DNA of 64,000 bases. It comes from Halomontanus rarus (GTDB taxonomy: Archaea > Halobacteriota > Halobacteria > Halobacteriales > Natrialbaceae). Under the pieces are notes generated by a model. It was given only the letters and a program-made list of their open reading frames with translations, had not been told where the DNA came from and did no database searches. The translations under genes and the position numbers were made by a program. The first letter of the stretch is position 1. Each line of letters starts with the position of its first letter. Location: NCBI RefSeq assembly GCF_017357405.1, contig NZ_CP071597.1:2914001-2978000 (forward strand). Direction: 5' to 3'. Shown one piece after another: positions 1 to 64,000 of the stretch.

Positions 1-366
1 GGGGTTGCCACAGCCGAGACCGAGGTTCGCGCCGTCGGGGGCGTCCTCGAGATCGTCCGGCTCGTATCCGAGCTCGAGGCTCTGGGCGTCGGCGTCCGCC
101 GGGGCCGGTGTCGTGTCGGGTGCGTCGCCGTCACAGCAGGTCGGGCCGCAGCAGTCGTCCTCGTTCTCGTTCTCCGTCTCGGTTTCGGCCGCGGCTTCGT
201 CTCTGTCTTCACCTTCACCTTCGTCTTCGCCGCCGGCGATCTCGCCGTAGCGTTCGCGAACCATCGTTCGCCGGTCGTGGTCGTCTCGCTGTGTCGTCTC
301 TCGGTCCTGATCCTGCCGCTGATCTCCGGACGATGCCTCGGTCGACGTCGCGTTCGTCTCTGTCAT
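1..366 (-). CDS. arsM: Arsenite methyltransferase, N-terminal 122 residues (C-terminus off window)
   Basis: The reading frame opens at the ATG at 364-366 and runs off the left edge. The first 45 residues are polar and match the start of haloarchaeal ArsM proteins. A RERYGEIA segment follows, then a very acidic Glu/Asp stretch, a cysteine cluster CCGPTCC, and ELGYEPDDLEDAPDGANLGLGCGNP-type sequence. The last part is the SAM-binding Rossmann motif I of the methyltransferase. ArsM converts As(III) to methylated arsenicals using S-adenosylmethionine in the cytoplasm, and the paired cysteines are plausible arsenite ligands. It lies 45 nt downstream of the ArsR gene on the same strand, so the two probably form an arsenic-responsive operon. 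Catalytic cysteines further downstream cannot be checked here. Confidence 0.85.
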   Translation of the reverse strand, partial: MTETNATSTEASSGDQRQDQDRETTQRDDHDRRTMVRERYGEIAGGEDEGEGEDRDEAAAETETENENEDDCCGPTCCDGDAPDTTPAPADADAQSLELGYEPDDLEDAPDGANLGLGCGNP

Positions 367-411
367 GATGTTCCTGTTCCGGGTTCCGTATCGTTCGTCT
401 TCGATTCGCGT

Positions 412-867
412 TCACTCCGATTCCGGTACGTCCACGGCGGCCCCGAGATCGAGCAAGTCGAAGACCGCTGTGTCGGCCACGCGGTAGTAGGTCCACTTTC
501 CCTTCTTGCGGGTCTTCACGAGCCCCGCGTCTCGAAGCGTCCGGAGGTGGGTCGCCACCGTCGACTGGGGCGCCTCGAGGACGATCTGTAACTCGCAGGC
601 ACAGAGTTCGCCCTCCCGTAACGCCTCCAGCGCACGAACTCGGTGTTCGTTCGCGAGCGCCCCGAAGACGGTCGTCTGTCCGTCGATCGTCGATCCATCC
701 CGCCGGCGCTCCGTGAGCGCCGTCACGGTCTCGTCGACGTCGATATCGTCGTACAGCGACTCGAGCGCACAACAGGCCTCCTCGAGCGAGTTATCCGAAC
801 TCATATCGAGAACCACCGATGTGTTTGCGTCGTCTTTCTCAATTGGTCGATCGACTTCACCACACAT
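412..867 (-). CDS. arsR: ArsR-family transcriptional regulator
   Basis: A 151-residue winged-helix repressor. The ArsR-type DNA-binding core spans about residues 68-140: FGALANEHRVRALEAL, then the ELCACELQ metal-site-like motif, a QSTVATHLRTLRDAGLV recognition helix and a wing. The CxC in ELCACEL resembles the As/Sb-sensing site of ArsR. An alternative start is the Met at 804, about 21 residues in. I prefer 867 because a TATA-like sequence sits about 23 nt upstream, which fits a leaderless transcript. A palindrome at 884-901 overlaps that promoter. The gene precedes arsM, which it probably controls. Confidence 0.85.
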   Translation of the reverse strand: MCGEVDRPIEKDDANTSVVLDMSSDNSLEEACCALESLYDDIDVDETVTALTERRRDGSTIDGQTTVFGALANEHRVRALEALREGELCACELQIVLEAPQSTVATHLRTLRDAGLVKTRKKGKWTYYRVADTAVFDLLDLGAAVDVPESE

Positions 868-883
868 CTCATATTGGGTTATT

Positions 884-901
884 CCGATATAACGTTATCG
901 G
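884..901. promoter_or_regulatory. Palindromic ArsR operator overlapping the arsR promoter
   Basis: CCGATA and TATCGG form a perfect 6-bp inverted repeat separated by TAACGT. The inner ATAACGTTAT is also self-complementary. The site overlaps the TATA-like element of the leftward arsR-arsM transcript, where a dimeric ArsR repressor would block transcription. The palindrome is seen directly. Its binding by ArsR is inferred. Confidence 0.5.
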
Positions 902-1052
902 GTTCTGCAACTCTCACTCTCTTCCTCTCTCTGAAGCGGACACACCGACTTCAACAGTGGATACTGGGAACGGTTGAGATGGAACGGAACGAGCGCTCGA
1001 GTACGACTAGTCGATCACTCGAGACCGATAAAATCGAAAATATACGATTTAT

Positions 1053-1601
1053 CTATCGCTGCTCGGCGACCCACTCCGCGAACGAAGCCAGCGCACGTCC
1101 GCGGTGTGAGATCGCGTTTTTCTGTTCCGTGTTCATCTCGGCCATCGTCGTTCCGTCGTACTCGAAGATCGGGTCGTAGCCGAATCCGCCCTCGCCCCGC
1201 GGGGCGACGAGCGTCCCCGCGACCGTCCCCTCGAACGTCTCCGTTCCGGTCTCGTCCGCGTACGCGAGCACCGTTTCGAACCGCGCTCGGCGGTTCTCCT
1301 CGCCTTTCGCGAGCCGCCAGAGACGCTCGACGCCCACGGTGTCCTCGACGTACGCCGAGTACGGCCCCGGAAACCCGTCGAGGGCGTCGACGAACAACCC
1401 CGTGTCGTCGACGAGGACCGGCTCCTCGCCGCCGAATTCCGCGAACGCCTCTCGAGCCCCGTGTGCGGCGATGTCCGCCAGCGAGTCGCTCTGTATCTCC
1501 GTGTAATCGAACGACACCTGCTCGACGGGTTCGATCCCCTCGAGGTACTCCCGAGCTTCGCGTACTTTCCCCTCGTTGCCGGTGACGAACTGGATGGTCA
1601 T
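1053..1601 (-). CDS. Non-canonical purine NTP pyrophosphatase (Ham1/RdgB, ITPase)
   Basis: A 182-residue Ham1-family protein that hydrolyses ITP, dITP and XTP to monophosphates, keeping deaminated purines out of nucleic acids. The N-terminal FVTGNEGKVREA motif binds phosphate. VLVDDTGLFVDALDGFPGPYSAY is the family signature, and GGFGYDPIFEYDGTTMAEM followed by KNAISHRGRAL forms the base-recognition and catalytic end. The Met at 1601 was chosen over the upstream Met at 1628 because MTIQFVTGN is the usual family start. The photolyase is divergently transcribed about 110 nt away. Confidence 0.93.
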   Translation of the reverse strand: MTIQFVTGNEGKVREAREYLEGIEPVEQVSFDYTEIQSDSLADIAAHGAREAFAEFGGEEPVLVDDTGLFVDALDGFPGPYSAYVEDTVGVERLWRLAKGEENRRARFETVLAYADETGTETFEGTVAGTLVAPRGEGGFGYDPIFEYDGTTMAEMNTEQKNAISHRGRALASFAEWVAEQR

Positions 1602-1711
1602 GTGGGAGGAGGCGTCCGGCGACCTCAAAGCGTCGTCGGTTGCGGCGTCGGACCGATCGCCCGAGCGCTGTCGACGATAGCTTGAGGGAGTATCCGACCG
1701 TCCGTACGCGT

Positions 1712-3088
1712 ATGCACGTCCACTGGCACCGTCGGGATCTGCGACTCTCGGATAATCTCGGTCTGGCCGCCCGCGAGGACGTGCTCCCCGTCTTCGTGTT
1801 CGACGATGACGTGTTAGCTCACGCCGGCCCGTCTCGAGTGGCGTTTCTGCTCGACGCTCTCTCGGCGCTTCGGGACGCCTATCGCGAACGCGGCGGCGAT
1901 TTGCTCGTCGAGCGCGGCGATCCAGTCGAGGTGATCCCGACCGTAGCAGCGGCGTTCGACGCCGATCGGGTGGGCTGGTGTCACGACTACTCGGGGCTCG
2001 CCACGGAACGCGACGCGGCGGTTCGAACCGCCCTCGACGAAGCGGGGATTCCCACCGAGACCGCTCACGACGCGGTCCTCCACGAACCCGGTACCGTGAC
2101 GACCAACGAGGGGGAGCCCTACTCTGTCTTCACGTACTTCGGCAAGAAGTGGCTCGACCGCGAGAAGGCCGAGCCGGCGCCGCCGCCGAAGACGGTCGCT
2201 ATCGGCGGTGGGCCGCTCCCGTCGCTCGCCGAACTGGGATTCGACGCCCCGGACGGATCGATCCCCGAGGCCGGCACCGACGCTGCGGCCGACCGCCTGG
2301 CGTCGTTCTGTGCAGGTCCGATCTATCGCTACGACGAGCGGCGAGATTACCCTGAAGCGGCGTGTACGTCGCGTCTCTCCGCCGATTTGAAGTTCGGAAC
2401 CGTCGGGATCCGACGGGTGTGGGACGCGACCGAAACGGCCAGCGCCGACGCCGCCGACGAGCGCGAACGCGAGTCCGTAACCGAGTTTCAGACGCAACTC
2501 GCCTGGCGGGAATTTTACATGCACGTCCTCGCAGCGAATCCGTCGGTCGTCACGGACAACTACAAAGAGTACGACCGCGACATCGAGTGGCGAACCGACG
2601 AAGACGCCCTCGAGGCCTGGAAGGCGGGCGAGACGGGATACCCGATCGTCGACGCGGGAATGCGCCAGCTTCTCGCCGAGTCGTACGTGCACAATCGCGT
2701 GCGGATGATCGTCGCGTCGTTCCTGACGAAGGACCTTTTGATCGACTGGCGCGAGGGTTACGACTGGTTCCGCGAGAAACTCGTCGATCACGACACCGCA
2801 AACGACAACGGCGGCTGGCAGTGGGCCGCCTCGACGGGCACCGACTCCCAACCGTACTTCAGGGTCTTCAACCCGATGACGCAGGGGGAACGCTACGATC
2901 CGGACGCCGAGTACATCGTCGAGTACGTCCCCGAACTGGCCGACCTCGAGCCCGGCACGATTCACTCGTGGGACGAACTCGAGCCAGCGGACCGCCCCGA
3001 CGTGGCGTATCCGGCCCCGATCGTCGACCACGCGAAGCGCCGTGAGGAGGCGATTGCGATGTTCGAACGGGCCCGCGGCGAGGCGTGA
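1712..3088 (+). CDS. phr2: Deoxyribodipyrimidine photolyase (class I CPD photolyase)
   Basis: A 458-residue cryptochrome/photolyase-family protein. The N-terminal antenna domain begins HVHWHRRDLRLSDN. The C-terminal FAD-binding domain contains WREFYMHVL, the G(Y)PIVDAGMRQL motif, NRVRMIVASFLTKDLLIDWR and the flavin-pocket sequence NDNGGWQWAASTGTDSQPYFR. The enzyme uses blue light to split cyclobutane pyrimidine dimers. The Met at 1712 was chosen because the family starts with the antenna-domain strand; upstream codons are unconserved. Together with uvrA at 15661 it gives the window two UV-repair systems. Confidence 0.93.
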   Translation: MHVHWHRRDLRLSDNLGLAAREDVLPVFVFDDDVLAHAGPSRVAFLLDALSALRDAYRERGGDLLVERGDPVEVIPTVAAAFDADRVGWCHDYSGLATERDAAVRTALDEAGIPTETAHDAVLHEPGTVTTNEGEPYSVFTYFGKKWLDREKAEPAPPPKTVAIGGGPLPSLAELGFDAPDGSIPEAGTDAAADRLASFCAGPIYRYDERRDYPEAACTSRLSADLKFGTVGIRRVWDATETASADAADERERESVTEFQTQLAWREFYMHVLAANPSVVTDNYKEYDRDIEWRTDEDALEAWKAGETGYPIVDAGMRQLLAESYVHNRVRMIVASFLTKDLLIDWREGYDWFREKLVDHDTANDNGGWQWAASTGTDSQPYFRVFNPMTQGERYDPDAEYIVEYVPELADLEPGTIHSWDELEPADRPDVAYPAPIVDHAKRREEAIAMFERARGEA

Positions 3089-3115
3089 GGCCGACTCTCC
3101 GATCCGCCCTCTCCG

Positions 3116-3394
3116 TCACCCGCCGGGGCGTCGAAACGTGTACACCACGTCCTCGCTCTCGATCCTGAGTTCTCCCGACTCGTGATCGAGTTCGAGGGTC
3201 GCCTCGCCGGTCCGTTCGAACTCGTGGAGTGGCATTCCCGTCCGAATCTCGCCCGCTCGAGTAACCGTCACTCGAGCGCTTCCGAACTCGAGACGAACCG
3301 CGTCCTCGTCGGTCGTCACCTCGCCGTGGCGACCGAACTCCTCGAGTTCGTCGACGATCCGATCCCAGTCGTCGAGGGAAATCCGTGTCGACAT
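3116..3394 (-). CDS. Conserved hypothetical haloarchaeal protein, 92 aa
   Basis: Small acidic protein with a helical N-terminus (DDWDRIVDELEEFG) and a beta-rich remainder that includes AVRLEFGSARVTVTRAG and a closing DVVYTFRRP strand. There is no signal peptide, membrane segment or cysteine. It converges with the photolyase gene, with 27 nt between the two stops. I do not recognise a function. Composition and codon use are typical of the host chromosome, so it is very likely a real gene. Confidence 0.7.
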   Translation of the reverse strand: MSTRISLDDWDRIVDELEEFGRHGEVTTDEDAVRLEFGSARVTVTRAGEIRTGMPLHEFERTGEATLELDHESGELRIESEDVVYTFRRPGG

Positions 3395-3611
3395 ACGTTC
3401 GCTACGACCGACTTCGGGATAATACCGGGGCGCTGGAACACCCGTGAGAGCCGTTCGTACCGACCGTTCGAATAGTGGACTCCGAGATCCCTCCCGTTTC
3501 GAGAGCGCGTCGTGACCGGGAGCATCCAGAACCCGAGCTCGCTTCGTATCCCGGTCACAATCGCTCGGAGACGGTCGACATCGCCGTCGATCGGGGGCTC
3601 GCTTGTCGTCA

Positions 3612-3624
3612 GCGATATAAACAC
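3612..3624 (+). promoter_or_regulatory. TATA box of nuoCD
   Basis: The sequence GCGATATAAACAC is the best TATA-like match upstream of nuoCD. It predicts transcription starting near 3640-3645, about 30 nt before the ATG at 3676. Confidence 0.45.
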
Positions 3625-3675
3625 CCTAGTGAGTGGGGCAGAATCGACTCGGCCTCCTCGTCCGAACGCTCGCGT

Positions 3676-5340
3676 ATGGCTTCACGACGGGAACTCGAGC
3701 GCACCGCCGATACTCGGAGACCGCCGGGCGACCGACTCGAGGAACTCCTCGGCGATCGGGTACTCGCCCGCGACGATCACCTGAACGCGCCCGGCGTCGT
3801 CGTCCGACCGGACGAGGTGCGGGACGTTCTGCGGACGCTTCGCGACGACGCAGGCTTCGATCACTGCTCCTGCGTCACGGCCCAGGAGTACGGCGATCGG
3901 TTCGAGACGATCTACCACCTGAAGTCGTACGCGGATCCCACGCGGGAGGTCAGCGTCGTCGTCCCGACGGCTCGCGACGCGCCGGTCAGCGAAAGCGCCG
4001 AATCCGTGTACCGGACCGCCGACTGGCACGAGCGCGAGGCCTACGACCTCGTCGGTATCGAGTACGAGGGCCACCCCGACCTCCGACGGATCCTGCTCCC
4101 CGAGACCTGGCAGGGCCACCCCCTTTCGCGGTCGTACAATCGGGAGAAACCGCAGGTGGTCACGCTGGCCGAACACGCCAACCCGATCGCGGAGGATAGC
4201 CGTGACGCCGAGACGGACACGATGTTCCTCAACATCGGCCCCCACCATCCCTCGACGCACGGCGTCCTCCACGTGAAAGCGGTTCTGGACGGCGAGACCG
4301 TCGTCGACGCCGACCCCGACATCGGCTACATCCACCGCTGCGAGGAACAGATGTGCCAGCAGGGGACCTACCGCCATCAGATCATGCCCTTCCCCGACCG
4401 CTGGGACTGGGTCTCCTCCGGCCTCCTCAACGAGTGGGCCTACGCTCGAGCGGCCGAAGACCTCGCTGACCTCGCGGTCCCCGAGTACGCCCAGGTGATC
4501 CGGACGATGGGGGCGGAACTCTCGCGACTAGCCTCGCACTTCATCGCGCTGGGTACCTACGCGCTGGACGTCTTCGGCGAGTTCACCGCCGTCTTCCAGT
4601 ACGCGATGCGCGATCGCGAACTCGTCCTCGATATCCTCGAAGACCTGACCGGCCAGCGGATGATGTTCAATTACTTCCGACTCGGCGGCGTCTCGTGGGA
4701 CCTCCCCGAACCCCGCGAGGAGTTCTTCGAGACGACCCGCGATTTCCTCGACGACCTTCCCGCCAAGATCGACGAGTACCACGATCTGCTGGTCACCAAC
4801 GAGATCTTCCAGCTTCGCTGCGTCGATACCGGGATTCTGGAACCCGAGGTCGCCAAGGACTACGGCTGCACCGGGCCGGTCGCACGCGGCTCCGGGGTCG
4901 ACTACGACCTCCGACGGGACGACCCCTACGGTTACTACCCCGAACTCGAGTGGGACGTCGTCACCGAGGACGGTCGCGACAACTACGCGCGCGTGCTCGT
5001 CCGAATGCAGGAAGTCGAGCAGTCCGCGAAGATCGTCGAGCAGTGTCTCGACTTACTCGAGGACTGGCCCGCCGAAGACCGTGTGATCCAGTCGAACGTC
5101 CCGAGGACGCTCAAGCCCGACGCAGATACGGAGACCTACCGTGCCGTCGAGGGTGCGAAGGGCGAACTCGGGATCTACATTCGCGCGGACGGGACGGACA
5201 AACCCGGCCGATTCAAGATCCGCAGTCCGTGTTTCTCGAACCTCTCGGCGTTACCGGAGATCGTCCGCGGGGAATTCGTCCCCGACCTCGTTGCAGCGAT
5301 CGGCAGTCTCGACTGTATCATGGGCGAAGTCGATCGGTGA
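3676..5340 (+). CDS. nuoCD: NADH dehydrogenase-like complex subunit CD (NuoCD fusion)
   Basis: A 554-residue fusion of the NuoC (about 1-165) and NuoD (about 180-554) subunits of respiratory complex I. The NuoC part carries ETIYHLKSYADP and HEREAYDLVGIEYEGHPDLRRILLP. The NuoD part has FLNIGPHHPSTHGVLH, GYIHRCEEQMCQQGTYRH, the MGAELSRLASHFIALG helix and the canonical end GSLDCIMGEVDR. These peripheral-arm subunits form the quinone-site side of the complex. Start chosen at 3676, after the TATA box and where alignment with the family begins. No other nuo gene lies nearby, whereas haloarchaeal nuo genes normally form one operon, so this may be a second, isolated copy. Confidence 0.93.
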   Translation: MASRRELERTADTRRPPGDRLEELLGDRVLARDDHLNAPGVVVRPDEVRDVLRTLRDDAGFDHCSCVTAQEYGDRFETIYHLKSYADPTREVSVVVPTARDAPVSESAESVYRTADWHEREAYDLVGIEYEGHPDLRRILLPETWQGHPLSRSYNREKPQVVTLAEHANPIAEDSRDAETDTMFLNIGPHHPSTHGVLHVKAVLDGETVVDADPDIGYIHRCEEQMCQQGTYRHQIMPFPDRWDWVSSGLLNEWAYARAAEDLADLAVPEYAQVIRTMGAELSRLASHFIALGTYALDVFGEFTAVFQYAMRDRELVLDILEDLTGQRMMFNYFRLGGVSWDLPEPREEFFETTRDFLDDLPAKIDEYHDLLVTNEIFQLRCVDTGILEPEVAKDYGCTGPVARGSGVDYDLRRDDPYGYYPELEWDVVTEDGRDNYARVLVRMQEVEQSAKIVEQCLDLLEDWPAEDRVIQSNVPRTLKPDADTETYRAVEGAKGELGIYIRADGTDKPGRFKIRSPCFSNLSALPEIVRGEFVPDLVAAIGSLDCIMGEVDR

Positions 5341-5344
5341 GTGG

Positions 5345-5412
5345 CGGCTTCGTGTCCGCGTCTATGTCCGTATTCGTATCCGTGTCCGTGTCCGCATCCG
5401 TATTCCTCCCCC
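5345..5412. repeat. Hexanucleotide-period simple repeat downstream of nuoCD
   Basis: Degenerate tandem units of the type TCCGTA/TCCGTG/TCCGTC fill most of this stretch. It is non-coding on the present reading, lying just after the nuoCD stop. Similar 6-nt-period repeats occur elsewhere in the window, both within and between genes. Confidence 0.6.
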
Positions 5413-5526
5413 ACTCCGACGTCATCGCTCTCGACGCGAGTCGATCGGTTCCGACCGACTCGAGGCGGCTCGACTCCCCACTCGAAAATATTCCGTCTCG
5501 GTCGCCCCGAATCCAGTTTCTTCCGT

Positions 5527-5754
5527 TCAGTCCAGCGGATCGAACTCGGTTTCGCCGTCGCTTTCCATTCGATCGAGTACCGACGATACCGGTTCGACGA
5601 GCGTGAGTTCGACCGTGACCTCGGCTCGCTTCGGTCGGTCACCCAGTATCGGGCGGTCGATTCTGACGTCTTCGACAGTGTACCCCCGGTCTGCGTACTG
5701 TGCGAGGATATCCCGTCCCGTCTTCGGGTCGGTTTCCTCGTCGATTTTGTTCAT
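5527..5754 (-). CDS. Small conserved haloarchaeal protein, 75 aa
   Basis: Acidic protein starting MNKIDEETDPKTGRDILAQYADRGYTVEDVRID, followed by a beta-rich half (RAEVTVELTLVEPVSSVLDRM). No signal peptide, membrane segment or cysteine. The Met at 5754 was preferred to an upstream in-frame Met at 5778 because the upstream residues look like leader. I do not recognise the function. Coding character is normal for this genome. Confidence 0.6.
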   Translation of the reverse strand: MNKIDEETDPKTGRDILAQYADRGYTVEDVRIDRPILGDRPKRAEVTVELTLVEPVSSVLDRMESDGETEFDPLD

Positions 5755-5995
5755 AGTTTCCCCCGTCAAGCGAAACAACTATTACAACCATATCATTTTC
5801 GATCGCACATATCACGCATCGGCCTTCCGGACGATCACGCCGACTCGAGGACGACGTCCATCCCCCGGTGGCTCTTCGAGGTACGATTCGTCGATCGCGA
5901 CTGTGATCCTCGCTGTGGACCACCGGATTCGAGAACGGCGAGCGTGGAGACAGCCGTCACTGGTCGACTGAAAAAACCAGGATGTCGGCCGTCCG

Positions 5996-6277
5996 CTACT
6001 CGTCGTCGTCGACGATGACCTCGACGGGATCGCTCTCGCCGGTCGTATCGGGTGCACTCTCGCTTTGTTCCTGCTGCCAGAGCAGTGCGCCCGCGATGAG
6101 GACGACGACCCACGACCGCCAGTTGGCCATGTTCAGGGTGTAGCCGACGCCAAACGGTTTCTCTACGAGCATCCCTTCGCCGGGTTGCCAGTACGAAGAG
6201 AGCATTCGGCCCATGCTCGGTCGCTCGAAGTTGTACGGAATTCCGAGAATCTCACCGGAGGTCGGCTTGTCTGCCAT
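5996..6277 (-). CDS. DUF5808-family small membrane-associated protein
   Basis: A 93-residue protein. The N-terminal half includes GEILGIPYNFERPSMGRMLSSYWQPGEGMLVEKPFGVGYTLNMANW, a pattern I associate with the haloarchaeal DUF5808 family. One hydrophobic segment (SWVVVLIAGALLW, about residues 54-66) follows, then an acidic tail ending VDDDE. It is probably a membrane-anchored protein with its acidic tail in the cytoplasm. Function unknown. The divergent hydantoinase genes start about 250 nt away. Confidence 0.75.
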   Translation of the reverse strand: MADKPTSGEILGIPYNFERPSMGRMLSSYWQPGEGMLVEKPFGVGYTLNMANWRSWVVVLIAGALLWQQEQSESAPDTTGESDPVEVIVDDDE

Positions 6278-6429
6278 GGCCGACCGTACAACCTACAGTA
6301 CTAAGAGCGTTATGTGCGACGGCAGCCCGCGATAGTTGAACCGGCGCTCGAGAATACGGGAGGACGGACGCGACGTCGGTGTTCACGTCTCGGGCGGTTG
6401 ACTCGACACTCGCCGTTCGTCGTTATCGT

Positions 6430-6492
6430 TCGCTTTTCGCGTTCGACGCTCGGTACTCGACACTCGACACTCGACGCTCGGCACCCGACAAT
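6430..6492. repeat. Degenerate ACTCGAC-type tandem repeat upstream of hyuA
   Basis: Several near-copies of ACTCGACACTCGAC/GCTCGG lie within the roughly 255-nt intergenic region between the DUF5808 gene and hyuA. No gene is seen here. The repeat lies 40-100 nt before the hyuA start and could affect its promoter region. Confidence 0.5.
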
Positions 6493-6532
6493 CCTTTTGC
6501 CTCGATGGACCCTGGTCAGGATAACGACTAGC

Positions 6533-8695
6533 ATGACGAACGGAAACGGCGAACTCGAGGACGCTCACGAGACCGACGAGGTTCGAATCGGCGTCGACGT
6601 CGGCGGCACCTTCACCGACGTCGCGCTCTCGACCGCCGACGGCGACCTCGTAACCGCGAAAGTCCCCTCGACGGCCGACCAGAGCGAGGGCGTCCTCGAG
6701 GGGATCGAGACCGCCTGCGACCGAGCGGGGATCGACCCCGCGTCGATCGCGGAGTTCACCCACGCGACGACCGTCTCCGTCAACGCCCTCCTCGAGCGCG
6801 CCGGCGCGACGACGGCCCTCGTGACGACGGCCGGCTTTCGGGACGTCCTCGAGATCGGCCGGCAGGACCGGCCGTCCCTCTACGATCTCGCGGCCGAGCG
6901 GCCGGAGCCGCTGATCCCTCGCCGCCGCCGGTTCGAGGTCGACGAACGCGCCACGCCCGAGGGGGTCGAACGGCCGGTGACCGACGGGGATATCGACGCG
7001 GTCGCCGCCAAAATCGAGGTCTCCGACGCCGAGAGCGTCGCCGTCGCCTTCCTCCATTCGTACGCGACGCCCCAGAACGAAACGCGGCTGGCCGAGGGCC
7101 TGCGCGAACGCCTTGAGGTGCCGGTCTCGGTCTCACACGAGGTGCTCGCGGAGTTTCGCGAGTACGAGCGAACCTCGACGACCGCCGTCGACGCGTACGT
7201 CCGGCCGACGATCGACGCCTACGTGGGTCGGTTGGCCGACCGCGCCCGCGACGCGGGCGTTCCGATCCCGCGGATTATGCAATCGAACGGCGGGATCGCC
7301 GACGCCGAGACGGTTCGCGAGCGCGCGGCGACGACGGTCCTCTCGGGGCCCGCCGCGGGCGTCGTCGGCGCGAACCGGACGGCCGCGTCAGTCGTCGACG
7401 CCGACGACCTCGGGGGGCTGGAAGGGCTGGCGGGGCTGGTCACCTTCGACATGGGCGGCACCTCGAGCGACGTGAGCCTCGTCCGCGACGGTCGAATCGA
7501 GCGGACCACCGAAACGGCGATCGACGGCCACCCGATCCGACTTCCGATGGTCGACCTGCACACGGTCGGCTCCGGCGGCGGCAGCATCGCTCGCGTGGAC
7601 GCCGGCGGTGCGCTCCGCGTCGGTCCCCGGTCCGCCGGGGCCGACCCCGGACCAGCCTGCTACGGCCGCGGGGGCACCGCTCCCACCGTGACGGACGCGA
7701 ACGTCGCCCTCGGATACATCGGCCCGGACGCCGCCCTCGGCGGCGAACTCGCGCTCGAGGCCGACGCGGCGACGGCGGCACTCGACGAACTAGCCGACGC
7801 GGCCGGTCTCGACTCCGCGATCGAGGCCGCCGAGGGCGTCTACCGCGTCGCGAACGCGACGATGGTGCGGGCGATCCGGAGTGTGACCGTCGAGCGCGGC
7901 TACGATCCCCGCGCGTTCGGCCTCGTGGCATTCGGCGGCGCGGGACCGCTTCACGCGGCGGCGCTGGCCGATCGCCTCGAGATCGACACCGTCGTCGTCC
8001 CGCTTCCGTCGGGCGTCCTCTCGGCGTTCGGCCTCCTCGCGGCCGACGAGGAGTTCGACGCCGCGCGAACGTACCGCGTTGCGCTCGCCGAGGCCGATCC
8101 CGCGTCGATCGGGGCCGTCTACGACGAGCTCGCCGACGAGGCGCTGGCGGGCGTCCGCGATCCCGAGGCGGCGACCCTCGAGTTCGCCGCCGACCTCCGG
8201 TACGCGGGACAGAGTTTCGAACTCGAGGTCGACGTTCCTGGCTGTGACGACGAAACTGCCATCTCTTTCGACCCGCAAGCGATCCGCGAGCGGTTCCACG
8301 AGGTCCACGAACGCGCCTACGGCTACCGGACCGAGGAACCGGTCGAGTTCGTGACCCTCCGCGCGACGGCGGTCGTCGAGCGCGACACCGACGCTGTTCG
8401 GTACGAGCCGGACGGCGCCGATCCGCGGGTCGGAACGCGGAAGGCACGCTTCGACGGCGCGTTTCTCGAGACGCCGATCTACGACCGGCCGTCGGTCCCG
8501 GTCGGGACGACGATCGACGGTCCCGCGGTCCTCGAGCAACGCGAGTCCACGACGGTCGTCCCGCCGGACTGGATCGGACGCGTTCGCGAGGACGGGACGC
8601 TGATCCTCGAGTCGCAGTCCGGTTCCGGTTCCGGTTCTGGGTCCGCGTCCGGGTCCGGTTCCGGATCTCGACCTACCGGAGGTGACCGCCGATGA
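6533..8695 (+). CDS. hyuA: N-methylhydantoinase A / 5-oxoprolinase-type ATP-dependent amidohydrolase subunit A
   Basis: A 720-residue HyuA-family protein, one of the two subunits that open hydantoin or oxoproline rings at the expense of ATP. An actin-like ATPase fold is indicated by IGVDVGGTFTDVALS near the N-terminus and by VTFDMGGTSSDVSLV and VGSGGGSIARVD in the middle. VAFGGAGPLHAAALA marks the C-terminal third. The last 25 residues are a Gly-Ser repeat with no family counterpart. Start at 6533 fits the family; upstream in-frame codons are repeat sequence. Its stop overlaps the hyuB start by 4 nt (ATGA), which implies translational coupling. The true substrate cannot be told from sequence. 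Confidence 0.92.
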   Translation: MTNGNGELEDAHETDEVRIGVDVGGTFTDVALSTADGDLVTAKVPSTADQSEGVLEGIETACDRAGIDPASIAEFTHATTVSVNALLERAGATTALVTTAGFRDVLEIGRQDRPSLYDLAAERPEPLIPRRRRFEVDERATPEGVERPVTDGDIDAVAAKIEVSDAESVAVAFLHSYATPQNETRLAEGLRERLEVPVSVSHEVLAEFREYERTSTTAVDAYVRPTIDAYVGRLADRARDAGVPIPRIMQSNGGIADAETVRERAATTVLSGPAAGVVGANRTAASVVDADDLGGLEGLAGLVTFDMGGTSSDVSLVRDGRIERTTETAIDGHPIRLPMVDLHTVGSGGGSIARVDAGGALRVGPRSAGADPGPACYGRGGTAPTVTDANVALGYIGPDAALGGELALEADAATAALDELADAAGLDSAIEAAEGVYRVANATMVRAIRSVTVERGYDPRAFGLVAFGGAGPLHAAALADRLEIDTVVVPLPSGVLSAFGLLAADEEFDAARTYRVALAEADPASIGAVYDELADEALAGVRDPEAATLEFAADLRYAGQSFELEVDVPGCDDETAISFDPQAIRERFHEVHERAYGYRTEEPVEFVTLRATAVVERDTDAVRYEPDGADPRVGTRKARFDGAFLETPIYDRPSVPVGTTIDGPAVLEQRESTTVVPPDWIGRVREDGTLILESQSGSGSGSGSASGSGSGSRPTGGDRR

Positions 8696-10419
8696 CCGAT
8701 GCCGATACTGACTCCGACACCGACCCCGCTCTCGACCCGATCTCCCTCGAGATCGTCCGCAATCAACTCGAGAGCATCGCCGAGGAGATGGGACAGGTGC
8801 TGATCCGGAGCGCCCACTCCCCGAACATCAAGGAGCGTCGGGACTGCTCGACGGCGCTGTTCGACGCCGGCGGGCGACTGATCGCCCAGGCCGAGCACAT
8901 TCCGGTCCACCTGGGAGCGATGCCGCGAGCGGTCGAGGCGATCCTCGAGCGCGAGCGGGATCCCGAGCCGGGAGACGTCTTCGTGCTCAACGACCCGTTC
9001 GCGGGCGGCACTCACCTGCCGGACGTCACGCTCGTCTCGCCGGTCGCGCCGCGGGGCGAGATCGTCGGCTACGCGGTCTCGCGGGCCCACCACGCTGACG
9101 TCGGCGGTGCGACGCCGGGGAGTATGCCCGCCGGTGCCACCGAAATTTACGCGGAGGGACTGCGGATCCCCGCGATCCGACTCGTCCGCGAGGGCGAACT
9201 CGACGCGGACGTCCTCGAGCTACTGCTGGCGAACGTTCGCAACCCCGAGGAGCGCCGCGCCGACCTCCGCGCCCAGCTGGCGGCCACCGAACGCGCCGAG
9301 GAGCGCGTCGACGAACTCCTCGACGATCTCGAGCCCGAGACCGACCTCGAAACCGCCGTCGACGCCGTCGTCGACTACTCCCGCGACCGGACCAGCGCCG
9401 AACTCGAGGCGTTCCCTGACGGGACCTACGAAGCCGCGGACGTCCTCGAGGGCGACGGGATCACCGACGGGGACGTCCCGATCGAGGCGGCGGTGACGGT
9501 CGACGGCGCGCGGGTGACGATCGACTTCGCGGGGACCGCCCCACAGGTCGCGGGTAACGTGAACGCCCCGCTGTCGGTCGCGACCAGCGCGGTCTACTTC
9601 GTGATTCGGGCCGTGACCGACCCAGAAATCCCGCCGAACCACGGCTGTTACGAACCGATCGAGGTTCGCGCACCCGAGGGCTCGCTGTTGAATCCCACAC
9701 CGCCGGCCGCCGTCGTCGGCGGGAACGTCGAGACCAGCCAGCGGGTGGCCGACGTCGTCTTCGCGGCACTCGCCGACTGCGTCCCCGACCGCGTCCCCGC
9801 ACAGGGTCAGGGGACGATGAACAACCTGATCATCGGCGGTCGCGGGCGCGGTGGGCGAGCCGACGAGACGGTCGGAGCGGACGGCGAGCCGACCGCCGAA
9901 TCCAACGCTGGATTCACCTACTACGAAACCATCGGCGGCGGCTTCGGCGGCCGCCCCGCAGCCGACGGCATCGACGGCGTTCAGGTCGGCATGACGAACA
10001 CGCTCAACACGCCCGTCGAGGCCCTCGAGACCGAGTATCCGCTCCGCGTCGAACGTTACGCGCTCCGTCCCGACACCGGCGGCGACGGTGAGTACCGCGG
10101 CGGGCTGGGTCTCGAGCGCTCGGTGACCGTCGAGACCGACGCCGTCGTCTCGCTGTTGACCGACCGCCGGCGGACGCGGCCGGCGGGCGCCAACGGCGGT
10201 GAACCGGGTGCGGTCGGTCGGAACCTCGTGGACGGACGGGAGGTGGGTTCGAAGACGACCGAACCCGTCCCCGCGGGGACGACGATTACCGTGTTGACCC
10301 CCGGCGGCGGCGGGTACGGCGATCCGGCCGCGCGTGACCCAGCCGCTCGAGAGCGCGATCTGGCCGACGGAAAAGTGTCCGAGGGCGATACGAACGACGG
10401 AGACGAACAGTCACAGTAA
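8692..10419 (+). CDS. hyuB: N-methylhydantoinase B subunit
   Basis: A 575-residue HyuB-family protein, the partner of HyuA. Characteristic segments are DPISLEIVRNQLESIAEEMGQVLIRSAHSPNIKERRDCSTALFD, VLNDPFAGGTHLPDVTLVSPV, HHADVGGATPGSMP and the C-terminal TPGGGGYGDP motif. Start codon overlaps the hyuA stop. The two gene products are expected to form a cytoplasmic complex that acts on hydantoins or 5-oxoproline. No transporter or dedicated regulator is seen alongside, so this could be either salvage or catabolism. Confidence 0.92.
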   Translation: MTDADTDSDTDPALDPISLEIVRNQLESIAEEMGQVLIRSAHSPNIKERRDCSTALFDAGGRLIAQAEHIPVHLGAMPRAVEAILERERDPEPGDVFVLNDPFAGGTHLPDVTLVSPVAPRGEIVGYAVSRAHHADVGGATPGSMPAGATEIYAEGLRIPAIRLVREGELDADVLELLLANVRNPEERRADLRAQLAATERAEERVDELLDDLEPETDLETAVDAVVDYSRDRTSAELEAFPDGTYEAADVLEGDGITDGDVPIEAAVTVDGARVTIDFAGTAPQVAGNVNAPLSVATSAVYFVIRAVTDPEIPPNHGCYEPIEVRAPEGSLLNPTPPAAVVGGNVETSQRVADVVFAALADCVPDRVPAQGQGTMNNLIIGGRGRGGRADETVGADGEPTAESNAGFTYYETIGGGFGGRPAADGIDGVQVGMTNTLNTPVEALETEYPLRVERYALRPDTGGDGEYRGGLGLERSVTVETDAVVSLLTDRRRTRPAGANGGEPGAVGRNLVDGREVGSKTTEPVPAGTTITVLTPGGGGYGDPAARDPAARERDLADGKVSEGDTNDGDEQSQ

Positions 10420-10447
10420 TAATCTCGAGGCGACGCGAGTCGGCGGT

Positions 10448-12214
10448 CTACGATTTGGATTCAGAATCGGACTCGGACTTGGAATCGGAGACGTACCGTC
10501 CGCGCGCCTCGACGTCCCGAAGCCGACCGAGGACCCGTTGCTCGCCGGCCTCGCGATACCCCTCCCGGAACGCCTCGCGTAGCGGCTCGGGGTCGTCCGC
10601 GGTCCCGACGAGGCTCTGATCGAAGACGTGGAGGTCCATCGCGTAGTCCTCGAGGTGGTCGGTGTGGTAGCCGAGACCGAAGTCGATGAGGTAGGTTCTG
10701 TCGGTGCTGTCGCTGGCGTCGCCAGTATCGCACTGCCCCCTCCCCACGCGCACGTTCCGCGTCGTCGGATCCCCGTGGACGAACCCCGCGCGGTGGATCG
10801 TCGCGAGGTGTTTACCGACGTCACGGACGCGCGACTCCGTGAGTCCGTCCCGAAGGTCGACCTCGCCGACGAACTCGAACTCGAGAGTCGCCTCCCGGAG
10901 GTCGACGTCGACGATGACTGGCGTCGGAACGCCCTCGCGGCGTGCGAGGCTGGTGAGTCGGGCCTCGAGGGTCGTCCGCTCCCGACGGAGGCGGTCGTCG
11001 AGGTCCGGGTGGCGGTAGCGCTTGGGCAGGCGGCGCTTGACCACCCGATCGCCCTCGACGGTGACGAGAGCTTCTGCGCCGCGAATCTCGTCGGTCTCGC
11101 GTTCGAAGGTGACTTCGCCCCCCTCGCGCCACGTTACCGGCACCTGATCCGGTCGGTAATCCGGATTCACGCGCGAGTCCTCGAGCGCGATCGTGTCGCC
11201 GGCGGCGTACATCTTCGCGCCCAGCACGGCGATCATGCCGGCGTTGTCCCGGAGAAAACGGGGATCGGGGGCGTGGAATTCGGCGCCGCGCTGGTCGCAC
11301 ATCGAGGCGAGCATCTCCCGTAAGCGGGCGTTCTGTCCGACGCCGCCGCCGAGCACGAGTTCGTCGCTGCCGGTCAGCGAGAGCGCGCGTTCGGCGACTT
11401 CGGTGAGCATCCCGAAGACGTTCTCTTGTAAGGAGAAACAGATGTCCTCGACCGGTACGCCACCGTCGGACTCGCTGCGCTCGCCCGACGAGCCTCCGCT
11501 CGCTTGGCTCGCGGAGACGCCGTCGGACGCCTGCTTCGCGGCGCTCATGATCCCCGAAAACGAGAAGTCCATTCCCTTGACGACGTAGGGGAGGTCGACG
11601 TACTCGCCGTCTTCCGCCGCTGCCTCGACCTTCGGTCCGCCGGGGTGGGACCAGCCGACGTGGCGGGTGAACTTGTCCAGCGCGTTCCCGACGCCGGTGT
11701 CCATCGTCTCGCCGAGGACGCGATAGCGCCCGTTGCGGTAGGCCAGCAGGTGGGCGTTGGCGCCGCTGGCGTTCAAACAGACCGGCGAGTCGAACCCGGA
11801 GGTGTGACGCCCGATCTCGAGGTGGGCGACCATATGGTTGACGCCCACGAGGGGTACCTCGAGGGCCTGCGAGAGCGCCCGCGCGGCGGTACCGACGACG
11901 CGCAGGCAGGGCCCCAGTCCGGGTCCTCGAGAGAAGGCAACGGCGTCGACCGGCGGTTCGTCTGCGGGTCCGTCGTGAGTTTCGCGGGCGTGTGCGAGTG
12001 CGGTTTCGATCACCCGCGGAACCGCGTCGTGCATGTGTTCGGCGGCCTCCCGGGGGTGAATGCCGCCGCTCTCGGGCTGATAGGCGTCTGTTTCGATGAA
12101 AACGTCGGGGTCGTGTTCCGATTCCGCCTCACTCTCGTGGCCGGAATCGTACACCGCTGCGCTGGCGGCCCAGGCGGTGCCCTCGATTCCGAGGACGCGC
12201 AGTCCGGAACTCAC
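10448..12214 (-). CDS. kae1-bud32: Kae1-Bud32 fusion, tRNA threonylcarbamoyladenosine (t6A) synthesis
   Basis: A 588-residue bifunctional protein of the KEOPS complex. The Kae1 half (about 1-345) begins RVLGIEGTAWAASAAVYD and carries the metal-binding HMVAH motif plus ELVLGGGVGQNARL. It transfers the threonylcarbamoyl group to A37 of ANN-decoding tRNAs. The Bud32 half (about 375-575) is a small atypical kinase/ATPase with VHGDPTTRNV (catalytic loop) and YLIDFGLGY (DFG-like), and it stimulates Kae1. The natural fusion is usual in haloarchaea. An acidic insert near residue 25 and a Ser/Lys-rich C-terminal tail are lineage decoration. It lies 61 nt downstream of rps27ae on the same strand. Confidence 0.94.
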   Translation of the reverse strand: MSSGLRVLGIEGTAWAASAAVYDSGHESEAESEHDPDVFIETDAYQPESGGIHPREAAEHMHDAVPRVIETALAHARETHDGPADEPPVDAVAFSRGPGLGPCLRVVGTAARALSQALEVPLVGVNHMVAHLEIGRHTSGFDSPVCLNASGANAHLLAYRNGRYRVLGETMDTGVGNALDKFTRHVGWSHPGGPKVEAAAEDGEYVDLPYVVKGMDFSFSGIMSAAKQASDGVSASQASGGSSGERSESDGGVPVEDICFSLQENVFGMLTEVAERALSLTGSDELVLGGGVGQNARLREMLASMCDQRGAEFHAPDPRFLRDNAGMIAVLGAKMYAAGDTIALEDSRVNPDYRPDQVPVTWREGGEVTFERETDEIRGAEALVTVEGDRVVKRRLPKRYRHPDLDDRLRRERTTLEARLTSLARREGVPTPVIVDVDLREATLEFEFVGEVDLRDGLTESRVRDVGKHLATIHRAGFVHGDPTTRNVRVGRGQCDTGDASDSTDRTYLIDFGLGYHTDHLEDYAMDLHVFDQSLVGTADDPEPLREAFREGYREAGEQRVLGRLRDVEARGRYVSDSKSESDSESKS

Positions 12215-12275
12215 GGTTTGTGGGTGCGCGCCGGCCGTCTGTCACGATACATCTCGCGTCGGTCGATGTACCGCG

Positions 12276-12410
12276 TTACTCCCACTCGGTGTAGCCGCAC
12301 TTCCCGCAGTGCTGGCGGTCGCCGTGGTCGGCGAGGAAGGCGTCACCGCAGCGGGGACACTGCTCGCGGTCCGTCTCGCCGTCGTCGTCGTAGAGTTCGT
12401 AGTGTGCCAT
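12276..12410 (-). CDS. rps27ae: Ribosomal protein S27ae (eS31)
   Basis: A 44-residue zinc-ribbon protein, [14 protein letters not shown] followed by CPRC-x13-CGKC (the second pair in [14 protein letters not shown]), the canonical four-cysteine small-subunit protein S27ae. Its start codon at 12408-12410 directly abuts the stop codon of rps24e, so the two are co-translated. The S24e-S27ae-Kae1 order is conserved in many archaea. Confidence 0.95.
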
Positions 12411-12743
12411 TTATGCTTCCTCCGCTTCGGCCTCGGCCTCGGTCTCGGCTTCGGCTTCCTCGTCGGCTTCGATCTTGTTGCGCTCGAGCATGTGCTCCTG
12501 TTCGACCTCGACGGCGTGGGCGGAGGTCTCGTAGACCTTCGCGTAGCCGACGGTCTTGCGCATGCCGAACTTGGTGTCGAGTTTGCGGATGACGACCTCG
12601 CCGGCGTCTTTGTTCAGTTTGGCTGCGAGACTGTCACGAACCTGGAGCCGGGAAGGCGTAGCCTCCTCGTGGACCAGTTCGAACGTGACGTCCGTACGGT
12701 GCAACATGGGGTTCTCCTCTTCGGAGATGATGTCGACGTCCAT
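12411..12743 (-). CDS. rps24e: Ribosomal protein S24e
   Basis: A 110-residue small-subunit protein. It starts MDVDIISEEENPMLHRTDVTFEL and includes the family core EVVIRKLDTKFGMRKTVGYAKVYET. The tail is a run of Glu-Ala repeats, an acidic extension typical of halophiles. It is the first gene of the rps24e-rps27ae-kae1/bud32 cluster. Confidence 0.95.
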   Translation of the reverse strand: MDVDIISEEENPMLHRTDVTFELVHEEATPSRLQVRDSLAAKLNKDAGEVVIRKLDTKFGMRKTVGYAKVYETSAHAVEVEQEHMLERNKIEADEEAEAETEAEAEAEEA

Positions 12744-13057
12744 GATATCACTCAGTTACTCTACTATCCCCCAGTCGCGCCTAAAAGGATTTCGAACCCG
12801 CCACCGGTGTCTCGCGTCCGCTCTGGACTTCCGCGGACATCGAGTGGCCGTACCCCCGCGCCCGAGGTCCGTTCGTCCAGCGGCGATCCGATTCCGCTGT
12901 TCGACAGGGGAGTCCAGCGGACGAGCCTCCTTCGCCGACGAGCGTCTCCGTCGACGACCTCTCGAGTCGCATCCGGCGCTCTCACAGTCACCTCGCGCCC
13001 TATGCCGTTATCTCCCCGAAACATAATATTTATAAACTATATATTTGATTGGAATGT
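12744..13057. other. Intergenic region between rps24e and a small membrane-protein gene
   Basis: About 310 nt without a convincing gene. The right end is AT-rich (CATAATATTTATAAACTATATATTTG at about 13023-13048, several TATA-like elements) and likely holds the promoter of the rightward gene at 13058. The left end should hold the promoter of the leftward ribosomal cluster. Confidence 0.4.
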
Positions 13058-13366
13058 ATGGATGTGTCAGATGTTTCCGCCGCGCAACGACTCGGAATCG
13101 GAATCGTTCTCGTCGTCGTCGGTTCGGTTCTCGGACAACCGAATCTCGGACTGATGACGAGAATCTCCGCGTTCGCGACGCTCTTCGGGATCGGCTTTCT
13201 CGGAGCGGCGTTCGAACCGCCGCTCACGAACGCACTCGGCGCACGGGAGTGGGAGGACCTCTCCGGGCTGAAACAGACCGCCGTGTTGTTCGTCCTCGCG
13301 ATCGTCGCGATCGTCCTCTGGATCTCGATCTCGTTCGGTCAGAGCGCTCTCGAGACGCTGCTCTGA
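13058..13366 (+). CDS. Small membrane protein, 102 aa
   Basis: Hydrophobic protein with about three membrane segments: residues 10-28 (RLGIGIVLVVVGSVLG), about 35-52 (RISAFATLFGIGFLGAAF) and 74-92 (AVLFVLAIVAIVLWISISF). Start at the ATG at 13058; a TTG 9 nt upstream is less likely. A strong TATA element lies about 20-30 nt upstream. Function not recognised. Confidence 0.65.
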   Translation: MDVSDVSAAQRLGIGIVLVVVGSVLGQPNLGLMTRISAFATLFGIGFLGAAFEPPLTNALGAREWEDLSGLKQTAVLFVLAIVAIVLWISISFGQSALETLL

Positions 13367-13414
13367 GCGCCTCTCACCGAACTGCCGGCGCACCGAATCT
13401 ACACTCGAGGCCGA

Positions 13415-14431
13415 TCAGGGAACGACGACTAGCCCACGCGGCGTCTGGGTCTCGAGTCCGTCGTCCCACGCTATTTCTACTCGGTCCCACGAGTCGCCGA
13501 AGTCGCTCGAGCGGAACAGGCCCCTGTTGTTCGCGCCGTAGACCGTCCCGTCCGCCGTCGTCGCGAACACCGCGCGAACGACACCGTCGCCCGTCGGGAG
13601 GCCCCGATCGTCGAGTCGTTCCCACGGATCGTCGCCCTCGCGCCGGTAGACGTACGACTCCGCGGTCGCCGCCGTGTGCGCGTTCGAGGCCCCGCTCGCA
13701 CTCGAGAGAAGGATCCGGTCGGGATCGGCGGGGTCGGGGACGACCGACCAGCAGTACCGGTGCTCGAGACCGTCCTGTGGGTGCTCCCAGTGTTCGCCGC
13801 CGTCGTCCGAGACGGCGAAGCCGTCGCCCGCCGCCGAGTAGACCCGCCCCTCTCGGTCCGGGTGGGTCGCGAGGCTGTGGTTGTCCCGGCGCGACCCCGG
13901 CGGACGCTCGCGCCACGTCGGTTCGTCGCCCCCCACGTCGCCGATGATCAGCGATCCGAGTTCGATGCCGACGTACAGCCGGTCGGGGTCGAACGGGTCC
14001 GCCTCGAGCCAGCGGGTGTGGTGCGTGTCCGGCCGCGGCGGGAAGAACCAGTCGTCCTCGGAAGGGAGGTCGACGATTCCCTCGAGATGGGTCCAGGAGT
14101 CCCCGCCGTCGGTCGAGCGGTAGACGCGGCTCGGCTCCGTCCCCGCGTAGACGACGTCGGGATCGTGCGGGCTGACGGTCAGGGACATCACCGCGTCGCT
14201 CACGAACGCGTCGGTCTCGAGGCGCTCCCAGGAGTCGCCGCCGTCCGCGGATCGGAAGAGACCGTCCTCTAACGTCCCGACGAAGGCGCGTTCGGGAGCC
14301 GCTGGGGACCCGGCGACGCACTCGAGGTCGCGGCCCTCGAGGTGGGCGGTGGCCGTCCAGTCGCTGCCGGTCCCGTCTCCGTCGGTACAGACGAGCAGCC
14401 GATTCCGCATCGCCGCGTAGATCGTCGTCAT
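13415..14431 (-). CDS. BNR/sortilin-like beta-propeller protein
   Basis: A 338-residue protein built of repeated Asp-box (BNR) units: LFRSADGGDSWERL, VYRSTDGGDSWTHL, VSDDGGEHWEH and LFRSSDFGDSWDRV. These units mark exo-sialidase-like or photosystem II assembly factor-like beta-propellers. No signal peptide is apparent at the chosen start (MTTIYAAMRNRLLVC). The Met at 14431 was chosen because propeller strands begin immediately after it. Cytoplasmic Asp-box proteins of this kind are common in haloarchaea and their role is unclear. Confidence 0.8.
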   Translation of the reverse strand: MTTIYAAMRNRLLVCTDGDGTGSDWTATAHLEGRDLECVAGSPAAPERAFVGTLEDGLFRSADGGDSWERLETDAFVSDAVMSLTVSPHDPDVVYAGTEPSRVYRSTDGGDSWTHLEGIVDLPSEDDWFFPPRPDTHHTRWLEADPFDPDRLYVGIELGSLIIGDVGGDEPTWRERPPGSRRDNHSLATHPDREGRVYSAAGDGFAVSDDGGEHWEHPQDGLEHRYCWSVVPDPADPDRILLSSASGASNAHTAATAESYVYRREGDDPWERLDDRGLPTGDGVVRAVFATTADGTVYGANNRGLFRSSDFGDSWDRVEIAWDDGLETQTPRGLVVVP

Positions 14432-14594
14432 ACCGGGCTCTACGCGGTGAAGGGCCACAAACGTTCGTGTTCGCTTCCGTCTGCGTCGTCCTCCCGTCGA
14501 TACACGCACTCCTGTGGCCGTGATACTGTCCACTGATTGCCACGACCGGCGATCCGGGGCCACTCTTATTACGACCGAATCCAGTATAATATCT

Positions 14595-14891
14595 ATGGAC
14601 GACGTAACGGTTCAGTTTCCGGACGAGGACCTCGCGCTCGTCGATCGGCTGGCCGCCGAACGAGAGTGCGGCCGCGAGGAGGCGATCCGCGAGGCGGTCA
14701 GACGGGGGGCTGGCGAGGAACTGACTCGAGTCGCACTCGACCGCTACCGAGACGGAGAGATCGGGATGCGTGGCGCCGCGAGCATCGCCGGCACGACCAT
14801 CGTCGACTTGCTGGGCGAGGCCAACGACCGAGACGTCCTCAAAAACGACGACGAGACCCGCCTCGCGGGAGACGTCGAGGCGCTCCGATGA
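14595..14891 (+). CDS. UPF0175-family antitoxin
   Basis: A 98-residue protein. MDDVTVQFPDEDLALVDRLAAERECGREEAIREAVRRGA resembles a ribbon-helix-helix DNA-binding domain, and the VALDRYRDGEIGMRGAASIAGTTIVDLLGEANDRDV segment is the UPF0175 signature. A TATA-like TTATTA lies about 26 nt upstream, so the mRNA is probably leaderless. The stop codon overlaps the start of the PIN-like gene by 4 nt. The product would bind and neutralise that toxin and probably autoregulate the pair. Confidence 0.82.
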   Translation: MDDVTVQFPDEDLALVDRLAAERECGREEAIREAVRRGAGEELTRVALDRYRDGEIGMRGAASIAGTTIVDLLGEANDRDVLKNDDETRLAGDVEALR

Positions 14892-15538
14892 ACGTCCTCT
14901 ACGTCGACGCGTCCGTGTTCGCGACGCTCGCCGAAATCGACCGCCACGAACTCCTCGCGGAACTCGGGTGGACGGCCGTGATCCCGCGGGAGATCGTCGA
15001 CGAACTCGACGACGACCCCGCCGCGAGTCGTCTCGAGGAGGTTCGCGAGGCCGACTCGTTTTCGGTGCTCGATCAGTCGGTTGTGGAGGCCCAGCCCGTC
15101 GCCTCGAATCTGGCGTCGTCGTATCTCGACTGCGACGGACGGTCGTGGTCCGCCGAGGGTGACGTCGCACTGCTCGCGTACGCGCTCCACAACGAATCCC
15201 TGTCGACGATCGAGCGGACCGTGATCGCGACCGACGATCGGCCGCTTCGATCCCGGTGTGGGGCGCTCGACATCGACGTCACCAGCTCGATCGGAGTTCT
15301 CGTCTCCGCCGTCGAACACGGTGCGCTCGAGTCCGACGAGGCCAAGGAGGCCATGCTCGCGATGGACGAAGTCGGGCCGCGGGTCAGCGTGACGTCGCTG
15401 CGGACGGCCGTCCGATTGATCAACGAGATCGAGGCTCGAGCCGAGGGGACCGCTACGTCCACGTCCACGTCTACGTCCACCTCCCGGTCGAGAGCGGAGG
15501 CCGAACTCGAGGCCGAGATCAGATCGAAGGCCGAGTAG
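14888..15538 (+). CDS. PIN-like toxin/nuclease partner of the UPF0175 antitoxin
   Basis: A 216-residue protein. It begins NVLYVDASVFATLAEIDRHELL, the first PIN-like strand with Asp, followed by VIPREIVDELDD, LDCDGRSWSAEGDVALLAYA and VIATDDRPLRSRCGALDI, which supply further acidic residues of the PIN nuclease site (VapC/DUF3368-like). Such toxins usually cleave RNA. The C-terminus carries an unusual Thr-Ser repeat (TSTSTSTSTS) from a short DNA repeat and then a charged helix. It overlaps the antitoxin gene by 4 nt. RNase activity is inferred from family. Confidence 0.78.
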   Translation: MNVLYVDASVFATLAEIDRHELLAELGWTAVIPREIVDELDDDPAASRLEEVREADSFSVLDQSVVEAQPVASNLASSYLDCDGRSWSAEGDVALLAYALHNESLSTIERTVIATDDRPLRSRCGALDIDVTSSIGVLVSAVEHGALESDEAKEAMLAMDEVGPRVSVTSLRTAVRLINEIEARAEGTATSTSTSTSTSRSRAEAELEAEIRSKAE

Positions 15539-15660
15539 CCGGCGTTGGCGCGGCCGTGTTCTGTTCTATTCTGTTCGGGTACCCGTAGATACTCCCTCAA
15601 AACTCGAGGTCGGCGTTCGTCGCCCGGCAGGCCGGGCGTTCGATTTGGTCCCCCTCCGCC

Positions 15661-18618
15661 TCAATCGTCGTCCAGCGGCGCCGATACCGGCTCGACGCGC
15701 TCGCCGCGGGGCCCCTCGAGGTCCACACGGGGGAGCAGATCGCGGAGGTACCGCCCCGTGTGGGAGGCGTCGATCCGGGCGATCTCCTCGGGCGTGCCGG
15801 TCGCGACGACCTCGCCGCCGTTCTCGCCGCCCTCGGGGCCGAGGTCGATGACGTGGTCGGCGTTCTTCACGAGGTCGAGTTCGTGTTCGATGACGGCGAT
15901 GGTGTTGCCGTTGTCGGTCAGCCGGTGGAGGACCTCGATGAGCTTGCGCTCGTCCTCGCTGTGGAGGCCGGTCGTGGGCTCGTCGAGCAGGTAGAGCGTC
16001 TCGCCGGAGTCTTTCTTCCCCAGCTCTTCGGCCAGCTTGACCCGCTGGGCCTCCCCGCCCGAGAGCGTCGTCGAGGGCTGTCCGAGGGTCATGTAGTCGA
16101 GGCCGACGTCCTTCAGCAGCTTCAGCCGCCGTCGGATCTGGGAGTTGGCCTCGAAGAACTCGTAGGCCTCTCCGACTTCCATGTCGAGCACGTCGGCGAT
16201 GGTCTTGCCCTTGTAGGTAACGTCGAGGGTGGCGTCGTTGTAGCGGGCGCCGTCGCACTCCTCGCAGGGGACGTAGACGTCCGAGAGGAAGTTCATCTCG
16301 ATCTTCACCGTCCCCTGCCCGCCGCACTCCTCGCACCGGCCGCCCTTGACGTTGAACGAGAAGCGCCCCTTCTCGTACCCGCGCTGTTTCGAGAGTTTCG
16401 TCTGGGCGAACAGCTCGCGGATGTAGTCGAAGACGTTGGTGTACGTCGCCGGGTTCGACCGCGGCGTGCGACCGATCGGCGACTGGTCGATCAGCCGGAC
16501 CGTCTCGATCCCCTCGAGTCCCTCGAGACCGTCGTGGTCGCCGGGGATGACGCTCGTGTTGTCGTTCATCTCTCGCGCTAGCCCCTTGTAGAGGACGTCG
16601 TGTATGAGCGTCGACTTCCCGGAGCCCGAGACGCCGGTGATCGCGGTGAAACAGCCGAGCGGAATGTCCACGTCGAGATCCTTGAGGTTGTGCTGGTGGG
16701 CGCCGAGGATGGTGAGCGCGCCCTCGGGCTCGCGTCGCTGCTCGGGGACCGGGATCTGCCGGCGTCCCGAGAGGTAATCGCCGGTGATCGACCCCTCGCA
16801 GGCCTTGAGCTCCTCGACGTCGCCGTTGACGACGACCTCGCCGCCGCGCTTGCCCGGGCCGGGGCCCATGTCGACGACCTGGTCCGCTCGCCGCATCGTC
16901 TCCTCGTCGTGTTCGACGACGATCAGGGTGTTACCGATGTCTCGCAGTTCCTCGAGCGTGTCCAGCAACTTGTCGTTGTCCCGCTGGTGGAGCCCGATCG
17001 AGGGTTCGTCGAGGACGTACAGCACGCCGACGAGCCCGGAACCGATCTGGGTCGCCAGTCGAATGCGCTGGCTCTCCCCGCCCGACAGCGTCGACGCTTC
17101 CCGGTCGAGCGTGAGGTACTCGAGGCCGACCTCGCACATGAAGCTCAGCCGGGAGCGGATCTCCTTGAGGATCTCCTCGGCGATGACCTTCTCGCGCTCG
17201 GTGAGGTCGGCCTCCATCGACTCGAAGTGTTCGAGGGCGTCGCCGATGCTCAGCCCGTTGATCTCGGTGATGGCCGTGCCGTCGACCAGCACCGCACGCG
17301 AGGCGGGCTTCAGTCGTGTTCCGTCGCAGGCCGGACACGCCGTCGCCGACATGTAGTTCTCGATGTGCTCTCGGGTCGAGTCGGAGTCGGTCTCGAGGTA
17401 CCGTCGCTCGAGGTTGGGGATGATCCCCTCGAACCGTTTTCGCTTGCGCCGGGTGCCGTTTTTCGTCCGGCGCTCGAACAGCACCTGCTCGCTGGTGCCG
17501 TAGAGGAACGCCCGCTGGATCTCCTCGTCCAGCTCTTCGAAGGGCGTCTGGAGGGAGACGCCGAAGTGATCGGAGACGGCGTCGAGCCGGGTGCGGTAGT
17601 ACGAGCGGCTGTAGCTCCAGGGTTCGAAGACCTTCTTGAGCGGCTTGGACTCGTCCTGGACGACGAGACTCTCGTCGACCTCCTTGGTCTCGCCCAGTCC
17701 CTCACACTCCGGACAGGCGCCGTGGGGGGAGTTGAAGGAGAACGAGCGGGTCTCGATCTCGGGGACGTCGATCCCGCAGTGGGTGCAGGCCAGCTCCTTC
17801 GAGAACTCGACGACGACGCGGCCGTCGTCCTCGACTTCGCTGCCGAGCGCGCCCGTCGACCGGGACTCCTCGCCGAGGTCCGCCTCCTCGGGCGGGTCCG
17901 GGAGGATGACCTTCAGGATGCCCTCCGCCTCGTCGAGAGCCGTCTCGACGCTGTCGATGATCCGCGGGCGGGTCTCGGTGCTGACCTTCACCCGGTCGAC
18001 GATGACGTCGATCGTGTGGTCGTAGTTCTCGTCGAGGTCCGGCTTCGAGAGCGTGAGGTCGTGTTCCTCGCCGTCGACTTCGACGCGGGCGTACCCCTCG
18101 GACACGAGTTCCTCGAAGAGGTCCTCGAAGGCGCCCTTCTGGTCGCGGACCACGGGGGCCGCGAGTTTGGCCTTCGTTCCCTCGGGGAGCTCGAGGATGC
18201 GTTCGACCATGTTCTGGGCCGATTGTTCGCCGACTTCGCGGCCACACTCCGGACAGTGGGGGGTGCCGACGCGGGCGTACAGCAGCCGCAGGTAGTCGTG
18301 CAGTTCCGTCACGGTCCCCACCGTCGAGCGGGGGTTGTTCGCGGCGTTCTTCTGATCGATCGAGATCGCGGGCGAGAGCCCCTCGACGGTCTCGACCTGC
18401 GGCTTGTCCATCTGGCCCAGGAAGTTCCGGGCGTAGGCCGACAGGCTCTCGATGTACCGTCGCTGACCCTCCGCGTAGATCGTCTCGAACGCGAGCGAGG
18501 ATTTGCCCGACCCCGAGAGGCCGGTGACGACGGTGAACTCCTCGCGGGGAATCGAGACGTCGAGGTCTTTCAGATTGTGCTCTTCGGCACCGCGAACCTC
18601 GATGTACTCCGTACTCAT
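15661..18618 (-). CDS. uvrA: Excinuclease ABC subunit A
   Basis: A 985-residue UvrA, the damage-sensing ATPase of nucleotide excision repair. Two ABC modules are visible: Walker A GLSGSGKSSLAF near residue 33 and GVSGSGKSTLIHDVLY at about 650, each with an LSGGE signature (STLSGGESQRIRLA, TTLSGGEAQRVKLA) and Walker B sequences ending in LYVLDEP/LYLLDEP. Zinc modules are CxxC pairs at CTHC...CPEC, CPAC and CEEC...CEEC. It acts with UvrB and UvrC, which are not in the window. Start MSTEYIEVRGAEEHNLK is the family start. Confidence 0.97.
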   Translation of the reverse strand: MSTEYIEVRGAEEHNLKDLDVSIPREEFTVVTGLSGSGKSSLAFETIYAEGQRRYIESLSAYARNFLGQMDKPQVETVEGLSPAISIDQKNAANNPRSTVGTVTELHDYLRLLYARVGTPHCPECGREVGEQSAQNMVERILELPEGTKAKLAAPVVRDQKGAFEDLFEELVSEGYARVEVDGEEHDLTLSKPDLDENYDHTIDVIVDRVKVSTETRPRIIDSVETALDEAEGILKVILPDPPEEADLGEESRSTGALGSEVEDDGRVVVEFSKELACTHCGIDVPEIETRSFSFNSPHGACPECEGLGETKEVDESLVVQDESKPLKKVFEPWSYSRSYYRTRLDAVSDHFGVSLQTPFEELDEEIQRAFLYGTSEQVLFERRTKNGTRRKRKRFEGIIPNLERRYLETDSDSTREHIENYMSATACPACDGTRLKPASRAVLVDGTAITEINGLSIGDALEHFESMEADLTEREKVIAEEILKEIRSRLSFMCEVGLEYLTLDREASTLSGGESQRIRLATQIGSGLVGVLYVLDEPSIGLHQRDNDKLLDTLEELRDIGNTLIVVEHDEETMRRADQVVDMGPGPGKRGGEVVVNGDVEELKACEGSITGDYLSGRRQIPVPEQRREPEGALTILGAHQHNLKDLDVDIPLGCFTAITGVSGSGKSTLIHDVLYKGLAREMNDNTSVIPGDHDGLEGLEGIETVRLIDQSPIGRTPRSNPATYTNVFDYIRELFAQTKLSKQRGYEKGRFSFNVKGGRCEECGGQGTVKIEMNFLSDVYVPCEECDGARYNDATLDVTYKGKTIADVLDMEVGEAYEFFEANSQIRRRLKLLKDVGLDYMTLGQPSTTLSGGEAQRVKLAEELGKKDSGETLYLLDEPTTGLHSEDERKLIEVLHRLTDNGNTIAVIEHELDLVKNADHVIDLGPEGGENGGEVVATGTPEEIARIDASHTGRYLRDLLPRVDLEGPRGERVEPVSAPLDDD

Positions 18619-18712
18619 CTATGACCGAGTCAGCGCTCGCACAAATGAAGGGCTGTCGGTTTCGGAATCGAGTGGAGTGAAAGTGAAGCTGTCCGACGGA
18701 CCGCCGGGGTTC

Positions 18713-18952
18713 CTAAAGGTCGCCCCGGAGAATTACCTCGTCACCGACGCGTGCAAGCATGTCCTCGGTGACGACGTAGTCCTCCTCGTCCTCGCCCTCC
18801 CAGCCGACTTTGGCCATGAGGTGTTCCGCGACGCTCGGATTCGGGTCGACGGAAGCCCTGTTACCCTCGACTTTCGCGACGATTCCGAGTTCCTTGCCTT
18901 CGGCGTCGACGACTTTCTTGCCGACCTCGTCGTCGGTGAGTATCGCTGCCAT
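18713..18952 (-). CDS. PRC-barrel-like small protein, 79 aa
   Basis: MAAILTDDEVGKKVVDAEGKELGIVAKVEGNRASVDPNPSVAEHLMAKVGW has the strand pattern of PRC-barrel proteins (GKKVVDxxGxxLGxV). The rest is acidic, with YVVTEDMLARVGDEVILRGDL. It is cytoplasmic with no cysteine. Such proteins are frequent in haloarchaea with unclear roles, perhaps RNA binding or protein interaction. It lies between uvrA and the putative origin region. Confidence 0.7.
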   Translation of the reverse strand: MAAILTDDEVGKKVVDAEGKELGIVAKVEGNRASVDPNPSVAEHLMAKVGWEGEDEEDYVVTEDMLARVGDEVILRGDL

Positions 18953-19210
18953 ACTTTAGCGTATCACGGATAGTCGGATAATTCGACGGCTTGCACGTGG
19001 CGCGCTTGGCGCGTGCATCGTTACCAATCCGATATCGGTCTCTCCAGATCGTTCGAACCCTCCCCGGACCGTCCTATCGGTCAGCCCGCTGTCGGAATTA
19101 TCCGTGTGAATTCGACCGCCTTCGGCGTCGATGGCCGCGATATTCCGACCGGAGTCTCACCGGCCTCCGATCGACGGCACGCATCACGAGCTGTTGCACC
19201 TCCACTGACA

Positions 19211-19234
19211 CAGTACGTTTCGTCTGCTTTCGCG
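19211..19234 (-). repeat. ORB-like repeat, copy 1
   Basis: On the minus strand it reads CGCGAAAGCAGACGAAACG followed by TACTG. It matches the repeat consensus GAAAGCA(G/C)ACGAAnTGTACTCTC with an altered distal end. It is the leftmost of six copies around orc1. Confidence 0.55.
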
Positions 19235-19269
19235 TCCCGAACGCGACCAGCGCAATTGGAGAACAGTAG

Positions 19270-19301
19270 GAGAGTACAGTTCGTGTGCTCTCGCTCTCGA
19301 G
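19270..19301 (-). repeat. ORB-like repeat, copy 2
   Basis: On the minus strand it reads CTCGAGAGCGAGAGCACACG and then AACTGTACTCTC. It is nearly identical over 32 nt to copy 5 at 20953-20984, differing at one position in the core. Candidate Orc1/Cdc6 binding site. Confidence 0.65.
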
Positions 19302-19336
19302 TGTTCCGGTGTGGTGCCACGCGTGAGCGGATTCTG

Positions 19337-19382
19337 TGTTTCTCTCGTCCTGTTTCTCTCTCGTCCTGTTTCTCTCTCGCCC
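19337..19382 (+). repeat. Triplicated TGTTTCTCTCTCGTCC unit, possible unwinding element
   Basis: Three head-to-tail units of 14, 16 and 16 nt: TGTTTCTCTCGTCC, TGTTTCTCTCTCGTCC and TGTTTCTCTCTCGCCC. The tract is almost purely pyrimidine on the plus strand and lies between ORB-like copies 2 and 3, where an origin unwinding element would be expected. The repeat is observed; the function is inferred. Confidence 0.5.
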
Positions 19383-19400
19383 GGACGAAGCTGACGAGAG

Positions 19401-19425
19401 GGAGAGGGCATTTCGTGTGCTTGCG
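19401..19425 (-). repeat. ORB-like repeat, copy 3 (degenerate)
   Basis: On the minus strand it reads GCAAGCACACGAAATG followed by CCCTCTCC. It keeps the AGCACACGAAATG core and has drifted distally. Confidence 0.45.
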
Positions 19426-19516
19426 CCATCAGTCTTGATCGAATTCACCGGCAATAGCGGTATTGCTCACTGATCTTCCGTGATATGCTGAAGCATACGA
19501 AACTAACGAAGTCGGG

Positions 19517-19525
19517 TTTTAAATA
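19517..19525 (+). promoter_or_regulatory. TATA box of orc1/cdc6
   Basis: GTTTTAAATAC-type TATA element about 30 nt before the ATG at 19554. It predicts a very short leader or a leaderless transcript. Confidence 0.5.
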
Positions 19526-19553
19526 CCACTGGTGAGTAGTGATCGACAATACG

Positions 19554-20768
19554 ATGAGTGGACCTTTCAGTGATCTCACGGAGACGCTCTTTGCAGACAA
19601 GAGCGTCCTCAGCGAGAGTTATCACCCGGAAGAGATTCTCGAGCGGGATGAGGAGATCGAGGAGTACCGCTACGCGCTTCAGGACATCCTCTTCGGTCGA
19701 GATCCGGAGAACATCATGCTGTACGGGAAGGCTGGACTCGGGAAGACAGCCGTCACGAAATATATGACAGATGCGCTTCGCGAGGAAGTCGCATCTCGCG
19801 AGGAAGCGGACGATCTCTTCGTTCACGAGATCAACTGTAACGGCAAGACGCTTTTTATGGTCGTTCGTCGGCTCGTCAACGAACTGCTCCCGAAAGGAGC
19901 GAGTCGGTTTCCCAAACGCGGTCTCGGAACTGGTGACGCGTTCGACGAACTGTACCGACAGCTCGACCGACTGGGTGGCACTCACCTCATCGTCTTCGAC
20001 GAGCTCGATCATCTCGACGACGTCAACACGCTCCTCTACGAACTGCCTCGAGCACGCTCGAACGGCCACATCGAAACGTCTCGCATCGGCATCATCGGCA
20101 TCAGTAACAACTACACGTTTCGTAATTCTCTCTCGTCAAAAGTCAAAGATACGCTGATGGAGACCGAAATTTCGTTCAGTCCGTACGACGCAGGCGAGTT
20201 GCGGACGATCCTCTACGACCGAGCAGACAGAGCGTTCGTCGACGGCGCGTACGACAAATCGGCGATCACAATGGCCGCGGCGCTCTCCGCCCAGGACATG
20301 GGCAACGCCCGTCAGGCAATTGACCTCCTCCGTGTCGGTGCGGAGGTCGCAGAAAAAACGGGCGACGTACGTGTCGTCGACGATCACATCGAAAACGCGC
20401 GAACGCTCGTCCAGCGCGGACGACTCCGGAACCGGATCCGCGATCAAACACAACACGCCCAGTACATCCTGGAGACGGTCGCCCTCCTCGAAAACCGCGG
20501 ACAGACTCCCGTCCGATCGAAGACGATTCGAGCAAATTACGAGGGCGTTGCCACGTCCTGGGCGTCGGAACCGCTGACCACACTCAAGAGTATCCAGGAT
20601 CACCTTGCGGAACTCCACATGCTCGGATTTCTCCAGCGAACCGAGAAGAATCACGGTCTCAGCGGCGGACACTACTACGAGTACGAACTCGATCTCGAGC
20701 CCGAGGTCGTCCTCGAAACTCGCGAAACGATCGAGGGCGAAGAGCAGGCGGTACCCACTGACGATTGA
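19554..20768 (+). CDS. orc1: Orc1/Cdc6 replication initiator
   Basis: A 404-residue AAA+ initiator. Walker A is MLYGKAGLGKTAVTKYM (about residue 60), Walker B is THLIVFDELDHLDD, sensor 1 is IGIIGISNNYTF, and sensor 2 lies in MGNARQAIDLLRVGAEVAE. A C-terminal winged-helix domain of about 90 residues (from about 310) binds DNA. Orc1/Cdc6 recognises origin recognition boxes and loads MCM. Six copies of a specific repeat flank the gene, as is typical when an initiator sits at its own origin. Haloarchaea encode many Orc paralogues, each with its own box type. Start chosen at ATG 19554; a GTG 15 nt upstream is possible. Confidence 0.95.
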   Translation: MSGPFSDLTETLFADKSVLSESYHPEEILERDEEIEEYRYALQDILFGRDPENIMLYGKAGLGKTAVTKYMTDALREEVASREEADDLFVHEINCNGKTLFMVVRRLVNELLPKGASRFPKRGLGTGDAFDELYRQLDRLGGTHLIVFDELDHLDDVNTLLYELPRARSNGHIETSRIGIIGISNNYTFRNSLSSKVKDTLMETEISFSPYDAGELRTILYDRADRAFVDGAYDKSAITMAAALSAQDMGNARQAIDLLRVGAEVAEKTGDVRVVDDHIENARTLVQRGRLRNRIRDQTQHAQYILETVALLENRGQTPVRSKTIRANYEGVATSWASEPLTTLKSIQDHLAELHMLGFLQRTEKNHGLSGGHYYEYELDLEPEVVLETRETIEGEEQAVPTDD

Positions 20769-20850
20769 ACCGGCTCACACTTCCGATCGTACCGCGGTCG
20801 CGCCTTGACTTTCGACGGCTTCGACCGGTCTCGATCCGATTTCGCTCGAC

Positions 20851-20875
20851 GAAAGCAGACGAATTGTACTCTCTC
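20851..20875 (+). repeat. ORB-like repeat, copy 4
   Basis: Reads GAAAGCAGACGAATTGTACT followed by CTCTC, the full consensus on the plus strand, 80 nt after the orc1 stop. Confidence 0.65.
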
Positions 20876-20952
20876 ACTGCTCTCGAAAAGACGAGACGGG
20901 CGCATGTAACTCGTCCCTTCATCGCTCGGAGATGTCTACGGCCGAGACGGAA

Positions 20953-20984
20953 GAGAGTACATTTCGTGTGCTCTCGCTCTCGAG
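20953..20984 (-). repeat. ORB-like repeat, copy 5
   Basis: On the minus strand it reads CTCGAGAGCGAGAGCACACG and then AAATGTACTCTC. It is near-identical to copy 2 on the other side of orc1. Confidence 0.65.
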
Positions 20985-21040
20985 AACTGTACCTGTACGC
21001 TCGTCGAGCGGCCGGACACGACATCTCCCGTTCGAGTCCG

Positions 21041-21067
21041 TCTCGAAAGCAGACGAACTGTACTCAC
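21041..21067 (+). repeat. ORB-like repeat, copy 6
   Basis: Reads TCTCGAAAGCAGACGAACTG followed by TACTCAC, matching copy 4 at nearly all core positions. Confidence 0.65.
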
Positions 21068-21172
21068 ACTCTCGGTACGAGGAGGTGTGAGACGCTCTCG
21101 AGAGCGAAGTCACCGAACCGCTTCCCGACTCGAAGCGAACCTGAAGGTCGCTCGACGGCGTCCGTCACGCCG

Positions 21173-21652
21173 TCAGTCTGCGCTTCCACCCTGCTTCGCC
21201 CGCGACCCCGGAACGATCGTCACCGGAACCGACGACTGGCGGGCGATCCGGTCGGTCGTACTCCCCAGCAGTTTCTCGGAGAGGTCGCTCTCTCCCTGCT
21301 GGCCGACGAGGAGCAGGTCGGCGTCGATCTCCTCGGCGTACTCGAGAACGATCTCGCTCGGGCGACCGCGTCGGATCTCGGGGTGAACCTCGAGGTCGTC
21401 CGTGTCTCCGCCCTCGCTTCCGTCCGCTGCCTCAAGACCGGCGACGGCCGCGACCACGTCGTCGACCAGTTCGCCGACCGCGTCGTTGAGTTCGTCGACC
21501 TCGCGGACCCCGAACCGCAGTTGGCTGCTGGGCTCGACGACCGAGAGGACGTGGAGTTGCGCGCCGACCGCGTCGGCCAGATCGACCGCGTGCTCGAGGG
21601 CTGCACTCGCGGGTTCGCTGTCGTCGATCGCGACGAGGATCGTCTCGTACAT
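21173..21652 (-). CDS. Universal stress protein (UspA family)
   Basis: A 159-residue UspA-fold protein. It starts YETILVAIDDSEPASAALEHAVDLA and ends in the ATP-binding motif LLLVGQQGESDLSEKLLGSTTDRIARQSSVPVTIV, where GQQGxxx(9)GS corresponds to the usual G-x2-G-x9-G(S/T). It is cytoplasmic and probably binds ATP. It is divergent from the K+ channel gene at 21778, about 125 nt apart, and Usp domains often accompany transporters in haloarchaea. It ends next to the putative origin. Confidence 0.88.
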   Translation of the reverse strand: MYETILVAIDDSEPASAALEHAVDLADAVGAQLHVLSVVEPSSQLRFGVREVDELNDAVGELVDDVVAAVAGLEAADGSEGGDTDDLEVHPEIRRGRPSEIVLEYAEEIDADLLLVGQQGESDLSEKLLGSTTDRIARQSSVPVTIVPGSRAKQGGSAD

Positions 21653-21777
21653 CTCGGGTCTCGTCCGTCTCTCTCTCGGCGGACCGTATCACGATACCGG
21701 TCCTGCAACTGGCCGGGTATCGGTCCGGGTGAGACGGTCAGGCAACACTCAACAGCCGCCTGTCCGATAGTTGATGC

Positions 21778-23442
21778 ATGGCGCCGTGGAACGCTCGCCG
21801 GACCGGATACTATTTCGTCCTGGTCGCGGCGACGACGCTCGTCTTCACGCTGACGTACAACTACGGGATGGCGACGCTGGAAGACCGGCCACAGCCGCTC
21901 TATCGCTCCCTCGAGATCGTCTTCCAGACGTACACTACGACCGGATACGGGGAGGACGCCCCGTGGGAGACCCTGGAGATGAACCTGCTGATGATCGGCA
22001 TGCAACTCGCCGGGATCGGGTTGATCCTCACCGCGGCGGACGTGTTCGCCGTCCCGTGGCTTCGCACCGCCCTCGAGCCGTCGCCGCCGACGAGCGCTCG
22101 GGACCTCGAGGATCACGTCGTCATTTGCGAGTACACGCCTCGCGGCGAGGCGTTCATCGCAGAACTCGAGTCCCGCAGCGGCGAGTACGTCGTCGTCGAA
22201 CCGGAGCTCGAGACCGCGACCGACCTCCACGGGGCGGGGTACCGGGTCGTCCACGGGGACCCGGAGTCGATCGACGTCCTCGAACGCGTCGGACTCGAGG
22301 CGGCGACGGCGATCGTCGCGGATTCGACCGACGATAGGAACGCGAGCATCGCCCTGTCGTCGCGAGAGGTGAATCCGACGGTTCGGGTGGTGACGCTGGT
22401 CGAGGACCGTACGCTCGAGGAGTATCACTGGATCGCCGGTGCGGACGAGGTTCTCTCGCCGCGGCAGTTGCTCGGGGAGAGCCTCGCGAGGCGGGTTCCG
22501 ACGGCCGTGACGACCGTGGTCGACGACCGCGTTGCGATCGGCGAGGACCTAGAGCTGGTCGAACTCGTCGTCGAGGAGGGGAGTGATCTTTGCCGTCGAA
22601 CCGTCGCAGACGTGGGGTTTCGAGCGGCGTTCGGCGTGGACGTCGTCGGCGTCTGGTTCGACGGCACGTTCGAGAGTCCGATCGATCCGACCGCGGAACT
22701 GGCGGCTGGCACGCGACTGTTGGTCGCCGGCGAACCGGACCGGGTCGCACGCTTACAGGAAGAGTTGACGTCGTCGGTCACGCAGTTCTCGCCCCAGCGC
22801 GTCGTGATCGCCGGCTACGGCGAGGCCGGTTCCGTGGCCGCCGCCGCGTTCGCCGACACGAGTTCGTCGGTCACCGTGCTCGATCTCGAGGAGCGATCCG
22901 ATGTCGACATCGTCGGCGACGCTCGCCGGCCGGCGGTGCTGTCCGAAGCGGGTATCGAAGACGCGTCTGCGGTGATCGTCACCGTCGGTGACGACACGTC
23001 GGCGGTTTTCACGACACTGGTCGCGCGAGACCTGAATCCGGAGGCGACGATTCTCGTCCGGGCGAACGACGCGGAGAACGAGGGAAAACTCTACCGAGCG
23101 GGCGCGGACTACGTGCAGTCGCTGGCGACGGTCAGCGGGCGGATGCTGGCGTCGACGATTTTCGAGGACGAGGAGGTGCTGGCGTTCGACACGCAGATCG
23201 ACGTGGTTCGGACGCCCGCCGGCCGGTTGGCAGGTCGAACGCTGGCGGAGTCCGCGGTCCGGTCGGAGACGGGCTGTACGGTTCTCGCCGTCGTCAAAGG
23301 CGGTCGCGGAGACGACGAACACGAGACGATCACCGACTTCGATCCCCACTCGTTCCGACTCGAGGCCGACGACGACGTTATCCTCGCCGGCACCGACGAG
23401 AGCGTCCGCGCCTTCGAGGAGCGATACCTCAATCTCGAGTGA
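21778..23442 (+). CDS. Two-TM potassium channel fused to tandem RCK (TrkA-type) domains
   Basis: A 554-residue membrane protein. TM1 is about residues 11-28 (YYFVLVAATTLVFTLTYNYG). The pore helix and selectivity filter TYTTTGYGEDAPWE lie at about 50-65, and TM2 (LLMIGMQLAGIGLILTAADVF) at about 71-90. Two RCK units follow, each with a Rossmann NAD-binding strand: DHVVICEYTPRGEAFIAEL at about 110 and RVVIAGYGEAGSVAAAAFAD at about 341. TrkA-C-like lobes come after each. It should conduct K+ across the cell membrane under nucleotide control, which suits the high-K+ cytoplasm of halophiles. In the first RCK the glycine motif is CEYTPRG rather than GxGxxG, so nucleotide binding there may be lost. 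Confidence 0.9.
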   Translation: MAPWNARRTGYYFVLVAATTLVFTLTYNYGMATLEDRPQPLYRSLEIVFQTYTTTGYGEDAPWETLEMNLLMIGMQLAGIGLILTAADVFAVPWLRTALEPSPPTSARDLEDHVVICEYTPRGEAFIAELESRSGEYVVVEPELETATDLHGAGYRVVHGDPESIDVLERVGLEAATAIVADSTDDRNASIALSSREVNPTVRVVTLVEDRTLEEYHWIAGADEVLSPRQLLGESLARRVPTAVTTVVDDRVAIGEDLELVELVVEEGSDLCRRTVADVGFRAAFGVDVVGVWFDGTFESPIDPTAELAAGTRLLVAGEPDRVARLQEELTSSVTQFSPQRVVIAGYGEAGSVAAAAFADTSSSVTVLDLEERSDVDIVGDARRPAVLSEAGIEDASAVIVTVGDDTSAVFTTLVARDLNPEATILVRANDAENEGKLYRAGADYVQSLATVSGRMLASTIFEDEEVLAFDTQIDVVRTPAGRLAGRTLAESAVRSETGCTVLAVVKGGRGDDEHETITDFDPHSFRLEADDDVILAGTDESVRAFEERYLNLE

Positions 23443-23685
23443 GCTTCGGACATCCCGTTCCCGGCCTACACCTCGCTCTCGAGCTCCCGATACGTCCAGT
23501 CAGTGTGGTCTAGAGCTCGACCGCCTCGAACAGCCGCCCGCCCATTCGATGCGTTCTCTCGTATTCACGATGCTGGATCACAGGCTGGGAGAATAAACTG
23601 CGGGGACGAGGCTCTCGGCCACCGAGCGGCGGATCGACGAACCCGACAATGATGTAGGCCCACCGTGAACGGGACACCGATACCG

Positions 23686-24069
23686 ATGTCACTCGACGTT
23701 CAGTCGTTCGATCGATCGCCCGACCCGGAGCGCGTGATCACCGTCCTCGACGACGACGCCTGTCGCGAGATAGTCTCGGCGCTCGAGGAGCCGATGACCG
23801 TCCGCGAGGTCTCCGACGAGGCCGACGTCCCGCTCTCGACGACCTACCGCAAACTCGAGCGGTTGACCGAGACCTCGCTGGTGAGCGAAACGATGGAGAT
23901 TCGCTCCGGCGGCCACCACCGGGCCAGATACGTGACGAACTTCGACCGTGTCGCCGTCGAACTCGACGACGACCGCGACTTTCGGGTCGAAATAGAGCGC
24001 CCGCTGTCCGACCCCGAGCGCCAACTCGTCGGGATCTGGTCGGAAGTGCGCGAGGAGACACGATCGTGA
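23686..24069 (+). CDS. Winged-helix transcriptional regulator (ArsR/HTH-20-like)
   Basis: A 127-residue protein with the haloarchaeal pattern DPERVITVLDDDACREIVSALEEPMTVREVSDEADVPLSTTYRKLERLTETSLVSE. That is a winged helix with STTYRKLERL as the recognition helix, followed by ARYVTNFDRVAVELDDD. Its GTGA stop/start overlap with the next gene implies translational coupling. Regulator plus small membrane protein is a recurrent haloarchaeal pair. The target is unknown. Confidence 0.82.
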   Translation: MSLDVQSFDRSPDPERVITVLDDDACREIVSALEEPMTVREVSDEADVPLSTTYRKLERLTETSLVSETMEIRSGGHHRARYVTNFDRVAVELDDDRDFRVEIERPLSDPERQLVGIWSEVREETRS

Positions 24070-24401
24070 TTCTCTTCGACGCGAGTGTGCTCACACTCGC
24101 ACCCGTGTTCGCGTTCACGTCCTCGGGTTCGGCTATCGCGACGGCCGTCGTCGCGCTGAAGACGATCACGCTCGCGCTCGGCGGCGTGATCACCTACTTC
24201 GCGTTTAGCGCCTATCGACGAACCGGAGCGCGACCGATCGGCGCCCTCGCGCTCGGATTCGGGTTCGTGACGTTGGGTGCCTTGCTCGCGGGCGCGGCCC
24301 ACCAGGCGTTCGGCCTCGACAGCGATCTCGTCGTGCTCATCGAGAGCGCGCTCACCGTCGCCGGCTTCGGCGTCATTACCTACTCGCTGTACAGCGACTG
24401 A
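24066..24401 (+). CDS. DUF7521-like small membrane protein, GTG start
   Basis: A 111-residue protein with three or four membrane segments (about 8-30 with ALKTITLALGGVITYFAF following, 57-80 and 87-107). It begins at the GTG at 24066, which overlaps the stop of the preceding regulator. I associate this HTH/three-TM pair with the haloarchaeal DUF7521 family. Role unknown; the regulator may respond to or control this membrane partner. Confidence 0.72.
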   Translation: MILFDASVLTLAPVFAFTSSGSAIATAVVALKTITLALGGVITYFAFSAYRRTGARPIGALALGFGFVTLGALLAGAAHQAFGLDSDLVVLIESALTVAGFGVITYSLYSD

Positions 24402-24477
24402 GTTCGCCCCTCGAGGCGCACGCGTTGTGAAATCGTCTCAGGCGCACACTTTTCATCGCTCGACGCCTAGCACGACT

Positions 24478-24672
24478 ATGCGGGGCATCTACAAGTGCAC
24501 CGATTGCGATGCCCATTTCAGAGCGACCCGTCGACAGTGTGCGCTGTGTGGCGAAGCGACGGAAACGACCCGCGAGACGTGTCGCGGGTGTGGAACACCC
24601 TTCGGCGATTCATCGGTCCAGCGGTGTCCGGTTTGCGGATCGGCCGACGTCGACCGGGTGTCCGTCGCCTGA
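24478..24672 (+). CDS. Small zinc-ribbon protein, 64 aa
   Basis: Four CxxC pairs in 64 residues: YKCTDC, QCALC, TCRGC and RCPVC, which should hold two zinc ions in a rubredoxin-like double ribbon. Very small zinc-ribbon proteins of this type are abundant in haloarchaea and are thought to be regulatory or adaptor proteins. Start ATG at 24478. No partner gene is apparent. Confidence 0.75.
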   Translation: MRGIYKCTDCDAHFRATRRQCALCGEATETTRETCRGCGTPFGDSSVQRCPVCGSADVDRVSVA

Positions 24673-24734
24673 CGGTGGGCGACTCGACAGATAGATCACG
24701 CGGATTCGAGGAGAAGGCTCGCAACGTCGGCTTC

Positions 24735-24812
24735 AGCTTGATTTCAGCTTCAGCTTCGACTTCGGCTCAATTTCGAGTTCGAGTTCGATTTCAACCTCAG
24801 TCGCGGGAGTCG
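24735..24812. repeat. Degenerate TTCGA/TTCAG-type 6-nt repeat
   Basis: Tandem hexanucleotide-like units (GATTTCAGCTTCAGCTTCGACTTCGG and on to TTCGAGTTCGAGTTCGATTTC, in overlapping pieces). It lies in the non-coding gap between the zinc-ribbon gene and the HalOD1 gene and belongs to the class of simple repeats scattered through this window. Confidence 0.5.
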
Positions 24813-24904
24813 TCGCTATCGAGGCCTGTCTCCGCTCACGCTCGGATCGGACCGAACCCCGCCACCGTCGCGCGTGGACCCACGTGGACGTCGAAAACGT
24901 GCGG

Positions 24905-25252
24905 TCACTCGTCACATTCTCCGCAGACCGTCAAGTCGACCTTTCGACTGTCGATGCGGTTCGACACGCTCACTCGACAGTCCTCGTACGAAAACGTCAC
25001 CTCGAGCGGATGTCTCCGAGACGACGTCACGAGGTCGGTGAGCGCTTCGCTGTCGACGATTTCGAACAGCGGTCCCATGTCGCTGATATCGCGGCCCGTG
25101 ACGATTGCGACGGTTTCGACGATCGCGACGACGACTGCGTCGGGGTCCGCGTCGAAACTGGCGTGGACCGTTCCCGCGACGGGATGGGTACCCGCGTCGT
25201 CGTCGACGGAGATGGGCGGGTCGGAGTCGGATGGTTTCTTGCTCGCACACAT
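24905..25252 (-). CDS. HalOD1 output-domain protein
   Basis: A 115-residue protein. SFDADPDAVVVAIVETVAIVTGRDISDMGPLFEIVDSEALTDLV and then VTFSYEDCRVSVSN is the HalOD1 signature (a helix, DxxPLxxxID-like motif and a beta pair). HalOD1 is a haloarchaeal domain found alone or as the output of signalling proteins, and its activity is unknown. Start at the ATG at 25252, MCASKKPSDSD. It lies beside a PAS/Bat-type regulator on the same strand, suggesting a signalling locus. Confidence 0.85.
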   Translation of the reverse strand: MCASKKPSDSDPPISVDDDAGTHPVAGTVHASFDADPDAVVVAIVETVAIVTGRDISDMGPLFEIVDSEALTDLVTSSRRHPLEVTFSYEDCRVSVSNRIDSRKVDLTVCGECDE

Positions 25253-25298
25253 TGGTCTCACTAGGCCGACCGTCGTCCTAAGGGGAGACGCTGACCAG

Positions 25299-26519
25299 TC
25301 AGCGTGCGTCCGCGCCGGACTTCTCGAACAGGTGCCGGAAGACGATCCGCTGGGCCTTGCGAAGGTGCTGGTTGAACGTCTGGCGCGTCACGCCGAACCG
25401 CTCTGCTAGCTCGTCGCCGGTGCTGGCCCGCGGCGTGTCGAAGTACCCACCGAAGTAGGCGGCCTCGAGGGCGGTGGTCTGCCGATCGGTGAGCGCGTCG
25501 GCGACGATGTCGGACAGCAGATGCGGCGAGTAGACGAGTTCCTCGGATACCAGTTCGACGTCGGGGTGAAATTTTCGAATACCGGCGGCGGCCAGGCGCG
25601 GGTCCACGTCGCCCGGAAGTTCTCCGCAGAACCTGACCTCGTCGGACGCGATGATAACGGCGCGGGCGCGCCCACCGAGGGAGGGAAACACTTCGGAGAC
25701 CGTCGTCGATTCTGCGTGGGCTTCGAGGCGACTGTATCCGTCCGTCGTACTGAGCAAGCGCACGTTGCGGTAGTGGGGAACCTCCTCGACGGCTTCGACG
25801 AAGTCGCTCGCAGAGAGGTCCGACGTTCCCATGTACTGAACGGTCGTTCCGTCGGGTAGCGAGATGACGGAATCGACTTCGAGCCGAACGTCGTCGGCCT
25901 CGACACGAAGGGAGGGTGGGACCGCAGATTGGTCCGTGCGGAACTCGAGATGCCGTACGTGGTCGCTGGTCAGGCGCTCCTCGCGGCGCTTCAACGCCGT
26001 CACGTCCTCGGAGGAGACGACGACGTATTCGACCTCGCCCGCCCGGTCTAACACCGGAGAGGAGTTGCTCGACAGCCACCGCTCGGAGCCGTCCGGAAGC
26101 TCGATCCAGTGTTCGAACCCGAAATCGGGTTCACCTGTTTCGAAGACGCGCGTGACGGGGTGTTCGTCCACGGAAACGGGCGTTCCGTCGTCGTAATAGA
26201 TCTGCCACTCGGATCGATCGTAGGTTCGGCTGGTGATCGTCTCATCCGTGAGTCCGAGCGTCTCCGCCGCAATTTCGTTCGCGAAGGCGATCGCTCCCAT
26301 CCGATCGACCACGACGGTACTGATCGGGCTCACGTCGAACACGCGCCGGGCGAGGTCCGCGGGTAGCGCGCGCCGGGGTTCGGGTTGACTTTCCCGGTCG
26401 TCAGCGACTGAGTCGACCTCGCGCCGCTCGGTCGTCGTCTCCTCCCGGTCGTTTCGCGGGCGGTTCACCTCTCCCACGAGACGATCGAACGGCGTCTCTC
26501 CGAATCGGCGTCGGTCCAT
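25299..26519 (-). CDS. PAS-domain Bat-type (HTH-10) transcriptional regulator
   Basis: A 406-residue regulator. After a polar N-terminus, a PAS domain spans about 55-180 (RRVFDVSPISTVVVDRMGAIAFANEIAAETLGLT...). A bacterio-opsin activator-type GAF/HTH region follows, with PPSLRVEADDVRLEVDSVISLPDGTTVQYMGTSDLSASDFVEAV. The C-terminal HTH-10 carries LTDRQTTALEAAYFGGYFDTPRASTGDELAERFGVTRQTFNQHLRKAQRIVF. It likely senses a redox, light or small-molecule cue through PAS and controls genes as Bat homologues do. TGDELAERFGVTRQTFNQHL is the recognition unit. Targets unknown. Confidence 0.9.
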   Translation of the reverse strand: MDRRRFGETPFDRLVGEVNRPRNDREETTTERREVDSVADDRESQPEPRRALPADLARRVFDVSPISTVVVDRMGAIAFANEIAAETLGLTDETITSRTYDRSEWQIYYDDGTPVSVDEHPVTRVFETGEPDFGFEHWIELPDGSERWLSSNSSPVLDRAGEVEYVVVSSEDVTALKRREERLTSDHVRHLEFRTDQSAVPPSLRVEADDVRLEVDSVISLPDGTTVQYMGTSDLSASDFVEAVEEVPHYRNVRLLSTTDGYSRLEAHAESTTVSEVFPSLGGRARAVIIASDEVRFCGELPGDVDPRLAAAGIRKFHPDVELVSEELVYSPHLLSDIVADALTDRQTTALEAAYFGGYFDTPRASTGDELAERFGVTRQTFNQHLRKAQRIVFRHLFEKSGADAR

Positions 26520-26803
26520 ACTCCTGAGACGGCTTCAGTAGGTATACTGTGTTCTATAGATGACAAGTTTGGGACGCGTCGATCGCCCTCGAGCGGACGT
26601 ATTCGTCGCTCGTTACACGGAACACGGGAGAAACATCACGAGAGAAGAGAGAAGAGAGAACTCTCACGACTTCGGTCGTGAACGACCGCCTCGAAGGTAT
26701 CTTCCTTCAGCGACGTACCGCGAACGGAGTCTTCGTCGATCGATCGCCGTGGATTTCGACGAAAGCGAAACAGAAGAGACCGCGACCGTTCGCTCGAGTC
26801 CGC

Positions 26804-27373
26804 TCACCCGAGGATGTAGTCGAGCTTGGGGTACTTCTCGATCAACGGTTGGCCGTCGATCTCGTAGCGCTCGATGAGCTGGTCCAGCCCGAGGATCCGG
26901 CCGGCGCCGAAGGCGGCGACGGCGAGGAACACGAGCAGGTACGCGAAGTCCCCGTTGATCATGCCGTGTTCGACGCTCCAGTTCGCGAAGTAGAACATGA
27001 ACATCATCGTCGCGCCGAAGAACGCCGCGAGGCGTACCATCGCGCCGACGAGGAGGCCCAGTCCGATCGCGACCTGGCCGAACGGAACGGCGACGTCGAT
27101 GATCGAGAGCATCCAGGGCGTGTTCACCATCCACGTGAACATGCCGGCGAGGGGGCTCGCCGGGTTCGCACCGTGGAGGAGGAAGCCTTCTGCGGTAAAC
27201 GGCTCCGCGGCCAGGAGTTTGCTCAACCCGGCGTAGAGGAACGCGTAACCCATCATGAGTCGCAGCGCGAGGACGAACCACGCGCTCAGGCTGTGGGCCT
27301 GCCCTCGAACCGTAATGCCGCCGACGTTGCTCTCGAACACGTTCGCGTCCATCGTCATCTTCTCTGCTGCCAT
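26804..27373 (-). CDS. DoxX-family membrane protein
   Basis: A 189-residue protein with four membrane segments, beginning HSLSAWFVLALRLMMGYAFLYAGLSKLLAAEPFTAEGFLLHG. The DoxX/TQO-small-subunit-like pattern continues with a middle pair (IIDVAVPFGQVAIGLGLLVGAMVRLAAFFG) and GDFAYLLVFLAVAAFGAGRILGLDQ. The C-terminus is YPKLDYILG. Members are quinone- or thiosulfate-linked membrane subunits or of unknown role. A second paralogue at 57473 shares the HxLSAWFV start and the YPKLxYILG end. A TATA box and SD-like GTAGGTGA precede it. Confidence 0.85.
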   Translation of the reverse strand: MAAEKMTMDANVFESNVGGITVRGQAHSLSAWFVLALRLMMGYAFLYAGLSKLLAAEPFTAEGFLLHGANPASPLAGMFTWMVNTPWMLSIIDVAVPFGQVAIGLGLLVGAMVRLAAFFGATMMFMFYFANWSVEHGMINGDFAYLLVFLAVAAFGAGRILGLDQLIERYEIDGQPLIEKYPKLDYILG

Positions 27374-27407
27374 ATGATCTTCACCTACTTCTACAGAGGG
27401 CAGGGTA

Positions 27408-27418
27408 GAGCATATATA
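27408..27418 (-). promoter_or_regulatory. TATA box of the DoxX gene
   Basis: On the minus strand CGGTATATATGC lies about 35-45 nt before the ATG at 27373, and a GTAGGTGA Shine-Dalgarno-like sequence sits between. It predicts a short leadered transcript. Confidence 0.5.
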
Positions 27419-27572
27419 CCGACGCAGATTCCCGGGGTCCGAGAATCTGTATGCCGCGATATCGGCAGAATCAATTCGGAACGAGCTCCCGATACGAACT
27501 TCCGACTCGATCGACGAGCCCTCGAGTCGAGAGTCTCGGGGCTATTTGTCCCTCTGGGCCCAACGCGTAGCC

Positions 27573-28199
27573 ATGTACCACGACCTCCTCATCCCGACCG
27601 ACGGGAGCGACGGCACGCGCCAGGCGCTCGTCCACGGCCTCGCGATCGCCCGCCGGTTCGACGCCACCGTCCACGCGCTGTCGGTCCTTCCCGAAGGTCC
27701 CTACGGTTCCCTCGAGAGCGACGGGGCGGCCGCCGAGGCCGAACGCGACGCCGAACGGGCGCTCGAGCGAGTCGAGAGCGACGCCGAGCGAGACGGTCTC
27801 GAGCGCGTGAGCGAGATCCGCCGCGGCGTCCCACACGAAGAGATCCTGGCGTACGCAGAGGAGAACGGAATCGACATGATCGTCATGGGGACCCACGGTC
27901 GCACCGGAATCGACCGGGCGCTGGTCGGCAGCGTCACCGAGCGGATCGTCCGCGAGGCGGCGGTTCCCGTCGTCACCGTTCGCGTAGGCGACGACCTCCG
28001 AATCGAGGACGCCACCCGTGCGGAGGAAATCGCCCTCGAGGGGCTCGAAGAACGCGGCTACGAGGGCGCGACCGCGGTCGACGACCCGCATCGAACCAGC
28101 GGCTCGTGGATCGTTCCCGTCGAGACCGACGACGGCCGGATACAGGTGCACGTCGACGCGTCGTCGGGTGACGTGCGACTGGCGCGACTCGATCGATAG
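27573..28199 (+). CDS. Universal stress protein with C-terminal extension
   Basis: A 208-residue protein. The UspA domain covers about 1-142: MYHDLLIPTDGSDGTRQALVHGLAIA, then MIVMGTHGRTGIDRALVGSVTERIVREAAVPVVTV, a canonical GTHGRxG-x9-GS ATP site. An additional 60-residue C-terminal part (GYEGATAVDDPHRTSGSWIVPVETDDGRIQVHVDASSGDVRLARL) resembles the YP-PepSY-like or haloarchaeal DUF found on some Usp proteins. Start at 27573 is the family start. It converges with aconitase. Confidence 0.88.
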   Translation: MYHDLLIPTDGSDGTRQALVHGLAIARRFDATVHALSVLPEGPYGSLESDGAAAEAERDAERALERVESDAERDGLERVSEIRRGVPHEEILAYAEENGIDMIVMGTHGRTGIDRALVGSVTERIVREAAVPVVTVRVGDDLRIEDATRAEEIALEGLEERGYEGATAVDDPHRTSGSWIVPVETDDGRIQVHVDASSGDVRLARLDR

Positions 28200-28250
28200 C
28201 TCGAGCGGCGTCGCGGAGAAACCCGCGACGCGACGCGAGATTTCCTGCGT

Positions 28251-31037
28251 TTACCGATTCGCGTCGGGTTCGGACTCGAGTACGTCGGTCGGCGTGTCCG
28301 CGTTCGAATCGGCGTCACCGTCACTGTCACTGCCACCGTTACCCTCGGTGAGCAACCGGCGGAGCACCGCGTGGAGGATGCCGCCGTTCTCGACGTAGTT
28401 CACGCCGGCGGGCGTTCCGACCTGTGCGGTGACGGGGAACTCGGTGGACGTCCCGTCCTCGCGTTCGGCCACGACGGTCAGTTCGACGCTGGGCTCGAGG
28501 CCGTCCTCGAGGCCCTCGATGTGGAAGGTTTCGGTGCCGTCGAGTCCGAGCGACTCCTGCGAGTCGCCCTCGGCGAACTGCAGGGGCAGGACGCCCATCC
28601 CGACGAGGTTGTCGCGGTAGATCCGTTCGTAGCTCTCGGCGATCGTGGCTTTCGCGCCGAGCAGGTCCGTTCCCTTCGCCGCCCAGTCGCGACTCGAGCC
28701 GGTCCCGAACTCGGTTCCGGCGAGTACGACGAGGGGCGTGTCGTCCTCGCGGTAGCGCTGGCTGGCGTCGAAGACGGTCGTCTCTTCGCCGGTGGGGTGG
28801 TAGACGGTTCGCCCGCCCTGCACCCCGTCCAGTAGCTGGTTCTCGATGCGGACGTTCGCGAACGTCCCGCGCATCATGACCTCGTGATTCCCGCGTCGGG
28901 AACCGTAGGTGTTGAACTCGTAGGGTTCGACGCCGCGCTCGAGTAACCACTGGCCGGCGGGCAGGTCGGGACCGAACGGCCCGGCCGGGCTGATGTGGTC
29001 GGTCGTGACGGTGTCGCCGAGCGTCAGGAGCGTGCGGGCGTCCTCGACGTTTTCGACGCCGGGCTCCTCGAGCGGGAAGTCTTGGAAGAACGGCGGCTCG
29101 CGGATGTAGGTCGACTCCTCGTCCCACTCGTAGACGTCGCCGGTCGGGGCCGCCAGCGCGTCCCAGCGCTCGTCGCCGTCGAAGACGGCGGCGTACTTCT
29201 CCTCGAAGAGTTCGGTCGAGACGCTCGAGTGGATCGTCTCCCGAACCTCGTCGGTGTCGGGCCAGATGTCCGCGAGGTAGACCGGCTCGCCCGACGAATC
29301 GGTCCCGAGGGGGTCGGTCTCGAGGTCGACGTCCATCCGGCCGGCGAGGCCGTAGGCCACCACGAGCGGCGGGCTGGCGAGGTAGTTCGCCTGGATCTTC
29401 GGGTGGATCCGGGCCTCGAAGTTGCGGTTGCCCGAGAGGACGCTCGTCGTCCAGAGGTCGTGGTCGTCGATGGCCGCCTCGATCGGTTCTGGGAGCGGGC
29501 CGGCGTTGCCGATGCAGGTCGTACAGCCGTAACCGACGACGTGATACCCCAGCTCCTCGAGGTCGTCGAGCAGTCCGGCCGCCTCGAGGTACTCGGTGAC
29601 GACCTTGCTGCCGGGTGCCAGGCTCGTCTTGACGTACTCGGGGACGTCGAGGCCCTTCTCGACGGCGTTTCGCGCGAGCAGGCCCGCGGCGACCATGACG
29701 GAGGGATTGGAGGTGTTCGTACAGCTCGTGATCGCGCTCACGACGACGCTGCCGTGGCCGATCTCGACGTCCTCGCCGTCGAGGTCGACGGTGACCGTCT
29801 TCTCGAGTTCGCTCTCGAGGCCCGCCGGATGGTCGTCGTCGAACTCCGACTCGAGGAGGCCGGAGAAGTGGTCTCCCATCTCGCCCATCGGAATGCGATC
29901 CTGCGGGCGCTTGTGACCGGCGAGGCTGGGCTCGACCGTCGAGAGGTCGAACTCGATGGACTGGGTGTACTCGGGTTCCTGCTCGCCGAACAGGCCCTGT
30001 GCTTCGAGGTACTCGCGGACGAGATCGACGTGGTCGGGGTCCCGGCCCGTGAGTTCCAGGTACTCGAGCGTGGCCTCGTCGACGGGGAAGACGCTGATGG
30101 TCGACCCCTGCTCGGGTGCCATGTTCGAGATGGTTGCGCGATCGGCGACCGAGAGGCTGGAGACGCCGGGGCCGAAGAACTCGACGAACTTGTCGACGAC
30201 GCCGACCTGACGCAGGCGTTCGGTGATGTGGAGTACGAGGTCCGTCGCCGTCGCGCCCTCGGGGAGGTTGCCGACGAGGCGGACGCCCACCACGTCGGGC
30301 AACTGCATCGTGATCGGCTGGCCGAGCATCGCGGCTTCGGCTTCGATGCCGCCGACGCCCCAGCCGACGACGCCGATGCCGCCGATCATGGGGGTGTGGC
30401 TGTCGGTGCCGACGAGCGTGTCGGGGAGGAGCCACCGCTCCCCGTCGGTCTCTCGCGCGTGAACGACGTTTCCGAGGTGCTCTAAGTTCACCTGGTGGAC
30501 GATCCCCGTCCCCGGCGGGACGACGTTGAAGCTCTCGAAGGCCTGCTGTGCCCACTTGATCGCCCGATAGCGCTCGGCGTTGCGCTCGTACTCGAGGTCG
30601 ACGTTTTGCTCGTAGGCGTCCGCGGAGCCGAAGTAGTCGACCTGCACGCTGTGGTCGATGACCAGGTCGCATGGCACCTCAGGCTCGACGATACTCGGGT
30701 CCTCGCCGGCGCGGTCCGCGGCGGATCGCAGCGCCGCCAGATCCACGACCGCGGGAACGCCCGTGAGGTCCTGTAAGACGACTCGAGACGGCGAAAAGGG
30801 GACGTCGACCTCCGGAACGTCGGGGTCCCACGAGGCCGCCTTTCGCACGTCCGCTTCGGTGATCGTCTCGCCGTCGACGTTTCGCAGCACCGACTCGAGC
30901 AGGATTCGAATACTCACCGGCAGTCGATCGAGTTCGCAGAGTCCCTCTTCCTCGAGGACGGTCAGGTCCGCCATCCTGTAGGTGGTTCCATCGACCTCGA
31001 GGTCGCGAATCGCTCCGAACGGATTTTCTTCACTCAT
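28251..31037 (-). CDS. acn: Aconitate hydratase (AcnA type)
   Basis: A 928-residue TCA-cycle enzyme interconverting citrate and isocitrate. [4Fe-4S] cysteines are visible in SAITSCTNTSNPSVM and in GYGCTTCIGNAGPL. Substrate motifs include LVGTDSHTPMIGGIGVVGWGVGG and the swivel-domain EFGTGSSRDWAAKG. The Met at 31037 was chosen as the family start (MSEENPFGAIRDLEVDG). An acidic insertion and a Gly/Asp-rich tail near the C-terminus are halophilic additions. Its stop converges with the Usp gene, and the nearby SDR is not part of its pathway. Confidence 0.95.
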   Translation of the reverse strand: MSEENPFGAIRDLEVDGTTYRMADLTVLEEEGLCELDRLPVSIRILLESVLRNVDGETITEADVRKAASWDPDVPEVDVPFSPSRVVLQDLTGVPAVVDLAALRSAADRAGEDPSIVEPEVPCDLVIDHSVQVDYFGSADAYEQNVDLEYERNAERYRAIKWAQQAFESFNVVPPGTGIVHQVNLEHLGNVVHARETDGERWLLPDTLVGTDSHTPMIGGIGVVGWGVGGIEAEAAMLGQPITMQLPDVVGVRLVGNLPEGATATDLVLHITERLRQVGVVDKFVEFFGPGVSSLSVADRATISNMAPEQGSTISVFPVDEATLEYLELTGRDPDHVDLVREYLEAQGLFGEQEPEYTQSIEFDLSTVEPSLAGHKRPQDRIPMGEMGDHFSGLLESEFDDDHPAGLESELEKTVTVDLDGEDVEIGHGSVVVSAITSCTNTSNPSVMVAAGLLARNAVEKGLDVPEYVKTSLAPGSKVVTEYLEAAGLLDDLEELGYHVVGYGCTTCIGNAGPLPEPIEAAIDDHDLWTTSVLSGNRNFEARIHPKIQANYLASPPLVVAYGLAGRMDVDLETDPLGTDSSGEPVYLADIWPDTDEVRETIHSSVSTELFEEKYAAVFDGDERWDALAAPTGDVYEWDEESTYIREPPFFQDFPLEEPGVENVEDARTLLTLGDTVTTDHISPAGPFGPDLPAGQWLLERGVEPYEFNTYGSRRGNHEVMMRGTFANVRIENQLLDGVQGGRTVYHPTGEETTVFDASQRYREDDTPLVVLAGTEFGTGSSRDWAAKGTDLLGAKATIAESYERIYRDNLVGMGVLPLQFAEGDSQESLGLDGTETFHIEGLEDGLEPSVELTVVAEREDGTSTEFPVTAQVGTPAGVNYVENGGILHAVLRRLLTEGNGGSDSDGDADSNADTPTDVLESEPDANR

Positions 31038-31172
31038 GCACGACTTTTGAGCCGAGAGACTATTAATTCGCGGTCGAACGTGTTGGTCGGCACCGGCTAC
31101 GCCTCGAGACCGTCGCGAGGGCTCCGCCGACTCCGATACTCTATCGACTCCGGCACCCACCCACCGTCGGCC

Positions 31173-31913
31173 CTACACCGACTCCGGCAACCACCCGCCG
31201 TCGACCTCGAGATTCTCCCCGCTGACGTACTCCGTCTCGGGGTCGAGGAAGAACAGGACCGGCGCTATCAGGTCCTCGAACGAGGCGGGCCGGTCTCGCG
31301 GCAGGTCCTCGGGGAACTCGTCGCTGTTCTCGACGACGTACGGCGAGACGGCGTTGACCGTGATCCCGTCGTCCTGCGTGTCGGCGGCAAGCATCCGCGT
31401 GAACATCAGGACGCCCGCCTTCGCGACGAAGTACGGGAAGTTCGTCGGCGAAACGAGCCCCTTCTCGCTCGAGGCGTAGCCGACGTTCACGATGCGACCG
31501 TACTCCTGCTCGCGCATGGCCGGCAGCGCGCGCTTCGAGCAGAGGTAGGTCCCGTTGAGGTTCGTCTCGAGCACTCGGTTCCACGTCTCGAAGTCCATCT
31601 CGGCCCAGTGGACCGGCGCGAAGTCCCCGACGTTGTTCACCAGCGCGTCGACGGGACCGAGTTCCGACTCCACCGCCGAGAAGATTCCCTCGACCGAGTC
31701 GGGGTCGGTCACGTCGCCCTGGACCGTCATCGCCTCGCCGGCACCGCGGTCGCGAGCCTCGGCGGCGACCTCGCGGGCCGCATCCGCGCTCGTGTGGTAG
31801 TGAACCGCGACGGCCGCGCCGCAGTCGGCCGCCGCGAGGACGAGCGCGCGCCCGACGCCGCGCGCGCTGCCCGTCACCAGTACCGTCCGACTCGAGAGAT
31901 CGGGTCCGTCCAT
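31173..31913 (-). CDS. Short-chain dehydrogenase/reductase (FabG-like)
   Basis: A 246-residue SDR with the nucleotide-binding VLVTGSARGVGRALVLA, NNVGDFAP (NNAG-like) and the catalytic tetrad Tyr-Lys in NFPYFVAKAGV, preceded by Ser-containing GYASSEKG. The C-terminal GENLEVDGGWLPESV is the usual SDR ending. Likely NAD(P)-dependent oxidation or reduction of an alcohol or 3-oxoacyl group. The exact substrate cannot be told. It is divergent from the third Usp. Confidence 0.88.
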   Translation of the reverse strand: MDGPDLSSRTVLVTGSARGVGRALVLAAADCGAAVAVHYHTSADAAREVAAEARDRGAGEAMTVQGDVTDPDSVEGIFSAVESELGPVDALVNNVGDFAPVHWAEMDFETWNRVLETNLNGTYLCSKRALPAMREQEYGRIVNVGYASSEKGLVSPTNFPYFVAKAGVLMFTRMLAADTQDDGITVNAVSPYVVENSDEFPEDLPRDRPASFEDLIAPVLFFLDPETEYVSGENLEVDGGWLPESV

Positions 31914-32191
31914 ACCCGACGTTCGTCGCGCGGCGGTTTAGGGACTTCTTTCCGGTTGGCCTTCTCGAGGATGGGCGGCCGGTATCGGGCCCGGACGACC
32001 GGTAGGGGGCGATTTCCCCTGGGTACGAGGTGGACGCCGACACCTCGACCCTCGGCCTACGACCTCGAGGGGGCACGCTCGACGCACGTTACTTGGCTGA
32101 CACCGACGGACTCGTCAGCGGGGAGGTATCGAGCGGTGGTAGGGCTCCTCAGGGGTCCACAGTTAAGCCACTGGATTCCAGTATTGTTACC

Positions 32192-32650
32192 ATGGCACTC
32201 GAGAGGATCCTCCTCGCAGTCGGGCCAGGTGACGCAGATCGAGCGGACGAACTCGCAGCGGCAGTCGTCGACGTCGCGAAACCGGCCGGTGCGACGGTCG
32301 ACCTCGCGCACGTCTTCACGCAGACCGAGTACGACGAAGTCCTCGAGCGACTCGACTTCGACGTCGGCGTCGACGACGTCCATCCGGACGAAGTCGCCGC
32401 CCGCCACGCGACGATCCGCGATCTCGTGGCGGTGCTCGACGAGAACGACGTCGCGTACGAAATCCACGGGGCTGTCGGCCAACACGGGTCGTCGATCGTC
32501 GATCTCGCGACCGACGGGAACGCCGACCGCGTCGTCGTCGGTGGCCGAACCCGTTCGCCCGCCGGCAAAGCCGTCTTCGGCAGCACCGCCCAGGAGGTCC
32601 TCCTCTCGGCACCGTGTCCGGTGACCTTCGTGCGCGGGGGCGAGGCCTGA
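32192..32650 (+). CDS. Universal stress protein (UspA family), divergent
   Basis: A 152-residue Usp-fold protein: ERILLAVGPGDADRADELAAAVVDVAKPAGATVDLAHVF and GNADRVVVGGRTRSPAGKAVFGSTAQEVLLSAPCPVTFV. The ATP motif GGRTRSPAGKAVFGS is the G-x2-R-x9-GS variant. Start ATG at 32192 lies about 27 nt after a GTTAAGCC TATA-like element, so it is probably leaderless. It is the third Usp gene in the window. Confidence 0.85.
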   Translation: MALERILLAVGPGDADRADELAAAVVDVAKPAGATVDLAHVFTQTEYDEVLERLDFDVGVDDVHPDEVAARHATIRDLVAVLDENDVAYEIHGAVGQHGSSIVDLATDGNADRVVVGGRTRSPAGKAVFGSTAQEVLLSAPCPVTFVRGGEA

Positions 32651-32719
32651 GGCCCGCGTCTAATTCGCACGCGGTCTCACCGTCGCCTTCTTCGTCAGTA
32701 CCGACGGTGGAGAGCCGGT

Positions 32720-32768
32720 ACCGAGAGGGAGACACTGACACTGACACTGACAGGGACAGGGAGCGGAT
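32720..32768. repeat. GACACT/GACAGG short tandem repeat
   Basis: About eight hexanucleotide units, GACACTGACACTGACACTGACAG and on, in the gap between the Usp gene and the ROK gene. Non-coding by my reading. Confidence 0.55.
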
Positions 32769-32914
32769 ACCCAGTCCTCACTCACCGAGGAACCCGCCAG
32801 AGGAATCATCGGAACGGATAGTCAATCGTCGAGTAGATTCCCCGAAGGTGACATTCGATATCGAGTAAAGATGTGTGTAGTTAAGTGGGGTGGCCGTCGT
32901 CTGATACGACACGG

Positions 32915-33892
32915 ATGGTCTACTACGCGGGCGTCGACCTCGGCGCGACAAACGTACGCGCCGTCGTCGCCGAGAGTGACGGGGCGATCATCGGTGTGAG
33001 CCGGAACGAAACACCCAACGGACCGACGGGAATCGACGTGACCGAGGCGGTACTGGCGACACTTCGAAACGCCGCCGCCGACGCGAACGTCGATCCCGAG
33101 ACGATTCGAGCGGCCGGCATCGGCTCGTTCGGTCCGTTCGACCTCGCGGAGGGGGCGGTGATCGATCCCGCCAACCTCCCGGATACGGTCGATCGCATTC
33201 CACTGACCGGCCCGATCGGCAACCTCATCGACTCCGATCGGGTGTACCTTCACAACGACACCAACGCCGGCGTCATCGGCGAACGCTTCCACTCCGACCG
33301 CAACCCCGACGACATGGTCTATCTCACCATCTCCTCGGGGATCGGGGCCGGCATCTGCTGTGACGGCCAGATCCTGGACGGCTGGGACGGGAACGCCGGC
33401 GAGGTCGGTCACTGCGTCGTCGACCCGCGCGGGCGACTGACCTGTGGCTGCGGCCACGACGGTCACTGGGAGGCGTACTGTTCGGGTAACAATATCCCGA
33501 AATACGCGAAACTGCTCGCCGAAGACGACCCGACGATCGACACCGAACTGCCCCTCGAGGATCCCGACTTCTCCGCGAAAGACGTCTTCGACGTCGCCGA
33601 GTCCGACGAACTGGCCGCACACACGATCGACCAGCTCGCCCACTGGAACGCGATCGGCGTGGCCAACATCGTCCACTCGTTCGCACCGCTGGTCGTCTCC
33701 TTCGGCGGGGCCGTCGCGCTGCACAACCCCGACGAGATCGTTGACCCAATTCGCCGGCGAGTCGAGGAGATGGTCATGTCGAACGTCCCCGAGATCAAAG
33801 TCACCGACCTCGGCGACGACGTCGTCGTCGAAGGCGCGCTCGCGAGCGCGTTGACCGAAGGAACCGGCGACCGACGTCGGATGCACAACTAA
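32915..33892 (+). CDS. ROK-family sugar kinase (glucokinase-like)
   Basis: A 325-residue ROK protein. The ATP-binding motif is YAGVDLGATNVRAVVAE. Catalytic Asp and neighbours are in LHNDTNAGVIGE, and GNAGEVGHCVVDPRGRLTCGCGHDGHWEAYCSGN carries the ROK zinc-binding GHCxxxxxxRxCxCGxxGxxE pattern. It should phosphorylate glucose or a related hexose with ATP. No sugar-transport genes lie beside it. ATG at 32915 was chosen as the start since VYYAGVDLGATN begins the family alignment. Confidence 0.9.
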   Translation: MVYYAGVDLGATNVRAVVAESDGAIIGVSRNETPNGPTGIDVTEAVLATLRNAAADANVDPETIRAAGIGSFGPFDLAEGAVIDPANLPDTVDRIPLTGPIGNLIDSDRVYLHNDTNAGVIGERFHSDRNPDDMVYLTISSGIGAGICCDGQILDGWDGNAGEVGHCVVDPRGRLTCGCGHDGHWEAYCSGNNIPKYAKLLAEDDPTIDTELPLEDPDFSAKDVFDVAESDELAAHTIDQLAHWNAIGVANIVHSFAPLVVSFGGAVALHNPDEIVDPIRRRVEEMVMSNVPEIKVTDLGDDVVVEGALASALTEGTGDRRRMHN

Positions 33893-33995
33893 ACAGCTGC
33901 GGTCGATGCGAAACGCGCAGTCGTCGGTCTCCTCCTCCCACTGTCACTCGACCAACATTATAACGCTTTTATCGTGACACCGCTTACGCATCCGC

Positions 33996-35696
33996 ATGCA
34001 ACGGCGAACGTTTCTCGAGGGCGGTGTCGGTGCCGGCGTCGCCTTGACCCTCCTGTCCGCCTCCGCCAGTGGTGTGTCTACCCGAGGTCGATCTCAGTCC
34101 CGATCCCGCTTTCGACTCCAGTCGACCGATGCGTACGAACCGCTCGGCAGACTCCAGGTGGACCGTGCCGCGGAAGCCGTGGTCGGTGACGACGGCGACA
34201 CGGTCTACCTCGCGACCGTCGACGGCTTCGCGATCGTCGACGTAAGCGACCCGGCCGACCCGACGCCGCTCGCCGAGCGGCGAGGGTTGCTAGGCGGGGC
34301 CGACGAAGGTGAGGGAGACGCCGACGAAAGCGAAGACGGGGACGGGGACGCAGAGGGAGACGAGGAGACTGAGTACGGCCCACTCACCGACATCCTCGAC
34401 GTCGAGGTCGACGACGACAGGCTCGTCGTCCCGGGTCCCGCGAACCCGACTCGCGGAAACGAATTCCACGGATTCCTCCTGTACGACGTGAGCGATCCGA
34501 CCGACCCGGTCCCCGCGGCCGACCCCTACGAAACCGACTTTCACATCCACAATTGCTTCTTCGCGGACGACCTGTGCTATCTGGTCGGGAACGGGATCGA
34601 GGGCAATCCGCTCGTGATCGTCGACGTGAGCGACGACGAGCCGACCGAAGTCGGCCGCTGGTCGCTGCTCGAGCACGACGACCGCTGGGCGGACGTCAAC
34701 TCGATCCTGTGGAACCTCCACGACGTCTTCGTCCAGGATGAGGTGGCGTATCTCTCCTACTGGAACGCCGGGACCTATCTGGTGGACGTCAGCGATCCCG
34801 GCGATCCCGAATACATTTCGCACGTCGCCGACGACGACGTCGAGTCACAGCGCGGGATCGAGTCGTTCGGTGTCGTAACGGCCCAGCAGACGCTGCCGGG
34901 CAACGACCACTACGCCGCGGTCGACGAGACGGGCGAAGTGCTCGGCGTCGGTCGCGAGAGCTGGGCGGCCCAACGAGGCGAGACCGAGGGGGCCGGTGGC
35001 ATCGACCTCTGGGATATCTCCGACCGGACGGCGCCGGAACACCTGTCGACGATCGAGGCCCCGGAGTCGTTCGACGCCTCCTACAGGGGCGGAATGTGGA
35101 CGACCGCCCACAACTTCGAATTGCGCGACGGACGCCTCTACTCGTCGTGGTATCGCGGGGGCGTGAAGATCCACGACGTCTCCGATCCCGCCAGTCCGGA
35201 GGAACTCGCCTGGTGGCGCGATCCCGCCGAGGCGGCGTTCTGGACCGCCCGCGTCGCCCGGCCCGACGAGACCTTCGTCGCGAGCAGTACGGCGGCCATT
35301 CCGAACTCGCCGGCGACGGGCGCACTCTACGTGTTCCCGATCGAGTCGGGGACGCAGGCGGAGCCGCCGTCGCTCACCGATCCCGATGAGTCGGGCGGGT
35401 CGGTAGAGCCAGACGGCGAGGAATCGGGGACGGGTACCGAAACAGAGGCCGAAACCGAATCCGAGACCGAAACCGAGAAGGAGGCGGAAACCGACCTCGA
35501 GACGAACTCGTCGGCGACCGACGGATCGGACGAGGAGGCCACGCCGGGATTCACCGGCGTCACCGGACTCGCCGGCGGTGCGCTCGCGCTCGAGTGGCTC
35601 CGGCGGTCGCGTGGGTCTGGATCGCTGTCTCCGTCTCGATCGGATGCTGATTCGGACGTGAGCTCGGAATCGAAACCGGACTCGGAATCGAACTGA
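33996..35696 (+). CDS. Tat-exported LVIVD-repeat protein with C-terminal anchor-like segment
   Basis: A 566-residue exported protein. The twin-arginine signal MQRRTFLEGGVGAGVALTLLSASASG covers residues 1-27. Repeats of the LVIVD type, for example GFAIVDVSDPADPTPLAE, PLVIVDVSDDEPTEVG, AGTYLVDVSDPGDPEYIS and GVKIHDVSDPASPEEL, form a beta-propeller. Acidic inserts occur near residues 110 and 480. The C-terminus has ATPGFTGVTGLAGGALALEWLRR, a PGF-CTERM-like sorting tail, followed by a further 30-residue Ser/Asp tail that is not usual. It is likely anchored at the outer cell surface. Ligand unknown. Confidence 0.85.
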   Translation: MQRRTFLEGGVGAGVALTLLSASASGVSTRGRSQSRSRFRLQSTDAYEPLGRLQVDRAAEAVVGDDGDTVYLATVDGFAIVDVSDPADPTPLAERRGLLGGADEGEGDADESEDGDGDAEGDEETEYGPLTDILDVEVDDDRLVVPGPANPTRGNEFHGFLLYDVSDPTDPVPAADPYETDFHIHNCFFADDLCYLVGNGIEGNPLVIVDVSDDEPTEVGRWSLLEHDDRWADVNSILWNLHDVFVQDEVAYLSYWNAGTYLVDVSDPGDPEYISHVADDDVESQRGIESFGVVTAQQTLPGNDHYAAVDETGEVLGVGRESWAAQRGETEGAGGIDLWDISDRTAPEHLSTIEAPESFDASYRGGMWTTAHNFELRDGRLYSSWYRGGVKIHDVSDPASPEELAWWRDPAEAAFWTARVARPDETFVASSTAAIPNSPATGALYVFPIESGTQAEPPSLTDPDESGGSVEPDGEESGTGTETEAETESETETEKEAETDLETNSSATDGSDEEATPGFTGVTGLAGGALALEWLRRSRGSGSLSPSRSDADSDVSSESKPDSESN

Positions 35697-35779
35697 GATC
35701 GCTTCGGATCCGGACCGGAATCAAAATCGGGACCGGTCGAAACCGAAACCTTTCCCCGCTCGGTTCCCTAGGACCGCCA

Positions 35780-36157
35780 ATGACCGAATCCGAGGCCGAA
35801 CCCGACGGGGAGGGCGCGCTCAAAGAGCGCGTCGAGCGCTGGCTCGCTCGCGAGATGCCGATCATCCAGATGCACGGCGGCACCAGCGCCGTCCGCGAGG
35901 TCGATCCCGACACCGGCGAGGTCGTCATCGAACTCGGCGGCGGCTGCAAGGGGTGTTCGGTGAGCGACGTGACGACCGGCAACATCGAAGCCGAACTCAT
36001 CCAGTGGGACGAGATCGACTCCGTCACGGTCCGCGTCCCAGACGCTCGAGACAGCCTCGGCGACCACGACCAGGCCGAATCGATCATGGGGGTCGACCGG
36101 ACCGAGGGCGGCCGCGGTGACTGGGGCTCGTCGGATCCGGGTCAGGAGCATCTGTAG
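35780..36157 (+). CDS. NifU C-terminal domain protein (Fe-S scaffold)
   Basis: A 125-residue protein. MHGGTSAVREVDPDTGEVVIELGGGCKGCSVSDVTTGNIEAEL contains the GGGCKGCSVS motif, the CxxC that binds a transient Fe-S cluster in NifU/NfuA proteins. An acidic tail follows. It should act as a scaffold or carrier for Fe-S cluster insertion, for which aconitase and the NuoCD-containing complex elsewhere in the window are clients by type. Single gene, 83 nt after the LVIVD gene. Confidence 0.9.
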   Translation: MTESEAEPDGEGALKERVERWLAREMPIIQMHGGTSAVREVDPDTGEVVIELGGGCKGCSVSDVTTGNIEAELIQWDEIDSVTVRVPDARDSLGDHDQAESIMGVDRTEGGRGDWGSSDPGQEHL

Positions 36158-36276
36158 GTCCCCGTCCCGACGCTCCCACCGGTCTCGGTTTCGATCCCGA
36201 TCCCGTCCGGAACCGATGTCTTTTCCTGCATTCGGCGACCGTTGTCGAACAATGACCAATTTTGGGAACGCCTGTA

Positions 36277-36395
36277 GGCTTTTATCTGCCCGTTACGCAG
36301 TCGTAGCCATGCGGACGTGTAGACCCCGATGCGGGACGCGGACTCGAGTTCGATCGCTCGCTCGAGTCCGGTCCGGAGGTGTCGGCGATGTCTGA
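36277..36395 (+). promoter_or_regulatory. Leader of the ACT-homoserine dehydrogenase operon with TATA box, mini-ORF and hairpin
   Basis: A TATA-like GGCTTTTATC at 36278-36287 lies about 26 nt before the ATG at 36309. That ATG opens a 28-codon, Arg-rich frame (MRTCRPRCGTRTRV...GDV) ending with TGA at 36393-36395, which overlaps the ATG at 36388 of the ACT gene. Inside it GGACTCGAG (36340-36348) and CTCGAGTCC (36361-36369) form a perfect 9-bp inverted repeat, followed by GGAGGTG (36375-36381) as a Shine-Dalgarno sequence. Hairpin plus SD occlusion suggests control of translation of the downstream operon. All of this is sequence inspection; the regulatory role is inferred. Confidence 0.4.
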
Positions 36396-36951
36396 ACTCG
36401 ACGAAGAATCCGACGACGAACCGGCGGAGACCGACGGCGGCGTTCGCGCCTACACCGTCCGTCTCGAGCTCGTCGACGAACCCGGCGAACTCCTGCGGAC
36501 GCTCGAGCCGATCGCCAACAACGGCGGGAACCTGCTGAGTATCCACCACGAGCGGGGCAACATTACCCCCCGCGGGCACATCCCCGTCGAGGTCGACCTC
36601 GAGTGTCCGCCCGACCGCTTCGAGGGGATCGTCGAAGCGCTGCGCGAGGCCGGCGTCAACGTCATCCAGGCCGGCGCTGACCGCTACGGCGAGGAACTCA
36701 ACGTCATCCTCGTCGGTCACCTCGTCGAGAGCGACCTCTCGGATACGCTCTCGGTGATCGAGGGCAACGAGCACGCGTCGCTCGTCGATCTCTCGCTGGC
36801 CGCCCCTGAGGGAATGGACGCCGTCTCGAGTGCGCGCCTGCGCCTCGCCGTCGACACCGGTCGCGCCGACGACGCCCTCGAGACGGTCCGGGAGATCGCC
36901 GACGAGAAGGACTTCTGCGTCGTCGAACCGCTGCTCGGAGGTGACGCCTGA
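36388..36951 (+). CDS. ACT-domain regulatory protein of the homoserine pathway
   Basis: A 187-residue protein with an ACT domain, YTVRLELVDEPGELLRTLEPIANNGGNLLSIHHERGN, followed by VPVEVDLECPPDRFEGIVEALREAGVNVI and a second ACT-like half (VILVGHLVESDLSDTLSVIEG...SSARLRLAVDTGRADDALETVREIA). ACT domains bind amino acids, and its stop overlaps the next ATG (ATGA), so it is translationally coupled to homoserine dehydrogenase. It probably senses threonine or methionine for that enzyme. An upstream GTG at 36379 is an alternative start. Confidence 0.85.
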   Translation: MSELDEESDDEPAETDGGVRAYTVRLELVDEPGELLRTLEPIANNGGNLLSIHHERGNITPRGHIPVEVDLECPPDRFEGIVEALREAGVNVIQAGADRYGEELNVILVGHLVESDLSDTLSVIEGNEHASLVDLSLAAPEGMDAVSSARLRLAVDTGRADDALETVREIADEKDFCVVEPLLGGDA

Positions 36952-37898
36952 TGCGACTCGCCATCCTGGGCGCCGGTGCCGTCGGCCGTTCGGTCGCCGA
37001 CCTCGCCGGCGAGTACGGCCACGAGGTCGTCGCGCTCGCGGACTCGAGTCACGCGACCGTCGACGAGTCGGGCGTGGCGGTCGCGGACGCGCTCGGATCG
37101 AAAGACGCCGGCGACGCGCTCGGCTCACACGACCCCGAGGACGTCTTCGAGGCCGACTACGACGTGCTCGTCGAGGCGACGCCGACCACCCTCGGCGACG
37201 CCGAACCCGGCTTCTCGCACGTCGAACGCGCACTCGAGGACGATCGTCACGTCGTCCTCGCGAACAAGGGTCCCGTCGCGGAACGCTACGAGGAGTTACG
37301 CGCGCTCGAGGCCGACAGCGCGGGCTCGATCCGGTTCGAGGCGACCGTCGGCGGCGCGATTCCGGTGTGCTCGACGATCGAGGACTGCACGCCCCAGTCC
37401 GTAACGGCGGTACGGGGCGTGCTCAACGGCACCGCGAACTTCATCCTCACGCGGATGGCCGCCGAAGGGTTGGATTACGAGCACGTCCTCGCGGAGGCGC
37501 AGGATCTGGGCGTCGCCGAGGCGGACCCCACCTTCGACGTCGACGGCACCGACGCCGCGCTGAAGTTCGTCATCCTCGCGAACGTCCTCTCGGAGGGCGG
37601 CTTCTCCCTCGAGGACGCCGAAGTGACGGGGATCCAGAACGTCCCCGGCAGCGCGCTCGACCTCGCGGCCGAGGACGGCCGGACGATCCGGCTCATCGGC
37701 GAGGCGACGCGGGAGGGCGTCCGCGTCGGACCGCGACTCGTCCCCGAGAACGGCGCGCTCGCCGTCACCGGGACTCGGAACATCGTCCAGATCGAGACGA
37801 AGAACGCGGGCAGCCTCCACAACAGCGGCCGCGGCGCGGGCGGTCCCGAGACCGCGACGGCGGTGCTCTCGGACGTGGGACGGCTGCCGTCGCTGTAG
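36951..37898 (+). CDS. hom: Homoserine dehydrogenase
   Basis: A 315-residue enzyme reducing aspartate semialdehyde to homoserine, the branch point to Thr, Met and Ile. It has LAILGAGAVGRSVADLAG (Rossmann), ALEDDRHVVLANKGPVAERY with the catalytic-region Lys, RFEATVGGAIPV and the homoserine-binding LNGTANFILTRM. The LGVAEADPTFDVDGTDAALKFVILANVL motif is the family signature. It lacks the C-terminal ACT of bacterial enzymes, and the coupled ACT-domain gene upstream replaces it. Confidence 0.94.
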   Translation: MRLAILGAGAVGRSVADLAGEYGHEVVALADSSHATVDESGVAVADALGSKDAGDALGSHDPEDVFEADYDVLVEATPTTLGDAEPGFSHVERALEDDRHVVLANKGPVAERYEELRALEADSAGSIRFEATVGGAIPVCSTIEDCTPQSVTAVRGVLNGTANFILTRMAAEGLDYEHVLAEAQDLGVAEADPTFDVDGTDAALKFVILANVLSEGGFSLEDAEVTGIQNVPGSALDLAAEDGRTIRLIGEATREGVRVGPRLVPENGALAVTGTRNIVQIETKNAGSLHNSGRGAGGPETATAVLSDVGRLPSL

Positions 37899-38014
37899 AC
37901 CGTTTCCTCTTTCGTTTGTGTTCGACCGCGACTCGCACGCGGACCGTACGCGGTCCGCGACGCACCGAAACGCTTTTTTGCGCTACGTGTGGCCTCGAGT
38001 ATAGGTCCCCTCTA

Positions 38015-38242
38015 GTGATCCACACGCATCCGAACCTGGCCGGTTTCGGCGTCGTCTGTGCCGCCCTTTTCGGTCTGCTCTTTCCGCCGATGTGGTTTCT
38101 CGGGTCGATGATCGGCGCGCTCTCGATCGTCGGCGGCTGCACCCTCTGGTACGCGAGTCGCAGTTCGACTCGGACGTTCGCGGTCTGGCTCGTTTTCGCG
38201 GGATTCGTCACCGTGGTTCGCGTCGGTGGGACGGTCAGTTGA
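38015..38242 (+). CDS. Small membrane protein, 75 aa, GTG start
   Basis: An ORF starting GTG at 38015 (VIHTHPNLAGFGVVCAAL...). It has about three hydrophobic segments (8-28 GFGVVCAALFGLLFPPMW; 30-45 LGSMIGALSIVGGC; 57-72 FAVWLVFAGFVTVV), consistent with an integral membrane protein. The start is uncertain because the frame stays open upstream. Function not recognised. Codon use is normal for the region. Confidence 0.5.
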   Translation: MIHTHPNLAGFGVVCAALFGLLFPPMWFLGSMIGALSIVGGCTLWYASRSSTRTFAVWLVFAGFVTVVRVGGTVS

Positions 38243-38428
38243 TCGGCTATCGACGCGCTCGGGGTCGTGACTGCGAATGGACTCACGTTCGTTTCGGTAG
38301 CCGGCTGGGTTCACGCGGAGTCGGTCGAACATCCTCTTCCGTGTGAATAACACGCAAACCGCATGCAGGCGTCGGGGTGGCCCGAACGCGCTTTCGAAAT
38401 GGTTTTAACCGCAACGACCAAAAGAGAC

Positions 38429-38437
38429 CGATATAAG
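38429..38437 (+). promoter_or_regulatory. TATA box of the tuf-rps10 operon
   Basis: CCGATATAAGC lies about 27 nt before the ATG at 38462. This spacing predicts a leaderless mRNA for EF-1alpha. Confidence 0.6.
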
Positions 38438-38461
38438 CGCCTCTGCGCGTGAGCTATAACA

Positions 38462-39730
38462 ATGAGCGAAGACAAACCGCACCAGAACCTGGCCATTATT
38501 GGCCACGTTGACCACGGAAAGAGCACACTGGTCGGGCGACTCCTCTACGAGACGGGGAGTGTACCCGAGCACGTCATCGAGCAGCACCGAGAAGAGGCCG
38601 AGGAGAAGGGCAAGGGTGGCTTCGAGTTCGCCTACGTCATGGACAACCTCGCCGAAGAGCGCGAACGCGGTGTCACCATCGACATCGCCCACCAGGAGTT
38701 CGACACGGACAAGTACTACTTCACCATCGTCGACTGTCCTGGTCACCGCGACTTCGTCAAGAACATGATCACGGGCGCATCCCAGGCGGACAACGCCGTC
38801 CTCGTCGTCGCCGCAGACGACGGTGTCGCGCCCCAGACCCAGGAGCACGTCTTCCTGGCCCGTACCCTCGGGATCAACGAACTCATCATCGGCATCAACA
38901 AGATGGACGTCGTCGACTACGCCGAGGACACCTACGACGAGGTCGTCCAGGAAGTCAACCAGCTGCTTCAGCAGGTTCAGTTCAACACCGAGGACGCCTC
39001 GTTCATCCCGATTTCGGCGTTCGAGGGCGACAACATCGCCGAGGAATCCGAGAACACGCCGTGGTACGACGGCGAGATCCTCCTCGAGGCACTCAACAAC
39101 CTGCCGGAGACGGAGCCGCCGACGGACGCGCCGCTTCGCCTCCCGATCCAGGACGTCTACACCATCTCCGGTATCGGGACCGTCCCAGTCGGACGACTCG
39201 AGACCGGTGTCATGAACGTCGGTGACAACGTCTCCTTCCAGCCCAGCGACGTGGGCGGCGAAGTGAAGACGATCGAGATGCACCACGAGGAAGTGCCGGA
39301 AGCCGGCCCCGGTGACAACGTCGGATTCAACGTCCGTGGTATCGGCAAGGACGACATCCGCCGCGGTGACGTCTGTGGCCCGGCCGACGATCCGCCGTCG
39401 GTCGCAGAGACCTTCCAGGCACAGATCGTCGTCATGCAGCACCCGTCCGTGATCACGGCCGGCTACACCCCGGTCTTCCACGCCCACACCGCACAGGTCG
39501 CCTGTACGGTCGAATCCATCGACAAGAAGATCGACTCCTCGAGCGGCGAAGTCGCCGAGGAGAACCCCGACTTCATCCAGTCGGGTGACGCGGCTGTGGT
39601 CACCATCCGACCGCAAAAGCCACTCAGCATCGAGCCATCCAGTGAGATTCCCGAACTCGGGAGCTTCGCCATCCGCGACATGGGTCAGACCATCGCCGCC
39701 GGCAAAGTCCTGAGCGTCAACGAGAAGTAA
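38462..39730 (+). CDS. tuf: Translation elongation factor 1-alpha (aEF1A)
   Basis: A 422-residue GTPase delivering aminoacyl-tRNA to the ribosome. G1 is [11 protein letters not shown]3 [14 protein letters not shown]4 NKMD (GINKMDVV), and the switch region contains [15 protein letters not shown]. Domain 2 and 3 motifs include [29 protein letters not shown] and [21 protein letters not shown]. It is the first gene of the tuf-rps10 operon, with 4 nt to the next start. Confidence 0.98.
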
Positions 39731-39734
39731 ATCG

Positions 39735-40043
39735 ATGCAACAGGCACGCGTTCGACTCGCGGGTACGAGCCCAGAAGACCTCGACAACATCTGTGACGAC
39801 GTCCGCGAGATTGCGAACAACACCGGCGTCAACCTCAGCGGCCCGATCCCGCTGCCGACGAAGACGCTCGAGGTTCCAACGCGGAAATCGCCCGACGGCG
39901 AGGGCACCGCGACGTGGGAGCACTGGGAGATGCGCGTCCACAAGCGCCTGATCGACCTGGACGCCGACGAACGCGCACTCCGCCAGCTCATGCGCATTCA
40001 GGTACCGAACGACGTTTCGATCGAGATCGTCCTCGAGGACTGA
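39735..40043 (+). CDS. rps10: Ribosomal protein S10 (uS10)
   Basis: A 102-residue S10. [57 protein letters not shown] is the family core, and the end is [28 protein letters not shown]. It follows EF-1alpha by 4 nt, the conserved archaeal arrangement. Confidence 0.98.
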
Positions 40044-40226
40044 AAACTCGATTCGATCTGCGGTTTCTCTTTCGGATGTCATCGTTCGTCGAGCGAAAGC
40101 GCTGGCACTTACACTCGAGGAGGTAGTGAGACAAGACGGAACGGGGATAAACGTGGATACGAGTACCGAGGTTCGAAACAGTACTGTCGGCTGAGCGTTT
40201 TTGTATCGTCCCCTCGTAGGGTGAGT

Positions 40227-40907
40227 ATGTCCAGTTCTCGCTCTCGATCGAATCCTGATTCCGGGTTCGAATCGACCTCACCACCCGGCTCACAATCCGG
40301 TAGCGCGAGTCCGATCCTCGAGACGCTCGGTCTGTTCGTGATCGTCTTCGTGGTACAACAGTTCGCGTATCTCGTCGGTGCCGTAGGGCTGATGACCGGC
40401 CTGTTCGTCCTCACTCCACCGCTCGAGACGAACCCGTGGACGGTCGTCACGAGCGTCTACGCTCACGGAAGCCTAGGGCATCTGCTCTCGAACAGCATCG
40501 CGCTCGCCGTCTTCGGCTGGCCGATCGCACGGATGACTACGCGATTTCGGTTTCACGCGTTCTTCATCGTTACCGGTGCGCTCGCCGGGATTACACAGAT
40601 CTGGGTCATGAGTGTCTTCGGCGAGATGACCGGTGTCCTCGGTGCTAGCGGTGCCGTCTTCGCCTTACTCGGCTATCTCATCACCGGCAATCGAATCTCC
40701 GAGAGTATCGCCGGCAGAATTTCGGTTCCATGGTGGGTGACACTTTTGTTTTTCGTCTCGATCGCGATCGCCGCGACCGTTCTAACGGCGGGTCCGGGAG
40801 TCGCACTCGTCGCTCACTTCACCGGTTTCCTGCTGGGACTCGTCGCCGGTCGAGCGCGAGTATTGGATCCGAAGCCGTCGCGGCGGGGGACGCGACGACC
40901 GGCCTGA
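40227..40907 (+). CDS. Rhomboid-family intramembrane serine protease
   Basis: A 226-residue membrane protein. A polar Ser/Pro-rich N-terminus of about 33 residues precedes six membrane segments. Catalytic features are HGSLGHLLSNSIALAVFG (the HxxxN oxyanion motif), GASGAVFALLGY (the GxSG catalytic serine) and a C-terminal VALVAHFTGFLLGLVAG, which carries the catalytic histidine. It cleaves membrane proteins within the bilayer; substrates unknown. GTG at 40221 and ATG at 40227 are both possible starts. Confidence 0.9.
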   Translation: MSSSRSRSNPDSGFESTSPPGSQSGSASPILETLGLFVIVFVVQQFAYLVGAVGLMTGLFVLTPPLETNPWTVVTSVYAHGSLGHLLSNSIALAVFGWPIARMTTRFRFHAFFIVTGALAGITQIWVMSVFGEMTGVLGASGAVFALLGYLITGNRISESIAGRISVPWWVTLLFFVSIAIAATVLTAGPGVALVAHFTGFLLGLVAGRARVLDPKPSRRGTRRPA

Positions 40908-41005
40908 GCGAGGGCTCGGCCCGGATGCTGTAAGCCCCGATTTCTCGATTCTTGGCACTCGCTTACAAACACCGTCGAGTGAGTGTGTTCACACGTCTCG
41001 TACCC

Positions 41006-41857
41006 ATGTCTACCACGACGACCGCCCTTCGAACCGTTCGAGAGAACGGACTCTCGTCGCTCACCCGCCGTAGCCTCGCATACGTCGCTCTCCGGAGTCC
41101 GCTGGCCAATGTAGCGTCCCGTCGTCTCTACTGGACAATTGGCCCGCGATTCGTTCGCTGGCACCACAACTGCGCCCTCGAGCAGTACGCGGCCCCGCTC
41201 GAGCCGTTTTGCGTCCGCTGGGTCGACCCGGCGAACATCGATCGGTTCTCGCGACGACCCTATCCTCCCGACCGGAATCGACGGGAGCTGTTCGGCAGCG
41301 TCCGCGACGGCGAATGGGATCGTCGTTCGATGGCGGAGACGCCCGACTCGAGTCCGGAGGAGTTTCCGCGACACCTGTTCGACGCCGAAACGATCGCCGA
41401 GACGCCGCTGTATCGCGCCATCGAGGACTGTATCGTCGGCGACGACGACTGGCTCGAGACGCCGTTCGTCCGGGAGGTCCTCGAGCGCCTCGCGGCCGGC
41501 GAGTACCCCGTCTGGGGGACCTGTCGGGACCGTGCGGACGTCCTCGAGCGGTGTCGGGAACTCGAGGCGCTGGCCGTCGACGTGATCTGTGCGGGGTATC
41601 GCTCCCAGCGCGAGCTCGTGGCGGCGGGAGAGTCCGATCGGGACTTCGTCGGCACGTTTGCCGAGGAGATCACCGTCGACGTCGCTCGAGACGGCGAGTT
41701 GTTAGCCGTCGGCGGCAAACACCGACTGTGTCTGACGAAGGCGATCGGTCTCGAACGGGTTCCGGTCTCGATCCTCGTCCGACACCGGGACTGGGTCGAG
41801 CGCTGCGAGCAGCAGTGGTTCGAATCCGACGGCGGGTTTTACGAAGACATCGGGTGA
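41006..41857 (+). CDS. Haloarchaeal conserved protein with a ParB-like C-terminal fold
   Basis: A 283-residue protein with a basic N-terminus. Near the C-terminus DVARDGELLAVGGKHRLCLTKAIGLERVPVSILVRHRDW resembles the GxHRLxxAKxLGLxxVPV strand-helix of ParB/Srx-type domains, but the remainder gives no clear catalytic motif. The Met at 41006 starts MSTTTTALRTVREN. No operon partner. It is the last gene before the tRNA-Ala that bounds the accessory region. The ParB-like assignment is tentative. Confidence 0.65.
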   Translation: MSTTTTALRTVRENGLSSLTRRSLAYVALRSPLANVASRRLYWTIGPRFVRWHHNCALEQYAAPLEPFCVRWVDPANIDRFSRRPYPPDRNRRELFGSVRDGEWDRRSMAETPDSSPEEFPRHLFDAETIAETPLYRAIEDCIVGDDDWLETPFVREVLERLAAGEYPVWGTCRDRADVLERCRELEALAVDVICAGYRSQRELVAAGESDRDFVGTFAEEITVDVARDGELLAVGGKHRLCLTKAIGLERVPVSILVRHRDWVERCEQQWFESDGGFYEDIG

Positions 41858-42014
41858 GTCTCGAGTCGACCGGCTATCGTCGTGTGTCTGTAATGAGGTC
41901 CCGTTCTCTCGTATCGAGAGTCGTACCCGATCCCCAATCCGTTCGATCCAACTGGACACGAGCGCCACGCGGAAACACAAGCCTCAAATAGAAACCGCGG
42001 TTATCGTTGCTCGA

Positions 42015-42086
42015 GGGCTCGTAGATCAGTGGTAGATCGCTTCCTTCGCAAGGAAGAGGCCCTGGGTTCAAATCCCAGCGAGTCCA
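42015..42086 (+). tRNA. tRNA-Ala (anticodon CGC)
   Basis: Full cloverleaf. Acceptor GGGCTCG pairs with CGAGTCC, and G17-T83 gives the G3:U70 wobble pair that identifies alanine tRNAs. D-arm GATC-AGTGGTA-GATC. Anticodon arm CTTCC-TTCGCAA-GGAAG, with CGC in the loop. T-arm CTGGG-TTCAAAT-CCCAG. The CCA end is not encoded beyond the discriminator A. It is a likely integration target: its 3' end recurs in degenerate form at about 55831-55861. Confidence 0.95.
42052..42086 (+). mobile_element. Putative att site at the 3' end of tRNA-Ala (left boundary of integrated element)
   Basis: The T-arm and acceptor end of tRNA-Ala form the usual haloarchaeal integrase target. A matching but degenerate copy lies about 13.8 kb away at 55831-55861, sharing GTTC(A/G)AA(T/C)CCC and CGAGTCCA. 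A tyrosine integrase (degenerate) lies inside the interval. The outer ends are inferred. Confidence 0.55.
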
Positions 42087-42180
42087 TCGGATTGTTGTCA
42101 CGTTTCTAATTGCTCCGATAGTCGCACGTTTAGCGACTGATTCCGAATTATGCAGCGACGACTATCGCGTAGAAACCACC

Positions 42181-42270
42181 CCTCGAGACCGAGGGATTGC
42201 CGGTACGGGATTCGCGTCCGTGCAGTCCCGCGATTATAACGAAGGAAACACGGGGTGGTCGGCGTGAGTC
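42181..42270 (+). repeat. Left-end repeat of the integrated element
   Basis: CCTCGAGACCGAGGG, then GCGATTATAACGAAGGAAAC and ACGGGGTGGTCGGCGTGA, lead into the first element gene. A diverged copy of the same series occurs at 55913-56000 beyond the right-hand att-like sequence. This suggests a second element in tandem or a recombination product. GATTATAAC resembles a TATA box. Confidence 0.55.
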
Positions 42271-42509
42271 TCGAGGATCTCCTCGAGGCGGTCGACGTCG
42301 ACGAACTTCACCGACGAATTCACGCCAACCCCAGCCCACGTACTGACAGGGAGTTCCGCTGTCTCGAGTGCGGCTCGCGCTGTACGCGACTCCTCGACGG
42401 TCACTCGGAGGCCGGTCACAACCGCGAGTGCTCCCGTCGAATGCGGCGGACGGGTGCGGAGCGATCGACGTCAGTTCTCACCGACGGCGGTGCGGAGGTG
42501 GATCGGTGA
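42264..42509 (+). CDS. Small zinc-finger-like protein, element-encoded
   Basis: An 81-residue frame from GTG at 42264, preceded by a TATA-like GATTATAAC at about 42231 and a GGGGTGGT SD-like sequence. RCLECGSRCTRLLDGHSEAGHNREC has C and H residues arranged like a C2H2/C3H zinc finger, with an Arg/Ser-rich tail. Similar small proteins occur at the left ends of haloarchaeal integrated elements. No function recognised. Confidence 0.5.
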   Translation: MSLEDLLEAVDVDELHRRIHANPSPRTDREFRCLECGSRCTRLLDGHSEAGHNRECSRRMRRTGAERSTSVLTDGGAEVDR

Positions 42510-42648
42510 CGCCGTTCTTGCGAGTCGGCTGTACGACGTCCCCAGCGGGACGACGATCGAGCATCCCGCGCTCGAGGCGACCGACGACGACGTTTGCCGT
42601 GCGCTCGAGGGAGTCGTCGAAGCTGAGGAGGTGATGCTCGGTGAGTAA
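42490..42648 (+). pseudogene. Remnant of a short acidic protein, start uncertain
   Basis: A reading frame whose second half, LYDVPSGTTIEHPALEATDDDVCRALEGVVEAEEVMLGE, has acidic, protein-like character. The part before it looks like another frame. The GTG at 42506, which sits at the expected distance from a GGAGGTG sequence, opens a different frame giving an Arg-rich sequence. I read this as a decayed gene with a frameshift near 42520, not an intact one. Confidence 0.3.
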
Positions 42649-42856
42649 CGATCACTTCCGCTCAAGGAGTGATCGTACTGTCGGTTGTGAAGAGATAGCG
42701 GTCATCAATCTGTTTCGTGGTTGGGCTGTTGAAACAGTTGATGACCGCCACTCTATGGGAGGGTCTGTGGACGGTTATGGGTCAAAGTTGTATAGACTAC
42801 CCCAGCGAATCGGTATCAAAATTCGAGCACCCTACACAGGAGGTGACTGGGCGTGA
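42641..42856 (+). CDS. Hypothetical 71-aa protein, element-encoded
   Basis: A frame from GTG at 42641, preceded by GAGGAGGTGA, with stop TGA at 42854-42856 overlapping the next GTG. The sequence SNDHFRSRSDRTVGCEEIAVINLFRGWAVETVDD is not recognised. It lies in lower-GC DNA than its neighbours. Coding status is moderate to low. Confidence 0.3.
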   Translation: MSNDHFRSRSDRTVGCEEIAVINLFRGWAVETVDDRHSMGGSVDGYGSKLYRLPQRIGIKIRAPYTGGDWA

Positions 42857-43104
42857 GCGAGCAGCGTACTCTCCGCTCACGAGGAGTAGTGACCGATAGG
42901 AGAACCGAGAGTGGTTCGTCCCTATTTCAACTGAGTACGTTGAGTGCCCTGGATTGGGTCAATGTATGGTTGATAGCCAATCACAGGGTAGTATGCTACT
43001 CAGACACACAGTACAATAAGCGCAGTGAAGGGGTGGTTGATTCGCCGGTTTCACACCCTACCGCTGGTGAAGACCGAGTAGCGACGGGAGGTGATCGGCG
43101 GTGA
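42853..43104 (+). CDS. Hypothetical 83-aa protein, element-encoded
   Basis: A frame from GTG at 42853, which overlaps the preceding stop. SEQRTLRSRGVVTDRRTESGSSLFQLSTLSALDWVNVWLIANHRVVCY is not recognised. It ends at 43104, where GTGA again overlaps. It belongs to a run of frames that each start at a GGAGGTGAxxGGCGGTGA-like boundary, and could be a fossil rather than an expressed gene. Confidence 0.28.
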   Translation: MSEQRTLRSRGVVTDRRTESGSSLFQLSTLSALDWVNVWLIANHRVVCYSDTQYNKRSEGVVDSPVSHPTAGEDRVATGGDRR

Positions 43105-43129
43105 GCGAACACTGTCCAAACTATACGGA

Positions 43130-43330
43130 TCAGTCGTCGTCCGCTTTGAGGGGTCCAGAATCGTCCGAGAACTGCGGTAAAGGGATAAATTCCGTCTCGC
43201 CGCACGATCCGCACCCGTTCCGACTTCCGATCGGCTGTATCTCTCCGTCCGGTAGTCTGAGCGCTGCATATACGGTTCCACACTCGGTACAAGCTGCGAC
43301 AATCCGAGACGTATCGGTACCCTTCCCCAT
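43130..43330 (-). CDS. Small zinc-ribbon protein, 66 aa
   Basis: MGKGTDTSRIVAACTECGTVYAALRLPDGEIQPIGSRNGCGSCGETEFIPL carries CTEC and CGSC, a zinc ribbon of a type I know from several haloarchaeal small proteins. Start at the ATG at 43330. A plus-strand frame of about 350 nt overlaps it almost entirely. I prefer this minus-strand gene because of the conserved cysteine spacing and its normal acidic composition. Confidence 0.6.
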   Translation of the reverse strand: MGKGTDTSRIVAACTECGTVYAALRLPDGEIQPIGSRNGCGSCGETEFIPLPQFSDDSGPLKADDD

Positions 43331-43450
43331 CTCCTGTAGCTCGGATCTCACTCGAAAAAGCGCTGTTGTGAGTCTGGGAAAAGTAACGCCGGAGCTTGTT
43401 ACAGCAGTAACAACAGGCGAACGAGCACTAGACACAGGAGGTGACCGGCG

Positions 43451-43912
43451 GTGACAGTCGCGAACAATCGAGAACGCGGGCTCGACGTCGAAGACCGCGC
43501 CTGCATTCGCTGGCCGCTCGAGCCCATCGCCCATGCCCATGACGATCGGGATGGCTGGTACGATCTCGAGTTCACCGCCGATCTCGAGGGAGAGCTGACC
43601 GGACCAATCGCCCTGGAGGGAGATCGCGTCGAGTGCAAATCCTGCTGGGATCGCCACGCCGACGGGAACGGTCGGTGGTGGATTCGTCGCGATAACCACG
43701 AGCGGCTCGTCGACGTCGATGGCTGGTACGTCTTGGCCGTCGTCGACCGTGACACCGAGGAGGTTTGTCGGATGTCGCTCATTCGAGCGAAGACTGTCGA
43801 TTCGATCATCGACGATAGCTGGTGGGACTGCGGCGACGGCGGGCGGTGCGCTCGAGAGTTCCGTCAGATCTACTGGACGACCGTCTTCGAGGACCTGCGG
43901 GGGCCACAATGA
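43451..43912 (+). CDS. Hypothetical 153-aa protein, element-encoded
   Basis: Starts at GTG 43451 after a strong GGAGGTGACCGGCGGTGA boundary. It contains CIRWPLEPIAHAHDDRDGWYDLEFTADLEGELTGPIALEGDRVECKSCWDRHADGNGRWWIRRD and ends CAREFRQIYWTTVFEDLRGPQ. It has a CKSC-xxx-H cluster and many Trp residues. Acidic composition is normal for the host. The next gene begins at ATG 43909, overlapping the stop (ATGA). Function not recognised; such proteins are common in haloarchaeal plasmids and proviruses. Confidence 0.65.
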   Translation: MTVANNRERGLDVEDRACIRWPLEPIAHAHDDRDGWYDLEFTADLEGELTGPIALEGDRVECKSCWDRHADGNGRWWIRRDNHERLVDVDGWYVLAVVDRDTEEVCRMSLIRAKTVDSIIDDSWWDCGDGGRCAREFRQIYWTTVFEDLRGPQ

Positions 43913-44429
43913 CGGTCCGGACCTGCTACTTCGGCGGACTCAACTCGAGTTTCGATCCTGCCGACGACGCCGACGTGTTCGGTGTCGTTCGCTATCCACA
44001 GGAGTTCGTCGAGCGACTGACCGACCGGAACATCCCGGCGGTCGCTCCACCCGAGGAGTTGTTGAACGCGTTCAAGGCCGTCGAAGAGCCGAGTACGCGA
44101 TCGAGAGTTACGCCGATCGGATTCAGCACCTCATGGGGTTGGCCGATCACGTTGCCGAGTCCTCGCCGTTTCAGAAATGGATCGCCGAGAACGGAGCCGA
44201 CCTCGAGTTCGACGATGGCGGGAATCCGAAGCGAATGCGTATCGATACGGTCCTGTCGCTGAAGAAAGCCGATAGCTTCGAGAACGCCCGCCGAGTCGCA
44301 CAGGAGGCGATCGACGCCTGGCGTCACTCCGGCAACGACGTCGTCCGGTTCAGCAAGACCACGATGGTCTGGCGGACACCTGGAAGCGGGAAAGACAGCC
44401 ACCGAGTCGGAGCGATCGCCGACTGGTAG
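43909..44429 (+). pseudogene. Frameshifted element-encoded gene
   Basis: The frame opens MTVRTCYFGGLNSSFDPADDADVFGVVRYPQEFVERLTD and runs normally to LLNAFKAVEE at about 44088. The correct continuation, EYAIESYADRIQHLMGLADHVAESSPFQKWIAENGADLEFDDGGNPKRM, is then found one frame over and ends at 44429. A single missing base at about 44089-44090 joins the two, for example EE(A)EYAIESYADR. The C-terminal half ends SKTTMVWRTPGSGKDSHRVG. Function not recognised. It overlaps the preceding gene by 4 nt, so both were once co-translated. Confidence 0.65.
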
Positions 44430-44458
44430 CGCTGCCCTCGTGAGTGGCAACGCTACCC
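44426..44458 (+). terminator. Hairpin downstream of the frameshifted gene
   Basis: GGTAGCG and CGCTACC (7 bp perfect), then an internal mismatch and GCC/GGC, with the loop CTCGTGAGT, followed by CCTTCATTTCATTTA, moderately T-rich. Plausible terminator for the rightward genes. It could equally be a structured RNA or a recombination site. Confidence 0.4.
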
Positions 44459-44546
44459 CTTCATTTCATTTAGACAACCGTACTTTCAGCCATAGCTGAT
44501 TTTCGCAAATACAGTTGTATTCGCTCACTCGAGGCGGGCGGCTCCG

Positions 44547-44622
44547 AGGCGATCGTGCCGATCGCCTGCGGGTCGGTTTCGCGCTGCGCGCGAAACGCCC
44601 CTTGCCGGGTGTCCCCAAGGGG
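44547..44622. repeat. Cluster of three hairpins followed by an A-tract
   Basis: AGGCGATCG-TGC-CGATCGCCT at 44547-44567 and GTTTCGCGC-TGC-GCGCGAAAC at 44576-44596 are perfect 9-bp inverted repeats, each with the same TGC loop. CCCCTT...AAGGGG spans 44598-44622. GCAAAAAAATTA follows at 44629-44640. No gene lies in this stretch (44460-44737). The pattern could be a replication or transfer site or a strong bidirectional terminator. Confidence 0.55.
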
Positions 44623-44649
44623 ACTGAGCAAAAAAATTACACCACCCCG

Positions 44650-44666
44650 CCCCGCCTCCGCACAGC
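44650..44666 (+). repeat. Direct repeat flanking the 44.65-45.77 kb module, left copy
   Basis: CCCCGCCTCCGCACAGC, matched 15 of 17 by CCCCGCTTCCGTACAGC at 45759-45775 in the same orientation. Both follow an AAATTA stretch. The two copies bracket about 1.1 kb that holds two genes. Confidence 0.4.
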
Positions 44667-44737
44667 AGATCTCCAGTTGAAGCACATGAAACGGGGGTGT
44701 TTGAAGTTTATCAGTGATGCCGAATCCAAACTGTTCT

Positions 44738-44938
44738 ATGCGACATCCTCAAGATGATCTGCTAATCGTTTACGCCCTCTCGAGGGTCGCTCAGGAGTAC
44801 AAAGACACACCCACTGAAGACCATGCATACGAACTAGCCGCCGAGATCGCAAACCAACATGGTCTCACTGCAGCTGAAGCAGTCAGACAGATGGAAGAAC
44901 GAGGCCAATCACATTGTTGGGACGAAGATTGTGATTGA
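44738..44938 (+). CDS. Hypothetical 66-aa protein
   Basis: MRHPQDDLLIVYALSRVAQEYKDTPTEDHAYELAAEIANQHGLTAAEAVRQMEERGQSHCWDEDCD. Two predicted helices with a helix-turn-helix-like segment (HAYELAAEIANQHGLTAAEAVRQM) end in a short Cys/Asp tail. An in-frame GTG at 44714 is an alternative start. It lies in low-GC DNA. Function not recognised; its size and helical content fit a small regulator or antitoxin, but nothing proves it. Confidence 0.5.
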   Translation: MRHPQDDLLIVYALSRVAQEYKDTPTEDHAYELAAEIANQHGLTAAEAVRQMEERGQSHCWDEDCD

Positions 44939-45019
44939 AGGCAGAATTCCAAACAAATTGTCTCACCCTTACACTATCGCTATAAGTGACATACGATAAT
45001 TAGAGGGACTAAATTTGTA

Positions 45020-45586
45020 TTACAAGAAATCATATGACAGCCAATAGGAGAACAATTCAATAACCACTAATATTACAATTAGAAAGATAATAATGCCGGT
45101 CAGTACCCCCTGCCAACCAGGGATCTCTAAACTAGCAACAAGTGCCTGAGTAGCTACTGCAAGAACCAAAAATAGTGTGTATCCACCTGTCTTCCGCGTT
45201 ACTTCCCTCTGCTGTTCTGCTACCTCTTCACGGTGACACCGTTCTTTCTCTCGTTGCTTTGCATCATGCTTGAACTGTTGTCGTCGGATTGAACGATCAT
45301 GAGCCACCTGCATTCCCATTTTTGTTAAGCTATAGGCGTATGCCTCTCCATTTTCACCTATACTTTCCATTTTGTTTATTAGTCCCACTGATTCCATTGA
45401 CTCCAGTGTTTGTTTTAGCTCATCTTCACCACTATGGCCTGTTTTTTGGAGAAGGTGCTGTAAATCATCATTCTCTGGATTAGTTGGAATCCTCAAAACA
45501 CCACCACCGTATTCAACAGAGTTAGCTATCTCGTCTAAGTCTTGATATAGGATGTCAACTAATTCAGTCCATCTCGGTTCTTCCAT
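45020..45586 (-). CDS. Winged-helix/coiled-coil/two-TM protein, AT-rich island
   Basis: A 188-residue protein. Residues 1-95 look like a winged helix (DELKQTLESMESVGLINKMESIGENGEAYAYSLTKMGMQVAHD). Residues 100-132 form a charged coiled-coil (RRQQFKHDAKQREKERCHREEVAEQQREV). Two membrane segments, about 136-153 (YTLFLVLAVATQALVAS) and 160-180 (GVLTGIIIFLIVILVVIELFS), end the protein. GC is far below the chromosome. A 6-bp palindrome lies over the start codon at 45585-45599. I do not recognise the family. The architecture suits a membrane-tethered sensor-regulator or an abortive-infection effector. Confidence 0.6.
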   Translation of the reverse strand: MEEPRWTELVDILYQDLDEIANSVEYGGGVLRIPTNPENDDLQHLLQKTGHSGEDELKQTLESMESVGLINKMESIGENGEAYAYSLTKMGMQVAHDRSIRRQQFKHDAKQREKERCHREEVAEQQREVTRKTGGYTLFLVLAVATQALVASLEIPGWQGVLTGIIIFLIVILVVIELFSYWLSYDFL

Positions 45587-45599
45587 GACAAAATGTCAT
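45585..45599. promoter_or_regulatory. Palindrome at the start codon of the HTH/TM gene
   Basis: ATGACA-AAA-TGTCAT is a perfect 6-bp inverted repeat overlapping the ATG on the minus strand. A winged-helix gene next to it suggests an autoregulatory operator. Observed repeat, inferred role. Confidence 0.45.
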
Positions 45600-45975
45600 A
45601 CGGTATCCCTATCAAACCTCCCGAAAGAAGGATCACCAATAGATCGAGACCAGGTCTATAACAATCATCGGACCATCAACAACATAATCTGATTCTTCAA
45701 TTTTCAAAGACCAGACCTCAAGAAGCTGTGGCTAAGGCCAAGTTCCCAAATTAACTGCCCCGCTTCCGTACAGCCGCCGCAGGCGCGCGAAAATTCATAG
45801 GAACTACGGGTTAGCGGTGGCTACATATTGTTGAGAATGGGGAGAGAGGACGATTCATTTACCACGAACAACAGGCTATGAATCAACTACAATTTCTCAC
45901 GATACCACACTCTTCAGAGCCCCGCCCTATATATACACGACACTATATATTTGACATCAGATCCTTACTCAGATA
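45587..45975. other. Intergenic region, AT-rich
   Basis: About 390 nt without a gene. It holds the direct-repeat copy at 45759-45775, a GCCGCCGCAGGCGCGCG GC-rich patch and TATA-like stretches (CTATATATACACGACACTATATAT at 45927-45950). The HTH/TM gene and the three-gene operon both point leftward, so this region should carry the promoter of the former and the terminator of the latter. Confidence 0.4.
45759..45775 (+). repeat. Direct repeat flanking the 44.65-45.77 kb module, right copy
   Basis: CCCCGCTTCCGTACAGC, the partner of 44650-44666 (two C/T differences). Together they may mark the edges of an inserted cassette. Confidence 0.4.
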
Positions 45976-46479
45976 TTAAAAAGCGTGGTTGAGAACTATG
46001 ATTGCAAGTAACGGTAGTACATTTGCAATAATAACACCAGCGTCACCATAATGCAAATAGAATTTATAACCTTTTATTTTCTTCACCCAACAATCAGAAA
46101 CCCAATATTTATTTGGTTGACGTGTCGTGAAATACCTGGAAGTACCTTCTCTTAATGCCAGAATGACTATTAAGATCGCTATTGCAGAAATCAGAATGGA
46201 ATCTTCCCCAGAATCTATTTGCGAAAGCTTTGCCAGAAATACTATAGTGACAGATAACAGGGACAATATATAATGTCTCATGCATTGTTGGAAATCAAAA
46301 CTCAAGGCAGCAGCAGTTTCTAAATCAGATGTGTGCGGCTCAAATGAAATCCCATCATCTTCAAACTTGTCAATCTGCCGAGCGAATTTTGAGGAGGGTC
46401 CTAAACTTAGAATTTGTACTACAATTGTTGCTATAAATGGTGTGATTTCAATTACCGTTTGAGATACAGACGCATTCAT
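45976..46479 (-). CDS. Four-TM membrane protein, third gene of the AT-rich operon
   Basis: A 167-residue protein with membrane segments near 8-26 (TVIEITPFIATIVVQILSL), 69-86 (HYILSLLSVTIVFLAKL), 94-109 (SILISAIAILIVILAL) and 146-164 (DAGVIIANVLPLLAIIVLN). A soluble stretch lies between segments 1 and 2, and a Lys-rich loop (WVKKIKGYKFYLHYG) comes before the last. The 4-nt ATGA overlap with the preceding gene indicates translational coupling. The topology resembles small membrane effectors of conflict systems, but I see no named family. Confidence 0.65.
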   Translation of the reverse strand: MNASVSQTVIEITPFIATIVVQILSLGPSSKFARQIDKFEDDGISFEPHTSDLETAAALSFDFQQCMRHYILSLLSVTIVFLAKLSQIDSGEDSILISAIAILIVILALREGTSRYFTTRQPNKYWVSDCWVKKIKGYKFYLHYGDAGVIIANVLPLLAIIVLNHAF

Positions 46480-46910
46480 CCAAGGTGGATTCTCGGGAAA
46501 ACACTTGGTCCTGTGATCTCCTGTGATGGGGTTCCATATTCATATGTAATTCTTGTTTCTAATGTCTCTTCAGACAATGTTTGGTTGCTACATTGGCTAA
46601 TATCAACATTAATTACAGCTGAGCTGGGACTTCCAATCTTTGCTGGAGGCATGGTAATAGATTCCTCACATGTGGTCACTCCGCTTGAGTTGTATTCGAC
46701 ACAGTTATTTTGACTGCCTAATTCAATTTCAGCGTCAATAGTGTGTCTTCTTTTTGAGCTTTTGATACATACTCTTTGGATGCCACTCTCATTTTCATTC
46801 AGTTTACATTGGTCTTCAGTATCTAAAACACCAGATTCTAAATCCAAATTTCTATCACTGTTAGAAACATCAAAACAAATGGATCCCTTGAGCTTTTTCT
46901 CAAATCCCAT
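46476..46910 (-). CDS. Hypothetical soluble protein, second gene of the AT-rich operon
   Basis: About 144 residues, starting MGFEKKLKGSICFDVSNSDRNLDLESGVLD, with many Ser/Thr/Asn and several Cys (CKLNENESGIQRVCIKSSKRRH, NNCVEYNSSGVTTCEES, SQCSNQ). No membrane segment. The ATG at 46910 is preceded by AGGA and was chosen over a TTG at 46994 that would overlap the upstream gene by 32 nt. It overlaps the next gene by 4 nt. Beta-rich predicted sequence. Function not recognised. Confidence 0.55.
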   Translation of the reverse strand: MGFEKKLKGSICFDVSNSDRNLDLESGVLDTEDQCKLNENESGIQRVCIKSSKRRHTIDAEIELGSQNNCVEYNSSGVTTCEESITMPPAKIGSPSSAVINVDISQCSNQTLSEETLETRITYEYGTPSQEITGPSVFPRIHLG

Positions 46911-46962
46911 TCCTATCTGGTCTGATAGAGCACAACATGTAATATATGTTGTGACTTTGGTT

Positions 46963-48054
46963 CTATGTGAGTGGTTTTTCGTAGGGTTGGTCAACAGTTT
47001 TTGTTATTTCATTTACTGTTTCTCTAACCGTATGGTCCCTCTCTGGTACTACGTCCCTTGACTCGAAATCATGATTTGGATTGAGCACTGGACTAAGATA
47101 TTGCGAAATAACGGAACGAATCTCAGTTGAGGATTTTTCTCCGGATTTGAATAATATAGTAATCTCATTTCCGTCAGCATGTGGATACGGGTCTTTCTCC
47201 CATGTCACTTCAAACGTACCCTCTGCACTTTCTACTGCAAGAAAGTCTATACAATGGTTCGATTTCACGGATTTAATTAGGTCAGGATATTCACCCATAT
47301 AGGAATACTCTTCTTCCTCATCTCTAACAACTACTTCACACCTTGATCCAGAAATCACACTAGGATCTTGTTGGAGATACTGGAGAAATGTTCTGACACC
47401 CATCTTTGTGAGCCAGTATATAGAATTACAATTGCCCTCATATTTCTCAATATTCACATCAATATCATTGGTTGAATTGAGATGTACACGCTTGAACCCT
47501 TCATCGTTAGAAAGAACGCCCTTCTCTATATTCCTAAATTCGATTACGGGCTCCTCTTCATCAGATGTGTCTGGAATGAGGAATTGTGAACGCGCGTCAG
47601 GATCAAAGAGTGAATCAAAATCTAAAGTGGATTCTGTGGCATACTCTGGATATTTACCATAAACATATCTGAGTAGATCACCAATCTTCTCCTCATTGTA
47701 TTTCGATTTTATTTTATTGATTTCCTCGAAAACTGTGTCGTATTGATCTTTATTAAGTAATCTCTTGGCCACTCGGATACCACTATTAGTTAAGGAGAAT
47801 ATGTGCTTTGGATTGCCAACTTCGTTATAGACCTCATGTTTACTTACTAGCCCTTTTTCAACAAACAAATTTATATCGCTCTCCAATTCGCGAGAATAAG
47901 GTCCGAACATATCCGCTTCATATTCGTATTTTTCACTAAGATGTGCCTCTTTTTGAGAGAGGAAAACTAATTTCTGAAACCTAGTTGCACCCTCAACACC
48001 TGATGAGCCATCTGTATACAGTAATACGATCGGTCTCAAACTGGTGATGTCCAT
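46963..48054 (-). CDS. Panacea/YwgA-like N-terminal protein, first gene of the AT-rich operon
   Basis: A 363-residue protein. Residues 1-135 resemble the YwgA/Panacea-type helical module: DITSLRPIVLLYTDGSSGVEGATRFQKLVFLSQKEAHL, YEYEADMFGPYSRELESDINLFVEKGLVSK, FSLTNSGIRVAKRLL and KSKYNEEKIGDLLRYVYGKYPEYA. Related modules serve as antitoxins or regulators in toxin-antitoxin and phage-defence loci. Residues 140-363 hold a second, unrecognised region that is acidic and beta-rich. Start ATG at 48054 follows a TATA box and GAGGT; GTG at 48081 is an alternative. GC content is strikingly low. Confidence 0.7.
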   Translation of the reverse strand: MDITSLRPIVLLYTDGSSGVEGATRFQKLVFLSQKEAHLSEKYEYEADMFGPYSRELESDINLFVEKGLVSKHEVYNEVGNPKHIFSLTNSGIRVAKRLLNKDQYDTVFEEINKIKSKYNEEKIGDLLRYVYGKYPEYATESTLDFDSLFDPDARSQFLIPDTSDEEEPVIEFRNIEKGVLSNDEGFKRVHLNSTNDIDVNIEKYEGNCNSIYWLTKMGVRTFLQYLQQDPSVISGSRCEVVVRDEEEEYSYMGEYPDLIKSVKSNHCIDFLAVESAEGTFEVTWEKDPYPHADGNEITILFKSGEKSSTEIRSVISQYLSPVLNPNHDFESRDVVPERDHTVRETVNEITKTVDQPYEKPLT

Positions 48055-48093
48055 GGTGCAAGCGACCTCTTGTGAGAGCACCTTTGTCCAACC

Positions 48094-48104
48094 ATATAAA
48101 AACT
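48094..48104 (-). promoter_or_regulatory. TATA box of the AT-rich three-gene operon
   Basis: On the minus strand TTTTTATATGG lies about 45 nt before the ATG at 48054, predicting a transcript start near 48070-48078 and a short leader. It is the strongest TATA match in the 380-nt gap 48055-48437, which otherwise holds the hairpin at 48228 and a rightward TATA-like TTTATAAC at about 48372 for the next gene. Confidence 0.5.
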
Positions 48105-48227
48105 TCCTGCTTGAGATTTCGTTAATAATATATTGTACCCATACTAAGGGTATTGGTTAGCCAAACTAAGAACCAGTTAATCCTTCTCAATAGCGATTTT
48201 CAGACTATATTATGAACTATTGGATCA

Positions 48228-48252
48228 GTGCAACCTCCCCTGGGGGTTGCAC
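48228..48252. terminator. Strong 25-nt hairpin, island boundary
   Basis: GTGCAACCTCCC and GGGGGTTGCAC form a nearly perfect inverted repeat of 11 pairs (one T-G wobble) with a tiny loop. It sits where low-GC DNA (to about 48220) gives way to high-GC DNA. Possible bidirectional terminator or remnant of an insertion boundary. Confidence 0.45.
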
Positions 48253-48437
48253 GTCTCGAGAATCGGTTTCTCGAATCTGAACACGAGCGCGAGTCGGCCG
48301 TGTTCATATTGCGGTCGTCGCGATGGGCATGGGCGGGACGATCGCCCCGATCGACACCCACCCGGACACCCCCTTTATAACTGAACACCAGTTGAGTAAC
48401 CGGAGAATTCTAGGATATCCGGCTCGTGTTCACGAAC

Positions 48438-48727
48438 ATGGCTCGCAACCAGACACCAGGGTCGGTTCGAATCCGAACCGACGAGGGAAACGAGTGGCGC
48501 TACGACGCGATCCAGAAGGCCGCGAACTTCTACGACTGTAATCGATCGAACGCCGTCGCGTTCGCCTGCGAAGACGTGACCAACTCGTTCACGCAGCTCG
48601 CCGCGTCCTCGAGCGCGAGGGCCTCACCCGGAAGCAACGTCGCGAGATCGCCGAGACCCTTTCGACTCGAGCCGTCACCTTCGACCTCGAGACGTCGCTC
48701 ACCGTAACGAGGAAAGGCGACGACTGA
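48438..48727 (+). pseudogene. DUF7692-like protein gene with one-base deletion
   Basis: Starts MARNQTPGSVRIRTDEGNEWRYDAIQKAANFYDCNRSNAVAFACEDVT, then switches frame. Restoring one base near 48580 gives QLVHAARRVLEREGLTRKQRREIAETLSTRAVTFDLETSLTVTRKGDD, ending with TGA at 48725-48727, which fits the full-length pattern of the haloarchaeal family I know as DUF7692. A rightward TATA-like TTTATAAC at about 48372 precedes it. Function unknown. Broken by frameshift, so probably inactive unless the lesion is a sequencing error. Confidence 0.7.
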
Positions 48728-48774
48728 GATCGGAAGTTAACACATATATCCGACAGCCGTGTTTCCTGCTTTAT

Positions 48775-49092
48775 ATGCAATTCTGTGACGAGTGTGGTTC
48801 GATGATGCACACGGAGGGCGACACGTGGGTGTGTCGCTCCTGTGAGAACGAGGAGTCGCGGGACTCGCAAGCAGAAGCGGCGATGACGATCCAGGATGGA
48901 CAGCGGGACGACGGGGCACCCGCCGTGGCCGACGCGACCCAGAGCACTACCGAGGCGATGCAGGAGCCCTGTCCGGCGGACGATTGCGACAGCGACCGGG
49001 CCGACTACGAGATGATGCCGAAGCCGGGCGGCTCCTACGAGGTTCGGCTGTTCACCTGCGTCGAGTGCGGCCACAAGTGGCGCGAGTCCTGA
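48775..49092 (+). CDS. TFS/Rpa12-like zinc-ribbon protein lacking the acidic DE hairpin
   Basis: A 105-residue protein related to transcription factor S. The N-terminal ribbon is CDEC-x14-CRSC, and the C-terminal ribbon is CPADDC-x24-CVEC followed by GHKWRES. In true TFS the hairpin before the last CxxC has an Asp-Glu pair that activates RNA cleavage in backtracked polymerase. Here MMPKPGGSYEVRLFTC occupies that place and no DE pair is present. It may therefore bind RNA polymerase without cleavage activity. A TATA-like CTTTATATG overlaps the start. Confidence 0.75.
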   Translation: MQFCDECGSMMHTEGDTWVCRSCENEESRDSQAEAAMTIQDGQRDDGAPAVADATQSTTEAMQEPCPADDCDSDRADYEMMPKPGGSYEVRLFTCVECGHKWRES

Positions 49093-49391
49093 CGGCGCAT
49101 CTCGCGAACCCCGCCGCTTAAATATGTACAGACCGCCACATCAGACTCTCAACTCCCGGGGTTACTCGGTCTCAAGTTATGAAAGGGGAAGGGAGGACGA
49201 TCAGGGTGGGTGGCTGATGATGATGTCGTGGTGATCGGATTACGACGCCTCCGCTTCCATTTGGGAAGTGAGGCTGTACACAGATATACTTGTTGTATAA
49301 TGACTTTCTGCCGAGTACTTCTCACAATCCAAAACGAAAGTCTCAGAAAATGCCCCTAATTGCTATTTTTGCTTGCTGTGTTCCACGGTGA
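49093..49391. other. Intergenic region without a gene
   Basis: About 300 nt between convergent genes. It has moderate-GC sequence with no supported ORF, no strong hairpin and no repeat that I can see. Confidence 0.4.
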
Positions 49392-50147
49392 TTACCACCC
49401 CCGTGCCATCGGAGCAGCGGGAGACTCGAGGTAGCTCCTCGTGGTGTTCATAGTGAGATTGGAGTAACCCGCTCCACTCTGGCTGTTAACCGGGTGAGTC
49501 TGCATCTTCATCTCACCCAGCGTCGTCCACTGTTCGAAAGGTCCAACGGCGTAGTGGTAATCCCAGTCGTCATTACCGTGCATCGTCACACCCAGCTGAG
49601 CCGTCTGGATCTCGTGACTCGAGCCGTTCACTAGCGAGACGTTGAGCGACGTCATTCCGACGTCGTAGAAGGTCGAATGGCTGGTCTCCGTATCAGGTGA
49701 GCCAGTAACACCGACGTGCAGGAAATTGTCATCGATTCCGCTTTTCTGGTTACTAACGTTGTGAGTGTACTCCGCTTGTCCCATCTGCTTCGAGAACGAC
49801 TCGAGCATCTGGATTTGCTGCCGAGCGTAGTAGTCCCGAATCGCCTCGCGTGCGTTCTGTGAGGCTTGAATCGTCGTGTTTCCGTTCTCCCACGACGTCG
49901 AGATTGCGTTTCGCGAGTCGATCGACATTCCGAGCACGAACGCGATCGTAATGTCGACGCCCTCCGCTGCCCAGGGAGCGTGATTCAGGTTGTAGTTCCA
50001 GGGCGCGAGCATCGCGATCTCGAATACCGAGGTCATCGCGAACGTACACGCGACGTACAGCGGTGCGAGCACGCTGTCCGTCAAGTCGATACCGTCCTCC
50101 CGCTTGACAGCGGAAGGGACCAGATTCGCAGGTAAATTCAGTGCCAT
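49392..50147 (-). CDS. Hypothetical membrane-associated protein, 251 aa
   Basis: [52 protein letters not shown] starts the protein, with one or two hydrophobic segments at about 28-48 and 62-78 ([14 protein letters not shown]). The rest is polar and Asn/Ser/Thr-rich, ending [33 protein letters not shown] at 50147 was chosen over the Met 6 codons upstream. The tail looks like a frayed end, so the gene may be truncated. I do not recognise a function. Confidence 0.55.
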
Positions 50148-50213
50148 GGGTATGTAACCAGGCATGACGTTCCGGAAGTGGACAATAAAGGAGACGAGAA
50201 CTTCGGTCGTTCA

Positions 50214-50795
50214 TCACCCTGTTCGAGGGTCAATATCTCTGAGAGTTTTATTTAGTGCAGTGAGCACATCGCTGTCTGATGGGCCGGTGCCCCAGTTATA
50301 CTGCTGTGTGGTGACCAGAGGGCCAGTATCCCAAGCGATCAGTAGTTGCGGCTCGGGATCACCCTCTGCGAATCCCTGCGGATCAAACGCCTCTTCGTAC
50401 GCATCACTCTGAACCCATGATAGCCACGTACTCTGTGCCTCCCCGCCAAGTAACGCGATTGCCCGCTTCTCTTCAAGCCACTCGACCGCTTTGGAGACTT
50501 CGATATCCGGAGTATCTTGTATCACGATTAGGTCCGCATCTCCCGGTACGTCTACTATCTGGACCGTATCCGGGATTGAAAGCTCAACATCCTCATCGAC
50601 ATAGACTGGACGTTGCTGGAGGTGTTCGTACTCTTCAGGAGTTTCCTCCTCTCCACTGAGTGCCGAACATCCGGCCAACGCTCCTGTGACTGCAGTCCCC
50701 GAAGTGGCGAGAACACCGCGACGCGTCAAATATTCGGTACTGTCACAGGTTTGCTCGACAGTCTGAAACTGCCAACACTGTTTCTTGGAGGGCAT
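50214..50795 (-). CDS. Tat-exported lipoprotein
   Basis: A 193-residue protein. The start at ATG 50795 gives MPSKKQCWQFQTVEQTCDSTEYLTRRGVLATSGTAVTGALAGCSALSG: a twin-arginine motif (TRRGVLAT) and a lipobox-like LAGC, so it is probably exported by Tat and lipid-anchored. The mature part is acidic with ALNKTLRDIDPRTG at the end and contains a Trp-rich QSTWLSWVQSDAY. Adjacent to a membrane-associated protein on the same strand. Function not recognised. Confidence 0.7.
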   Translation of the reverse strand: MPSKKQCWQFQTVEQTCDSTEYLTRRGVLATSGTAVTGALAGCSALSGEEETPEEYEHLQQRPVYVDEDVELSIPDTVQIVDVPGDADLIVIQDTPDIEVSKAVEWLEEKRAIALLGGEAQSTWLSWVQSDAYEEAFDPQGFAEGDPEPQLLIAWDTGPLVTTQQYNWGTGPSDSDVLTALNKTLRDIDPRTG

Positions 50796-50994
50796 AGTCG
50801 AATAGGTGAAAGGGGTTGGTGATGAAAATGTTGGTCTCTCCCCTATCTGTACTGAGCGATTCGTCAGACACAATCTGTAGTTGACTCTCGTGCAAGACTT
50901 ACGCCCTGTATTCAGCACGATTCTCAAAATTTCACTGGTATCTGATAGAAGTCACAGTGGTAAGTTCGCACACGTAGTTACCGAACCGCCCGAT

Positions 50995-51831
50995 TCAGTT
51001 ACTCGCGGTTCGCGACGCGCTCGGATTCGTACCGTGGCTGTATCCCCAGCGATCGGGCCGCCGCCGCCGAGACGTGACCATTCGATCGCCGACCGTCACC
51101 GGTTCCTTCGAGACGTCTTCGATGAGTGCGGTCAGCTCACGCCGGTAGGATTCCGGTCGGTCCTCCTGGACGGTGATCGTGTCCTTCGTCCGGTGATGGG
51201 TGCCGCGATTCGCGAGATACGCGAGCACGAACATCTCGCGGGTTTCGTAGGATGCGTCCTCGAGATACCACGGAAGCGTGAGGTCCTCGAGGTCGGCCTT
51301 CGGTCTGACCGGTGCGCCGAGTACGGCGAGTGTCAGACCGAGAAGTGACGCGTGTTCGGTCGGTCGAACCTCCGTTGCGCGCGAGTCGTCTTCGTGTTGA
51401 AAGTTGAACTCGAGGCCGACCATCTCGAGCGCGTCGATCACGCGCGATCGGTGCTGGCGGTGGTTCAGTGCGAACGACGATTGAAAGTGCTCTTCGGCGA
51501 TCGAGCCGCCGGAAAAGACGTTCGCGACGAGCGTGTTGAGGCCGACGAACGCTCGGTCCAGGTATCGTGCGTCGAGCCACCCGAGGTCGCGGGCGGTGTC
51601 GATCCCGCGGACGACGTCCGGTTTCGAACCGGACTCGAGTCACGGGCGGATGCGACCGCGTGGGATCTCGAGTGCGGTCGAGATCGCGCTCGAGCCCTTG
51701 TTTGGATGCTCGGATGCGTACCGCATGACCGCTTCGTAGTCCATAACCGCGGTGTAGGGGTCCTCGTAGGCGGGCGTGTTGTAGGTGCGCGCGAGGTCGC
51801 GCTCGTCGAGGACCACGACGTTGTCGGGCAT
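50995..51831 (-). pseudogene. Hypothetical gene interrupted by an in-frame TGA
   Basis: One frame of 279 codons from ATG 51831 to the stop at 50995. It begins MPDNVVVLDERDLARTYNTPAYEDPYTAVMDYEAVMRYASEHPNKG. Codon 64 is TGA (51640-51642), after GRIRP and before LESGSKPDVVRGIDTARDLGWLDARYLDRAFVGLNTLVANVFSGG. Related haloarchaeal proteins would be expected to have a Trp (TGG) at this position, so this is a one-base nonsense change. The rest, including ASLLGLTLAVLGAP and REMFVLAYLANRGTHHRTKDTITVQEDRPESYRRELTALIEDV, stays open. N-terminal HTH-like; function not recognised. Confidence 0.65.
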
Positions 51832-52189
51832 GATTCCGATGTGGGGTGTACAGGGGTAAGAATTGTGTCTCTTTCGTCGGTTGTTCTGAAACGCTCGATT
51901 TCAGGAGGTATGAACTATCCAAGGGGTGCTTGTAGGTTTTCTACGGGGGTTTGATTCTCAGAGTTGAAACCGTCTGTAAACAGGCCTAGAATTCAGGACT
52001 GCTTGAAGTTCTGTTTGGCAGTAACGTTTATGGTGTGCTGATTCCCGGTAGTGATTAGCGCCGAAAACGGTCTGAAGTGGGTGGTGGCACGAGGTTGGCG
52101 GGTTCATCCCCTTCGTGCCTGCTCGAGTGGTGTGCGCTACTCGAGATAAGCTTTGTGATCGTTTCTGCGGTGTGAATAAAAGGCCAGAT
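51832..52189. other. Upstream region of the pilin array
   Basis: About 360 nt with no gene I can support. The right end has a TATA-like GATAAGCTTTG near 52146-52156, about 40 nt before the first pilin ATG, and is the best promoter candidate for the three rightward pilin genes. Confidence 0.4.
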
Positions 52190-52597
52190 ATGAAAATCAC
52201 AAAGAAACTAATCGGTAACGAAGAAGAACGTGCAGTATCGCCCGTTATAGGGGTCATTTTGATGGTCGCTATAACCGTGATCCTCGCAGCTGTTATTGCA
52301 GCGTTTGTGCTGGATCTCGGTCAGAGTCAAAGTGCAAGTGCTGCTGCTGGTTTCCAATTTGATGAGGATGGAACTGATGTGGATGTAACAATGATTAGTG
52401 CAGACCGTCTTGATGAAGATACTGCTGGTAGCGGAGACTATCTAATTGAAGTCCACTGCGGCGGTGGCGGTGGACATAGCACTGGATCGACAATGAGTGT
52501 TGGAGCAACGGAGACTTGCTCCGGTAGTCCCTCTGAAATTGTCGTTGTTGGTGTCTATCAAGGAACGGAAACAACGGTCGCAACGTGGAGCGCCTGA
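52190..52597 (+). CDS. Type IV pilin-like protein 1
   Basis: A 135-residue protein with a class III signal, [38 protein letters not shown], where the prepilin peptidase would cut before the hydrophobic helix. The rest is a beta-rich pilin body with [11 protein letters not shown], a Gly-rich CGGGGGH segment and TTVATWSA at the end. It is exported and assembled on the cell surface. No pilus ATPase (PilB) or membrane (PilC) gene is nearby. First of three tandem paralogues. Confidence 0.88.
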
Positions 52598-52602
52598 TCA
52601 AA

Positions 52603-53019
52603 ATGAGTTTAAAATCAAAATTGGTTGGGAGTGAAGACGAGCGGGCAGTCTCCCCTGTTATTGGTGTCATTCTGATGGTTGCGATTACCGTAATTCTCGC
52701 AGCTGTTATTGCGGCATTCGTGCTGGATCTCGGACAGAGTCAAAGCGCGAGTGCAGCAGCGGGGGTGACATTTGAGGAGCATTCCGGAGGAGTCGATGTA
52801 ACACTCATTAGTGCTGATCGAGTTGATGAAACGGGCAGTTCCTTAGAGATTTCCACGACTGTTGAGCCCTCTGCTGGGGGTTGTAGCGGCAGTTTAGATC
52901 AGGTTGGAAAGACTGTCACTTGTGATGATGGGGCTACTCCAGCTGGTCAGCCAACCAGCATCAACGTTGTTGCAACGTACGAAGGAACTGAAACTACCGT
53001 CGCCACATGGAGTGCATAA
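52603..53019 (+). CDS. Type IV pilin-like protein 2
   Basis: A 138-residue paralogue with the same first 45 residues ([36 protein letters not shown]) and the same C-terminal [12 protein letters not shown], but a divergent middle ([31 protein letters not shown]). Starts 5 nt after the stop of copy 1, so it is co-transcribed. The conserved ends and variable middle suggest recombination or antigenic-type variation. Confidence 0.88.
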
Positions 53020-53021
53020 CA

Positions 53022-53423
53022 ATGGAGCTAAGGAAAAAATTAATCGGTAACGAGGAGGAACGTGCAGTTTCACCAGTTATAGGCGTCATTCTGATGGTCG
53101 CAATCACTGTGATCCTTGCGGCTGTGATCGCAGCATTCGTGCTTGATCTTGGACAGAGTCAAAGTGCGAGTGCAGCAGCTGGGGTGACATATGAGGAATC
53201 TGCTGGAACTTCCGGTGAAGTTAAAGTCACATGGATTTCAGCTGATCGAGTAGATGGTAGTTTGAATATTGTAGAAGGAAGTTGTACAGACACCTCTGGA
53301 GGTTCCAGTACAACTACTATAGGCAGTGTAGGAAACAGTGTCTACTGTGATAATACTCAAACAGTCACAATTACTGCGGAATATCAAGGTTCAACGACTA
53401 CAGTATCGACTTGGAGCCCATAA
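53022..53423 (+). CDS. Type IV pilin-like protein 3
   Basis: A 133-residue paralogue of the two upstream genes, sharing [38 protein letters not shown] and ending TTVSTWSP. Its middle region is different again ([33 protein letters not shown]). It starts 2 nt after the stop of copy 2. Lower GC than the chromosome. Confidence 0.88.
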
Positions 53424-53483
53424 CTAACGGCATAGTTATCCAGACCTAATTTTTGTTTTATTATTGGATGTCAGCCACATCTG

Positions 53484-53660
53484 TCATTCCTCGGTAGTAT
53501 TAAGGTCATCTGTTTCAAGATAGTTTTCTCCTACCTCAGTAATCGTATAGAACGGATTGCTCCCTTCTGCATCTTTCTCGAGAGCGCCTTCTTTCGCCAA
53601 TCGGTTACACTCTCGGCGGATGTATCCGTTGCTGTAGCTGGTGTTCTTGGCGATATTGTT
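53484..53660 (-). pseudogene. Winged-helix protein, truncated N-terminus
   Basis: The 58-residue end NNIAKNTSYSNGYIRRECNRLAKEGALEKDAEGSNPFYTITEVGENYLETDDLNTTEE is the C-terminal half of a haloarchaeal winged-helix domain (recognition helix NGYIRRECNRL). The first helices are missing, and the sequence upstream at about 53660 switches to an unrelated high-GC frame. It may once have regulated the adjacent element genes. Confidence 0.55.
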
Positions 53661-53661
53661 G

Positions 53662-53871
53662 GGTGACGCGGTGCTGTGCGAGACGGTCGCCGCCCTGGAC
53701 GACCTCGCCGCGCGGGTCGACGACCGTCCCACCGAGAGCGAGCCACGCGATCGATCCGGCCGGGCGATGCAGACCGATATCGCCGACCGCCTGTTCGACC
53801 GCGACGAAGCCGAAGACGACGGGATGGGCTATGGGCATGGGCGCGCGGAGAACTGGCGAGGTAAGAGATGA
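53662..53871 (+). pseudogene. Fragment of an element gene upstream of the integrase
   Basis: An acidic frame VAALDDLAARVDDRPTESEPRDRSGRAMQTDIADRLFDRDEAEDDGMGYGHGRAENWRGKR ends with TGA at 53869-53871, overlapping the integrase ATG at 53868. Its 5' part is missing, and the junction with the winged-helix fragment lies at about 53660. No start codon of its own is convincing. Confidence 0.45.
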
Positions 53872-54880
53872 GCGATGATCTTCAACCGCTCGAACCCTCA
53901 GAGGGCATCGATATGTTCCTCGAGCACCGGCAGCCGAGCATTCGCGAATCCTCGATGCAGAACGCTCGACACCGGCTATCAGTGTTCCTCGAGTGGTGCG
54001 ACGAGACGGGTGTCGACAACCTAAACGACCTGACCGGTCGCGATCTGTCGTTGTTCGTCAGCTGGCGACAGGGTGACGTCGCACCGATCACGCTGCAAAA
54101 GCAGTTGAGTAGTGTCCGGATGGCCCTGCGTTGGTGGGCCGATATCGAGGCCGTCACCGACGGGCTCGCCGAGAAGTTGCACGCTCCCGAACTGCCAGAC
54201 GGTGCCGAATCTCGAGAGGTGTTCCTCGAGGCCGACCGCGCGAAGCAGGCGCTTCGCTACCTCGATCGGCATCACTATGCCAGCCGAGACCACGCGCTAC
54301 TCGCTCTCATCTGGCGAACCGGGATGCGTCGCGGTGCGGTCCGCGGGCTCGACGTCGGCGATCTCGACGAAGACGATCAAGCGATCCGAGTCGAGCACCG
54401 ACCCGAGACCGATACGCCGCTGAAGAACGGCGACTCCGGGACTCGATGGGTCTATCTGGGGCCGCGATGGTTCCAGATTCTCGACGATTTCGTGAACAAT
54501 CCCGATCGAAAGGACGCCGCTGACGAGCACGGTCGCCGACCGTTGTTCACCACGTGCAATGGAACCCGTCCGACCGGCCATTCGATCTACAAGTGGGTGA
54601 TCCGTGCGCACACCCGTGTACGTACGCGGAGTGCCCCCACGATCGAACGCGCTCTGAATGTGAGGCTCTGGACAGCGGCTCGAGTCCATCGAAATGTCCG
54701 TCGGCGCGATCGCCGCACGCGGTCTGCCGCGGTGCGATCACGAATCACCTGAACGAGGACACGGTACCCGAGACGGTCAGCGAGCAGATGGACGTCTCGC
54801 TCGAGGTGCTGTACAAGTACTACGACGCACGCACCGAACGCGAGAAGATGGCGGTTCGCCGGCAGAACATCCCAGATTAA
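53868..54880 (+). pseudogene. int: Tyrosine recombinase (XerC/D-type integrase), frameshifted
   Basis: An integrase of about 337 residues split by a one-base deletion near 54608-54611. The first part (MSDDLQPLEPSEGIDMFLEHRQPSIRESSM...) has the N-terminal SAM-like domain and the first catalytic Arg in ALIWRTGMRRGAVRGLDVGDL. The second part, one frame over, has PCTYAECPHDRTRSECEALDSGSSPSKCPSARSPHAVCRGAITNHL with the His-x-x-Arg motif (HAVCRG) and the catalytic Tyr in DVSLEVLYKYYDART. It would have integrated the element at tRNA-Ala; in this copy it is unlikely to be active. Confidence 0.85.
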
Positions 54881-55200
54881 CTTACAGGAATCGTGATTTC
54901 TAAAACTACCCGAATCAACCGGATTTCACCATCCCAGCGAGTCTATTCGCACTCTGCGCGTTCGGTAATCGCACCGAGTCGTTTGCTCTTTTTATAATTC
55001 CATCCCCGTTTGGGGAGTGTATTCGCTCCGTCGTTCGGCACGGATTACTGGTTGTGTTCGTGAGTTCTTCGAGCGATCCCGGCGAAACACTATCACGAAT
55101 TCTCACCCGGCCACTATCGTTATTGTGGTAATTGTTAACAACACTCGCAACATAGTAGGCTCTGCTCCCGATACGAGCCCATCAAGAGAAGACGACAATA
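54881..55200. other. Intergenic region right of the integrase
   Basis: About 320 nt, moderately AT-rich, without a supported gene. It includes CGTTATTGTGGTAATTGTTAAC at about 55120-55140, which resembles a promoter region for the SnoaL-like gene at 55201. Confidence 0.4.
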
Positions 55201-55632
55201 ATGACTCCGACACCAGAAGAGAACAAGCGGATCGCCCGACAGTTCCCGGAAGAGGTGATTTCGAGGAATAAGATCGATCACATCGACGAAATCTGCACCG
55301 AAAACGTGATCGACCACCACGATACCTTTGGAGAGACCCGAGGTCGCGAGGCACTAAAGGAAACGACTGAATACCTCCACGACGCGTTGGCGGGTCCCTC
55401 GGCCACCGTCGAAGACATCGTCGTCGAGGAAAATCGCGTTGCTCTCCGATGGAACTCACGAGGAATCCACGACGGTAGGTTCTTGGGCTTCGAGCCGACC
55501 GGGAGATCATACGTGGTCGAAGTTACAATGTTCGCTCGTATGAAAGACGGGAAGATTGCCGAGCGATGGGTACTGAGCGACACGCTCGGTATGCTCCAGC
55601 AATTCGGTATCATCGAACTCCCCGACGAGTAA
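55201..55632 (+). CDS. SnoaL-like polyketide cyclase / ester cyclase-family protein
   Basis: A 143-residue protein of the NTF2-like superfamily. MTPTPEENKRIARQFPEEVISRNKIDHIDEICTENVIDHHD is followed by GREALKETTEYLHDALAGPSATVEDIVVEENRVALRWNSRGIHDGRFLGFEPTGRSYVVEVTMFARMKDGKIAERW. The His-His-Asp motif and NTF2 cone fold are typical of SnoaL-like proteins, whose substrates vary widely. No pathway genes surround it, so no specific reaction can be assigned. Confidence 0.82.
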   Translation: MTPTPEENKRIARQFPEEVISRNKIDHIDEICTENVIDHHDTFGETRGREALKETTEYLHDALAGPSATVEDIVVEENRVALRWNSRGIHDGRFLGFEPTGRSYVVEVTMFARMKDGKIAERWVLSDTLGMLQQFGIIELPDE

Positions 55633-55830
55633 CGTGATCCGTGTCACCTATGGGACATCGCACCGGCTTTTCCCAGCCGGAGTGGGTCGAGGGCCGTCGT
55701 GATCGGCTGTCTCGATGACCACAATCAGACGGGACGAATACCGGATGTGGGTCCGAGCAGTGGTGTCGCTCGGCTTTCAGTCCGCGGCCCCGCCGAGGCG
55801 CATCCCTTTCGGGTGCCGTTCCGAGGCGGT

Positions 55831-55861
55831 AGGGACCCGAGTTCGAACCCCGACGAGTCCA
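55831..55861 (+). mobile_element. Degenerate copy of the tRNA-Ala 3' end (right att-like boundary)
   Basis: GACCCGAGTTCGAACCCCGA then CGAGTCCA resembles the T-arm and acceptor end of the tRNA at 42052-42086, sharing the GTTC(A/G)AA core and CGAGTCCA. It sits 13.8 kb downstream on the same strand. It does not fold into a full tRNA here. Likely attR of the element, partly decayed. Confidence 0.45.
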
Positions 55862-55912
55862 CGACTGAACGAACGAAGCGACGTGAAGGAGTGGACTCGC
55901 CGAACATCGCAA

Positions 55913-56000
55913 CCTCGAGACCGAGGGTTCGTCAGTGCGAGCGTCACGTCCTCGCGACCCTGCGATTGTTAGGAAACACGGGGAGGTCGGCGTGACGGTC
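55913..56000 (+). repeat. Second copy of the element left-end repeat
   Basis: Shares CCTCGAGACCGAGGG, GCGATT..., GGAAACACGGGG(A/T)GGTCGGC and GTGA with 42181-42270, in the same order, and like it leads into a GTG start. Spacing differs by a few bases. Confidence 0.5.
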
Positions 56001-56322
56001 GCACTGCGGTCGTCGACTGCGGTCAGATGCGACACCGCCGGGCGAAGTTGTGTGGTCGCGGCCCGAAGACTAGCGGGTCGTTCACTCGAGGCGACCGCTG
56101 CCGACGTTCACCGCGTTCGGCGAGCCCGATCGGATCCTCTCATCGTCCGAGAACTCCACGCGAAGAACGGGAGTCGGTGTGAGGACCGACCCTGCGACGA
56201 CCTCGCGGAATCGAGGCGTCGGCGAGGTGATGCCCGATTCGCTCTTCGAGGCTCACCTCGAGTGTGATTCCGGAGGAGTTGCCCACGAGCGTCAGGAGGG
56301 GTACCGTTCGAATGTACCCGTC

Positions 56323-57015
56323 TCAACAGTACCACTTGTTACAGGATCCCTCACAACACCAGGCTGCGTTGTTACCCGCGCATCCGCACTCGCTGTAACA
56401 GTAGCCACTGTCGTAACAGATACTGACCTCGTATTTTTTCGTACAGCTAAACGTTCCACAGCCGCCGCACTTATCGCCACACTCCTTCTCGATACTGGCC
56501 GTGTCGAGTTCCTGAACGTCGTCGCCGGAGGCGTCGAGCAGTAACTCGACCCCGTCGTCGTCGTAGACCATCACGCCGGCGGATTCGGTTTCGGGATCGA
56601 CGGTAAAGTGTGCGATTCCGTCCTCCAGCGGAACTTTCGTCTGGATCAGCACGCGTCCGGCCTCGCGATTCGAGTCCCAGACCGTATTCACGCGTACGCC
56701 CTCGAACAGTTTCGCATCCAGACTCGACTGCGTCACCTCGTTCATTCGGAGAACCGAGGAATCAGCGCTCGAGAGGACGTCTCGAGCGGACAGTTCCTCG
56801 AGGAGCGGTGCGGTGTTCGTACTCAGTATTGAACCGGCGACGGTGAGGGTGTCGTACGGTGCGCGCAGTTCGGCGCGTTCTTCTACCGTCAGGTGTCCGC
56901 TGGGTTCCGGTTCGGTTGCACTTGCCGTACTCGCGACCATCGTGGACGCGGCGCCGGCGCTCATCCCCTGCAAGAGTCGGCGGCGATTGATCGTATCGTC
57001 GGTTGATTCTGACAT
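56323..57015 (-). CDS. Tat-exported protein with 12-Cys C-terminal domain (candidate halocin-like peptide precursor)
   Basis: A 230-residue protein. The N-terminus has a twin-arginine signal (TINRRRLLQGMSAGAASTMVASTASA). A 140-residue soluble domain, EPSGHLTVEERAELRAPYDTLTVAGSILSTNTAPLLEEL to VELLLDASGDDVQ, contains no cysteine. The last 53 residues hold 12 cysteines: C-x3-C-x2-C-x4-C-x8-C-x5-C-x3-C-x-C-x7-CC-x3-C-x4-C. Disulfide-rich C-termini behind a Tat leader and spacer are known in halocin C8 precursors, but the motifs here are not those of HalC8. Promoter: TATA-like GAAAATTTTTTC, then TTTTGTATACCG. Possibly a secreted antimicrobial or signal peptide; not proven. Confidence 0.75.
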   Translation of the reverse strand: MSESTDDTINRRRLLQGMSAGAASTMVASTASATEPEPSGHLTVEERAELRAPYDTLTVAGSILSTNTAPLLEELSARDVLSSADSSVLRMNEVTQSSLDAKLFEGVRVNTVWDSNREAGRVLIQTKVPLEDGIAHFTVDPETESAGVMVYDDDGVELLLDASGDDVQELDTASIEKECGDKCGGCGTFSCTKKYEVSICYDSGYCYSECGCAGNNAAWCCEGSCNKWYC

Positions 57016-57472
57016 GATACGGTATACAAAACTGCCCTGTCGAAGAAAAAATTTTCTACAGAATGAATATTTTATTAGAATGTATTCAACAATCGTACAT
57101 TCGACGCTTCGTCACCTCTCGTTTCACGGATCTCGATGGATTATCGGTCGAGATCGACCACTTCGTCAGCGTACGCTCGTCCGTCTGTACTCTTTCGAGT
57201 TGCACACCTTCACGGCATCCGTCGTCGGGAACGGTGAGTCGCGGAGGAATCGCCGACAAATATCGTAGCTACTGACGGTCAACGGCCACTATACGTCGAT
57301 CACGCTCAGCTGTACATTCCGGTTCTATTTCTGGGTTCGACTACATGGATGTCATCGAACTCGCAGTCGAACGAACTGGTTGGTGCCGAAGCCGGTTCCC
57401 ACAGTGTAGGAATCGGAATTCCGTTTCAAGTGGATACCCACCCTTCGTTCAACTGTAAGGGGATGACCGACA
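57016..57472. other. Intergenic region between the Cys-rich gene and the DoxX gene
   Basis: About 455 nt of divergent promoter space. It is AT-rich near the left side (57040-57110). The right side ends with GTAAGGGGATGACCGACA before the DoxX start. No gene or repeat supported. Confidence 0.4.
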
Positions 57473-58030
57473 ATGTCAACTAACACTCGAAACCAGCTCG
57501 AAAGCCAGTACGCGGGAATATCGCTCGAGGGAACGCCACACGCGCTGTCGGCGTGGTTCGTCGTCGCGCTGCGGTTCCTACTGGGCGGGATGATCCTGTT
57601 CGCCGGCATCGGGAAGGTCACCGGCGAACCGTTCGACGCCAGCGGTTTCCTCGTCCACGGCGTCGACCCGGCCAGCCCCGTCAGCGGCCTGTACGCCGCG
57701 ATGGCGGGCAACGCCGCCCTCATGGAGATCATCAACGTCGTGGTGCCGGCGACGCAGCTGTTGATCGGCGTGGCGCTGATCTTCGGGGGCTTCCTGCGGT
57801 TGGCCGCACTCGGCGGCGCGCTCCAGATGACCCTCTTCTACCTCGGCGGGTGGGAGGGCGACGTGCTGGCGCTGTTCGACTCGACGCTGATCTACGCCGT
57901 CCTGTTCCTGGCCCTGGCGGCCTTCGGGGCGGGACGGATCCTCGGCGCGGACCGCTACATCGAACAACTCCGAGTCGGCGGCCAGACGCTGGTCGAAACG
58001 TACCCGAAACTGCGGTACATCCTCGGCTAG
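57473..58030 (+). CDS. DoxX-family membrane protein, second paralogue
   Basis: A 185-residue protein with four membrane segments, GTPHALSAWFVVALRFLLGGMILFAGIGKVTGEPFDASGFLVHG, then LLIGVALIFGGFLRLAALGGALQMTLFYLGGW and LIYAVLFLALAAFGAGRILGADR, ending TYPKLRYILG. It is a paralogue of the gene at 26804 (same start motif, HG-x-(N/D)PASP and YPKLxYILG end). Preceded by GTAAGGGGATGACC as an SD-like region. Quinone-linked or unknown membrane role. Confidence 0.85.
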   Translation: MSTNTRNQLESQYAGISLEGTPHALSAWFVVALRFLLGGMILFAGIGKVTGEPFDASGFLVHGVDPASPVSGLYAAMAGNAALMEIINVVVPATQLLIGVALIFGGFLRLAALGGALQMTLFYLGGWEGDVLALFDSTLIYAVLFLALAAFGAGRILGADRYIEQLRVGGQTLVETYPKLRYILG

Positions 58031-58352
58031 CGTGTTCGGACACCTCGGATCAGTTCGGTTCGTATTTTTCGTTTCCAAGTGTGATTTCAGTGATTCGCTA
58101 GCCCATTGTTCACTTCTCGTGCGCTACTCGTCTCAACTCGACGCTCCTCGAGACAACGGCGCTCGACTCGACTCGATTTCACTCCGCTGCTCGAGTCGGT
58201 GGACGAGCCGACGGTACCACGCGACCGACGACGGAGCGACCCGACACGGTGAGCCGCGGCGATCCCGCTGGTACGCTCGGATACCCGACCGCCGAGTGCT
58301 TGCAGTCGCACCGCACACCTTGACGCGGCTGACCGTGGTTTATCCTCCTGTC
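58031..58352. other. Intergenic region between DoxX and the Csp-like gene
   Basis: About 320 nt, high-GC in the second half. No convincing gene, repeat or hairpin. The promoter of the Csp-like gene should lie within the right half; I see no clear TATA box. Confidence 0.35.
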
Positions 58353-58700
58353 ATGGCGCTCCAACAGATCGATCACGCCGATTCCGAAATTCAGAATTGT
58401 ATCGACAACTGTCTCGAGGCGGCGCAGGCTTGCGAGTGGTGTGCGGACGCCTGTGCTGGAGAGGGCGAGGAGATGGCCGAGTGCATCCGCCTCTGTCGAG
58501 ACGTCGCCGATCTGGCCACACTCCACGCTCGCTTTATGGCGCGGGACTCGGACTATCACGCCGACCTCGCGGCGGTCTGTGCCGACGCCTGTGAGGCCTG
58601 TGCGGAAGAGTGCGCACAGCACGACCACGAGCACTGTCAGGTGTGTGCCGATGCCTGCGAGGCCTGTGCGGAATCCTGTCGCGAGATGGCCGCACACTGA
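58353..58700 (+). CDS. Four-helix-bundle, Cys-rich copper-binding protein (Csp-like)
   Basis: A 115-residue protein rich in cysteine and acidic helices: NCIDNCLEAAQACEWCADACAGEG, ECIRLCRDVADLA, AAVCADACEACAEECAQHDHEHCQVCADACEACAESCREMAAH. The repeated CxxxC/CxxC spacing along helices is the copper storage protein (DUF326/Csp) pattern, where thiols inside a four-helix bundle bind many Cu(I) ions. No Tat or Sec signal, so it is cytoplasmic. Start ATG at 58353. No partner copper ATPase nearby. Confidence 0.85.
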   Translation: MALQQIDHADSEIQNCIDNCLEAAQACEWCADACAGEGEEMAECIRLCRDVADLATLHARFMARDSDYHADLAAVCADACEACAEECAQHDHEHCQVCADACEACAESCREMAAH

Positions 58701-59047
58701 GACTCGCTCACTGACGGCCGCCCAAGAGACTGGTATCGTAACAACTGAAACTATTCACACACTGATCGCACGACAGTTGTGCAGTGACGTTCAGTGGCTC
58801 CTATAGCCCTCGAGTTGCCGACGACCGCTGCGGACCTTGGGACGGACGTGCGACGAGAGCGACGACAGACTCCCGAACTCGACGAGTGGGAGTAGGTGTG
58901 GGAGTGGGACGGATTTCGATCGAGATACTCAGACGCGGGAATACGAACGCGCACGACCACGCCGATTCGACCTCGAGTTCGGCTTCGAGTTTGTGCGTGT
59001 GCGTGTAAACGCGGGTCGACAGCTCATCTCGTGTTCGAATCTCGTCG
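58701..59047. other. Intergenic region without a gene
   Basis: About 350 nt with short GGGAGTAGGTGTGGGAGTGGG-type repetitive sequence at 58888-58910. No ORF with a real protein character is seen on either strand. Confidence 0.35.
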
Positions 59048-59371
59048 TTAGTGACCCTCACTGATCGTGGCCACGGTCGGCTCACCGGTGTGAATGTACA
59101 CGTCGCCCTCGTAGGTAACGACGACGGTGAATTCGTCGAGCGTAAATTCGACGTTCACGACGCCCTCGGAGTGTTGTGCGTGGTTGAGTAGGGTAACTAA
59201 CGCGTCCGTCTCGAGTTGTTCGTACAGCGGGTCGAGTTCGACGACGGGAACGTTTTTGATCGCCGCCAATCCTCGCAGAATCGTGTGCGTCACGGATTCT
59301 GAATCTCCACATACGGTCCGAACCTCCACACGGTCGTCGGCTCCGGGGCGGTCGTGATTGTAGTGGACCAT
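59048..59371 (-). CDS. HalOD1 output-domain protein
   Basis: A 107-residue protein: SVTHTILRGLAAIKNVPVVELDPLYEQLETDALVTLLNHA and VVNVEFTLDEFTVVVTYEGDVYIHT match the HalOD1 domain, with the DPLYExxDTDALxxL-like motif and a beta pair. It is the second HalOD1 gene of the window (the other at 24905). Alone here, without an attached sensor. Function unknown. Confidence 0.85.
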   Translation of the reverse strand: MVHYNHDRPGADDRVEVRTVCGDSESVTHTILRGLAAIKNVPVVELDPLYEQLETDALVTLLNHAQHSEGVVNVEFTLDEFTVVVTYEGDVYIHTGEPTVATISEGH

Positions 59372-59604
59372 ATAAACACTCGTGACTGTCTGTGGAAGAG
59401 ACTTGACCCAATATACGTAGGTGTATATTCGAAAACGATCGAGCGATAATCGTGTGTCGTTACGCGTCGATCAAACAGCGACGCCGACTACGAACCAAAG
59501 TGGAGCGGGGGAGTACAGAGCGTGAGGAGTAGGATGACGGCGACGGCGTCGTCACTAACGGAGAACGAACTGACTGGGACACAGCCTGCAGTAAGTAAAG
59601 GGGA

Positions 59605-59889
59605 TCAGTCGATGTGGCCTTCGCGACGGAGCTGGGCGGCGTCCTGACCGGTGTAGCGCCACTCGATCGTGGCCTTCTCGTCTTGCCAGTCCCAGGGTTC
59701 GGCGAGGACGACGTCGTCCTCGTTGATCCAGGTACGGTACTTCATCCGTCCGGGGATTCGGCCCAGTCGCGTCTCGCCGTCCTCACAGTGAAGTCGGACG
59801 TGGTTGCCACCGAGGTGTTCGGTAACGACGGCGAACACCTCATCGTTGTTGGGCATGCGGAGGTTCCGCCGCCCTGTTTCTTCAGTCAC
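59605..59889 (-). CDS. tif1A: Translation initiation factor 1A (aIF1A)
   Basis: A 94-residue S1/OB-fold factor: [113 protein letters not shown] is the family signature. It binds the small-subunit A site and helps initiator tRNA placement. Codon use and acidity normal. Confidence 0.95.
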
Positions 59890-60072
59890 ACCTCAACTAC
59901 GCGAGCCACACGGTTAAATCATTGGAGAGGCGCGGTAGCGCGTGACACGGTATCGTACAGACGGGTACGAGCGCCTGGTCAGATTCACCGTTCACGGGAG
60001 GATCGATCAACTCGAGTCACATTACCTACCGTGACCCCAATAATTATGTACGGATGTTCAGAAGGGTACGCC

Positions 60073-60243
60073 ATGGTATTCGACGTTCTGATTCACACTG
60101 GTAGCGAGCATCCCGACCTCCTGTGGGTTCTGCTGCCCGCGTTCATCACGTTCGTGCTGGGAATCGGTATTGGGCTCTTCACACGGCGGCGATCCGAATC
60201 CGAGACTGAGGCTCGCTCGGAGACGGTCCAACCGGAACAGTAA
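60073..60243 (+). CDS. Small single-TM protein, 56 aa
   Basis: MVFDVLIHTGSEHPDLLWVLLPAFITFVLGIGIGLFTRRRSESETEARSETVQPEQ. One membrane segment (about 17-37) with a basic stop-transfer (RRR) and a polar tail. A Met 27 nt upstream at 60046 (MYGCSEGYAM...) is an alternative start. Function not recognised. The haloarchaeal style (short N-out TM protein) makes it plausible. Confidence 0.55.
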   Translation: MVFDVLIHTGSEHPDLLWVLLPAFITFVLGIGIGLFTRRRSESETEARSETVQPEQ

Positions 60244-60459
60244 TCGACGGTCGTCACCGGACTCGATACCCTATCGTTTCGTCGGTTAGATGTGTGTGAA
60301 GACGAGAGCGTCTGCTTTAGTGCGCTCGCAGTCAGCGAGCCGCGTTTTCGACGAATGGGCCGACGGTTTCGGTCGCGAACCGTGGCAGCCATGGCCGTAT
60401 CCGTCGCGCCCAATCTGTCCTTGGGACCCGCGAGACCGACCATCGACTCACACACCACC

Positions 60460-61437
60460 TCAGAACGGCTGCGAGAGATACCGCTTCGGAATCGCGTTCC
60501 GTACGGTCACCAGCGGATCGACTACCTGACTGATCTCGAGGCCGCCGACGAGACTCGCGACCATGTGGGCGTCGGTGTGGTCGAAGCCGTGGTCCGGATC
60601 CGCGACCAACAGGTCTAGCAGATCTGAGTGCGCCAGTTCGCAGGCCTGCTCGAGGGTTTCCGCGCTGGCGACCGTCTTCCATGCGCTGGGCGTCTCGACG
60701 AACGGTCGGTCGATCGACGTTCGGGGACTGTCGACGACTTCGAGAGTGAGATCAATCTCCGTGCTCACTTCGGCGCCGGTGCCGCACATCTCCCCGTCGG
60801 CCATCGCGGCCTTGCAGTCGCCCATCGCGAGCATCGCATCCTCCTGAAAAACGGGGAAGTAAACCGTGTTTCCGGCGGTTACGTCGGTGGTGTCGAGGTT
60901 ACCGCCGTGGTCGTGGGGAACGAGCGTCGTGTACGACTCCGCGGCGGGTGCGACGCCGATCGTCCCGACGACGGGGTCGACGGGAACTTCGAGATCGGTC
61001 TCCAGTCCGTCCCACTCGAGCACCAGCGATTCACTATCGTCGGAGTCGGAGTCGGAGTCGGTGCCGGAGATTGGCGTCATCCGCGTCCGCGGTGCCTCGA
61101 TGTCGACGTCGACCTCGTCGTGATCGGGATCGTCCAGCAGTCCGAACCCGTCGATCGTGATCACGCGGCCGCGGTCCTCGGCGATCCGGATCTCCTCGAT
61201 CTCGACGGCCAGAACGTCGCCCGGTTCGGCCCCCGCGACGGCGATCGGTCCCGTGGCGGCGTTGACCTCCTCGGGGACCGACTCGAGCAGGTCTCCTTCG
61301 GATTGGACCGCGCCGTCGAGGCTGTCGATCGTCTCGACGGTCAGTTTTTCGCCCGGTTCGACGGTAGTCACGCTCTCGAGATGCGGTGTGAACTCGTAGA
61401 TGATGCCGTCCTCGTGGGTGATCCTCGTTCTGGACAT
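60460..61437 (-). CDS. Acetamidase/formamidase-family amidohydrolase
   Basis: A 325-residue enzyme: RTRITHEDGIIYEFTPHLESVTTVEPGEKLTVETIDSLDG, VAGAEPGDVLAVEIEEIRI, and TLVPHDHGGNLDTTDVTAGNTVYFPVFQEDAMLAMGDCKAAMADGEMCGTGAEVSTE are the family core, with the GDxHAAQGDGE-like segment represented by GDCKAAMADGEMCG. It hydrolyses small amides to acid and ammonia. An Asp-Ser repeat (DSDSDSDDSE) is inserted mid-protein, typical of this genome. The Met at 61437 is the family start; upstream residues are unconserved. Confidence 0.9.
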   Translation of the reverse strand: MSRTRITHEDGIIYEFTPHLESVTTVEPGEKLTVETIDSLDGAVQSEGDLLESVPEEVNAATGPIAVAGAEPGDVLAVEIEEIRIAEDRGRVITIDGFGLLDDPDHDEVDVDIEAPRTRMTPISGTDSDSDSDDSESLVLEWDGLETDLEVPVDPVVGTIGVAPAAESYTTLVPHDHGGNLDTTDVTAGNTVYFPVFQEDAMLAMGDCKAAMADGEMCGTGAEVSTEIDLTLEVVDSPRTSIDRPFVETPSAWKTVASAETLEQACELAHSDLLDLLVADPDHGFDHTDAHMVASLVGGLEISQVVDPLVTVRNAIPKRYLSQPF

Positions 61438-61619
61438 CGTCTGGAGTGTCCGGGTCCAGCGATATAAATCGGATACCGGAGCGGATACCGGGTCGGATCG
61501 GTCGACGCTTCGAGGCTCGCGTCTCGAACTCGAGCCGCGACGTTCGAACCCGCGCTCCACTCCGACGGCCGTCTGCACGCGGTGCCTAACAAAGGGGTGG
61601 CGGCCCCGATACGCGGCGT

Positions 61620-62186
61620 ATGGCCAGTGACGATTCCGGGTCCGAGTCGGGGTCGGGACCGGAGACCAAATCCGACGCCGACGTCGACGCTGACTCCGAC
61701 TCCCGAACTGGCACCGGAGCCGCCACCAAAGACACGTCGGTGCCGTCGCTCGAGACGCCTTCAGTCGAGGACACGACCGGCTACGGGCTCACCCTCACGC
61801 TGATCGGCGGCGTCCTGCTGGCGCTCGCGTACTACGGCGTCGTCGCGATCCGGGGAACTCGTCAGCTCGGCCAGGCGATCCCAGAACCGTTCTACGGGCT
61901 CGCGCTCGCCGTCCTGTTCGTCCTCGAGTTGCTCAACAGTCGTCGTCTGGGTGCGTTCGCGCTCGCCCGCGCCATCGCCTTCACCGCGATCTACGGCGCG
62001 CTGTTCGTCTTCGCGGTCGAGGGCGGGGCGTCCCTCTGGGAGAACCCGGACCTCGCCCTCGAGGGGTACGCCGGCGTCACCGTCCTCGCGGTGGCGCTGG
62101 TCGTCGCGGCGCTCCTCTACGTGGGATATCTGACGGTCGTCGAGTCGGACGGGGGACGGAACCGCGACCGGGGTGCCAACGGATAG
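61620..62186 (+). CDS. Conserved haloarchaeal membrane protein, 188 aa
   Basis: A 57-residue acidic, Ser/Asp/Gly-rich N-terminus precedes four membrane segments (about 58-78, 88-104, 112-134 and 148-170: YGLTLTLIGGVLLALAYYGVV, FYGLALAVLFVLELL, AFALARAIAFTAIYGALFVFAV, VTVLAVALVVAALLYVGYL). It ends with a basic/polar tail. I do not recognise a function. Divergently placed relative to the acetamidase. Confidence 0.75.
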   Translation: MASDDSGSESGSGPETKSDADVDADSDSRTGTGAATKDTSVPSLETPSVEDTTGYGLTLTLIGGVLLALAYYGVVAIRGTRQLGQAIPEPFYGLALAVLFVLELLNSRRLGAFALARAIAFTAIYGALFVFAVEGGASLWENPDLALEGYAGVTVLAVALVVAALLYVGYLTVVESDGGRNRDRGANG

Positions 62187-62232
62187 GCCGTTCCGACCGC
62201 CGGAGTGCGGTTGTCGACGCGGTACCGCCGTC

Positions 62233-62898
62233 TCAATCGCTCTCGAGGAACTGTTCGTCGCCCTCCATTTCGATGTCGAGTTCCGTGGTGACGAGCGTTC
62301 GATACGCGCGTCGCAACCGTTCGGAGAGCGCCTGGTGGGAGATGTCCAGTTCGTCGGCCAGTTCTTCCATCGACGCGTCGCGGGGAATTTCGAAGTAGCC
62401 GTGGTTGATGGCGGCGGTGAGCGCCTCGTACTGCTCGGGCGTGAGTCCGATCTCGTCGGCCGTGTCGGTCGAGAGTTCGTGGAGGCGAAGCAGATCGGCG
62501 TGGACGTTTCTCTCTTTCATCTGATCGTAGATCCGACTGGCGTCTTCGCGGTCCTCGAACCGAATCCGAACGGTCCACAACCCGTTGGTCGCGGACGCCG
62601 TCAGGAGGGTTCCACCTTCCTCGACGACCATCGAAAACAGATCCGTGACGTCGTCCCCGAACTCGATATTGTAGAGCCACCGATCGTCGTCGCCCGTCAC
62701 TTCCGAATAGTTATCGACGGACGGGTCCGCCTCGAGGGCGGCCTCGATCGTCGATCGATCCGCGCCGCTCATCCACATCCCGAGGTCGTTCGCCGCGATT
62801 ACCTGTTCCATTTCACAGGTGAGCGACGGAACGTCGTCGAATGCGCTTCCGAGTGCACTATCGTCCGCTGACAACCGAAACTCGGCGATCGTCGCCAT
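62233..62898 (-). CDS. Bat-type HTH-10 transcriptional regulator
   Basis: A 221-residue regulator. The N-terminal 150 residues resemble the bacterio-opsin activator-type GAF/HTH-associated region (FRLSADDSALGSAFDDVPSLTCEMEQVIAANDLGMWMSGADRSTIEAALEADPSVDNYSEVTGDDDRWLYNIEFGDDV). The C-terminal HTH-10 has GLTPEQYEALTAAINHGYFEIPRDASMEELADELDISHQALSERLRRAYRTLV. It lacks PAS, unlike the regulator at 25299. Targets unknown. Confidence 0.88.
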   Translation of the reverse strand: MATIAEFRLSADDSALGSAFDDVPSLTCEMEQVIAANDLGMWMSGADRSTIEAALEADPSVDNYSEVTGDDDRWLYNIEFGDDVTDLFSMVVEEGGTLLTASATNGLWTVRIRFEDREDASRIYDQMKERNVHADLLRLHELSTDTADEIGLTPEQYEALTAAINHGYFEIPRDASMEELADELDISHQALSERLRRAYRTLVTTELDIEMEGDEQFLESD

Positions 62899-63152
62899 GC
62901 TCTACTCACTTCCACGACGCCCTCGCTAATAGTCATCACTCATATATATTACAGATCGTCAACCGTCGATGAGTTTGAACGCAGATTACACGACACCAGA
63001 GACGGGAGACTGTCCGCGACTGCAGTCGTGAGAGGAATCCGTCACGTCCACCGGCGAACCCGACCTCGGGCTCGGGCTCGGGCTCAAGTTCGAACTCGAA
63101 CTCGACGAGTGGCGCTCCACCCAACGCTCCGTCGCTGGCCGCCCGTCCATAT

Positions 63153-63166
63153 ACTTAAATACGAGA
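63153..63166 (+). promoter_or_regulatory. TATA box of the AddB-like gene
   Basis: TATACTTAAATACG lies about 28-38 nt upstream of the ATG at 63192. It predicts a very short or absent leader. Confidence 0.45.
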
Positions 63167-63191
63167 CGAAGCCATACTGTCTCAGACTCAG

Positions 63192-64000
63192 ATGACCGCC
63201 CACACCGACCTCGAGGGGACGCTCAAACTCCTCCCGGAACCGAGCCATCGGCTCCTCGAGGTCGTCGCCGCCGAGTACGCCGCCCTCGCGACGGAGTACG
63301 GCCCTCGAAACGTCCTCGTGCTCAAACGCCATCCCCCCGGCCTCGAGCGAGTCCGCGAGTGCCTCGCCGGCGAGACGACCGACGGAACCCCGCTGTCGCC
63401 GCGCCTCGAGTCGGTGCCCGAACACGCCTCGAAGGTCCTAGAGGAGTACGATCCCACGCTGGACCGACTCGAGTACGAGGAGCGCATCGAACTCATTTCC
63501 CTCGTGATCGCCGGTGCGAAACGCGAGATTCCGCCGTATCTCGAGCGCGCCCGCGAGCACGAGACGTTCGCCCGCGACGTGGGGCAACTCCTGCTCGAGG
63601 TGACCCGCCAGCGGCTCCGTCACGCCGACTGTGCGGACGCCCACGACTGTCTCGCCTTCCTCACCGCGATGAACGACCGGTTTCACGAGGTGCTCGACGA
63701 ACGCGGGCTGATCGAACGGGCGGACGTGGTCCCCCGCGTCGTGGATCTCCTCGACGCCGACGCCGACGGCCTCCGAACCCGAATCGCCGACTCCTACGAC
63801 GCCGTCCTCGCACTCGAGTTCGAGGAGTTTCGACGGCTCGATCGGGAGTATCTCACCCAACTCACCGCGGGCGCGGGCACCGAACTCGTCTGCCTCGGCG
63901 AACGCCACGCCAGCGTCGAACGCACGCGCGTCGAGGCCGGCCGGCTCGAGGACTGCTCGAGCGGATTGACGGTCGAGGAGCTCGACCCGGCGACGACCCC
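63192..64000 (+). CDS. Probable AddB-like/PD-(D/E)XK helicase-nuclease subunit, N-terminal part (runs off window)
   Basis: An open frame from ATG 63192 to the edge (at least 269 residues): LEGTLKLLPEPSHRLLEVVAAEYAALATEYGPRNVLVLKRHPPGLERV, later LRTRIADSYDAVLALEFEEFRRLDREYLTQLTAGAGTELVCLGER. The first part recalls the nucleotide-side of AddB-like proteins, and the second a degenerate helicase motif II-like DEFQDL region. The Walker A motif is not intact in what is visible. If correct, it would process DNA ends in recombination with a UvrD-type partner beyond the edge. Assignment is by pattern only. Confidence 0.5.
   Translation, partial: MTAHTDLEGTLKLLPEPSHRLLEVVAAEYAALATEYGPRNVLVLKRHPPGLERVRECLAGETTDGTPLSPRLESVPEHASKVLEEYDPTLDRLEYEERIELISLVIAGAKREIPPYLERAREHETFARDVGQLLLEVTRQRLRHADCADAHDCLAFLTAMNDRFHEVLDERGLIERADVVPRVVDLLDADADGLRTRIADSYDAVLALEFEEFRRLDREYLTQLTAGAGTELVCLGERHASVERTRVEAGRLEDCSSGLTVEELDPATT

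Follow-up and report, generated by a model that had tools for sequence, protein, structure and literature searches.

A class of ORB-like boxes lacking the G-string flanks an orc1/cdc6 gene in Halomontanus rarus, most likely an Orc-specific origin, active or dormant

In the window analyzed here, i.e. the whole stretch of 64,000 nucleotides from Halomontanus rarus, a gap of 2,220 nt between a gene of 75 codons linked to uvrA and a usp gene is filled by an intact orc1/cdc6 gene and six ORB-like boxes, as judged from the open reading frames of the window and Pfam; the 75-amino-acid product itself has no Pfam match. The features are as follows.

18953..21172, no strand: whole cassette, the gap between the uvrA-linked gene and the usp gene, with orc and all six boxes
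19209..19231, minus strand: box 1, 3 mismatches to the consensus
19270..19292, minus strand: box 2, 1 mismatch
19402..19424, minus strand: box 3, 3 mismatches; 152 nt before the ATG, near a position kept in many relatives
19425..19553, no strand: AT-richer leader, candidate unwinding region and orc promoter
19493..19510, plus strand: tandem pair of half-sites, 9 nt apart, without tails
19517..19525, plus strand: TTTTAAATA, by its sequence the probable TATA box of orc
19554..20768, plus strand: orc1/cdc6 gene, 404 amino acids, with AAA+ ATPase, initiator-specific motif (ISM), lid and C-terminal winged helix
20851..20873, plus strand: box 4, exact match to the consensus
20953..20975, minus strand: box 5, 1 mismatch; opposite to the prevailing outward direction
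21045..21067, plus strand: box 6, 1 mismatch

Elsewhere in the window, the GC content at positions 44001-56000, taken in 4-kb steps, is 0.44-0.56, compared to 0.62 for the window as a whole; a tRNA-Ala gene lies at 42015-42086, and the region could represent an integrated element.

When the window was searched with the box consensus, six matches with up to 3 mismatches were found, all within 18953..21172, against a shuffle expectation of 0.00; none of 100 dinucleotide shuffles of the window reached six. In the whole genome (5,166,602 bases, 2 contigs), the same threshold recovered the same six boxes and no others, and a reversed control pattern had 0 matches. The six copies, their strands and the arrangement of three on each side of the gene are as described in the initial annotation, with starts displaced by 0 to 4 nt. 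The consensus given there is exact in one copy (20851) and deviates by 1 position in three copies and by 3 positions in two, and copies 2 and 5, described as identical over 32 nt, agree at 31 of the 32 (97%). Each box consists of an ORB-like half-site, which in our reading resembles the core of G-string ORBs (e.g. TAACAGCGGAAACAGTGGGG in PMC3528665), followed by GTACTCTC at the position of the haloarchaeal ORB G-string. Between boxes 2 and 3, at 19334-19381, there are three head-to-tail copies of a 16-nt unit of the CTGTTTCTCTCTCGTC type, unlike the boxes.

The 404-residue Orc exceeds the Pfam cut-offs for AAA_22/AAA_16, Cdc6_lid and Cdc6_C, and thus has the length above 300 amino acids and the AAA+ and winged-helix domains by which orc/cdc6 genes are recognized in PMC3528665. 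The solved structures that it matches, ORC1 of A. pernix (2v1u, E = 1.6e-49) and Orc1-1/Orc1-3 of S. solfataricus (2qby, E = 5.9e-44), have the same order of AAA+, ISM and winged helix but are distant in sequence; the comparison covered the proteins. Here, the ISM denotes approximately residues 94-139, with limits set by us. The Orc query had ten matches in its own genome, the next best at 34% identity; two of the ten (L012 and L015) are halves of one gene with an insertion, which leaves about nine orc-like genes. In the 1,500-nt flanks of the seven other orc loci (the L012 gene being left out), repeats with a G-rich tail were found at four, and no repeat was judged box-like at L013, L014 and L016. 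Hence the statement that the box differs from the G-tract ORB holds within this genome: the G-string, seen at four of seven other orc loci, is absent from the six boxes. The Orc in L012 (457-2379; C1 about 2351142-2353064) is the closest in look to general archaeal Orc1 and carries, where the ISM loop would be, a long insertion that is acidic and of low complexity.

The boxes accompany one Orc lineage. Among 125 genomes of the family, own genome included, with Orc taken from the best 14 candidates or fewer per genome, 18 have an Orc at E of 1e-100 or better, 16 of these at 74% identity or more, and in all 16 boxes are present on both sides of orc. By our count, 74 of the 111 box matches in the family are at these 16 loci; the other 37 are in 17 genomes that lack a close Orc and at second sites, and the reversed control pattern had 0 matches in all 125 genomes. 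In a wider search of genome contigs, the best 80 of 180 confirmed Orc relatives were kept, spanning Natronoglomus, Haloterrigena, Natrinema, Haloferax, Halorubrum, Halobellus, Halococcus, Halobacterium, Haloarcula and others. Among these 80, at least two boxes with the CTCTC tail were found at 36 of the 38 loci with identity of 62% or more, the exceptions being L145 (one box) and L152 (none), both partial gene matches; at least one match with a G-rich tail is nearby at 12 of the same 38 loci, several with another half-site. The specific Orc-box pairing that had been suggested is therefore borne out across genera. Viruses were considered as a source and rejected: no Orc relative was confirmed in viral contigs and there was no match in phages, and the one exact box among viral contigs, inside an ORF of 155 amino acids with no Orc visible in the 6,276 bases examined, is attributed to chance.

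Occurrence of the repeat away from orc, which the initial annotation had named as grounds for abandoning the origin, is not seen in the own genome and is partly seen elsewhere: at least one box occurs in 17 of the 109 family genomes that lack a close Orc, in some beside remnants of this orc and in others with no Orc nearby. In L043 (5040-5409) and L046 (5506-5832), the boxes are accompanied by no more than a C-terminal fragment of Orc, covering about residues 286-394 and present in L043 as two overlapping pieces; in G086, G089 and G091 boxes are present and the best Orc is 34-35% identical. We take these stray boxes to be leftovers of lost cassettes. In L044 and L049, at about 4990-5190, a pair of inverted boxes spaced 160 nt apart encloses tandem half-sites, and orc is absent; living orc-free origins were considered for this locus, near-identical by eye in two genomes, and rejected in favor of leftovers, the best Orc of these genomes being 34-35% identical. 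In L039 (3192-5023), CTCTC boxes are interleaved with repeats of another Orc (TACACTCGGTATGAGGTGTG type) beside an Orc that is only 32% identical, perhaps two merged cassettes.

Given such remnants, i.e. partial Orcs or only distant ones beside boxes, the locus in the window might itself be the decaying remnant of a plasmid-type origin, out of use, a reading to which the 3 mismatches in each of two window boxes and the eight plasmid records carrying relatives of 55-60% identity also lend weight. We consider it improbable: the gene in the window is open, full length and has all domains, and the other genome of the same genus has an Orc of 96% identity at the same place, together with six boxes, of which one has 5 mismatches.

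Flanking genes indicate how the locus may have come to its place. The uvrA context is shared by one of the 15 other close-orthologue loci, that of the same genus only. A search with the 75-amino-acid protein covered 41 genomes, with 30 loci kept; outside the genus, three of these 30 adjoin uvrA, and none has an orc within the 1.5 kb examined. In one of these genomes, G020 (locus L220), on which the case for an empty site rests, a usp gene of 49% identity lies on the opposite side of the 75-amino-acid gene, at a distance of 154 nt. Because the flanking genes thus adjoin without orc in one other genus, the initiator and its boxes are probably a portable cassette.

The layout of the boxes was compared in 30 loci, i.e. 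the window and 29 of the 38 loci with identity of 62% or more (L089, L098, L099, L105, L116, L138, L140, L145 and L152 were excluded, L116 as more distant and the others as broken or partial). Upstream of the gene there are 74 boxes on the minus strand and 2 on the plus strand, and downstream 75 on the plus strand and 7 on the minus strand, so that the tails point away from the gene in 74 of 76 and 75 of 82 boxes, respectively; box 5 of the window is among the exceptions. In 19 of the 30 loci, the upstream box closest to the gene begins 144-154 nt ahead of the ATG. Among 17 relatives whose boxes carry a G-string, outward orientation prevails by 44 to 0 upstream and 36 to 1 downstream. In the window, the upstream boxes all have one direction and no inverted pair flanks the leader itself; the inverted boxes span the leader together with the gene, not the leader alone. 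PMC3528665 looks for inverted repeats around an AT-rich region. In six relatives of 57-60% identity, the boxes are confined to the upstream side, 18 on the minus strand and 6 on the plus strand, and form a compact inverted arrangement.

These six relatives are what would be expected if the upstream boxes made up the origin and the downstream boxes only titrated Orc, in which case the outward layout would be uninformative on an origin that spans the gene. The available text of PMC3936714 describes a downstream ORB cluster at oriC2 of Haloarcula hispanica with a negative, probably titrating role. This reading, which differs from the one we prefer only in the role of the downstream boxes, is a serious possibility that we rate somewhat below an even chance; titration alone needs no orientation, and the downstream boxes are oriented as strongly as the upstream ones.

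The leader that separates the upstream boxes from the gene has a GC content, in 60-nt steps, of 0.48 (19440) and 0.40 (19500), compared to 0.62 for the window, and the GC content of the leader is below that of its own locus in 55 of 55 loci (mean 0.43 vs. 0.60). The leaders carry the half-site as a tandem pair with a 9-nt spacing and no tails, immediately ahead of the probable TATA box. With up to 2 mismatches, such tandem half-sites were found in 43 of 53 leaders compared to 0.1 expected from dinucleotide shuffles, with up to 3 in 49 of 53 (0.4 expected) and with up to 4 in 52 of 53 (2.4 expected), the half-site pattern itself being derived from these same leaders. At 4 mismatches, there are none on the other strand in 55 leaders and 7 in 2,061 windows farther upstream. 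The reversed half-site pattern matched 25 of 55 leaders and is a weak control, as it keeps the period and the A-richness, and dinucleotide shuffles were used instead. Some of the G-string relatives, e.g. L126, appear by eye to have a longer half-site array. The placement of the half-sites suggests autoregulation, unwinding or both.

Tandem half-sites directly before the probable orc TATA box in nearly all leaders examined are also compatible with boxes that serve as operators, with Orc being mainly an autoregulated transcription regulator, perhaps a non-initiator like Sulfolobus Orc1-2, and no replication start at the locus; according to the available text of PMC9738581, Orc1-2 shares these domains and acts as a regulator, not as an initiator. 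Unlike what would be expected of a regulator of many genes, no other box exists in the genome at 3 mismatches: where an Orc1-2-type regulator has its motif at many promoters, all six genome matches to the full box motif lie at this one locus. Three of the boxes are downstream of the gene, and the cassette recurs in different contexts and, in relatives of 55-60% identity, on the eight plasmid records. Operators without an origin are an explanation to which we give little credence.

To relate the tail of the box to the protein, 76 Orcs were placed in a quick IQ-TREE tree with SH-aLRT support only. Seventeen Orcs (57-59% identical) form a clade (97) nested in a clade of 57 rows (99), and their sister group (93) consists of five Halocatena-type Orcs whose tails, TACTGTG or TACTGTC, were counted as CTCTC-like. 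In these cassettes of the 17 Orcs (Halorubrum, Halobellus, Halohasta, Haloquadratum and Natronocalculus), the half-site ACAGACGAAAyG, the outward layout and the tandem half-sites at the promoter are the same, whereas the tail is AGGGGTG instead of GTACTCTC and the ISM loop is typically FPETGLSTxHALET as opposed to FPKRGLSTxDAxEE. The G-string class was assigned to 15 of the 17; L122 has a single box and L124 both tail types, and L128 and L132, in the G-string class, have one or two CTCTC boxes in the vicinity as well.

Residues specific to the G-string clade were ranked with groups defined by clade, keeping L111, L112, L124 (mixed), L122 and L141 (no box found). The top residues are D128, replaced by H, and K121, replaced by E. 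The segment 94-139 accounts for 4 of the 10 highest-ranked residues, 5 of the first 15 and 6 of the first 20, a modest enrichment (5 vs. 1.7 expected in the top 15, P = 0.019; P = 0.018-0.019 throughout, uncorrected), and three control clades showed no excess of specific residues in 94-139. At position 122, all 38 rows classed CTCTC have R or K and all 22 classed G-string have T; two of the four distant G-string Orcs of the own genome have K or R there. What argues against the ISM as the sole reader of the tail is that three residues of the winged helix (295, 374 and 376) likewise change in the G-string clade. In a mutual-information list for tail class over all labelled rows, not corrected for kinship, position 355 in the winged helix is at the top and 10 of the top 20 are within 94-139. 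As there are only 2 to 3 independent tail contrasts on the tree, significance is out of reach. A corresponding link between winged helix and half-site was tried and no claim is made: in one clade with a different half-site, 7 of the top 10 residues are in the winged helix (P = 0.008), and in its counterpart 1 of 10.

According to the available text of PMC9738581, the ISM contacts the G-tract in the A. pernix complex, and residues G127 and L128 in the ISM of Orc1-2 are needed for specific binding; we place these at G123-L124 here by the GL motif, without alignment to Orc1-2. The same source has the ISM off origin DNA in the S. solfataricus heterodimer, which counts against reading of the tail by the ISM. 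With these points on both sides, we put forward, tentatively and as somewhat less than probable, that origin specificity in haloarchaea is a two-part code, whereby the winged helix would read the half-site and the ISM loop (about 116-133) a separate tail, and the lineage of this portable cassette would have swapped GTACTCTC and G-string by a few ISM changes; the G-string would then be one of several tail dialects separating co-resident origins, not a requirement that high salt imposes in general.

The boxes, their association with one Orc lineage, the outward polarity, the tail difference of the sister clade with its ISM changes, the tandem half-sites and the one empty site are computed results. 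Judging from the sequence, the locus is most likely an origin specific to its Orc, whether active or dormant, that belongs to an ORB class without G-string. That the gap is a self-contained initiator-origin cassette, whose Orc reads half-site and tail, opens the leader and limits its own synthesis, seems to us fairly probable. Orc would bind the boxes with its winged helix on the half-site and the ISM of the AAA+ domain on the GTACTCTC tail; bound Orc would open the AT-richer leader and bring in MCM; and Orc on the tandem half-sites at its own promoter would limit its own synthesis. The downstream boxes would serve either as the right arm of an origin spanning the gene or as an Orc sink of the type proposed for Haloarcula hispanica oriC2. 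The origin may be dormant in the wild type. GC skew had been proposed as a check of the origin; sampled skew gave no signal, the cumulative range over 40 stretches of 20 kb from contig C1 being no larger than in shuffled order (p = 0.47), a result that speaks neither for nor against an origin.

Two further sources of information on activity were set aside. Plasmid pHME132 of Hfx. mediterranei carries a relative of 55% identity and related boxes, but it also has a second AAA-ATPase gene near a ParA gene, and the available parts of PMC4595724 and PMC9769981 contain no mapped origin on it; it is thus no proof of activity. Halobacterium orc1 to orc10 were considered as studied homologues; none of the 20 inner knockout primers given in the available text of PMC1906834 was found in L113, so that the NRC-1 knockouts are irrelevant to this Orc lineage.

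Among known systems, the closest are the origins adjacent to haloarchaeal orc/cdc6 genes. In the available text of PMC3528665, these likewise have, for each family, Orc-specific repeats in the gaps adjoining the gene, which at several origins flank orc on both sides, and the cassettes have spread among replicons. The six boxes correspond to the ORB-like repeats in intergenic regions beside orc that this study describes, but only G-string repeats were accepted there (102 of 154 orc genes), and the boxes here end in GTACTCTC. Haloarcula hispanica oriC2-cdc6E with oriC2D likewise has boxes upstream and downstream of the initiator gene (PMC3936714); oriC2D differs in having eleven downstream ORBs compared to three, and in having been tested for function. 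In the same organism, the available text reports, the G-string is essential at oriC1 and the downstream ORBs of cdc6E act negatively. Thus, the kind of initiator-box cassette is already known, and the box class, the tail difference between sister clades and the promoter half-sites appear to be new. A literature search combining GTACTCTC with haloarchaea returned no origin paper by title, the figure logos and additional files of PMC3528665 being outside its reach. Other papers drawn on, in the parts available, are PMC12141716 and PMC5350488.

Two published predictions of haloarchaeal origins selected repeats by the G-string (PMC3528665; PMC4595724, in the text available), and G-string-free origins would therefore be passed over. 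For discrimination between initiators and origins, the review PMC4010727 draws, in its available text, on a pair of crystal structures and on subsequent binding studies. Sister Orc clades that share a half-site but differ in tail provide a natural experiment on how an Orc recognizes its own origin among about nine orc-like genes, and the cassette is a candidate independent origin for haloarchaeal vectors.
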